From Hahella sp. HN01 (GTDB lineage: Bacteria; Pseudomonadota; Gammaproteobacteria; Pseudomonadales; Oleiphilaceae), in contig NZ_JAHMIN010000036.1 of NCBI RefSeq assembly GCF_018986435.1, positions 34,362 to 68,286 of the forward strand: a stretch of 33,925 nucleotides of DNA. Direction: 5' to 3'. Within the stretch, counting starts at the first letter, position 1. The number at the start of each line of letters is the position of its first letter. The notes under the pieces were generated by a model, which was not told where the DNA came from, did not search any database, and saw only the letters and a program-made list of their open reading frames with translations. This document shows, piece by piece, positions 1 to 33,925 of this stretch. The position numbers were made by a program, and so were the translations under genes.

Positions 1-520
1 CGCCCTGGAAGGACGGCAGGTTTAATTTGTTGTTTTCCGTCAGAGCGCCTTGCTTCAAAAATTTGTTCTGCTTGTTGGTCGCCAGATGATATTGGTGAGA
101 GCCGCAGGTTATCTGGTCCTTGTAGAGCAGGCAGTCGTTGGCGGCGGGAGCGCTGGATCGGGTGGCTGGTTGCGCATCCGCCTTAGGCTCCGGGCGAGTA
201 CTATTTTTGGAAGCGGTTGCGGGAGGCGTGGCGGCGGTTTCGGTTTTCCGCGGCTTCTGCGACTTGCCGGCGCCGGGCAGCGATAGTCCCAGCTTGGCGG
301 CGGGGCGTTTAAGCAGCAGCGCCTGAATCTGGCGGTCGTTGCGGCGAAAATCTTCCAGTTTTGGCAGCGTGGCCCCTTCGCCTTTGTCCTGAATTTCGCA
401 GTAGAGGCGCTCCATATCAGTGCGGGCCTGAGCCTGACAGTCCGCCAGACTGTGCGAACTGAACGCAGCAGCGCCAAGCAATACGGATGTTTGTGTAAGA
501 GAGAGTATTTTATTTTTCAT
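1..520 (-). CDS. Exported protein of unknown function, 3' end beyond window
   Basis: Reading leftwards from the ATG at 520-518, the frame stays open to the window edge, giving about 173 residues without a stop. The N-terminus (MKNKILSLTQ...) has a short basic start, a hydrophobic stretch and a likely signal-peptidase site after ...HSLA, before an Asp-Cys. This is followed by a charged region with two early cysteines (DCQAQ..., LYCEIQ), a Pro/Ala/Lys/Thr-rich linker at about residues 75-120, and a second Cys-containing segment (NDCLLYKDQITCGSHQYHL). I do not recognise the family. The predicted location is the periplasm or outer face. No convincing Shine-Dalgarno sequence is seen, so the start rests on the signal peptide. 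The other frames open here lack a signal peptide and look like shadows. Confidence 0.7.
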   Translation of the reverse strand, partial: MKNKILSLTQTSVLLGAAAFSSHSLADCQAQARTDMERLYCEIQDKGEGATLPKLEDFRRNDRQIQALLLKRPAAKLGLSLPGAGKSQKPRKTETAATPPATASKNSTRPEPKADAQPATRSSAPAANDCLLYKDQITCGSHQYHLATNKQNKFLKQGALTENNKLNLPSFQG

Positions 521-733
521 AGGGCGCTAGCATAGCGGATCGACGGGACTAAACTGAATAGGCCATTTTTCAGCCTGCCATAAGGCTGCAATCGCTTCTC
601 ATATGCCTGGGCGCTGCTTGCCAAGATTTCATCTCTCCGCAATGGGATTTGTGCTAGCTTTGTAGGCGGCCCTGCCTTCCCGCTGGATTCAGGGATTCCC
701 GTTCAATTACTTACCTGTCGAAAAGGATAAAAC

Positions 734-1231
734 ATGGCTTCTATCACCTTAAAAGGCAATCCGGTTGAAACCAAAGGCGACCTGCCTGCCGTGGGCTCCA
801 GCGCGCCGGATTTTACTCTGGTCAAACCTGATCTGTCCGAGGCGACGCTGAAGGATTACGCCGGCAAGCGCCTGGTGCTGAATATTTTTCCCAGTGTGGA
901 CACGCCGACTTGCGCCACGTCCGTTCGCAAGTTCAACGAGAAAGCAAGCAAGAAAGACAACACAGCCGTGCTGTGCGTTTCCGCCGACCTGCCATTCGCC
1001 ATGGCGCGTTTCTGCGGCGCGGAAGGTTTGCAAAATGTGGATAACGGCTCTGTATTTCGCAATGCCGAGTTCGGTGATCGTTATGGTGTAACGGTGATGA
1101 CCGGTCCTCTGAAAGGGCTGCTGTCACGGGCGGTTGTGGTTATCGACGAATCCGGTAAGGTGCTGCATAACGAGCAAGTAGCGGAAATCGCCGACGAGCC
1201 AGATTATGAAGCGGCGCTGGCTGCGCTCTAA
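734..1231 (+). CDS. tpx: Thiol peroxidase Tpx (atypical 2-Cys peroxiredoxin)
   Basis: This 165-residue protein matches Tpx in length and along its whole sequence. Tpx reduces hydrogen peroxide and, preferentially, alkyl/lipid hydroperoxides, using thioredoxin as donor. The peroxidatic cysteine is Cys60 in the Tpx signature [11 protein letters not shown]; the resolving cysteine is Cys94 in RFCGAEG, the same spacing as Cys61/Cys95 of E. coli Tpx. The N-terminal ITLKGNPV strand and the C-terminal EPDYEAAL are also typical. An AAGGA ribosome binding site lies just before the ATG. The gene stands alone, convergent with the esterase gene, with a shared hairpin between them. The protein has no signal peptide; E. 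coli Tpx was once thought periplasmic but is now generally treated as cytosolic. Confidence 0.96.
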
Positions 1232-1269
1232 GCTGCTGGTAAGGCGTGTGAACGCCTGAGGTAAACGAG

Positions 1270-1292
1270 ACCGGCGCGTTTAGCGCGCCGGT
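1270..1292. terminator. Hairpin between convergent tpx and esterase genes
   Basis: A perfect 9-bp inverted repeat, ACCGGCGCG / CGCGCCGGT, encloses a 5-nt loop. It sits 38 bp after the tpx stop and 7 bp after the stop of the opposite-strand esterase. There is no long T-run on either side, so it may work with Rho or simply protect 3' ends; its position suggests a shared bidirectional terminator. Confidence 0.65.
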
Positions 1293-1299
1293 TCAAAGA

Positions 1300-1980
1300 T
1301 TAAGCCAGTACATTCTGAATCCACGCCGAAATATCGTGGATCTCTTCCAGACACACACTGTGATCCATCGGGTAAGTGCTGTACTCCGGCGCATATCCCA
1401 TTGTCTGCAGATGGCCGAGGGCGGCCCGTCCCAGACTCTCCGGCACGACAGAATCCACCGTTCCATGACAAATACGGATGGGAATGTCGCGGTTCGCCGG
1501 GTCAGGCTTCAGACTGGCGACGGTGGCCAGATACGTGGAAAGCCCCATCAGGCCCGCCAGTGGTTTAGGGTAGGTCAATGCGGTCTGATAGGCGACTGCT
1601 CCGCCCTGGGAAAATCCCGCTACGATAATGCGGCGACTGTCTATGCCGCGCTCGATCTCTCTGTCCACTAATGCGCGCACCGCGTTGGCGGATGCTTGTA
1701 AGTGCGCCTCGTCCACTTTGCGTTCTATGTTCATTTCCAGAATGTCATACCAGGCCGGCATGACGTAACCGCCATTGATCGTGACCGGGATAGACGGCGC
1801 ATGGGGAAAGATGAAGCGTACCGCCATGTCTTCGGGCAGACGCAGCTCCGGCACGATGGGGGCGAAGTCGTTACCGTCGGCGCCGAGGCCGTGCAGCATG
1901 ATGAAGGCGGCGTCCGCGGGTTTATTGGGTTCAATTTCAATATGAGGCAGTAGTGCCTGAGTGGGGGCTAGGATAGTCAC
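1300..1980 (-). CDS. Carboxylesterase / phospholipase, alpha/beta hydrolase
   Basis: This 226-residue protein belongs to the small carboxylesterase family typified by Pseudomonas EstB and human acyl-protein thioesterase. The diagnostic motifs are the oxyanion segment MLHGLGADGNDF (about residues 28-39), the nucleophile elbow GFSQGG with Ser124, Asp176 in HGTVDSVVP, and His207 in YPMDHSVC, a complete catalytic triad. Family members hydrolyse short-chain esters or acyl thioesters; the natural substrate here is unknown. I chose the GTG at 1980 because it lies 8 nt after the stop of the upstream GNAT gene and gives the family's usual length. A longer frame starting at 2124 would overlap the GNAT gene by more than 130 nt and adds sequence foreign to the family. 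No strong ribosome binding site is visible, so translation may be coupled to the GNAT gene. Confidence 0.88.
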   Translation of the reverse strand: MTILAPTQALLPHIEIEPNKPADAAFIMLHGLGADGNDFAPIVPELRLPEDMAVRFIFPHAPSIPVTINGGYVMPAWYDILEMNIERKVDEAHLQASANAVRALVDREIERGIDSRRIIVAGFSQGGAVAYQTALTYPKPLAGLMGLSTYLATVASLKPDPANRDIPIRICHGTVDSVVPESLGRAALGHLQTMGYAPEYSTYPMDHSVCLEEIHDISAWIQNVLA

Positions 1981-1988
1981 GTGATAGA

Positions 1989-2423
1989 TTAACCGATGCT
2001 TTTTTCCAGGATGGATTGTTGTTTCATATGTTCGAAGCCAAGTTTGCCATAAAACTCCAGCGCTTCCAGCCGCACGGCGTTGCAACGCACGCGCAGTCGT
2101 TCGCAACCACGCGCCTGCAGCCACTCAGCCGCCGCCATCACTAATTGTTTGCCCACGCTTAAACCGCGTCCGTTTTCGTCTACGACCAGACTGATAATCT
2201 CGCCGAAGCATCCTTCAGCCAGTCGAACGTCCATACTGGCTTGAATGCAGCCGACGGCGACGCCGTCTTTTTCTGCGATGAAGGTTTCGCCGCCTCGCTC
2301 GGCGATCAGGGCGATTCTATCTGACGTTTCCTGAGGTGAGACGGCGTAACCCAATTGCGTCATTAAATGGGAGATGGGAGTTGCGTCGGCGCAAGAGGCC
2401 GCTCTGATATCGATTGTCAGCAT
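1989..2423 (-). CDS. GNAT family N-acetyltransferase
   Basis: This 144-residue single-domain GNAT protein has the central strand IISLVVDENGRGLSVGKQLV (about residues 75-94). This holds the acetyl-CoA pyrophosphate loop in R-G-x-x-[GV]-G form (RGLSVG). A following RLRVRCNAVRLEALEFYGKLGF helix-strand unit is the usual GNAT motif B (N...A..FY...GF). The enzyme transfers acetyl from acetyl-CoA to an amine; its substrate cannot be told from sequence. The gene lies 8 nt upstream of the esterase gene on the same strand, so the two are probably co-transcribed. About 150 bp without a gene separate it from fetB upstream. Confidence 0.88.
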   Translation of the reverse strand: MLTIDIRAASCADATPISHLMTQLGYAVSPQETSDRIALIAERGGETFIAEKDGVAVGCIQASMDVRLAEGCFGEIISLVVDENGRGLSVGKQLVMAAAEWLQARGCERLRVRCNAVRLEALEFYGKLGFEHMKQQSILEKSIG

Positions 2424-2573
2424 AGGCGTAGTCGGATTCGCTAGGTTGGAGTCTGGCCCGAGCCGGGCGTCTGACGGCTGGTTGTGCGTCTAATATAGCC
2501 TGAAACGGGGGCGTAAAGAACTGTGGCCGATCTTGGCTTTGAGCGATGACGTTCTGATGACAACGGGCGCAGC

Positions 2574-3374
2574 TCATTTCAACGCCAGCCGATCCAGGCG
2601 CAAACGGTGGCGCTCGTCGAACAGACGCCAGATGGCCAGGCGGTTGGCGATCCAGGTTCCAAAGCCGGTGGCTGCGACAATCATCAGGAATATCATGATC
2701 TGATAGGCGACGGCGGTTTCCGGCGGACTGCCCGCGAGGATCTGCCCCGTCATCATTCCGGGAAGGCTGACGACGCCTGCTGTGGCCATGCCATTTATGG
2801 CCGGCGTCATACCCGCATGCAAGGCCTGTCGGCGTTGGTCTTGAATCGCCTCCTCGGCGGGTTCGCCGAGCATAAGGCGGCCTTCAATGAGATCTTTCTG
2901 GTTTCTGGCCCCGGCGGTGAGACGATCGAGGCACAGTGACACGCCGTTCAGGGTGTTGCCGAGAATCATACCCAGCAAAGGAATGGCGTATTGCGGTTTA
3001 TACCAGGGCTCCGGTTGGATAAGCGCCAGCAGGACAATCAATATCATGGAATAGGAACTCGCCGTCATGGCGAACAGACCGATGCGGAAAGTCCAGCCTT
3101 CCGTGAATCTGTGTTCTTGTCGCGCGCCGACTTCCCGTCCCGCCATGGCGGCCATAAACAGGCAGACCATAAGCACCCAGGGCAGCGAAGTCTGGGCGAA
3201 CAGAAACTTCAGCGCCATACCGATCAAGCTCAGTTGTATCGTCAGGCGCGCGACGCCGATCAGTATGCCTGAGCTAAGGTCCGGCGCCTGTCGCCAGTTG
3301 ATCCAGGCCAGACTGCACACCAGCAGTGCGCATAAGCCCAGGTCCCAGATGCTTAAATGAATAATGCTCATCAT
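2574..3374 (-). CDS. fetB: FetB-type iron/metal export permease (UPF0014)
   Basis: This 266-residue integral membrane protein has about seven hydrophobic segments. It carries the UPF0014/FetB hallmarks: a GVARLTIQLSLIG segment near residue 40, AMAGREVGAR near residue 80, IPLLGMILGNTLNGVSLCLDRL at about 131-152, and LPGMMTGQILAGSPPETAVAYQI at about 204-226. E. coli FetB (259 residues) is the permease of an ABC exporter linked to iron efflux and peroxide tolerance. The start is one of two adjacent ATGs (3374 or 3371) behind an AGG. It lies 18 nt after the fetA stop, the same order as in other fetAB operons. Confidence 0.92.
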   Translation of the reverse strand: MMSIIHLSIWDLGLCALLVCSLAWINWRQAPDLSSGILIGVARLTIQLSLIGMALKFLFAQTSLPWVLMVCLFMAAMAGREVGARQEHRFTEGWTFRIGLFAMTASSYSMILIVLLALIQPEPWYKPQYAIPLLGMILGNTLNGVSLCLDRLTAGARNQKDLIEGRLMLGEPAEEAIQDQRRQALHAGMTPAINGMATAGVVSLPGMMTGQILAGSPPETAVAYQIMIFLMIVAATGFGTWIANRLAIWRLFDERHRLRLDRLALK

Positions 3375-3392
3375 GCAGCCTAAAAATGGCGC

Positions 3393-4016
3393 TTAAACTT
3401 GGAAAGTGGGAGTGAGTTCGCTCAGCTCTCTCACTTTATCGTCAATGATATTCCAGAAGCGATTGGCCAGACGCAGACATTGCTCCTGATCGTGGCTGAC
3501 CAGACAGATCGCCCGGCCTGGCTCCGCCAGATAGGCGGTGAGCATCCGCTCGATGCGCTCACGATTACGATTGTCCAGATTGGCGCTCGGCTCATCCAGC
3601 AGCGAGACGGCAGGCTCGCGCGACAGGGTGCGGATCAGGCCCAGGCGTTGACGTTCGCCACTGGAGAGACGGCTCGCTTCCCAGCCCGCCACATCAGGAT
3701 TGAAACCGGCTTTTTCGTACCAGGAAGGCGGCATGCCGGCGGGCATATGCTCTCCCACTGTAGGCAGCCACCAGCGGCACTCGCTGGGGGTGAGCATCAC
3801 CCTGCGCCGCCACTCCGGCGCTGGAATCTGATCGCAGGCTTCTCCGCGCAGGAAACAGGTTCCAGAATGCGGGTCCAGATCGGCGATAGCCCGTAACAGC
3901 AGGCTTTTACCACAGCCGGAAGGGCCGCTCAGAGCGACGCAGTCACCCTCGTAAAGGTGATTGGAGAAAGGTTTGAGAGAGCCTATGGCTAGGTCTCTAA
4001 GCGACAACAGCGGCAT
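3393..4016 (-). CDS. fetA: FetA-type ABC exporter ATP-binding protein
   Basis: This 207-residue ABC ATPase has Walker A GPSGCGKS (31-38), a signature LSSGERQRLGLIR (from 117), Walker B VSLLDEPSANLD (Asp141, Glu142) and the switch His175 in LVSHDQEQ. It is paired with FetB 18 nt downstream and should power metal (probably iron) export at the inner membrane. Two features are odd. The Q-loop glutamine is absent: aligned without gaps to my memory of E. coli FetA (RQQVSYCAQTPT...), the position is Ser78 in RRRVMLTPSECRWW. The signature is LSSGE rather than LSGGE. The ATG at 4016 follows an AGG 8 nt upstream. Confidence 0.87.
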   Translation of the reverse strand: MPLLSLRDLAIGSLKPFSNHLYEGDCVALSGPSGCGKSLLLRAIADLDPHSGTCFLRGEACDQIPAPEWRRRVMLTPSECRWWLPTVGEHMPAGMPPSWYEKAGFNPDVAGWEASRLSSGERQRLGLIRTLSREPAVSLLDEPSANLDNRNRERIERMLTAYLAEPGRAICLVSHDQEQCLRLANRFWNIIDDKVRELSELTPTFQV

Positions 4017-4347
4017 TGCGTCAACCTGCTCACGTCCGTGAGTATCACGAAGGTCTGCTGAAAATCAGGCCAGGGGAAATTGTTCGCTTACAGCTTGCGG
4101 CGCCTCATTGGCGACGGGGTGGAAGTGCTCCGCTAGGGTCGCTTTTAATTGCGCCGCTCAATAAAAGTCTATCGCAAAATTCGTAGAACGCCCGTAAAAC
4201 TTTGTGGAATGATGGGCGGTTTTTTTAGGCCATTTACAGACGTTTTCTAACTCCCTGATTGTTATTAACATGGCGATGATCATGGCATGTTAATATCCGG
4301 GTGCTGACACATGGCGCGGCCGCTCACATCCATAAAATGGATCACTC
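4017..4347. other. Divergent intergenic region between fetA and QTMAN gene
   Basis: These 331 bp hold no convincing gene. The fetA-proximal half is ordinary high-GC sequence. The half near the plus-strand gene is A/T-richer and includes a run of seven T (4220-4226) and the long inverted repeat at 4263-4295, described separately. Promoters for both divergent genes must lie here, but I could not place -35/-10 pairs with confidence. Confidence 0.6.
4263..4295. promoter_or_regulatory. 10-bp inverted repeat, candidate operator
   Basis: The arms TATTAACATG and CATGTTAATA are perfect complements separated by 13 bp, and the spacer contains an 8-bp palindrome ATGATCAT almost exactly at the centre. 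It lies 52 bp before the ATG at 4348 and about 250 bp before fetA. Such nested dyads are typical of dimeric repressor or activator sites. The cognate protein is unknown; the sequence does not look like a Fur box. Confidence 0.5.
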
Positions 4348-5409
4348 ATGAAGATACTGCTGCTATCCGCTTACGATGTAGACAGCCATAAACGTTGGCG
4401 ACAAGGTTTGCTGAATGCGTTCCCGGAACACGATTGGGTTTCGCTCAGCCTGCCGCCTCGCTTCTTTCGCTGGCGCATTCGCGGGGCGCCAATCAGTTGG
4501 AGCCTGTATGAAGACGAAGCGCTGCGAGGGGCGTATGACCTGATCGTAGCCACTTCCATGGCGGACGTCGCCACCCTGCGCGGGCTGTATCCGAATCTGG
4601 CGGCGACTCCATTGCTGGTCTACTTTCACGAGAATCAACTGGCCTACCCCTGTTCCGAGGAACAGCACGACAGTATCGATCCGGCCATGGTGAATATCTA
4701 CGCCGCACTGGCCGCCGACCGTGTGGTGTTCAACACGACGTTCAATCTGGAATCTTTTCTCGCTGGCCTGGAGAATCTGATCGCCCGCTTGCCGGATGCA
4801 GTGGACGCAGAATTGTGTCGCCGCATTCGCGATAAAAGCCAAGTGATTCCCGTTCCACTGGAGGACGAACTACTGCGTTTTTCGCGGGAGGAAAACGGCG
4901 ATCAGCCGTTGACCATCGCCTGGAATCATCGGGTGGAATACGACAAAGGCGTGGATGACTTGCTGATGATATTGCGGCGGCTGCGGGCGCGGACCCATGA
5001 CTTTCAGCTCGTCTTGCTCGGACGTCGCTTCAGACAAGCGCCTCCCGCCTGGAGCCAACTGCAGGAAGAATTCGCTGCGCATCTGCTATTCGATGATTTC
5101 GCGGAAAGTCGCGAAGCCTACTGGCGCTGGCTGAGTCGCGCCCATGCGGCGCTATCCACGGCGCAGCATGAGTTTCAGGGACTGGCGATGATGGAGGCTG
5201 CGGCGCTCGGTTGCGCGCCAGTGACGCCGGATCGCCTGAGTTATCCTGAACTGTTTCCGCAGAGTCGCCGCTATCAGGGTATTGATGAAGCCGTTGATTT
5301 GTTGCTGGACGCCCCATCCGCGAGCCCTTGCGATATGGGCGAGTACGCGTGGAGCGCGTTGCGCGGCGTTTATGCAGATGTGTTGAACAAGACGGCGGAT
5401 CGACGGTGA
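4348..5409 (+). CDS. Glycosyltransferase, tRNA-queuosine mannosyltransferase (QTMAN/GTDC1) family
   Basis: This 353-residue protein resembles the family of human GTDC1/QTMAN, which adds mannose to the cyclopentene ring of queuosine-34 in tRNA-Asp. The N-terminal DUF3524 domain shows SHKRW (13-17), IVATSMADVATLRGL (66-80), the highly conserved YFHENQLAYP (92-101), and DRVVFNTTFNLESFL (124-138), then SQVIPVPLE. All match the order and spacing in GTDC1 as I remember it. The C-terminal half is a GT4-type Rossmann domain with the donor site region STAQHEFQGLAMMEAAALG (about 268-286, E-x7-E type). The protein is cytosolic and has no signal peptide. Bacterial members are mostly uncharacterised, so the substrate is inferred. 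The gene stands alone, convergent with thiQ. Confidence 0.85.
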   Translation: MKILLLSAYDVDSHKRWRQGLLNAFPEHDWVSLSLPPRFFRWRIRGAPISWSLYEDEALRGAYDLIVATSMADVATLRGLYPNLAATPLLVYFHENQLAYPCSEEQHDSIDPAMVNIYAALAADRVVFNTTFNLESFLAGLENLIARLPDAVDAELCRRIRDKSQVIPVPLEDELLRFSREENGDQPLTIAWNHRVEYDKGVDDLLMILRRLRARTHDFQLVLLGRRFRQAPPAWSQLQEEFAAHLLFDDFAESREAYWRWLSRAHAALSTAQHEFQGLAMMEAAALGCAPVTPDRLSYPELFPQSRRYQGIDEAVDLLLDAPSASPCDMGEYAWSALRGVYADVLNKTADRR

Positions 5410-5427
5410 TGGCTCACAAGAGATTGC

Positions 5428-6045
5428 CTAAACAGCGCCTGTCTCTGCGTTGTCGAGATGAATCGCGCGGTGCGCAAGCCGGCTGACGTCCTCGCTTTGA
5501 TGGGTGACCATTAGCAGAGTTTTGCCGAATCGCTCCGCCATCGTGCGGGTCCACTCTGTCGCGAGGCGACGGGTGTCCGCATCCAGCTCTGAGAAGGGTT
5601 CGTCCAGTAGAATCAGCGGCTCTGGCCGCAGCATGGTGCGCAGCAAAGCGGCTCGCTGACGCTGTCCCCCTGAGAGGCGGCCGGGAAGTTTGTCCAGCTG
5701 GTCGGCGATTCCCAAAGCCTGGGCTTGGTTGGGGATCTCAGACTGCATCGCAACGTCCACCCCCAGTTTCAAATTCGCCATGACAGTGAGGTGTTCGAAC
5801 AGGTTGTAGTCCTGAAACAACATGGCGACTGGTCGCTGCTCCGGCGGCGTGTGGGTGAGGTCCCTGTCTTCCCACGACAGGTGTCCTGCCTCGAGCGCGA
5901 CAAAGCCGGCGATGGCCTCCAGCAACGTAGATTTCCCCACGCCGCTGACACCTTGCAGGGCGATGATTTCCCCTTGGGCGACTTGCAGATCGTAATGCAG
6001 GGTGCGGGCGCCCCGTTTAATTTGAAGTGCGCGGATTTCAAGCAT
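5428..6045 (-). CDS. thiQ: Thiamine ABC transporter ATP-binding protein ThiQ
   Basis: This 205-residue ABC ATPase is short, as ThiQ is. It has Walker A GVSGVGKST (32-40), Q-loop Gln78 in AMLFQDYNLFEHLTV, signature LSGGQRQRAALLR (124-136), Walker B LILLDEPFSELD (Asp148, Glu149) and His182. LFQDYNLFEHLTV followed by ANLKLG is characteristic of ThiQ. Its ATG overlaps the end of thiP by 8 nt, so the two are translationally coupled. It energises uptake of thiamine, thiamine phosphate and TPP through ThiP. It is last in the riboswitch-controlled operon thiB-thiP-thiQ and is convergent with the gene at 4348, with only 18 nt between stops. Confidence 0.94.
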   Translation of the reverse strand: MLEIRALQIKRGARTLHYDLQVAQGEIIALQGVSGVGKSTLLEAIAGFVALEAGHLSWEDRDLTHTPPEQRPVAMLFQDYNLFEHLTVMANLKLGVDVAMQSEIPNQAQALGIADQLDKLPGRLSGGQRQRAALLRTMLRPEPLILLDEPFSELDADTRRLATEWTRTMAERFGKTLLMVTHQSEDVSRLAHRAIHLDNAETGAV

Positions 6046-7609
6046 GACGGGGGGATTGTTTCTCCAGATAAAAAATCAGCAGGCCGCAGACGCCCAGGAA
6101 CACCATGGAGGCCAGTGAGGCTTCGTCCAGGCGATAAGTGCTGGCGTAACCATAAATCAGCCAGGGCAGGGTGACGAAGTCCTGGTTGCCGAAAATAGAG
6201 TAAATCGCCACGTCCCCCATGGCCAGCATACCGACAAAGGCGGCGGCGGTGCGAATGGCCGGCGCCATATAGCTCCACTCAATGCGTCGGCGCTCCCGGG
6301 AAGTCAGTTTCAAGGAAAGAGACAAGCGGTGGTATTGACTGTCGAAGTTCAATAGCGCGGGCTTCAGTTGCGATGCGGCGAAAGGAACGGTGATCAACCC
6401 ATTAATCGCCGCCACCAGCCAGATGCCCCAATGATCCAGGTCCAGGTGCGGCAATAGCAACACGAACAGTCCAACGGACAGCACCATGGCGGGCACCGCC
6501 AGCGAATGCGAGGTGAGCCAGTCCAGCCACAGCGCGGCGGGGGATTGTTGCATACGAGCGCGGCGATAGGGGCGCAGGGCGCTGTAGGCGAGGCTGATCG
6601 ACAACACCGTCGAAACGACGCCCAGGCCAAGTGTGATCAGTAAGGGACGGCTTAGAGAACGCCAGAATTCCATATCCACGCCGCTATGGATTACCCGCGG
6701 CGTCAGCGCCAGCAGCGGCGCCAATAAAAACAGCCAGCCGCAGGCGTAGAGCAGGCGATACGCCAACTGTTCAAGACGCGTCGCCGGCGGACGCAGTTGC
6801 GCTGGCGCAGAGGCGGGACTGAGCCAGGACACTTTGCCGCAGAACGACACCAGCAGAAACGCGGAGCCGGCGATCAACAATTGTACCCAGGCCAGCGCCA
6901 GGGCTTCAGAGATATTGAAGTCGTATTTCAACGCCTGATAAATGGCCACTTCCAGGGTGGTGGCCTTGGGGCCGCCGCCCAGCGCGAGCACTACGGCGAA
7001 GCTGTTGAAACAAATGACGAAGATAAAACCCAGCAATAGCCAGGTGGCGCTGTGCGCCGCGGCCCACTCCAGGCGCCGGAAACGCTGCGCGCGGGTGAAC
7101 TTGAGCTGGCGCGCCAGACGCCAACTGGCGTCGGGAATGGACTGCAGACGCAAATACAGGGTGCGCACCGCAAAGGGTAGATTAAGGTAGATATGCGCGA
7201 TCAGGATGCCGCTCAGGCCATACAGGTTCCAGTCGTCTCCCAATAATGGACTGAGACTGCCGGAGCGACCCAGCAGACTGATAATGCCGGTGATGACGAT
7301 CAGCGTCGGCATCACGAAACAGAGCACGCATAGACTGAGAAACGCGCGCTTGTGCGTGCTGTCCTTGAGATAACTGAGCGCCAACGCCATCGGCCAGGCC
7401 AGGACGACCGACAACGCAGCGCTCAACGTCGCCTGCAACAGAGTGAAGCGCAGGATGGCGAGAAAGTAGGGATCGCTGAAATAGCTCCAGTCGAACTCGC
7501 TGCGATTGAACCCAATCAGGCCGCCGAAGGCCAGGGCCGTTGCGGTGGCGACCAAACCCAGGGCGGGCCAGCCGGCCCATTTGCCTGAGGTGAATGCGCT
7601 CAGCTTCAT
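6038..7609 (-). CDS. thiP: Thiamine ABC transporter permease ThiP
   Basis: This 523-residue polytopic membrane protein has about 12 transmembrane segments in two BPD/MetI-like halves, the fused permease arrangement of ThiP (E. coli 536 residues). Each half carries an EAA-type coupling loop: ARQLKFTRAQRFRRLEWAA in the first and SLKLTSRERRRIEWSYMAP in the second. The conserved ThiP end region MGDVAIYSIFGNQDFVTLP is near residue 470. I chose the ATG at 7609 over the in-frame TTG at 7612; an AGG lies upstream. It is 61 nt downstream of thiB and overlaps thiQ by 8 nt. Confidence 0.94.
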   Translation of the reverse strand: MKLSAFTSGKWAGWPALGLVATATALAFGGLIGFNRSEFDWSYFSDPYFLAILRFTLLQATLSAALSVVLAWPMALALSYLKDSTHKRAFLSLCVLCFVMPTLIVITGIISLLGRSGSLSPLLGDDWNLYGLSGILIAHIYLNLPFAVRTLYLRLQSIPDASWRLARQLKFTRAQRFRRLEWAAAHSATWLLLGFIFVICFNSFAVVLALGGGPKATTLEVAIYQALKYDFNISEALALAWVQLLIAGSAFLLVSFCGKVSWLSPASAPAQLRPPATRLEQLAYRLLYACGWLFLLAPLLALTPRVIHSGVDMEFWRSLSRPLLITLGLGVVSTVLSISLAYSALRPYRRARMQQSPAALWLDWLTSHSLAVPAMVLSVGLFVLLLPHLDLDHWGIWLVAAINGLITVPFAASQLKPALLNFDSQYHRLSLSLKLTSRERRRIEWSYMAPAIRTAAAFVGMLAMGDVAIYSIFGNQDFVTLPWLIYGYASTYRLDEASLASMVFLGVCGLLIFYLEKQSPRHA

Positions 7610-7670
7610 CAAAGTACAACCTGCATGGAAAAAGCCGACCAGTTAAGACAACAAATAGAGATGGCGGCGC

Positions 7671-8687
7671 TTATTGAGCGACGGCGCTGCGCCATTCCTT
7701 GATCCATGTTTTACGGTTCGCCGCGATGTACTCCGGCGTTAACTCAATGGGCTTGGGCTGAATCAGCGTATCGAAAGCGCTGGGCAGTTTGACCCCCTTG
7801 CGGACCGGCAGCATCCAGTTGGTCACGGGGATGACTTCCTGCGCTTCCTGAGAAATCAGAAATTCAAGGAAGCGATTGGCCAACTCCTTCTTCTCGCTAT
7901 TCGCCGCAATGGCGGCGACTTCCACTTGCATCACATGGCCTTCGCTGAACAGCGCCGCCTTGTATTGCGATTTGTCCTCCGCCACCTGGTGATAGGCGGG
8001 AGACGTGCTGTAGCTGAGTACGTAATCCGCGTCGCCTTCCAGGAACATGCTGTAGGCTTCCCACCAGCCTTTGGTGACGGTGACGGTATGTTGCGCCAAC
8101 TGTTTCCAGGCGTTTTCCGCCTGATCGCCATATGCGCTCTTCATCCACATCATCATGCCCTGTCCCGGCGTGCTGGTGCGCGGGTCCTGATAAATCACCG
8201 AGGCGGATGAGTTCACCAGCTCTTGCAGAGATTGCGCCGGCTGCTTGATTTTCTGGCTGTCGTAGATGAATGAGAAATAGCCGTAATCGAAAGGTACGAA
8301 GTCTTTATCGCTCCATTTCAGCACTGGCGTCAGGGCGTCGAAGGCGACCGAGTGCGGCTGCACCAGACCTTCTTTGCGGGTTTCTTCTATCAGTCCGGTG
8401 TCCAGACCCAGCACCACATCTGCTTTGGCGTTCTTGCCTTCGATGCGCAGCCGGTTAAGAATGCTGACCCCGTCTTCCAGGGCGACGAATTTAAGATCGC
8501 ACTGACAGGCGGCTTCGAAGTTTTTTTCCAGCGCGGGACCAGGTCCCCATTCGCTGATGAAGGAGTCGTAGGTGTAGACCGTCAGCTCTTCCGCCGCGCT
8601 GGCGCTGGTGGCGAAGGTCGCGACAGAAACGGCGATAAGCGTACGGGCGACGCGAGATACGGATGCAGTGTGAAACAGGTTGTACAT
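7671..8687 (-). CDS. thiB: Thiamine-binding periplasmic protein ThiB
   Basis: This 338-residue solute-binding protein has a signal peptide ending near ATSASA (about residue 31). The mature start ELTVYTYDSFISEWGPGPALEKNFEAAC is typical of ThiB/TbpA, followed by VALEDGVSILNRLRIEGKNAKADVVLGLD and the later YLSYSTSPAYH-type pocket segment (here DYVLSYSTSPAYHQVAED). E. coli ThiB uses corresponding Trp/Tyr residues to sandwich the thiamine pyrimidine. The ribosome binding site AGAGGAG lies just upstream of the ATG. It is first gene of thiBPQ, 68 nt downstream of the TPP riboswitch. Confidence 0.95.
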   Translation of the reverse strand: MYNLFHTASVSRVARTLIAVSVATFATSASAAEELTVYTYDSFISEWGPGPALEKNFEAACQCDLKFVALEDGVSILNRLRIEGKNAKADVVLGLDTGLIEETRKEGLVQPHSVAFDALTPVLKWSDKDFVPFDYGYFSFIYDSQKIKQPAQSLQELVNSSASVIYQDPRTSTPGQGMMMWMKSAYGDQAENAWKQLAQHTVTVTKGWWEAYSMFLEGDADYVLSYSTSPAYHQVAEDKSQYKAALFSEGHVMQVEVAAIAANSEKKELANRFLEFLISQEAQEVIPVTNWMLPVRKGVKLPSAFDTLIQPKPIELTPEYIAANRKTWIKEWRSAVAQ

Positions 8688-8755
8688 GGAGGCTCCTCTA
8701 AACAGCGAGGCGCGGAAGCGGCGGCTTGATCCAGAAAGCGATTAGCCGGCCTCAT

Positions 8756-8871
8756 TTCCTACGCCAGCATTAACTGGATCAGGTTCTACGGGTACACTCT
8801 CAGCCTGACTGGCGCGCATTCATGCGCAATGGCGCGTCGAATAAACGCAGTGGAGTCAGGCGCCCCGATGA
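8756..8871 (-). promoter_or_regulatory. TPP riboswitch (THI element) upstream of thiB
   Basis: Read on the minus strand, the element contains the full set of TPP aptamer signatures in order: CGGGGCGCC; a P3 stem GCCTGACT (plus coordinates 8854-8861) pairing with AGTCAGGC (8803-8810); the conserved CTGAGAG (8797-8803); TACCC; GAACCTGATC; and the 3' segment TAATGCTGGCGTAGGAA. P3 is long, extended by roughly 40 nt of variable sequence. TPP binding should lower thiBPQ expression. In the 68 nt before the thiB start, CCTC (plus 8707-8710) can pair with GAGG of the ribosome binding site (plus 8695-8698) across an 8-nt loop. This suggests control at translation initiation rather than termination; no T-run terminator is visible. 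Confidence 0.96.
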
Positions 8872-8994
8872 GACTGCCCGGATTCTAACCAAAAGCGATG
8901 GGACAATCTACGCGGACGCAGGATATTTTGCAGTGAGGAAACTCTGTCTGCGCTGGCGTAATGCGAGTAAACCTTAACAAGGAGTCAAGACAGG

Positions 8995-9555
8995 ATGGCG
9001 TTTACAAAGATGGAAACCGAGCGTTTAACGCTGCGGGTGGTGAGTCCGGAAGACGGTCCGGCGCTAAACCAGACAATCATAGAATCTCTGGATCAGCTAC
9101 AACCCTGGCTGGACTGGATGACGCCGCCGCCGAGCGTAGAGGAGACCGCCCGCTGGTGTCGGCAGGCATACGCTCGCTATCTGCTGGAGGAAGAAGTGAA
9201 CCTGATGCTGCTGCGCAAGGAAGATGGCGCGTTGGCGGGAGTGTGTGGTTTGCGTAAGGCCAACGCCGCTTTGCGTCATCATGAGGTGGGCTATTGGGGC
9301 TCGGCGCGCCTGCAAGGCGCCGGTTATATGACGGAGGGCGTAAAGGCGTTGGCGGAGTACGCGTTGCTTGAGCTGGCCGCCAGCCGGGTTTATCTGACCA
9401 CGGACGAACGCAATCTCAGCAGTCGCAAACTGGCGGAGCGCGCAGGATTTCAGCTTGAAGGCGTGTTGCGCAATGAGCGCATGGATAACCAGGGACAGTT
9501 TCGTAACACCTGCGTGTACGCGAGAATTGCGGCGGGAAACTGGACTACCCATTAA
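8995..9555 (+). CDS. RimJ/RimL-type GNAT acetyltransferase
   Basis: This 186-residue protein has the RimJ/RimL/SpeG-like layout: ETERLTLRVVSPEDGPALNQ at the start, W-rich LQPWLDWMTPPPSVEET, then VGYWGSARLQGAGYMTEGVKALAEYAL (about 98-124) as acetyl-CoA motif A with the Q-G-x-G-[YF]-[MA] loop. The late VYLTTDERNLSSRKLAERAGFQLEGVLRNE (about 133-162) is motif B. Members acetylate ribosomal protein N-termini or small amines such as amino-sugars; the substrate here is not predictable. The AAGGAG site lies about 11 nt before the ATG. The phosphotransferase gene follows 63 nt downstream on the same strand. Confidence 0.9.
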   Translation: MAFTKMETERLTLRVVSPEDGPALNQTIIESLDQLQPWLDWMTPPPSVEETARWCRQAYARYLLEEEVNLMLLRKEDGALAGVCGLRKANAALRHHEVGYWGSARLQGAGYMTEGVKALAEYALLELAASRVYLTTDERNLSSRKLAERAGFQLEGVLRNERMDNQGQFRNTCVYARIAAGNWTTH

Positions 9556-9618
9556 CCTGTCGCCCCCATTAACTGTCACAGCCATAAACTTTTCACACCC
9601 TTAAATAATGAGCATGGC

Positions 9619-10449
9619 ATGAGCGATATCCTACAGTCAGAAGAACCCACACAACGCCCGTTTGTTGCGGAGCGGCTGCGGGCGGCTGACGCCTTTCTGG
9701 GGACGGGGATGGACTGGCGACTCATGCTGGCGTCAGGTCACAGCAATATGTTGTTTCGAGCGCAGGGTCCGCAAGGCGATTTGGTGCTGCGTATCAACGC
9801 CAGCTCGTTACGCGCCTTTGGCGTTGACCGGCGACTTGAGGCGGATGTGCTGCGACTGATCCAGGGCGCTCGCTGGGCGCCGCGAGTGCTCTGTAACGCG
9901 TGGCGGGAAGGTTGGCTGTTGATGACGCATCATGGCGCCAGCCTGACCGAAGCCGGTGATCAGGACGTCGCCTCGCAACAGACCGTCGAGCAGTTACTGG
10001 CGTTCGTCGCAGATCTGCAGCGCGTCACGGAAGGGCCCGCATTTGATTACCAGGCTTTGATGGCGCTCTATCGACGTCGTCTTCAGGAGCGCGCCGCTGT
10101 GGCCGCGCATCAGGCTTGTCTGCAGCAACTGGAAGATGCGTTTTCCGCTATTCCCAACGACGCAATGGCGCTGACCCACCATGATCTGCACTCAGGCAAT
10201 CTGTGTCTGGATCAAGGACAGCTGATCGTGCTGGACTGGGAATATGCCGGCTTGGGCTGGCCCTGGCTGGACATGGCCTCGCTCCTGCAACACCACGATC
10301 TTGAAGCGGATGATTTATACGCCTTGCCCGTTTGCGCCAACTTGAGCGCAACAGAAATCCAACAGCGACTGCATCTTGCCGCGCATATCAATCAACTCCT
10401 GGAACAACTTTGGTTTGCAGTGAGAGAAGAGCAAACCGGCCAGGCTTAG
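9619..10449 (+). CDS. Aminoglycoside/choline-kinase-fold phosphotransferase, possible thiamine kinase
   Basis: This 276-residue APH-fold kinase has an N-lobe with ASGHSNMLFRA (phosphate loop, 38-48) and LVLRIN (nucleotide lysine replaced by Arg58). The catalytic loop is HHDLHSGN (Asp189, Asn194) and the metal site is LDWEYAGLGWPWLDMASLL (Asp206). The LIDWEYAG-type metal motif and length resemble E. coli ThiK (thiamine kinase, 274 residues) and choline/ethanolamine kinases. Lying close to thiBPQ, thiamine phosphorylation is a reasonable but untested guess. The gene is not under the riboswitch, since it is on the other strand. A sugar, choline or antibiotic substrate remains possible. Confidence 0.72.
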   Translation: MSDILQSEEPTQRPFVAERLRAADAFLGTGMDWRLMLASGHSNMLFRAQGPQGDLVLRINASSLRAFGVDRRLEADVLRLIQGARWAPRVLCNAWREGWLLMTHHGASLTEAGDQDVASQQTVEQLLAFVADLQRVTEGPAFDYQALMALYRRRLQERAAVAAHQACLQQLEDAFSAIPNDAMALTHHDLHSGNLCLDQGQLIVLDWEYAGLGWPWLDMASLLQHHDLEADDLYALPVCANLSATEIQQRLHLAAHINQLLEQLWFAVREEQTGQA

Positions 10450-10530
10450 ACGTTACCTTGACCCACAGACGTGAGCATGCCCAAATCAGAGGCGTGTTCA
10501 AAAACAAGTATTTCAGGGAGCGAGGGTAAG

Positions 10531-10803
10531 GTGAAAATTGAAGAGATAGTGAAAGACTTTGAAGAGTACAGGTGCGACAAAACCAGCGCCGCTCTGGATA
10601 TTGCCGAGCTGATAATTCTTGAAAAGCGCCCTGAAAAAATAAGTACGCTTCCTGTTGAGATAAAAGAAGAAATTAATACTTTGATTCGGGTTTATGAAAG
10701 TGAGGGCGCTGTGAAAATAGTGACAAGCTCAGGTTTAGAGCATGATTTTACCGAGCTGGCCAAAGGACTCTGTCACGTCATCAAGCGCTATTCCAAGAGT
10801 TAG
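10531..10803 (+). CDS. Small hypothetical protein, A/T-rich gene
   Basis: From the GTG at 10531 this encodes about 90 residues, mostly predicted helical and acidic (KIEEIVKDFEEYRCDKTSAAL..., EKRPEKISTLPVEIKEEINTL). It ends with a Lys/Arg-rich helix. I do not recognise a family. The GTG is preferred because AGGG and GGGAG precede it; in-frame GTG 10471 or ATG 10477 would add up to 20 low-complexity residues with no good ribosome binding site. The gene is visibly richer in A and T and in AAA/GAA/ATA codons than its neighbours, hinting at recent acquisition. It is convergent with the histidine kinase gene. Confidence 0.55.
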   Translation: MKIEEIVKDFEEYRCDKTSAALDIAELIILEKRPEKISTLPVEIKEEINTLIRVYESEGAVKIVTSSGLEHDFTELAKGLCHVIKRYSKS

Positions 10804-10872
10804 CGCTTAGGGAGGCTGATCTGTCTCTAGTTGGGCTTAATATGTTCATGTCGCAGATATTTTAAGTCAGTT

Positions 10873-12822
10873 CTAATAAGTTATAGACGCATCACGAGTT
10901 CCAGTGTCGGCTTCTTTCTCTTCTTCTTTTTGTTCTACATCGCGCTCTTCTGTGGCGGGCGCATGTAGCGGTAGTTCTATTTTGACGACGCAGCCGTGTC
11001 CGACGGCGCTGGAGATGTTGATGGTTCCGCCCAATACGTTGGTGACCAGTTGATGCGTTAGGTGCAGTCCCAGGCCGGTGCCGCCCTGGTTGCGTTTGGT
11101 GGTGAAGAAGGGGTCGAAGACTTTGGGCAGGATTTCCGGGGGGATGCCGGCGCCGTTGTCGCGGACTTCTATTTCCGCAATCTGATCATCGCGGCGCTGA
11201 GCGGTTAGCCAGACTCTGCCCTGCGGCGTATCTTGAAAGGCATGTTTCATGGCGTTGTTGACCAGATTTTCCAGCACTTGGCTTAAGGCTCCGGGGTAAC
11301 TGTCCAGCTCCAGCCCGGCGTCGATGTCCGTCACCAGTTGGTGCTCTCTTTTGTGAATGCGCAGCCAGGTGGTCAGCAGCATGTCCTCAATCAGTCCTTT
11401 CAGCGAGAATACCCTGCGTTCGGCTCCGGCGCGGTCCGTGGCGAGCTGTTTAAAGCTATGCACCAGTTGCGCCGAGCGATTGAGGTTGCTGAGGATGATG
11501 GCGGAGCCTTGTTCGAAGCGGGTGAAGTAGTCGTTCATATCGGAGCGGCGCAGACCGCGTGCGAAGGCTTCTTTTAATTCTTCCGCCTGTCGTTGCATGG
11601 AGGACAGCGTTACCAGCGAGGCTCCGATGGGGGTATTCAGTTCATGGGCCACACCGGCCACCATCATTCCCAGGGATGACAGCTTTTCCGCCCGCACCAG
11701 CTCGTCCTGAGTTTGCATCAAATTATCCAGTGACTCTTTCAGCAGTGTGTTGGAATGCTCCAGCTCGCCGCTGCGTGCGCTAAGCTGTGTATTAAGCGAG
11801 TCTCTTAAGGCGTCGGCTCTGGTGATGCGGATGGCGACCAAAAACAGAATCACCCAAAGCCCGATGATCACCCCCAGTGTGGTCGCAAGCGCCTCCCGCT
11901 GCAGCGCAGAGACGGCGGCTGGGTCCACATTCACCACCAGTTTCCAGTATTGATCATCCTTATTCAGGTTCGAAGTGGGTGAGAACGTGGTGAACAGCCA
12001 GAGTCCATCGTCATCCGTGAAGGTACCGTAGTTTGCCTTGGCGATGCGTTCCCAGCCTTCAGGATGGCGAACGCCAAAGCGCGATTCGGTGCGCTTGAAC
12101 ATAAATCCCCATTCTTCTTTGGGATTATCGCTCAACAGCCAGTAGCCATCGGAGTTCAGCAAGTGCAGGCGCAGGCTGGCGGGCAAGTGTAGGTTGCGCA
12201 GAGCCTGCAGCATCAGATTGGCTTTGTAGTTCAGCACCACCAGACCGTTATGCTCGCCTTGATCATTGTGAATGGGCGTCACTACGCGTATCACGGGGTT
12301 ATGGGGAATCTGGATGGAGCCGTGTTCGACATTAAGGTCCAGCGGAGAAAAGTAAATTTCATCCGACTTCAAGGCCATGCCGGAGGTGAAGTAGTAGCGC
12401 TGGCTTTTTTTCTGCAACTGTTCGTCAGGAATGCGTATTGCTTGAGCGCCGAACATTTCCACGCGCACTAATTCACTGCCGTCTGGGCCTAGCCAGCGAA
12501 CTTGGTCGTAGATGCCGGATGCCTCGGAAAAGTCCTGCAACAAGTGTTCAGCGCGTTGTTTGTTTTCCGGCGTAGCGTTGCGAATCGCTTTATTGTGCGC
12601 AATAAAACGAATATCCGTAGCCAGATCGCCGAAGTTTCTGGCCATGGTCTCGTAGGCGGAGCTGAGCGAACCGGAGGCGCTTTCCTGCAGGGGAGACAGC
12701 TTATTATCCAGCAGGTAGTCGTACAGAAAGAATGAAAGCGCCAGTAGCAGCATGCTCCAGGGCGCAATCAAATTCAGCAGGCGTTTGCGGATGTGGTATA
12801 GAGAAGGCTCCTGAATAGTCAT
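10873..12822 (-). CDS. Membrane sensor histidine kinase with extracytoplasmic Cache-like sensor
   Basis: This protein has 649 residues from ATG 12822. TM1 is at about 19-37 and a periplasmic sensor region of about 275 residues follows (LGPDGSELVRVE, VIRVVTPIHNDQGEHNGLVVLNY, LLNSDGYWLL are typical of double-Cache folds). TM2 is at about 313-332, then a coiled-coil linker, and HisKA with the H-box VAGVAHELNTPIG (His393). HATPase_c has N-box ENLVNNAMKHAF, DNGAGIPPEI and FFTTKRNQGGTGLGL. The HELNTP box belongs to the HPK4-like group. The tail is an acidic Glu/Lys stretch. The gene starts 7 nt after the EAL regulator's stop, so that protein is the likely phosphotransfer partner. A start at 12864 would overlap the regulator gene and adds sequence not expected before TM1. 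Confidence 0.9.
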   Translation of the reverse strand: MTIQEPSLYHIRKRLLNLIAPWSMLLLALSFFLYDYLLDNKLSPLQESASGSLSSAYETMARNFGDLATDIRFIAHNKAIRNATPENKQRAEHLLQDFSEASGIYDQVRWLGPDGSELVRVEMFGAQAIRIPDEQLQKKSQRYYFTSGMALKSDEIYFSPLDLNVEHGSIQIPHNPVIRVVTPIHNDQGEHNGLVVLNYKANLMLQALRNLHLPASLRLHLLNSDGYWLLSDNPKEEWGFMFKRTESRFGVRHPEGWERIAKANYGTFTDDDGLWLFTTFSPTSNLNKDDQYWKLVVNVDPAAVSALQREALATTLGVIIGLWVILFLVAIRITRADALRDSLNTQLSARSGELEHSNTLLKESLDNLMQTQDELVRAEKLSSLGMMVAGVAHELNTPIGASLVTLSSMQRQAEELKEAFARGLRRSDMNDYFTRFEQGSAIILSNLNRSAQLVHSFKQLATDRAGAERRVFSLKGLIEDMLLTTWLRIHKREHQLVTDIDAGLELDSYPGALSQVLENLVNNAMKHAFQDTPQGRVWLTAQRRDDQIAEIEVRDNGAGIPPEILPKVFDPFFTTKRNQGGTGLGLHLTHQLVTNVLGGTINISSAVGHGCVVKIELPLHAPATEERDVEQKEEEKEADTGTRDASITY

Positions 12823-12829
12823 GGGGGCG

Positions 12830-15061
12830 TCAGCGTCGTTGAGCCAGCCATTGCAGCAGGTCATCCACCTCCATTGGGCGGGCGTAGAGATAACCCTGCA
12901 CGCTCCTGCAGCCGTTGTCGAGCAGCCATTGCGCCTGCTCCTTGGTTTCCACTCCCTCGGCGATAATGTCGAGATTGAAGCTTTCTCCCAATTGAATAAT
13001 CGTTTTTGCGATCGCGGCGGCGCCTTGATCGGTGGTGACTTTATCGATGAACGATTTATCGATCTTCAATCTGTCCACCGCAAGGCGACTCAGGTAGGCC
13101 AGGGAAGAGAACCCCGTGCCGAAGTCGTCAATGGCGACGGCGACGCCAATCTCCCGCAGGCGCTCCAGCTTATCCCGCACCAGTGAGAAGTTATGCATGA
13201 CCGTGGACTCGGTGATTTCGACCTCGATCTGCTGGGGTCTGATTCCCACCGCCTCAGCGCTGCGTATGAGCGTGTCCACCATATCGTCCTGTTCGAACTG
13301 GATAACGGAATAGTTCACGCCGATGCGGATATCGCGATAGCCGGCGTCCTGCAAGCGGTGGCAGGCGGCGCAGCCCTGGGTGAGAATCTGTTGCCCCAGG
13401 GGCAGTATCAGGCCGGTGGTTTCCGCCAGAGAAATAAATTGATCCGGCCGGATGTGCGTGCCGTCTTCCATGCGCCAGCGCGCCAGGACTTCCACACCGG
13501 TGACCTGCTTGGTCTCCAGATCCACTTGCGGCTGCAGGACGGCGTAGATGCTTTGTTTGGTCAGGGCGTCCTGGAGCGCCTGTAACAAGTGAAAGCGACT
13601 TGCGGCGGCGGCTTCGGTCTCCGGATCGTAAGTGGTGTGCTGGCGGATGCCGCGCTTTTTCGCCTGCTTCAGAGCGATGCCGGCGCGGGTGATGACTTCC
13701 GGCGGCGAACTGTCAGGATGGTTGAGCGGATAGATCACCGAGCTGATATTGAGCAGTTTTAAGCTCTTCTCAGAGGCGGACAGGCCATTGAACAAACCGT
13801 CCAGCTTGTCGACGGACACCTCGTTGACGCCTCCCAGCACGGCGAACAGGTCGTCTTTGACCCGGGAAACCTGAACGGTTCCGTTGAAGGCGTCTTTGAG
13901 CCGGCTGGACACTAGTTTCAAAACCGAGTCGCCGTATCGGGCGCCCAATGCTGTGTTGATGCTGGCGAAGCCGTCTATATCCACCAGCATCAGCTGATAC
14001 TGGTTTCTATCCGTGCGAGAAAGTATCTGACTTAGCCTGCGCAGCAATGCATTACGGTTGGGAATGCGCAGAGTATCGTCTTCGTAGGCCAGGCGCTCCA
14101 ACCGGTTGAACAAGGAAACGTTTTGCAAGCCATTGGAGATGTTCAGGCTGAATACACGAATCAGCTCCTGTTCGGTGGAGTCGAGTGGATGGCCCGTCTC
14201 AATGTAGGCGGCGTAATCGGCGGCGCCGATAGGGTCGAGAAAGAACAGGCAAGTGAATTCTTTCTCATGGATGGACTTGCGGGACTGCAGGCACTGGTTC
14301 AGATGCTCCCGCACCTTGGGCGCTTCAAACTCCATCAAGGTTTTGCCGACGCAGTTGGAATATATTCCACCGGCGCCAATGATATAGCTCTCGCGACTTT
14401 CCGGCTGGGAGGTCGTATACGCTTTGGCGCACACCAGCCCGTCAGGAGGCAGTCCCAGAAGTTTGGCCAGCTCCGCCAGCATGCGCGCGGAGAACTCCTG
14501 CAGGTTTTTGGCGGAGTAAACGGAGTCGCTGGACTCGGCGATCAACTGTAATCCCCGCTTCGCCCGCGCGATTTCCCGAATCTGAATGTAAGAGCGGGCG
14601 CAGCCGGTCATTACCGTTTGCAGACGGGTGTCGGTCAGCTCGGACTTAGTCCAGTAATCATTGATGTCGTATTCCTTCATGACGTCCAGCATGGGCGCCA
14701 TGCCGGGCTGTCCGGTCAGCAGCACCAGACGTATTTCCGCATTGCCGAGCACTTCCCGGATGGCGCGCACGAGGCGGAGGCCCGCGTCGTCGGTCTCCAT
14801 CACCACATCCACCAGAGCAATGGCGATGTCAGCGTGTTCTGAGAGTAGTTTGGAGGCTTCTGCGTAACTGTAGGCGCGAAGTATCTGAAGGGGGCGGTCC
14901 AGGACTTTCAGACCGGCGAGTGCGAACTCCGTGGAGCGCTGGTAGTTGAAATCGTCATCGACGGTGAGCACTTTCCAGGCTTCTCGCGTGATGTGCTCGG
15001 GCGTCTCCGGCTCATCCTGCGCGAAGCTGATTACATCGTCATCCATCGGCGTGGTTTCCAT
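12830..15061 (-). CDS. Response regulator with REC, DUF3369, degenerate GGDEF and EAL domains (c-di-GMP phosphodiesterase)
   Basis: This 743-residue protein has a receiver domain at about 30-155 (Asp35/36, phosphoacceptor Asp85 in ALVDVVMET, Thr116, Lys139). A DUF3369/GAF-like region lies at about 165-315 and a GGDEF-like domain at about 325-480, whose signature is VKDDL instead of GGDEF. An EAL domain spans about 490-735. The EAL catalytic set looks complete: E524-V-L, Asn583, Glu615 or Glu618 in EVEITES, Asp645-Asp646 in DDFGTG, Lys666, Glu702 in AEGVE and Gln722. It should degrade c-di-GMP, while the GGDEF domain is probably only regulatory. It is cytosolic and co-transcribed with the histidine kinase downstream. 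GGAAGGA precedes the ATG, and a sigma-70-like promoter lies at 15183-15211. Confidence 0.93.
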   Translation of the reverse strand: METTPMDDDVISFAQDEPETPEHITREAWKVLTVDDDFNYQRSTEFALAGLKVLDRPLQILRAYSYAEASKLLSEHADIAIALVDVVMETDDAGLRLVRAIREVLGNAEIRLVLLTGQPGMAPMLDVMKEYDINDYWTKSELTDTRLQTVMTGCARSYIQIREIARAKRGLQLIAESSDSVYSAKNLQEFSARMLAELAKLLGLPPDGLVCAKAYTTSQPESRESYIIGAGGIYSNCVGKTLMEFEAPKVREHLNQCLQSRKSIHEKEFTCLFFLDPIGAADYAAYIETGHPLDSTEQELIRVFSLNISNGLQNVSLFNRLERLAYEDDTLRIPNRNALLRRLSQILSRTDRNQYQLMLVDIDGFASINTALGARYGDSVLKLVSSRLKDAFNGTVQVSRVKDDLFAVLGGVNEVSVDKLDGLFNGLSASEKSLKLLNISSVIYPLNHPDSSPPEVITRAGIALKQAKKRGIRQHTTYDPETEAAAASRFHLLQALQDALTKQSIYAVLQPQVDLETKQVTGVEVLARWRMEDGTHIRPDQFISLAETTGLILPLGQQILTQGCAACHRLQDAGYRDIRIGVNYSVIQFEQDDMVDTLIRSAEAVGIRPQQIEVEITESTVMHNFSLVRDKLERLREIGVAVAIDDFGTGFSSLAYLSRLAVDRLKIDKSFIDKVTTDQGAAAIAKTIIQLGESFNLDIIAEGVETKEQAQWLLDNGCRSVQGYLYARPMEVDDLLQWLAQRR

Positions 15062-15182
15062 AATATCCTTCCGTTCTAAGAACCCCTGTCAACTGGTTCC
15101 GACCTTGTCAACGTTTTGGCTGGAAGGCGCGTCATTCAAGGGATGCGCGCGAGGGACAGCCTTGAAAAAAGCGGTTATTTTG

Positions 15183-15211
15183 AAGATAGAAGCGCGGAGA
15201 GTCACTGTCAA
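15183..15211 (-). promoter_or_regulatory. Sigma-70-like promoter for the EAL regulator-kinase operon
   Basis: On the minus strand TTGACA (15211-15206) is followed after exactly 17 nt by TATCTT (15188-15183). That is a perfect -35 and a four-of-six -10, about 120 nt upstream of the ATG at 15061. On the plus strand an isolated TATAAT (15232-15237) may serve the GST gene, but no matching -35 was found. Confidence 0.6.
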
Positions 15212-15272
15212 TAAAGGATGTGACAGAGTCTTATAATTTAATCCGCGCGCCTTATATTCAAACTATTTGCCG

Positions 15273-15293
15273 CGTATTCTAAATACGGTTTTT
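15273..15293 (+). terminator. Terminator-like hairpin in the leader of the GST gene
   Basis: CGTATT / AATACG forms a 6-bp stem with a 3-nt loop (15273-15287), followed by five T (15289-15293), 20 nt before the GST start codon. It could act as a weak attenuator. The stem is A/T-rich and short, so this is a low-confidence call. Confidence 0.25.
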
Positions 15294-15313
15294 CTATCTT
15301 GGTGGATTAACGC

Positions 15314-16039
15314 ATGATCATTCTTTATCAGTTCCCTATTTCCCATTTCTGTGAAAAAGCGCGATGGGCGCTCGACTATAAAGGGCTGGAATATAAGGTG
15401 AAAAACCTGATGCCCGGGGCGCACATCAAAGCCATCAAAAAGCTGGCGGATAAGTCCACGGTGCCGGTCATTGAGCATGATGGAAAAATTGTGCAGGGCT
15501 CAGCGGAAATCATTAACTATCTTGATGGCCTGTCCTCGGACAGACCTTTGACGCCGGTGGAGCCGGGAGCAAGGTCCGCCGCTCTGGAGTGGGAAAAGTA
15601 TCTGGATAGAGAGATTGGCGTTTCCATCCGCTGCTATTGCTACCACTATTTATTGACGCGTCCGGATCAGGTGGTTCCCATGCTGGCGCACCACGGGCCC
15701 TGGTACGGCAAGTGGCTGCTGCGTCTAGGCTTTGGCAAGTTAAGCAAAATTATGCGCAAGCACATGCTAATTAATGATGAAACGGCGGCGGATGCATTAA
15801 ACCGCATCCGGGCGGCGCTGGCCCGTATCAATGAGCGCGTGGGGACCGACGGTTATCTGGTGGGGGATTATTTCACCCGGGCGGATCTGACCGCGGCCTC
15901 ATTGCTGACGCCGTTTCTGCAGCCGGAATCCTTTGATATTCCATGGCCGCAAGACCCGCCGCCGGCATTGGCGCAGACCGTCAAAGAGCTGGAGCCGCAG
16001 CTGGAATGGGCGCGGCGGATCTACGCCCGTTATCGTTAA
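15314..16039 (+). CDS. Glutathione S-transferase family protein
   Basis: This 241-residue protein begins with a thioredoxin-fold GST N-domain. IILYQFPISHFCEKARWALDYKGLEY (2-27) carries the S-x-F-C-E-K active-site region (Ser10/Cys13). TVPVIEHDGKIVQGSAEIINYLD (49-71) contains the cis-Pro and the glutathione gamma-Glu-binding G-S-A-E. A helical C-domain follows, with the N-capping LVGDYFTRADLTAASLLTPFL (about 181-201). The protein is cytosolic and its substrate unknown. Family members conjugate glutathione to electrophiles or reduce peroxides. The start is supported by GGTGG upstream. The stop is 4 nt from the stop of the convergent SRPBCC gene. Confidence 0.92.
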   Translation: MIILYQFPISHFCEKARWALDYKGLEYKVKNLMPGAHIKAIKKLADKSTVPVIEHDGKIVQGSAEIINYLDGLSSDRPLTPVEPGARSAALEWEKYLDREIGVSIRCYCYHYLLTRPDQVVPMLAHHGPWYGKWLLRLGFGKLSKIMRKHMLINDETAADALNRIRAALARINERVGTDGYLVGDYFTRADLTAASLLTPFLQPESFDIPWPQDPPPALAQTVKELEPQLEWARRIYARYR

Positions 16040-16043
16040 AGCA

Positions 16044-16592
16044 TCAACTGGCGGCGCCTGGATTCTCTATACGCCGCTTCAGGCTTTGCAGTCCCTCCTC
16101 ATACATGGGCGCCAACAGCCTTTCCAGCATCAGGCCGATGTAGCGGTTGAACAGGTTGAAGCCGTGCTCGGTGTCGAAGCCCCAAGTCACTCTCACGCCA
16201 CTGTCGGCAGGCTGCAGGCGGTAAAACGCGGAAGCCTGGCCGTTATCGCCAAAGTCCAGCGCGACTTGAATCTCCTCTGCCTCTTTGACGGCGATAATCT
16301 CCTGATAGCCCTGACCCACTTTCGGGTCGTCGCTGCGCCAGCTCATCTTGGCTCCTACGCCGGATTGCGGACCTGAAAACTGATACTGAGCTTTGGGGTC
16401 CAGCTTGGCCCAGGGCGACCAGTCATTAAAGTTGCGGTAGCTATTGAGGAAATCAAACACCTGCCGCTGCGGCGCGTTAATCACCACACTGCGTTCGACA
16501 TGAGTGGAGTCCGGTAGAAAAAAACCGGCGACAATGACCAATATGACGACGCCAAGCAGGATTTGCCCAGTGGATTTAAGCGCTTTCTTCAT
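16044..16592 (-). CDS. Membrane-anchored SRPBCC (polyketide cyclase-like) protein
   Basis: This 182-residue protein has one N-terminal transmembrane helix (about 8-27) followed by an SRPBCC/START-like domain. RSVVINAPQRQVFDFLNSYRNFNDWSPWAKLDP is the classic first strand-helix of this fold, and VRVTWGFDTEHGFNLFNRYIGLMLERLL near the C-terminus is the long helix that closes the cavity. Such proteins bind hydrophobic ligands; no catalytic residues can be named. The domain is probably periplasmic, tethered to the inner membrane. The convergent GST gene ends 4 nt away; about 200 bp without a gene lie upstream, before the His-rich protein gene. Confidence 0.85.
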   Translation of the reverse strand: MKKALKSTGQILLGVVILVIVAGFFLPDSTHVERSVVINAPQRQVFDFLNSYRNFNDWSPWAKLDPKAQYQFSGPQSGVGAKMSWRSDDPKVGQGYQEIIAVKEAEEIQVALDFGDNGQASAFYRLQPADSGVRVTWGFDTEHGFNLFNRYIGLMLERLLAPMYEEGLQSLKRRIENPGAAS

Positions 16593-16795
16593 GGAGGCTT
16601 TCTCAATTTATTGGTTATCAGGTGACGGCGATGGGATTCGCCCACTGCGAATGTAGCCTCAGGCGCAGACTTTGCCAAGATTACCGGGGAAGATGAAACG
16701 CGGACGGATAAACATTCGGTTTTTCATTCAGTTAAGGTTCACGTTAGCTGGCTTATCGTAACAACCGTGATCGATAAACCTGCGAGGAATTAAAA

Positions 16796-17098
16796 ATGAA
16801 AAAGTTACCGATGCTGTTATTGACCCTGGGACTGGCGATCGCCGGCGCATCCACCTCCGCGATGGCCCACGACGGCGGACGTCATGACGGTAAGCGTTAC
16901 GATAATCACCACAACCACGGGCATCATGATAACCGTCGTCATCGTGGTGGACATCATAAGCATCATAACCGTCACCACCACCGTCATCATCGTTATTACA
17001 GACATCATGACGGCCGTAGATGGGATAATCGTTACAGCTATTACAACCATCGCCGCTACAACGATGACGGCATTGTCGTAGTCTTTCCCATCAAATAA
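16796..17098 (+). CDS. Exported histidine-rich protein, probable metal binder
   Basis: This 100-residue protein has a clear Sec signal peptide (basic MKK, hydrophobic core, SAMA at 21-24). The predicted mature form has 76 residues, about 20 of them His, many in HH pairs, mixed with Arg, Tyr, Asn and Asp. The C-terminus is different: an aromatic segment then GIVVVFPIK. Cleavage after residue 24 would leave His as the first mature residue. Such composition suggests buffering of Ni, Zn or Cu in the periplasm; no family is recognised beyond that. AGGAA precedes the ATG. The reading frame is supported by the signal peptide; long frames on the opposite strand and other phase are mirror effects of the CAT/CAC repeats. 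Confidence 0.85.
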   Translation: MKKLPMLLLTLGLAIAGASTSAMAHDGGRHDGKRYDNHHNHGHHDNRRHRGGHHKHHNRHHHRHHRYYRHHDGRRWDNRYSYYNHRRYNDDGIVVVFPIK

Positions 17099-17120
17099 GC
17101 ATTGCGGATAGCCAATCGAG

Positions 17121-17157
17121 GCCCGGAGACGCAGCGGCTACAGCGCTGACTCCGGGC
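17121..17157. terminator. Long hairpin between the His-rich gene and the permease gene
   Basis: Perfect arms GCCCGGAG (17121-17128) and CTCCGGGC (17150-17157) enclose a second pairing CAGCG / CGCTG (17132-17136, 17144-17148), so the stem is extended with a small internal loop. It sits between two convergent stops (17098 and 17193) and is probably a shared terminator; there is no T-run. A second small stem GGCGTTC / GAACGCC (17188-17205) overlaps the permease stop codon. Confidence 0.6.
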
Positions 17158-17192
17158 GCTCAGAACGGGTCTTGAACCGACCCCGGCGGCGT

Positions 17193-17924
17193 TCAGCCGA
17201 ACGCCAGCATCTTGACCGCGGCGATCGCCGCCATGCCCCGTATCAACCACTTAAACTGGTTGATGTTCAGCTTTCTCAGCAGCCAATAGCCTACCCATGA
17301 TCCGACCAGTAACCCGGGCAATCCCGCGAGGCTGCGCAGGGCGATATCCTCGTTGAGAAATCCCGCTGCGATCAGCAACGGCACTTTGGCGCTGTTCAGG
17401 ATCATGAACGCCCAGGCGCGAGTGCCCACATAAGCTTCCTTGGACAGGCGCTGCTCCATCAGATACAGGCTGAGCAGAGGACCTGCGGCGTTCGCCGTCA
17501 TGGTGACGAACCCGGACAGCAGTCCCATGGCCTGGGTGGCCGCCGGATGGCGCATGACGGCGGAGGGGCGATAATCCAGACAAAGCCCCAGCGCCAGGAT
17601 CAACACAATCATGACGCCCAGCAACAGCGTGAACTGTTCTGGATTGATGCTGGAGAGCAACCAGATGCCCAGACCGATGCCGATTAACGCTAGTGGCAAC
17701 AGGCGCAGCACGATAGGCCATGAGGCATGGCGGCCATAGCTTTTCACCGCCAGAATATCCGTGGCGATGTACATGGGAATCAGAATCCCCAGCGCTTCCG
17801 GGCCGGGATAGGCGATAGCGATAATCGGCAGAATGAGCAGCCCCATGCCGCCAATGGAGAACTTGGAGAAGCCGGTGATAAACCCGGCGGCGAGAATGCA
17901 GAAGAATGCGGTATCAAAGTCCAT
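17193..17924 (-). CDS. TauE/SafE family sulfite/sulfur-anion exporter-like permease
   Basis: This 243-residue integral membrane protein has about seven or eight transmembrane segments. It contains the duplicated TauE/SafE motif: AAGFITGFSKFSIGGMGLLILP (12-33) in the first half and MGLLSGFVTMTANAAGPLLSLYL (133-155) in the second. The family moves sulfite, sulfoacetate or other organosulfur anions; the substrate here is not determined. GAGGGGGT precedes the ATG. It is divergently transcribed from a LysR-type regulator 138 bp away, the usual sign of direct regulation. Confidence 0.9.
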   Translation of the reverse strand: MDFDTAFFCILAAGFITGFSKFSIGGMGLLILPIIAIAYPGPEALGILIPMYIATDILAVKSYGRHASWPIVLRLLPLALIGIGLGIWLLSSINPEQFTLLLGVMIVLILALGLCLDYRPSAVMRHPAATQAMGLLSGFVTMTANAAGPLLSLYLMEQRLSKEAYVGTRAWAFMILNSAKVPLLIAAGFLNEDIALRSLAGLPGLLVGSWVGYWLLRKLNINQFKWLIRGMAAIAAVKMLAFG

Positions 17925-17981
17925 ACAACCCCCTCAGATCTTGACGGGGCAAGCTTACTCCGTTATATGACCGTAAAATAA

Positions 17982-17993
17982 CGATATATATCG
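17982..17993. promoter_or_regulatory. 12-bp palindrome, candidate LysR-regulator site
   Basis: CGATATATATCG is a perfect palindrome in the 138-bp divergent region between the TauE gene and the LysR gene. A related GATCGGTATTATCGAT imperfect dyad lies about 20 bp further towards the LysR gene. Paired A/T-rich dyads in such a region are typical LTTR binding sites, but no experimental consensus is available here. Confidence 0.45.
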
Positions 17994-18062
17994 CTCAAGT
18001 TGATCGGTATTATCGATTGTTGTGGTCGTTGATTTTGATGGGAGCTTTAGGGGAGGGCGAGC

Positions 18063-18944
18063 ATGACGAATGAGCAGTTACGCGCTTTTGTTGGCGTGGT
18101 GGAGCATGGCAGTTTCCGGGCTGCTGCGGCGGCTCTGTTTAAAACCCAGTCTACGGTCAGTGCGGCGGTGGCGGCGCTGGAGCAGGAGTTTGATTTACAG
18201 TTATTCAGTCGGGAAACCTACCGACCGACGCTGACTATTGAAGGCAAGGCGTTGTTCAGGGAAGCCAAGGCGCTACTGTCCAAGGCCCATGATCTGGAGA
18301 TGCTGGGGCATCGTCTGGCCCAGGGCAAGGCGCCGGAGCTGTCCATTTCCCTGAGCGCCATGTGCGCGCATTTGCCGGGATTGGACACCTTGAAAGCGTT
18401 CGCCAAAAAGCGACCCGAGATGCGTCTGCATTTACATACGGAGCATTTGTCCGGGGTGCTGGAGCAACTGCTGGTTGAGAAAGCGGAAGTGGCCATCGGT
18501 CCCCAGGTTGGGCTGGATGATCGCTATGAATTTACCGAGGTGGCGAAAGTCACCCAGGTTACGGTTGCGGCGCCGGGGTTCGTCGAAGCAGGCGCGGACG
18601 GCGTGGTGCGCCATGCGCAGTTACGTAATCTGCCGCATATTCTGATTGCCGACAGCGGCTCGCTGGCGCCCTTTGATCACGTCAATGTGATTCCCGGCGG
18701 CCATCGCTGGTATGTGAATGACTTTCTGATGAAGAAGGGGCTGCTTCTCTCCGGAATGGGCTGGGCGCGGATTCCGCTGCATATGGTGGACGCCGAACTG
18801 GAGCGAGAAGAACTGAGGTTCCTGCAGGTGGAGAACTTTCCTTCGCGCAGTCTGGTCCCCATCTATCTCATACGGTTGCGCAATCAATTGTTATCGCCGC
18901 TGGCGCAGGAATTCTGGGATGAAATGTTGGGCGCTTCGCTTTGA
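18063..18944 (+). CDS. LysR-type transcriptional regulator
   Basis: This 293-residue protein has the LysR N-terminal winged helix-turn-helix (residues 1-60: LRAFVGVVEHGSFRAAAAALFKTQSTVSAAVAALEQEFDLQLFSRET). The effector domain follows from about 90 (LSISLSAMCAHLPGLDTLKAFAKKRPEMRLHLHTEHLSGVLEQLLVEKAEVAIGP). The strong GGGGAGG site precedes the ATG. It is divergent from the TauE/SafE permease, so that gene is the likely target, with autoregulation from the shared region. The inducer is unknown. Confidence 0.94.
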   Translation: MTNEQLRAFVGVVEHGSFRAAAAALFKTQSTVSAAVAALEQEFDLQLFSRETYRPTLTIEGKALFREAKALLSKAHDLEMLGHRLAQGKAPELSISLSAMCAHLPGLDTLKAFAKKRPEMRLHLHTEHLSGVLEQLLVEKAEVAIGPQVGLDDRYEFTEVAKVTQVTVAAPGFVEAGADGVVRHAQLRNLPHILIADSGSLAPFDHVNVIPGGHRWYVNDFLMKKGLLLSGMGWARIPLHMVDAELEREELRFLQVENFPSRSLVPIYLIRLRNQLLSPLAQEFWDEMLGASL

Positions 18945-18948
18945 CATT

Positions 18949-18987
18949 GCCCTCACTCTGTCCAATAGTTATCAATTAACTGAGGGC
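18949..18987. repeat. Nested inverted repeats after the LysR gene
   Basis: GCCCTCA (18949-18955) and TGAGGGC (18981-18987) are perfect complements and enclose a second small stem AGTTA / TAACT (18967-18981). TCCAATA (18961-18967), in the loop, is also complementary to TATTGGA (18994-19000) beyond the hairpin, and GGGCGCTTCG occurs twice (18929-18938, 18984-18993). It may be the LysR terminator or a leader element of the regulator gene at 19075. There is no T-run. Confidence 0.4.
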
Positions 18988-19074
18988 GCTTCGTATTGGA
19001 TGGCGCTTTGGGGGCTGCGACGATAACAATAAGGTTCCATCCGTGTTTTTCTGCTTGGGATAAGCAAAAACGCC

Positions 19075-19698
19075 ATGAAAGATACGTGCGTATATATCAT
19101 CGAAGATGACCAGATGCAGGCTGATCTGCTGTCGGCTATTCTGGAATCCTATGGTTACCAGTCCAAAGCCTACGGCAATCCCAAAGCGTTTTTATCCGAG
19201 TTCAGCAATGATCACCACTGCGTGATTCTCTCCGACATCATGATGCCGGACATGACAGGCCTGGACTTGCTGAACCGAATGTCCGAAACCGGCTACCTGC
19301 CGCCGTTGATATTAATGACGGCGTATTCCACGGTGCCGGTGGTGAAAGAAGCGCTGCAGGGCGGCGCCTTCGATTTTCTGCTCAAACCTATCAGCATCAC
19401 CGACGTAGGCCCCCTGCTGGAAAAGGCGGTGGCCCATGAAAAACTGCACCGCGAACGTTATATGAAACGTCTCGACATCCAGCGCTCTATTTCGCAACTG
19501 ACCGCCCGTGAGAAGCAGATTTACGACCTGCTGTTGCAGGGGCTCAGCACCAAGGAGATGGAGGCTAAACTGTTCATCAGCCCCCGCACCATCGAGACGC
19601 ACTGCCGCAATGTACTGGCCAAATTCGACGTCTCCTCTATCAAGGATCTGCTGGTCAAAGTGTTGCCCTTGGCGGCGGAGGAGAGCAGCGTCAACTGA
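19075..19698 (+). CDS. FixJ/NarL-type response regulator
   Basis: This 207-residue protein has a receiver domain at 1-120 with acidic Glu10/Asp11/Asp12, phosphoacceptor Asp54 (ILSDIMMPDMTGLDLL), Thr82 (MTAYSTVP) and Lys104 (LLKPI). A LuxR-type helix-turn-helix is at 140-197 (LTAREKQIYDLLLQGLSTKEMEAKLFISPRTIETHCRNVLAKF). It should be a DNA-binding activator controlled by phosphorylation. No histidine kinase is adjacent, so it is an orphan here. It has no good ribosome binding site before the ATG. The gene downstream starts 186 bp later on the same strand and might be its target. Confidence 0.93.
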   Translation: MKDTCVYIIEDDQMQADLLSAILESYGYQSKAYGNPKAFLSEFSNDHHCVILSDIMMPDMTGLDLLNRMSETGYLPPLILMTAYSTVPVVKEALQGGAFDFLLKPISITDVGPLLEKAVAHEKLHRERYMKRLDIQRSISQLTAREKQIYDLLLQGLSTKEMEAKLFISPRTIETHCRNVLAKFDVSSIKDLLVKVLPLAAEESSVN

Positions 19699-19884
19699 TC
19701 GAGTTCACTCACGAACCTGTTGATTCGCTGATTTAATGCTTCCTCCATAATGTCGCGCCTTCAGCGCATTTTTTATCACTTCTCCGTAGTACTACTGAGA
19801 ACGGCTCTGATATTTCAGTAAGCGTACGAATCCTCTTGCACGGACAAACTGATTAATCTGTGCACATAACGTTCAGGAGGATTT

Positions 19885-20715
19885 ATGTCAGCAAACCGAG
19901 TAGTTTCCCTGGTCGCCTCTAATGCGCCACAAGACGAGCTGGAACGCAGCAGGCAAAAGAACGCCGAGTTGGAGCAAAGTCTGGCCAGTGTGAACCAAAT
20001 GGCGATGGGGCTGTTACGCTCCAACAGCTTCCTGGGCGGTATGATTGAGTTTTTCGAGCGCTGCTCGGAAGTTCGCGAGCCTTCTGAAATTGGTCTGGCG
20101 ATGGAGAATGCGCTGAGCGGCTATCAAGTGCCTTACGTATTCATCCTCAACCTGCCGGAGCAACATTATGTGTTCGGCGGCAAAAACTATGTCACCAATT
20201 TGCAGTTTGACGTGATCACCACGTTGACGTTGCAACGTGAACGCATTGTTAATTTCGATCAGTATTCCCTGATCAATTTCCCGTATTTCTCTATTTGTCT
20301 GACCATGACGGCGGAGGAGAAAGAGGCCCATCTGGATAACCTTACCCGGCTGGCGCAAGTGGCGAATTTCGTCCTTTCCAATCTGGTGCGGGAGTCTCAG
20401 GAGAAGATGGTGCGCCAAGGCATCATGCAGCGGGCGGTGCGGCGTACAGAGGCGTTGCTGGACAACATCATGAAGATGGTGCTGGATTGCGGCGCGCACT
20501 CCATTCAAAGTTTTTCCGATCTGAAGTGGACTATCCAAAGCTCCATCATGGGGCTGGACCTGGACATCGAGTCGGAGCAAAGCATTTTCAATATCGTTGA
20601 CCAACTGATGGAGCAGTTCGAGCACCAGCAGGCCTCCACGAGGATTATCGAGAACTATATCCTTTCGGTGAAGGAGAGTTTGGCGCAGCTCAGCGACAGT
20701 CAAACTGGAGAATAG
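19885..20715 (+). CDS. Unknown cytosolic protein with coiled coil and GAF-like middle
   Basis: This 276-residue protein is not confidently assigned to a family. Residues about 15-50 form a heptad-like coiled coil (DELERSRQKNAELEQSLASVNQM). The middle (about 55-175) has alternating strands and helices ending in FSICLTMTAEEKEAHLDNLTRLAQVANFVLSNLV, which resembles the end of a GAF domain. The C-terminal third (180-270) is helical and coiled-coil-prone. No enzyme motif, signal peptide or membrane segment is seen. AGGAGG precedes the ATG. The next gene starts 2 nt after its stop, so the two are one operon. A sensory or scaffold role is inferred from the setting only. Confidence 0.75.
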   Translation: MSANRVVSLVASNAPQDELERSRQKNAELEQSLASVNQMAMGLLRSNSFLGGMIEFFERCSEVREPSEIGLAMENALSGYQVPYVFILNLPEQHYVFGGKNYVTNLQFDVITTLTLQRERIVNFDQYSLINFPYFSICLTMTAEEKEAHLDNLTRLAQVANFVLSNLVRESQEKMVRQGIMQRAVRRTEALLDNIMKMVLDCGAHSIQSFSDLKWTIQSSIMGLDLDIESEQSIFNIVDQLMEQFEHQQASTRIIENYILSVKESLAQLSDSQTGE

Positions 20716-20717
20716 AA

Positions 20718-21113
20718 ATGAACGCAGAGAAGATTATGGCTTTTGATGACGGGAACTTCGCTGCGGATGTCGTCAGAAACAAGTTTCTGGAACATCTCGC
20801 CGATAGCATGTCACTAATCAGTTCCAGCGGCTCCCGACTGCATTGCGCCAGTCTGATGGAGACCTCACGCATGATTGCGATGATGCGGGATATCGCCAGC
20901 GGCATTGTCGCCACGGCGGAAAGCCAGGGGTTGCCCAGTATCGCGGAATGCGGTCTGGAATTGCAGCGCTGGTGTCGGCTGGCGCTGCATAACGAAGATC
21001 TGGAGGTCATGCGTTGTTTGATCCCTCAGATCAAGCAGGCGGGAAACGAGCTGGCCCGTGAAGCGGATCGCTTGTGCGTAAACCAGAAATGGAAGTCCAG
21101 CCGTAGAGATTGA
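20718..21113 (+). CDS. Small helical protein, possible degenerate Hpt-like domain
   Basis: This 131-residue, largely helical cytosolic protein follows the previous gene by 2 nt, with GGAGAA just inside that gene's end. The pattern of helices, and a second half reading IAECGLELQRWCRLALHNEDLEVMRCLIPQIKQAG, recall four-helix histidine phosphotransfer domains. Where an Hpt would have H-x-x-K-G, this has D-I-A-S-G (Asp58 to Gly62), so phosphotransfer is not expected. It also has four cysteines. This resemblance is by eye only and could be wrong; the safe call is hypothetical protein co-expressed with the gene at 19885. Confidence 0.72.
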   Translation: MNAEKIMAFDDGNFAADVVRNKFLEHLADSMSLISSSGSRLHCASLMETSRMIAMMRDIASGIVATAESQGLPSIAECGLELQRWCRLALHNEDLEVMRCLIPQIKQAGNELAREADRLCVNQKWKSSRRD

Positions 21114-21120
21114 TCCCTCC

Positions 21121-21142
21121 GTCGCAGCGTTCGCGCTGCGGC
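21121..21142. terminator. UUCG-capped hairpin after the two-gene unit
   Basis: CGCAGCG-TTCG-CGCTGCG (21123-21140) is a perfect 7-bp stem with a UUCG tetraloop, and is extended by T-G and G-C pairs to 9 bp. It starts 7 nt after the stop at 21113. C(UUCG)G loops are exceptionally stable. There is no T-run, so it may stabilise the 3' end or assist termination before the kinase gene. Confidence 0.55.
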
Positions 21143-21259
21143 TATTCCCTGTCTATACTCCCTAGCATTCATTTCTATTTCTTTGTCCAGCCAGTTATTT
21201 TCCAGGCGCCGGACACGAACCTGAAGCAGTAGTTCAGCAGTTTGCGACTCGGGGAGTCT

Positions 21260-23977
21260 ATGAAGGTTTGTCCCATTTGCAGTACGGATTTTCCCCAGGG
21301 CGATTACTGTCCCGCCGATGGGGCCACATTGGTGGATAAGCAGCGCCGCGATCCGCTTATCGGCAAAATGCTGAAGGACATGTATCGCATCGAATCCCGC
21401 CTGGCGGAAGGCGGTATGAGTCTGGTCTATGTGGCGCGCCAGTTATCCTTGGACCGTCTGGTGGTGGTCAAACTGCTGCGGGCGGGCATGGACGATCATG
21501 ACTTTATCCAGCTGTTTTTCCGCGAAGCGCGCATCGCCAGCCAATTGAACCACCCCAACGTCATGCATGTGATCGACTTCGGCAACACCGACGACGGTAT
21601 GATGTATCTGGTTGTGGAGTATCTGCGCGGAGAGAACCTGTCCGATCTGGTGGAAAAACGCAGCGGGCTGCCGCTGGAAAACGTGGTGTGGCTGCTGGAG
21701 CAGATCGGCGCCGGGTTGCAGGCCGCGCATCAGATGAACATCGTGCACCGGGATTTGAAGCCCGGCAACATCATTGTCGCGCGGGTGTCCGGCGACCATT
21801 CCGTCGCCAAGCTGCTGGATTTCGGCATCAGCAAGCCGCTGGGAGAAGGGGATCTTAAATACACCCGTTTGGGCATGGTGATGGGCACACCGGGTTATCT
21901 GGCGCCGGAGCAGATTGAAGGCGCGCGCAACATCGACAAACGCGCTGATATCTACGCCCTGGGCGCGATTCTTTATTACTGCATCACTGGCGAACGCCCT
22001 TATACCGGCGAAAGCCCCCAGGACATCATGAACCGGCAATGCGCCGGACCGCCGCCGGCGCTGCGGGAAAACCGCTTGACCGACGCTCGCAATAAAGCTC
22101 TGGAGCCGGTGATTCTGAAGGCCATGGCGCTAAGCCCGGACGGTCGCTATCCAGACGCCCAGGCGATGGTGCGGGACATCCAGAACCGCGCTCACGCCGC
22201 CATTGCGGAATACTCCAAGGCCATGGAGATGGCGCCGCCGAATCCAGACGTCTATCAATTTATTTTCTATGGCGAAATTCGCGGCGACGTAGAGTTGCAG
22301 GACACCCAGGAAAAACTGAAAGCGGCGCTGGGATTGAGCGACGCCGCCTGCGCCCGCTTGTTCAGCGGTAAGCGGGTGGTGGTGAAGAAGAATCTCAGTC
22401 TGGGCAAGGCGAAAAAGTACGACGAGGCGTTTCAGGCCGCTGGCGCTTTAGGGCAGATCGAGGAAATGGATACCGCCACCCGCATTGATCCGGCGCACAG
22501 CATGGATGAGCGCTCCATGAGCCAACCCATTGTGGTGGCCGCCTCCACGTTGGCGGAGCCCATGCATCTGGGTTCGCAACCGCCGCCGTTCGGCGTACAG
22601 GGGTATACGCATCCCGTTGCGCCGACGCTGGATGATGAGACCACTACCGTGGTGGCCCCGGGAACGCTTCCCACGATGGGGCCTGGCATGACGACGGCTG
22701 CTGGCCAGAGCGCCCGACGTCGCATGCCGCTTTGGCTGGGGCTGACTGCGCTGGTCTTGATCCTGGTTGGCGTGGGTTACGCGGTTCCCGTGGTGCGTTA
22801 CAGCGTGGCGGACGGATATGCGGAGTTAACCGGCTGGCAGGCGCCGCGCGGCGTCAGTGAGAACCGGGTGGCGCTGGGAATGAGCGCGGCCTTTAGCGGC
22901 GGCGCCAGAGAGCTGGGGCGCGCCATGCAGTTGGGCGTTGACGTGCGCATTCGCGAAATTAACGAACAGGGCGGCATCCACGGACGCTATATTGAACTGC
23001 GCGCCCTGGACGACGGATACGAACCCGCGGCGGCGCACCAGAACGTCGAAAAATTTATGCAGCCGGACGGCGTATTCGCCATGTTGGGCAATGTGGGAAC
23101 GCCCACGGCGGAAACGATATTGCCGGTGGCCCTGAAGGATAGAACCATCGTGTTCGGCACCTTCTCCGGCGCAGCTCTGCTGCGGAAAAGTCCGCCTGAG
23201 CGATACGTGTTCAACTATCGCGCCAGTTACGAAGATGAAACCAACGCCCTGATTCGCTACTTCATCGAGGAACAGGACGTCGACCCCAGAATGATCGCGG
23301 TGTTCTATCAGGACGACGGCTACGGCCAGGACGGTTTGAAAGGGGTGGAGGATGCGCTGTCGGATTACGGCGTGCGTCCCCATGAAATCGCCAAATTCAG
23401 CTACCAGCGCAATACGGCGCAGATTGAAGGCGCGGCCCAGGGCATGTTAGGCCGCCTGAGCGAGATACAGGCGGTGGTGGCCATCAGCACCTACACCGCC
23501 AGCGCGCGTTTGACCAAACGTCTGCGTCAGGCCGGATTCACCGGGCCTTTCGCCAATGTCTCCTTTGTCGGGGCGCGAGCGCTGGCGGAGCAGTTCAAAG
23601 AGTTAGGCGTGGAATACGGCGAGGGCGTGGTGGTGTCTCAGGTAGTGCCGCCGTTTGATTCCTACGCCACTGGCGTGCTGCGCTACCGGGAGGCCTTGAG
23701 CCGTTTCTATCCCAATGAGCAGCCGGACTTTATTTCTCTGGAAGGCTACATTGTGGCGACCTTGTTTTTCCATGCGTTGGAGCGGGCGGGTCGGCACTTT
23801 GATACCGAATCACTGGTGGACACGCTGGAGTCGTTTGACGGCGTGGATTTGGGCATCGGGGAGACGATCACTTTCCGCGCCTCGGATCACCAGGGCAGTC
23901 ATCGGGTATGGGGAACCCAGTTGAATCGCGATGGAGCGTTTGAGGCGGTCAGGCTCAGTAAGAAAGAAACGCTGTAG
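21260..23977 (+). CDS. Transmembrane Ser/Thr protein kinase with periplasmic-binding-protein sensor domain
   Basis: This 905-residue protein starts at ATG 21260 (GGGGAG 3 nt upstream); an in-frame TTG at 21242 is less likely. The domains, in order, are a three-Cys zinc-ribbon-like start (Cys4, Cys7, Cys17, then PADG) and a Hanks-type kinase at about 42-315. Kinase motifs are LAEGGMSLVY, Lys71, Glu89, HRDLKPGN with Asp165/Asn170, DFG at 187-189 and APEQ at 215-218. A small alpha/beta domain follows at about 334-402 (FYGEIRGD...LFSGKRVVVKKNL), then a Pro/Thr-rich linker and one membrane helix (about 489-511). A full type-I periplasmic binding (LivJ/amide receptor-like) domain covers about 535-900 (ALGMSAAFSGGARELGRAM, INEQGGIHGRYIEL, VFYQDDGYGQDG). 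Kinase inside and ligand domain in the periplasm predict direct ligand-controlled phosphorylation. All key kinase residues are present. Confidence 0.93.
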   Translation: MKVCPICSTDFPQGDYCPADGATLVDKQRRDPLIGKMLKDMYRIESRLAEGGMSLVYVARQLSLDRLVVVKLLRAGMDDHDFIQLFFREARIASQLNHPNVMHVIDFGNTDDGMMYLVVEYLRGENLSDLVEKRSGLPLENVVWLLEQIGAGLQAAHQMNIVHRDLKPGNIIVARVSGDHSVAKLLDFGISKPLGEGDLKYTRLGMVMGTPGYLAPEQIEGARNIDKRADIYALGAILYYCITGERPYTGESPQDIMNRQCAGPPPALRENRLTDARNKALEPVILKAMALSPDGRYPDAQAMVRDIQNRAHAAIAEYSKAMEMAPPNPDVYQFIFYGEIRGDVELQDTQEKLKAALGLSDAACARLFSGKRVVVKKNLSLGKAKKYDEAFQAAGALGQIEEMDTATRIDPAHSMDERSMSQPIVVAASTLAEPMHLGSQPPPFGVQGYTHPVAPTLDDETTTVVAPGTLPTMGPGMTTAAGQSARRRMPLWLGLTALVLILVGVGYAVPVVRYSVADGYAELTGWQAPRGVSENRVALGMSAAFSGGARELGRAMQLGVDVRIREINEQGGIHGRYIELRALDDGYEPAAAHQNVEKFMQPDGVFAMLGNVGTPTAETILPVALKDRTIVFGTFSGAALLRKSPPERYVFNYRASYEDETNALIRYFIEEQDVDPRMIAVFYQDDGYGQDGLKGVEDALSDYGVRPHEIAKFSYQRNTAQIEGAAQGMLGRLSEIQAVVAISTYTASARLTKRLRQAGFTGPFANVSFVGARALAEQFKELGVEYGEGVVVSQVVPPFDSYATGVLRYREALSRFYPNEQPDFISLEGYIVATLFFHALERAGRHFDTESLVDTLESFDGVDLGIGETITFRASDHQGSHRVWGTQLNRDGAFEAVRLSKKETL

Positions 23978-24078
23978 CCGGGCCATTCCGACATCATCTC
24001 TGCGGCGTCCGATGCGGCTGGATGAAGGATGCGCCAGACCGGGCCGCGCGCTGTGGACTCAGCATGAGGCGAAGCGAA

Positions 24079-25020
24079 ATGAGCGGCGTGACAGCGAAAT
24101 CTCTACTGGTCGCCATGGGACTCTATTGCAGTCTGTGCGCGACCTCCGTAACGGCGGTGGAAGTTCAGCAAAACCAGTTGTACGAAGGCGGAACCCTGAT
24201 TGAGTCCGGCTCACTGGGCCTGTCGTTCAAGGTTCCTGACGGCTGGCAGGGCGCCTGGCCGGCGGGATCGGAACTTTTTGTACTGGAATCCCAGGCGCTG
24301 AAAGCCAATATCTTCGTGTACATCGACCAGTCCGGCGAGCAGGCGCTGATGCAACAGATGGCGCAACCGGTGCCGTTGGACGCTTCCGTCGTCCTGTATC
24401 CGAAAAGCGCGCCGCAAAAACGCAATGGTCGTCTGACGGCGGATTACAGCATCGGCAATATGCCTAACATGGAAGGCCGCATCAGCGCCGTCACCGGCAA
24501 AGGCTCTACCTCTGTAGCGTTGATCGCGGTCGCGGATCAGAGCACCGCCGCGCAGGTCTGGAAAGTGGCGGAGACCGTGGCCTCCTCGGTTAAATTCTCC
24601 GCGCCGAAACCCTTGGCGCAAGGCGGGGGTGACGGCGGCTGGAGCACCTACATGCGGGGACGTCATATCGTGCGCTATTACACCGGCTCCGGTTATCACG
24701 AAGAAGAGCACATCTGGTTATGCAGCAATGGCGAGTTCTATCGCTCCGGTAACAGCGGGGGCTATGGCGGCGGCGCCAGCGGCGCCACAGGCAGTCAGGG
24801 TTCCGGCAGATGGGAGGCACAGGGCTCAATGAACGCTCAGGGCCGATTAATTCTGCAATACGGCCCCGGCTACAGCATGCAGGGCAGCACGCCGGGCTTT
24901 GACTGGAATGAATCCGGCCCAGGCGGAGAACGCGTCACTTTTACGCTGGCGCTGGCTAATAACAAGCTGTATCTGGATGGAACCCAGTGGCTGCGGGACG
25001 GCAATAATCGCTGTCAGTAA
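24079..25020 (+). CDS. Exported protein of unknown function next to the receptor kinase
   Basis: This protein has 313 residues from ATG 24079, chosen because the signal peptide (1-26, ending SVTA) begins there; GAGG lies about 9 nt upstream. In-frame ATGs at 24022 and 24064 would put 19 or 5 extra polar residues before it. The mature part has a PsbP/lipoprotein-like N-terminal region (GLSFKVPDGWQGAWP..., about 45-175) that looks beta-rich. A Gly/Ser-rich C-terminal domain follows from about 188 (WSTYMRGRHIVRYYTGSGYHEEEHIWLCSNGEFYRSG...), with two cysteines near residues 215 and 311. No family is named with confidence. It follows the kinase by 101 nt on the same strand and is probably expressed with it, perhaps as a periplasmic partner. 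Confidence 0.75.
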   Translation: MSGVTAKSLLVAMGLYCSLCATSVTAVEVQQNQLYEGGTLIESGSLGLSFKVPDGWQGAWPAGSELFVLESQALKANIFVYIDQSGEQALMQQMAQPVPLDASVVLYPKSAPQKRNGRLTADYSIGNMPNMEGRISAVTGKGSTSVALIAVADQSTAAQVWKVAETVASSVKFSAPKPLAQGGGDGGWSTYMRGRHIVRYYTGSGYHEEEHIWLCSNGEFYRSGNSGGYGGGASGATGSQGSGRWEAQGSMNAQGRLILQYGPGYSMQGSTPGFDWNESGPGGERVTFTLALANNKLYLDGTQWLRDGNNRCQ

Positions 25021-25080
25021 CAGGTTCTCAGTAATCGCAAGAAAGAGTAGGGAGAGGAGAAAAGGGGAATAGAGAACAAG

Positions 25081-25103
25081 AGGGAGCGACATGGTCGCTC
25101 CCT
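25081..25103. terminator. 10-bp hairpin between convergent genes
   Basis: AGGGAGCGAC and GTCGCTCCCT are perfect complements around a 3-nt ATG loop. It sits between the stop of the exported-protein gene (25020) and the tdh stop (25122). It is a likely bidirectional terminator. No T-run is present on either side. Confidence 0.65.
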
Positions 25104-25121
25104 GGGCCAAGACGGGAAAAC

Positions 25122-26165
25122 TCAGTCTGACCAGTTCAGAATGACTTTACCGGATTGGCCGCTGCGCATGGCGTCAAAGCCCTGTTCGTAGTCGGCGTAT
25201 TCGAAACGGTGGGTGATGATCGGTTCAATGTCCAATCCCGCCTCCAGCATCGCCAGCATCTTGTACCAGGTCTCGAACATTTCGCGGCCGTAGATGCCTT
25301 TGACCTGCAGCGCCTTGAGCACGATCTTGCTGAGATCCAGCTCCGCCGGCTTGGACGGCAGACCCAGCAGGGAAATACGACCGCCCATCATCATCACATC
25401 CAGCATATCGTTGAGGGCGGAAGGAATGCCGCTCATTTCCAGGCCCACATCGAAGCCTTCCTTCATTTTTAGTCGTCCCATGACGTCGCGCAGAGACTCC
25501 CGTTGCGCGTTCACCGGCTCCACATCCGCGACTTTGGCCGCCAGCTCCAGGCGGTAGTCATTGATGTCAGTGATCACCACTTTGTGGGCGCCTGCGAATC
25601 TCGCTACGGCGGCGGCCATGATGCCGATAGGTCCGGCGCCGGTGATGAGCACGTCCTCGCCCACCAGATCATAGGCCAGGGCCGCATGCACGGCGTTGCC
25701 CAGCGGGTCCAGTATCGCGCCAAGCTCCAGACTCACTGCGTCCGGCAGGGGCACGACGTTGAACGCCGGCAGGCAAAGGTACTCGGCGAAAGCGCCGGGC
25801 AGGTTAACGCCGATGCCTTTGGTGTCCGGCGCCAGATGGAAACGTCCTGCGCGGGCGTTGCGGCTGAGCATCCCCACCACGTGACCTTCTCCTGACACGC
25901 GCTGTCCGATATGCAGGCCGTCCACGTGACTGCCGAGTTCCACAATCTCACCGCTGTATTCATGGCCGGTGGTCAAAGGGACGGGGACGTTGTTGCGCGC
26001 CCAGTCGTCCCAGTTGTAAATGTGGATGTCGGTGCCGCAGATCGCGGTGCGCTTGATCTTGATGATCACATCGTTGGGCCCGCATTCGGGAACCGGCTGC
26101 TCTTGCAGCCAGAGTCCGGGAGCAGATTGCGCTTTGACCAACGCCTTCATGGTTGACGACTGCAT
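25122..26165 (-). CDS. tdh: L-threonine 3-dehydrogenase
   Basis: This 347-residue zinc-type medium-chain dehydrogenase oxidises L-threonine to 2-amino-3-ketobutyrate with NAD. It follows E. coli Tdh closely ([88 protein letters not shown]). Catalytic-zinc ligands Cys43, His68 and Glu69 are present. Strikingly, the structural-zinc loop has lost all four cysteines: E. coli Cys93/96/99/107 correspond to Gly98, Ser101, Ala104 and Ala112 here ([20 protein letters not shown]). The loop length is unchanged, so this is substitution, not deletion. GGAGG at the kbl end serves as ribosome binding site; the ATG is 2 nt after the kbl stop. Confidence 0.95.
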
Positions 26166-26167
26166 GT

Positions 26168-27370
26168 TCAGCCTCCAATAACCCCAAGTTGTTGACCGAC
26201 GCGGGTAAAGGCGGCGACCGCCTGCTCCAGCTGTTCGCGGGTCAGCGCCGCGTTCATCTGGGTGCGGATGCGCGCCTGACCTTGCGGCACCACCGGATAG
26301 AAGAATCCAGTAACGTATACCCCTTGCTCGTACAACGCTTTCGCGAAGTCCTGCGCCAGCTTGGCGTCTCCCAGCATGACCGGGATGATGGCGTGTTCGC
26401 CGGGCAGCAGTTTAAAGCCAGCTTCGCTCAGGCTGTTACGGAAAAACGCAGCGTGTTCGCGCAGGTTGTCGCGCAGATGGTCGCCGGCGATGGAAATTTC
26501 CAGGGCTTTCAGGCTGCCTGCGACGACAGGCGGGGGAAGGGAGTTGGAGAATAGATAGGGGCGGGCGCGTTGGCGGAGCAGTTCGATAATATCGCGGCTC
26601 GCTGCAATAAAGCCGCCGGCTGCGCCGCCGAGGGCTTTACCCAGCGTGCCGGTAATAATGTCGACTTCCACGCCGTTGTAGGCGGCGCTGCCTTTGCCCT
26701 GGGGGCCGATGACGCCGGTGGCGTGACAGTCGTCCACCATCACCAGGGCGTCGTATTTACGCGCAATGGCGACAATATCCTTCAGCGGCGCGATATAGCC
26801 GTCCATGGAGAAGACGCCGTCGGTGGCCACCAGAATATTGCGGGCTCCGTCGGCGCGAGCCTGCTTCAGCTGGGCTTCCAGATCATTCAGATCACGGTTG
26901 CCGAAACGGTAGCGTTTGGCTTTGCACAGACGGATGCCGTCGATGATGGAGGCATGGTTCAGGGAATCGGAGACGATAGCGTCTTCGGCGCTCAGTAACG
27001 GCTCGAACAGGCCGCCATTGGCGTCGAAGCAGGCGGCGAACAGAATGCTGTCCTCCATTCCCAGGAACTCTGCGATCTTGTGCTCCAGCTCTTTGTGCAG
27101 CGTTTGCGTGCCGCAGATAAAGCGTACGGAAGCCATGCCAAAACCGTATTTGTCGAGCGCTTCATGCGCCGCTGCGATGACTTCCGGGTTGTCCGCCAAG
27201 CCCAGATAATTATTCGCGCAAAGATTGAGAATTTGTTTATCGCCAGCTTCTCCGGCGAGTTTGACGGCGGCCGCCTGAGGAGTGTCTATCACACGCTCCT
27301 TTTTAAACAGGCCGGCTTTTTCAATCTCATCAAGGGTTTGCTGTAATTGTTGTTGGAAAGTCTGGTTCAT
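26168..27370 (-). CDS. kbl: Glycine C-acetyltransferase (2-amino-3-ketobutyrate CoA ligase)
   Basis: This 400-residue PLP enzyme of the alpha-oxoamine synthase group is nearly the length of E. coli Kbl (398). It cleaves 2-amino-3-ketobutyrate with CoA to glycine and acetyl-CoA, preventing loss of the unstable Tdh product. Markers are [11 protein letters not shown] (49-59), the [16 protein letters not shown] segment (81-96), [12 protein letters not shown] (211-222) and the PLP lysine Lys245 in [13 protein letters not shown]. kbl precedes tdh with a 2-nt gap, the standard order. AAGGGA is the ribosome binding site. Two 18-bp dyads cover its probable promoter. Confidence 0.96.
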
Positions 27371-27376
27371 TGGAAT

Positions 27377-27414
27377 TTTCCCTTATATCGGACGTGTTTC
27401 CTGTATAGTGGAAA
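27377..27414. promoter_or_regulatory. Two 18-bp dyads upstream of kbl, candidate operators
   Basis: TTTCC-TG-TATA-GT-GGAAA (27397-27414) is an exact TTTCCNNTATANNGGAAA dyad. TTTCC-CT-TATA-TC-GGACG (27377-27394) matches the left half and centre and three of five bases of the right half. Their starts are 20 bp apart, about two helical turns, so two dimers could bind the same face. The upper site overlaps the candidate -10 of kbl and the lower one runs into its ribosome binding site, which predicts repression. The XRE-cupin protein encoded just upstream is the obvious candidate binder. Confidence 0.6.
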
Positions 27415-27430
27415 AATGATCGCAAAGCAA
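27402..27430 (-). promoter_or_regulatory. Candidate sigma-70-like promoter of kbl-tdh
   Basis: On the minus strand TTGCTT (27430-27425) and TATACA (27407-27402) are separated by exactly 17 nt. The -10 lies inside the upper dyad. The match is moderate (3 of 6 and 4 of 6), but spacing and position, about 32 nt before the start codon, fit. Confidence 0.45.
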
Positions 27431-27554
27431 TAGGGAAAAATATACCCAGCCCCCTGAATCAGGGCCATGGCGGCCTCCCTGCCGCATTGTGTCGCCTAAC
27501 CTGATTGTTAAGCGGAAAGTTTATCGTGTGACCGCGCCAAAACGTCGACTGACT

Positions 27555-28133
27555 CTAGCGATGACTGTGATTCATCACGACTAAAAGAGCGATGGTCTCG
27601 CTGTCGCCGTGATTCTGAATGGTGTGGGCGACGTCGGCGTGATAGCGGGCGGTGTCGCCCTGCGCCAGACGCTGGGATTGCTGACCGCTGACGACTTCAA
27701 GCTGACCGCTCAACACGGTGAGGTGCTCCATGCAGCCCTGTGTATGGGCCTGGCTTTCCAGTTTTCCCTGGGGACGCATACGCAGCTCGTACCACTCAAT
27801 AGAGCCCACCAGATGGGGCGGGCTGAGAATGCTGAGGTGATAGCCGCCCTGAGGGTTGTCGATCTTCGGCGTTTGCGCGGCGATGATGTGTTCGATGGGG
27901 GAATGGGAGACGCCCTCGCTCTCATCCACCAGCTCCGACCATTCAATGCCCAGGGCGCGGGTGAGGTTCCACAAAGTAGCGAAAGTCGGGTTGGCCTGGC
28001 CGCGTTCGATCTGCGACAGCATGGAGCGGGATACGTTGGATTGTTGCGCCAGTTGCTCCAGCGTCAGCTTTTCTGACTTGCGGAGTTGTTGGATGCGTTT
28101 GCCCAGTCTGGCGACTAAATCGGTGTCTTTCAT
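27555..28133 (-). CDS. XRE-family regulator with C-terminal cupin domain
   Basis: This 192-residue protein has an N-terminal lambda-repressor-like helix-turn-helix (about 8-70: LGKRIQQLRKSEKLTLEQLAQQSNVSRSMLSQIERGQANPTFATLWNLTRALGI). A cupin_2 domain covers about 110-190 (HTQGCMEHLTVLSGQLEVVSG...GDTARYHADVAHTIQNHGDSE). This PuuR/SutR-like class usually represses catabolic or transport genes and senses a small metabolite in the cupin barrel. Its ATG overlaps the stop of the solute-binding gene (ATGA), so it is the last member of the coupled regulatory operon. kbl begins 184 bp downstream on the same strand behind candidate operators. Whether it controls kbl-tdh, tct genes or both is inference. 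Confidence 0.93.
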   Translation of the reverse strand: MKDTDLVARLGKRIQQLRKSEKLTLEQLAQQSNVSRSMLSQIERGQANPTFATLWNLTRALGIEWSELVDESEGVSHSPIEHIIAAQTPKIDNPQGGYHLSILSPPHLVGSIEWYELRMRPQGKLESQAHTQGCMEHLTVLSGQLEVVSGQQSQRLAQGDTARYHADVAHTIQNHGDSETIALLVVMNHSHR

Positions 28134-29263
28134 TGTTTCGTTTCACGTTCCAGAGAGCGGCGCCATTCGCTTAAAAAGCGTTGCCGTTTTAATTTATCCA
28201 GCGGAACCAGCAATTGTGGTCCCACCGTAATGGGTTTCAGCGGTCCCGGCGCATGTTTGTTCAGCCAGTCCGCGGTGACTTCGCCGTGCACGCCGGGGTC
28301 GATAGGATACAGTTTCGACTCGCTGGCCAGAGTCTGCTGACCCGCCGGAGACAGCAGAAAATCCAGGAAATCCCGGGCGTTCTGCGTGTTGACGGCGTGC
28401 TTATGAATCAAGGCGATGCGCGTCATGATCAATGTGTAGTCCGCCGGCAGGATCATTTTCAGATTCGGCGCCGACGCCAGCCGGGCCTTGGTGTACGAGC
28501 CCAGCAGATTATAGCCGATCGCGTACTGCCCGGAAGCCAGACCGTCGAGAATGTCGCCGGTGCAGCAGGCCAGTTGCACGGAGTGGGTGCCGAAGGCCTC
28601 CAATAGTCGGCCATAGGTGGTCGCCTGCTGGCTGTCCTGGGCGGCGAACAGGTAACCGACGCCGCTGCGGGCGATATCATAGGTGGCGATTTTTCCCGCC
28701 AGACTTTCGCCCTGGCTACGGATCAGCTCCAGCAATTGCTGGCGGTCCTGCGGTGGCGGACCCGGCAACAGTTTAGTGTTCACCACGGTCACCACCGGTT
28801 CAAAAGTAAAGCCGAAAGCCTCGTTGCGCCACTTCGCCCAGTCGGGAATGCGGCGGGTGTAGGGGGACTCGTAGCGCTGCGCATAGCCGTCATTGACCAG
28901 TTTCACCTGCAGGTCCATCGCCGAGCTGATCAGCAGGTCGCCGACGATGGCGTCCGGCGGCTCTGTCGTGTGAGTGGAGCCTTCCACGGTGTGCTGGAAA
29001 AGGTCGGCGGTTTCAAACTCAATCAGCCGGATTTCCACATTGGGATAACGCTGCTGAAACGCCTTTATGATGGGGTTCATCACCACGTAATCCAGCACTG
29101 CGTGAATATTGAGTACGCTGACCGGCTTCTGCTGCGCCGGATAAAGCACGACCGGCAGCGGACCGGACACTGCCCGTGCGGTAGTGACGCTGAAGAGGGC
29201 GAGCACGAGAAGCGCTCTGCATAGCAAATCTGTACGGAAAAAAACGAAGCGGCTATTTGCCAT
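28130..29263 (-). CDS. ABC-type extracellular solute-binding protein in a two-component operon
   Basis: This protein has 377 residues from ATG 29263, which overlaps the histidine kinase stop by 11 nt (AGGAG upstream, inside the kinase gene). A signal peptide covers about 1-32. The mature part has the type-2 periplasmic-binding fold seen in Fe3+/putrescine-type proteins: VLNIHAVLDYVVMNPIIKAFQQRYPNVEIRLIEF, PDAIVGDLLISSAMDLQVKLVNDGYAQ, GQYAIGYNLLGSYTKARL, and a C-terminal NARDFLDFLLSPAGQQTLASE. No ABC permease or ATPase lies nearby, so it may present ligand to the adjacent sensor kinase instead of feeding a transporter. The ligand is unknown. A start at 29290 lies within the kinase gene and is less likely. 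Confidence 0.88.
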   Translation of the reverse strand: MANSRFVFFRTDLLCRALLVLALFSVTTARAVSGPLPVVLYPAQQKPVSVLNIHAVLDYVVMNPIIKAFQQRYPNVEIRLIEFETADLFQHTVEGSTHTTEPPDAIVGDLLISSAMDLQVKLVNDGYAQRYESPYTRRIPDWAKWRNEAFGFTFEPVVTVVNTKLLPGPPPQDRQQLLELIRSQGESLAGKIATYDIARSGVGYLFAAQDSQQATTYGRLLEAFGTHSVQLACCTGDILDGLASGQYAIGYNLLGSYTKARLASAPNLKMILPADYTLIMTRIALIHKHAVNTQNARDFLDFLLSPAGQQTLASESKLYPIDPGVHGEVTADWLNKHAPGPLKPITVGPQLLVPLDKLKRQRFLSEWRRSLERETKQ

Positions 29264-30675
29264 GGGCGCTCTCCTTGCGGAAACCGACACGCACCGTCAG
29301 GCCGTGAGGCTGATTATCCATCAGTCCCACCTCTGCGTTATGACGCTCCGCAATTTCCCGCACGATGGCCAGACCCAGTCCACTGCCGACGCCGACGGCG
29401 GCTGGCGCGCGATAAAAACGGGTGAAGACTTTGTCCCGATATTCCACAGGGATGCCTGGGCCGTTGTCTTTTACTTCCACGAACAGTCGGTTGACGCTTT
29501 GGTGGACGCGAATTTCCACCACGCCATCCACCGGGCTGTAGCGGACCGCATTCTCGATCAGATTGCGGAACAACTGCTTCAATGCAAAGGCGTCGCCAAG
29601 CAGGTTCGTGTCCTCGGCGTCCGCCTCAAAAGCCAGTTCCACTTTTTCGTTGATGGCGTGCGACGCCAGCTCCAAACAGGCCTCTTTCACCACTTTGTTG
29701 AGTTCGATGCGCCGCAGCGCCTCGCTTTGCAGGCGATGGGTGATAGTGGCCTGATTGAGCAGTTGCGACACGGTGGTGTTAAGTTGATCCACCGACTGCA
29801 TGATGCGGTTATACACCGGCTTGGGATCGTCGATATCGGGATGATCGCGCAGGTTCTGCAACGCCGCGCGCAGCCCCGCCAGAGGCGTACGAATCTGATG
29901 AGCGGCCTCGCCAGTGTAGCGCTGCATGCGGTCAAGGGTATCCTGCAGGCGCCGCATGAAGTGATTGATGGTTTGCTGTAAGCGCCAGGTTTCCTTGATC
30001 GGCGTAACGTGTAAGGGCGTCAGATCGGTAGGGGAGCGCGCGGCCAGCTCTCTTTCGATCTGATCCAGGGGCGAGAAGGCGCGTTTGATGCCGTAGCCCA
30101 AGAGTCCCAAGGCGATGACGGACGCGATGGCGATGAGTTGTAAACCTTTGCCGGTGATGTCTTCGGCCAGATCGGCGCGAGCGTTGATGGTCTGCCCCAG
30201 TTGCACGGTGATGTAACCGGTGATGTCCGCCTCCGTCAACAAACGCCGCAACACGATGAAGCGCACCGGTTCGTCCAGATAGCGGCTGGTGAAAAACCGT
30301 TGCTGGATTAGGCGTGCGCCGTCTTTGCTGAAGCCCTGGTCCGCCGCCGGGCGGGGCAGGTCGGCGTAGCCGGTGAGATAAGCGTCGCGAGGGCCGCTGA
30401 TGCGATAGAAAACGCGGTCGTCGCGGGCCAGGGCGAGGGTTTCGAAGGCCGCTACCGGCAGATCCACATCCACCACGCCGTCGCGAACGTGAATGGCGTC
30501 CGCAATCTGAAATGCGGCGCTGGCCAGCAGCCGGTCATAAGAGAGTTCCGCCGCGCGCTTGCCGTATCCGTCGATAGCGATGATAGCCAGAGTGCCGAGC
30601 ACCAGAATCAGCGCCACGGCGCCCAGGATCAACCTGTTGCGCAGTGAGACCGGCTGATCCGGACGCAACGGCGAA

Positions 30676-30683
<8 letters not shown>
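29253..30683 (-). CDS. tctE: TctE-type sensor histidine kinase
   Basis: This protein has 476 residues from ATG 30683 (30686 is an alternative ATG directly before it). TM1 is at about 17-36, a periplasmic 2CSK_N-type domain spans about 40-175, and TM2 is at about 181-199. HisKA has H-box TGEAAHQIRTPLAGLRAAL (His262). HATPase_c has FRNLIENAVRYSP, VKDNGPGIP and FTRFYRAPAAVGVGSGLGLAIV. This is the layout of TctE/QseC-like kinases that control TctCBA transporters. It overlaps the response regulator by 8 nt and the solute-binding gene by 11 nt. Longer frames back to 30803 run through the regulator gene and have no TM support. Confidence 0.9.
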
Positions 30684-31347
<664 letters not shown>

Positions 31348-31377
31348 GCGCCGACTTCACTTTTTCGAATCAGGACG

Positions 31378-31397
31378 TGACAGGTTTATGACAGGTT
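31378..31397 (+). promoter_or_regulatory. Tandem TGACAGGTT repeats, candidate TctD site
   Basis: TGACAGGTT occurs at 31378-31386 and 31389-31397, an 11-bp repeat period that suits a head-to-tail OmpR-family dimer. Inverted copies of ACAGGT lie at 31420-31425 and 31664-31670 (the latter ACAGGTT, just upstream of the tctC start). The binder is inferred from position next to tctD. Confidence 0.5.
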
Positions 31398-31528
31398 CAG
31401 CAGTTAGGATGCAGTCATTACCTGTTCCATATCAAGCATAGGTCGCTGAAGAGGTAATCGAAACAAAGTTTCCAAAACCACAACAAGCGACTAAATATAA
31501 AGCGCAACAAAAATAATAGGAGCGTGAC

Positions 31529-31591
31529 ATGAACACAACGAATCTTTTTCGACAATCCCACCCCCCAGCACCTGGAATGCCGCCGGCTTAA
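31529..31591 (+). CDS. Possible 20-residue leader peptide upstream of tctC
   Basis: An ATG preceded by TAGGAGCGTGAC (AGGAG, 7-nt spacing) opens a 20-codon frame ending in TAA at 31589-31591. The peptide ends HPPAPGMPPA, with two Pro-Pro pairs. Immediately after it, CCGGC (31583-31587) can pair with GCCGG (31609-31613), and GCCC / GGGC (31616-31628) forms a second small stem. This looks like a leader-peptide or attenuator arrangement in the tctC leader, 93 nt before the tctC ATG. Chance cannot be excluded for so short a frame. Confidence 0.4.
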   Translation: MNTTNLFRQSHPPAPGMPPA

Positions 31592-31684
31592 TAAGCAGGA
31601 CGGCTGACGCCGGTAGCCCCACAAGGGCAAAACCAATATATTTGCGATCGAATTAATTCCTGTAACCTGTGTGAGGTAACAATA

Positions 31685-32671
31685 ATGACAATCAGAACTC
31701 CGATTAAAATGCTTGTGGCCGCAGCGTTGACCGTCAGCGCTACCCTGACCATGGCCTACGAACCTAAAGGCAAAGTTGAATGTATCGCTCCTGCGGATCC
31801 TGGCGGCGGCTGGGACTTCACCTGTCGTAGCGTCGGCAACGTGATGGAGGAACTGAAGTTAGTTCCCGGCAGCGTACAGACCATTAACATGGCGGGCGCA
31901 GGCGGCGGCGTCGCCTTCGCGCATACCGTCAGCAAGCGCAAGAACGATCAGAATCTGGTGGTCGCCGCTTCCACCGCCACCACAACCCGTCTTGCCCAGG
32001 GACAGTATCCCGGCATGAACGCGGAAATGGTTAACTGGATTGGCGCAATCGGCGCGGATTATGGCGTTATCGCGGTATCCAAGAACTCTCCTTATAAAAG
32101 CCTGAGCGATCTGATGGCGGCGCTGAAACAAGATCCGCGCTCCGTTAAATTCGCAGGCGGCAGCGCCAACGGCGGCTGGGATCACCTGAAAGTGCTGATC
32201 AGCGCGAAGGCCGCTGGCGTCACTAATCTGCCGAAAATCTCTTACCTGTCCTACAACAACGGCGGCGAAGCCATGACTCAGGTCGTAGGCGGTCACGTTG
32301 ACGCTTTCACCGGCGACATCACTGAGGTGCAGGGCTTCTTCGAATCCGGCGACCTGCGCGTATTGGCGGTGCTGTCTGAAGATCGTCTGCCAGGCAAATT
32401 CGCGACTATCCCTACCGCTCGCGAGCAGGGCATTGAGTCCGTCGCTCCTAACTGGCGCGGCTTCTACATCCCTGGCGGCGCGCCAGCTGATGTAAAAGAG
32501 TATTGGACTGCAGCCATCGACAAAATCTACGCCAGCGAGCAGTGGAAAACCTTGATGGAGAAAAATGGACTGATGCCGTTCCACAAAAGCGGCGCTGAAT
32601 TCAACAATTTCGTGAAAGCGCAAATCTCGGATATCCAAGCGCTTTCTAAAGAAATTGGCTTGATTCGTTAA
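31685..32671 (+). CDS. tctC: Tripartite tricarboxylate transporter substrate-binding protein TctC
   Basis: This 328-residue protein has a signal peptide (cleavage near TMA, residue 24). The mature N-terminus KVECIAPADPGGGWDFTCR carries the TctC phosphate/carboxylate loop (PADPGGGWD). Later NMAGAGGGVAFAHT, FAGGSANGGWDHLK and YLSYNNGGEAMTQVVGGHVDAFTGDITEV are all standard TctC segments. TctC proteins bind citrate, tricarballylate or other carboxylates in the periplasm and deliver them to TctAB. GAGG precedes the ATG. It is first of tctC-tctB-tctA; the substrate is undetermined. Its codon use is A/T-tolerant but like the other genes, consistent with high expression of a binding protein. Confidence 0.95.
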   Translation: MTIRTPIKMLVAAALTVSATLTMAYEPKGKVECIAPADPGGGWDFTCRSVGNVMEELKLVPGSVQTINMAGAGGGVAFAHTVSKRKNDQNLVVAASTATTTRLAQGQYPGMNAEMVNWIGAIGADYGVIAVSKNSPYKSLSDLMAALKQDPRSVKFAGGSANGGWDHLKVLISAKAAGVTNLPKISYLSYNNGGEAMTQVVGGHVDAFTGDITEVQGFFESGDLRVLAVLSEDRLPGKFATIPTAREQGIESVAPNWRGFYIPGGAPADVKEYWTAAIDKIYASEQWKTLMEKNGLMPFHKSGAEFNNFVKAQISDIQALSKEIGLIR

Positions 32672-32676
32672 TCGCC

Positions 32677-33114
32677 ATGAATGACCGTATTTTCGGTTTA
32701 GTGATGCTCGTCCTGGCCATAGCCTATGGCTGGGGCGCGTATCAACTGCCCGAGCCCTTTGGCGGCAATGAATCGGTCGGACCCGAGACCTTCCCGATTC
32801 TCCTGTCGGTGGTGCTTGGTCTGAGCAGTCTTTATCTGATGCTGCGTCCCGACCCGGACAATCACTGGCCCTGGAACCGCACCGGCGCTGAAATGGTGGT
32901 GGCTGTGGTGGTGCTGACGCTGTATGGCGTGTTGCTGGAGCCGCTGGGCTTCATCATTACCACGACCTTGGCGGTCGGCACCCTGAGCTGGCGCATGGGC
33001 GCCCGCAAGTTCCCGGCCTATATGTCCGGCCTGATTGGCGGAGTAGTGGTGTTCGTGTTGTTCAACTACGTGCTTGAATTGCCGTTGCCGCTGGGCGTAC
33101 TGGAGGTAAGCTGA
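32677..33114 (+). CDS. tctB: Tripartite tricarboxylate transporter small membrane subunit TctB
   Basis: This 145-residue membrane protein has four predicted helices. It has the TctB pattern: an N-terminal helix (FGLVMLVLAIAYGWGAY), the conserved VGPETFPILLSVVLGLSSLYLML (about 31-53), then two closing helices (EPLGFIITTTLAVGTLSWRMGARKFPAY, IGGVVVFVLFNYVLELPLPLG). It begins 5 nt after the tctC stop and its TGA overlaps the tctA ATG by 1 nt. No ribosome binding site of its own is obvious, so coupling to tctC is likely. Confidence 0.93.
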   Translation: MNDRIFGLVMLVLAIAYGWGAYQLPEPFGGNESVGPETFPILLSVVLGLSSLYLMLRPDPDNHWPWNRTGAEMVVAVVVLTLYGVLLEPLGFIITTTLAVGTLSWRMGARKFPAYMSGLIGGVVVFVLFNYVLELPLPLGVLEVS

Positions 33115-33925
33115 TGGAAACCTTGAACTTTCTGATGCAGGGCTTTGCTGTCGCCCTGACGCCGGAAAACTTGATGTTCGCGCTCCTCGGCTGCTTCCTG
33201 GGCACCCTGATCGGCGCGCTGCCGGGATTGGGCCCCGCCAATGGCGTGGCGATCCTGATCCCGCTGGCGTTCACCCTCGGGCTGAAACCGGAAACGGCCT
33301 TGATCATGCTGACCTCGGTGTACGCCGGGGCCATGTACGGCGGACGCATTTCGTCGATTCTGTTGAATATTCCCGGCGACGAGCCGGCGATGATGACCTG
33401 CCTGGACGGCTATCCCATGGCGCAAAGCGGCAGAGCCGCGGAAGCGCTGGCGATTTCCGCAGTAGCCTCCTTTATCGGCAGCGTGATCGCGACGATCGGC
33501 TTGATTCTGCTGGCTCCCTGGCTGGCGAAATTCGCCCTGACCTTTGGGCCGGCGGAATACTTCGCGCTGTTCGTGCTGGCGTTCGCCACCCTGGGCGGCA
33601 TCACCGGCAAGAACCCGGTGAAGACGATTCTGGCGGCGGCCATTGGCTTGATGATGGCGACGGTGGGCATCGACATGAACACCGGCGTGCAGCGCTTCAC
33701 CTTCAATACCCTGGAGCTGTATGAAGGCGTTGACTTCATCATTCTGATCGTGGGTCTGTTCGCTATCTCGGAACTGCTGTTTTTCATCGAAGCGCATGCC
33801 GGAGAAGGCCGCAAGATGATTGCGATGAACAAGCTGAAAATGAAGTGGAAAGACTTCACCAGCGTCTTCCCAACATCGCTTCGCGGCAGCGTCATCGGCT
33901 TTCTGGCGGGGGTTCTGCCCGGCGC
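33114..33925 (+). CDS. tctA: Tripartite tricarboxylate transporter large permease TctA, partial
   Basis: The ATG at 33114 overlaps the tctB stop (TGATG) and is preceded by GGAGGTAAG. The frame is open to the window edge, giving 270 residues of a protein usually of about 500. The start METLNFLMQGFAVALTPEN, the GTLIGALPGLGPANGVAILIPL motif (about 30-51), TSVYAGAMYGGRISSILLNIPGDEPAMMTCLDGYP (about 67-101) and GLFAISELLF (about 214) are the conserved TctA blocks. It forms the secondary-transport channel that takes substrate from TctC, driven by an ion gradient. The 3' half lies outside the window. Confidence 0.95.
   Translation, partial: METLNFLMQGFAVALTPENLMFALLGCFLGTLIGALPGLGPANGVAILIPLAFTLGLKPETALIMLTSVYAGAMYGGRISSILLNIPGDEPAMMTCLDGYPMAQSGRAAEALAISAVASFIGSVIATIGLILLAPWLAKFALTFGPAEYFALFVLAFATLGGITGKNPVKTILAAAIGLMMATVGIDMNTGVQRFTFNTLELYEGVDFIILIVGLFAISELLFFIEAHAGEGRKMIAMNKLKMKWKDFTSVFPTSLRGSVIGFLAGVLPG

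Follow-up and report, generated by a model that had tools for sequence, protein, structure and literature searches.

An extracellular ligand is known for only a small number of bacterial Ser/Thr kinases. A type I binding protein can feed a signalling receptor, as TorT does for TorS. More generally, activation by solute-binding proteins is described for chemoreceptors, sensor kinases, c-di-GMP enzymes and Ser/Thr kinases (PMC9602780), and domains of the periplasmic binding-protein (PBP) clan are prevalent in GGDEF/EAL proteins (PMC8846402); the notion of binding proteins serving receptors with several kinds of output, either in trans or fused to them, is already in print. The accessible portions of these two papers contain no mention of the PF13458 subfamily considered here on Ser/Thr kinases or on DUF4388. 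A protein combining a Ser/Thr kinase with a type I binding-protein (ANF_receptor) domain in Nostoc sp. PCC 7120 was reported by Krupa and Srinivasan in 2005, with branched-chain amino acids suggested as its ligand, together with a kinase of Streptomyces coelicolor joined to a bacterial extracellular solute-binding protein (PMC1262709). A 2026 table of proteins from actinomycete BGCs also contains SBP_bac_3 with Pkinase (PMC13293324). In the PknG-GlnX-GlnH system, an extracytoplasmic amino-acid-binding protein likewise controls a Ser/Thr kinase, but three separate proteins are involved, the kinase is cytoplasmic and sensing occurs in trans (PMC9769921, PMC11032199). A 2024 survey of Planctomycetota kinases names, in its accessible part, WD40, TPR, sulfatase-modifying, DUF1080 and tubulin-like domains (PMC11032199). 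The available text of PMC2877116 contains neither "periplasmic" nor "solute", and that of PMC6213207 neither "periplasmic" nor "solute binding". Within the literature covered, which includes few subscription journals and in part only portions of papers, such fusions were found only in PMC1262709 and in one table row of PMC13293324, and nothing was found on the PF13458 subfamily described below.

The window analysed here, a stretch of 33,925 nucleotides from Hahella sp. HN01, encodes on its forward strand (21260–23977) a membrane Ser/Thr kinase of 905 amino acids with a binding-protein ectodomain, as delimited by its open reading frame, Pfam matches and a check of the start. The ATG at 21260 is preceded by a Shine-Dalgarno-like GGGGAG at 21251–21256; an alternative in-frame TTG lies upstream at 21242 and would give 911 residues. 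By Pfam, a kinase and a PBP/ANF domain stand in one chain, which is the architecture described in 2005. Thus, the layout has been in print since then, and the novelty lies in the type of binding protein. The likeness to the Nostoc protein, which comes from another phylum, is one of described architecture and not of sequence, and the accessible part of that report does not mention a juxtamembrane domain like the one described below (PMC1262709). The Streptomyces protein follows the same logic of a kinase joined to a solute-binding domain, whereas its type of domain is the Glu/Gln-type SBP_bac_3 and that of Hahella is PF13458. Kinase and ectodomain share one frame in all seven Hahella genomes examined, the source genome included, and the combination recurs across phyla; the joining is therefore not a matter of chance, and the product of this reading frame is a real receptor kinase.

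The kinase domain is of the Hanks type (residues 38–310; 21371–22189, forward strand). It matches Pkinase (PF00069) at residues 42–262 with an E-value of 4.9e-42 and 144.6 bits against a curated cut-off of 31.7, and the top PDB matches are entries named PknB, covering residues 38–310. Among 12 aligned sequences including that of the window, Lys71, Glu89, the HRDLKP-x-N and DFG motifs and the P and E of APE are invariant, as are Thr202 and Thr210 of the activation loop, while the A of APE is replaced by Ser in one. The nucleotide loop reads A-x-G-x-x-S instead of the canonical G-x-G-x-x-G, so that two of the three glycines are missing; its central GG is invariant in the same 12 sequences. The Hanks kinase that the initial annotation had called intact is so as far as motifs can tell. 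In its PknB-like kinase domain and single-pass receptor layout, the protein resembles the PASTA kinases (PknB/Stk/PrkC), but its ectodomain is a binding protein: Pfam finds no PASTA match in the 905 residues, and the PASTA kinase model NF033483 reaches only 268.1 bits against a cut-off of 450, over residues 34–317. The whole genome (7.13 Mb) contains 15 kinase-domain matches.

Two features flanking the kinase domain were absent from the initial annotation. At the N-terminus, residues 4–24 (21269–21331, forward strand) form the cysteine motif CPIC-x9-CPAD, which looks zinc-ribbon-like by eye and may bind zinc; a similar motif occurs in five of the 34 fusions found in named genomes (see below). 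Between the kinase and the membrane helix, residues from about 331 to 403 (22250–22468, forward strand), delimited by alignments, a model and Foldseek, constitute a juxtamembrane domain without a Pfam match at an E-value of 0.1. A model from 18 aligned sequences (pLDDT 84.0) predicts a beta-alpha-alpha-beta-alpha-beta topology, for which Foldseek places ribosomal protein L7, by its C-terminal domain, first among PDB entries (E-value 1.6e-3; TM 0.57/0.67), followed by further L7/L12 entries and ClpS. As no match reaches an E-value of 0.001, the predicted fold is said here to resemble the L7/L12 C-terminal domain, and kinship is not claimed. Of the 34 fusions, 17 have a detected copy of this domain, and each of these bears a gammaproteobacterial record title; one fusion from within the genus Hahella (genome G003) lacks it.

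By hydropathy, the chain contains one hydrophobic helix, at residues 494–512 (22739–22795, forward strand) and immediately preceded by RRR, in agreement with the single central membrane helix noticed initially. Behind it follows the ectodomain (residues 537–892; 22868–23935, forward strand), which matches Peripla_BP_6 (PF13458) with an E-value of 9.6e-56 and 190.3 bits against a cut-off of 31.7. The match is nearly full (profile positions 2–342 of 343), while that to ANF_receptor, at 27.7 bits, only narrowly exceeds its cut-off of 25.4. An AlphaFold model from an alignment of 54 sequences (pLDDT 93.6, pTM 0.92) shows a two-lobed, complete fold. Foldseek ranks first 4kv7 (TM 0.86/0.91), a possible Leu/Ile/Val-binding protein of Rhodopirellula baltica, which is also far ahead of the rest when the ectodomain family profile is compared with the PDB (1.6e-134). 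Remoter Foldseek matches bear titles that name complexes with leucine, valine, aromatic acids, an amide or urea, and the fold by itself thus names no ligand; the family makes an amino acid, an amide or a peptide a plausible candidate. The receptor-kinase anatomy initially proposed was borne out: the domain search suggested with it returned both PF00069 and PF13458, with ANF_receptor just over its threshold, and Pfam, the helix and the fold model together place a complete binding-protein fold after the membrane helix of a kinase whose motifs are in order.

Is this ectodomain still in use? Among 53 relatives, 95 columns are near-invariant, and the window ectodomain retains 94 of them, a count biased toward the window copy, as the relatives were chosen by similarity to a profile led by it. 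By the same measure, 84–93 columns are retained by four other fusions of the genus and family (L055, L050, L052 and L053), 81–86 by three free binding proteins associated with receptors, 67–68 by four paralogues, and 42–46 by two permease-linked proteins. The motifs GNVGTPTA, FSGA and NYRASY, which are expected to lie at the cleft in this family, rank among the best conserved columns. A constitutive kinase carrying a vestigial ectodomain could be imagined from the altered glycine loop and from a paralogue in the same genome that is down to 68 of the 95 columns; given the 94 columns retained in the window copy and a complete fold predicted with high confidence, we regard it as very improbable.

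How widespread is the fusion? Named species genomes were scanned with two peptide patterns, which gave 542 relatives, and the analysis covered the 80 that most resemble the window. Of these 80, 34 combine a kinase, a hydrophobic helix and the ectodomain in a single frame. They belong to Gammaproteobacteria (Hahella, Teredinibacter, Aliikangiella, Ketobacter, Marinifaba and MAGs), Acidobacteriota, Planctomycetota (including Zavarzinella formosa), Lentisphaerota and Myxococcota (a Myxococcaceae MAG). Two loci, L195 and L196, share one kinase under two phyla and come from similarly named co-assemblies, so that one of the phylum labels is probably a binning error. Counted by record titles, the cis use on Ser/Thr kinases extends to at least five phyla. 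HRD-x-KP-x-N is present in 33 of the 34 fusions, and the string DFG in all of them, although in the exception, L192, the search for it extended along the entire protein; the catalytic lysine was recognised by a narrow pattern in only 20. Pfam confirmed a kinase with Peripla_BP_6 in all eight fusions tested. The other 46 of the best 80 are non-kinase loci, chiefly Bradyrhizobium proteins with an N-terminal extension and anchored proteins from Myxococcota and Deltaproteobacteria; in three of three tested, Pfam found DUF4388 with Peripla_BP_6, L209 falling slightly below the DUF4388 cut-off. With at most two candidates per genome scored, and fusion judged by frame length and aligned part, no fusion was found at an E-value of 1e-60 or below in a class sample (369 genomes) and a phylum sample (398 genomes) beyond the source genome, which both include. 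The architecture thus recurs among named genomes and yet seems rare, which is what a count across genomes, proposed in the initial annotation, has yielded. Within a set of 58 relatives, it is present in all seven genomes of the genus and, among the matches listed, in only one (G015) of 30 other genomes of the family. Viral contigs gave no match to the patterns, and none of 72,556 plasmid records contains a place covering 80% of the protein.

The history of the fusion was approached with two trees, both of them quick. The first contains 96 ectodomains, with some of the thinning done by hand (48 of 80 and 48 of 72 were retained). All 32 kinase-linked ectodomains in it fall into one well-supported group together with 7 linked to DUF4388 and 14 extended or other ones; this group adjoins a group of free proteins, 16 of 20 of which have signalling neighbours. 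A second tree comprises 69 kinase domains, including 32 of 34 non-fusion kinase loci from the source genome and relatives of its order. In it, 22 gammaproteobacterial fused kinases cluster with six others (Acidobacteriota and L195/L196), and the remaining nine (Planctomycetota, Lentisphaerota, Myxococcota and one other) lie apart, beside other kinases. The label "kinase" needs two changes on the ectodomain tree, and the 37 fused kinases need four on the kinase tree, where changes counted on an unrooted tree do not separate gain from loss. A single origin of the fusion nearly fits the former but not the latter and was rejected. Taken together, the two trees suggest that one anchored ectodomain lineage has been coupled to kinases more than once.

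What do the free relatives of the ectodomain do? Their genomic company was surveyed in 53 contexts, consisting of all hits at an E-value of 1e-60 or below in the class and phylum samples outside the source genome and two from the relatives set. By local profiles, which for the outputs and the TorS-like region were built partly from these loci, a signalling gene lies within 500 bp in 33 of the 53 contexts, several of them cut by contig ends, as against 8 of 117 control reading frames from the same loci that are 300 amino acids or longer and lie at a distance of 3 kb or more. By a tally of genus codes, the 33 are spread over 20 of 31 genera. Among 20 hand-picked neighbour proteins, Pfam found a signalling output domain in all but L103, which has sensor domains only. 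The 19 comprise seven chemoreceptors, five GGDEF proteins, of which one also has EAL, two hybrid histidine kinases, CheA, a response regulator and three CHASE2-Ser/Thr kinases. In L089–L092, which share one genus code, the free binding-protein gene adjoins a gene for a CHASE2-Ser/Thr kinase (four of four by local profile, three by Pfam). As outputs possibly served in trans one may list chemoreceptors, diguanylate cyclases, the GGDEF-EAL protein, histidine kinases and clusters with CHASE2 kinases. The other 20 of the 53 have no signalling gene within 500 bp, including the most window-like ones, L098, L099 and L109–L111.

In 12 of 13 receptors with different outputs, the periplasmic regions match one another by BLAST, and the thirteenth, L088, matches TorS_sensor (1.7e-10). 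As with TorT and TorS, free relatives of the Hahella ectodomain adjoin receptors with related periplasmic regions, the difference being that the Hahella binding protein is fused to its output enzyme. TorT docks to TorS. The ectodomain might accordingly dock another periplasmic protein, the kinase then sensing a protein partner instead of a small molecule: since related periplasmic regions recur in receptors encoded next to many of the free relatives, the surface of the family may suit docking, and one of the 13 receptor regions has a strong TorS_sensor match (3.2e-11). However, for all 34 fusions the local profile shows no TorS-like gene within 1.5 kb, and conservation is concentrated among others in the three motifs presumed to line the cleft, leaving docking as an unlikely explanation.

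A third possibility is that the ectodomain is a tethered substrate-binding protein of ABC transport, the kinase tuning the cognate transporter. Many PF13458 proteins do serve transport, the source genome has 11 BPD_transp_2 matches, and permease-like reading frames lie within 1.5 kb of two of the 46 non-fusion loci (L221 and L241). But a Liv-type permease is found within 5 kb in none of the 53 free-relative contexts, and the same profile does detect permeases beside two distant members, L171 and L172. Around the gene itself, no permease is present among the scanned genes at 18063–26165, and the one ABC permease found in the window (6038–7612) is of a different type and lies some 14 kb off. Moreover, the ectodomain is neither free nor lipid-anchored, but stands behind a kinase and an internal membrane helix, unlike a substrate-binding protein of ABC transport. 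We hold this explanation to be improbable, more so than docking. Transport is thus only one setting for such domains, which were initially said normally to serve transporters or separate sensors: permease-like reading frames lie near two non-fusion loci, whereas the close free relatives keep company with signalling genes in 33 of 53 cases and with Liv-type permeases in none.

The same company is not shared by the proteins nearest to the fusions. By local profiles, none of the 46 non-fusion loci among the best 80 has a signalling gene within 1.5 kb, and only two of the 34 fusions have a signalling reading frame there (a response regulator at L188, a histidine-kinase-like one at L207). Signalling company thus marks the free sister group and not the anchored group, for which the fused kinase or DUF4388 is itself the tie to signalling. 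Proteins of the free sister group probably serve chemoreceptors, diguanylate cyclases and histidine kinases in trans, as their partners in the periplasm. Whether all of these make up a distinct family of signalling binding proteins, which would serve several outputs in trans, act in cis on Ser/Thr kinases and DUF4388 and have been coupled to kinases repeatedly, with the Hahella protein as its receptor-kinase form, is a question that we answer with a cautious, slight preference for yes, lowered because the non-fusion relatives nearest the fusions lack signalling neighbours.

For the Hahella protein itself, we consider it likely that it is a single-pass receptor Ser/Thr kinase with a PF13458 Venus-flytrap sensor in cis, controlled by a ligand. 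From its anatomy we infer a topology with the C-terminal Venus-flytrap half in the periplasm and the kinase, the cysteine motif and the L7/L12-like domain in the cytoplasm. Most likely a small molecule would close the two lobes of the ectodomain; the closed ectodomains, probably dimeric, would shift the single membrane helices so that two kinase domains could meet and phosphorylate each other, by analogy with PknB-type kinases. The sensor would thus act in cis, versus in trans for the free sister group. Since it is separately foldable, conserved across phyla and kin to free partners of chemoreceptors and diguanylate cyclases, one ligand screen could inform several signalling systems, and the protein could serve to test cleanly, in a Gram-negative bacterium, whether Ser/Thr phosphorylation is ligand-gated.

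The surroundings of the gene vary. A FixJ-type regulator, an exported protein and the two genes between them adjoin it in the near-identical genomes L054, L055 and L056, but none of these four stands beside the 64%-identical orthologues L050 and L051. The earlier idea that they belong to the same circuit is thus left without support and was dropped. No gene family is common to the surroundings of the 34 fusions across many genera; the largest neighbour clusters comprise five loci each and come from the closely related records L176–L180. The source genome also encodes a paralogue of the same architecture, 52% identical, which follows a valine-catabolism cluster with genes for methylmalonate-semialdehyde dehydrogenase and 3-hydroxyisobutyrate dehydrogenase. 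No ligand was transferred from this context, because many of the family-invariant ectodomain residues are changed in the paralogue. Type VI secretion sheath genes lie within 5 kb of four of the 34 fusions, two of them from Hahella, and Hcp adjoins the paralogue; in the remaining loci searched, it was seen near a single free binding protein (L108). Type VI secretion as a target of the kinase is a lead only.

The genome of Hahella sp. HN01 contains a second kinase-ectodomain gene, a paralogue of the window kinase, which lies with its surroundings at positions 1930-10505 of locus L046 (G000:C53). A valine-catabolism cluster, comprising genes for methylmalonate-semialdehyde dehydrogenase, acyl-CoA dehydrogenase, enoyl-CoA hydratase, a member of the 3-hydroxyisobutyryl-CoA hydrolase family and 3-hydroxyisobutyrate dehydrogenase, is followed after about 320 bp by the paralogue, and the same arrangement is found in L047, L048 and L049. 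An Hcp gene lies downstream of the paralogue, and 27 of the 95 family-invariant residues are changed in its ectodomain. In the window, genes for L-threonine dehydrogenase and glycine C-acetyltransferase (25122-27370, strand opposite to the kinase gene) converge on the kinase and exported-protein genes.

Some free-standing or more distant relatives of the ectodomain adjoin signalling genes. In L089, L090, L091 and L092, all of a single genus code, the free binding-protein gene adjoins a gene for a CHASE2-Ser/Thr kinase, and in L090 and L091 it is flanked on the other side by a chemoreceptor gene. A more distant binding protein of the group adjoins chemoreceptor and response-regulator genes in L166-L170 (the Hahella genome and four others).

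Among the best 80 of 542 named-genome relatives, the same ectodomain as in the kinase fusions follows DUF4388 and a hydrophobic helix in L202, L209 and L214 and, judged by eye, in L239, L240, L246 and L247; the records of these DUF4388-ectodomain proteins are of Acidobacteria and Myxococcota/Deltaproteobacteria. L195 and L196 encode the same kinase, one in a Chloroflexi MAG and the other in a Planctomycetota MAG; the scaffolds of the two MAGs bear similar names, and the placement under two phyla is probably a binning error. A separate 395-aa protein adjoining a fusion (L185:2210-3397), for which a Pfam search at E 0.001 returned no match, begins, by eye, like the juxtamembrane domain. Type VI secretion sheath genes lie within 5 kb of kinase-ectodomain fusions in L173, L174, L187 and L188; upstream in L188 there are, in addition, genes for VgrG and a sigma-54 activator.
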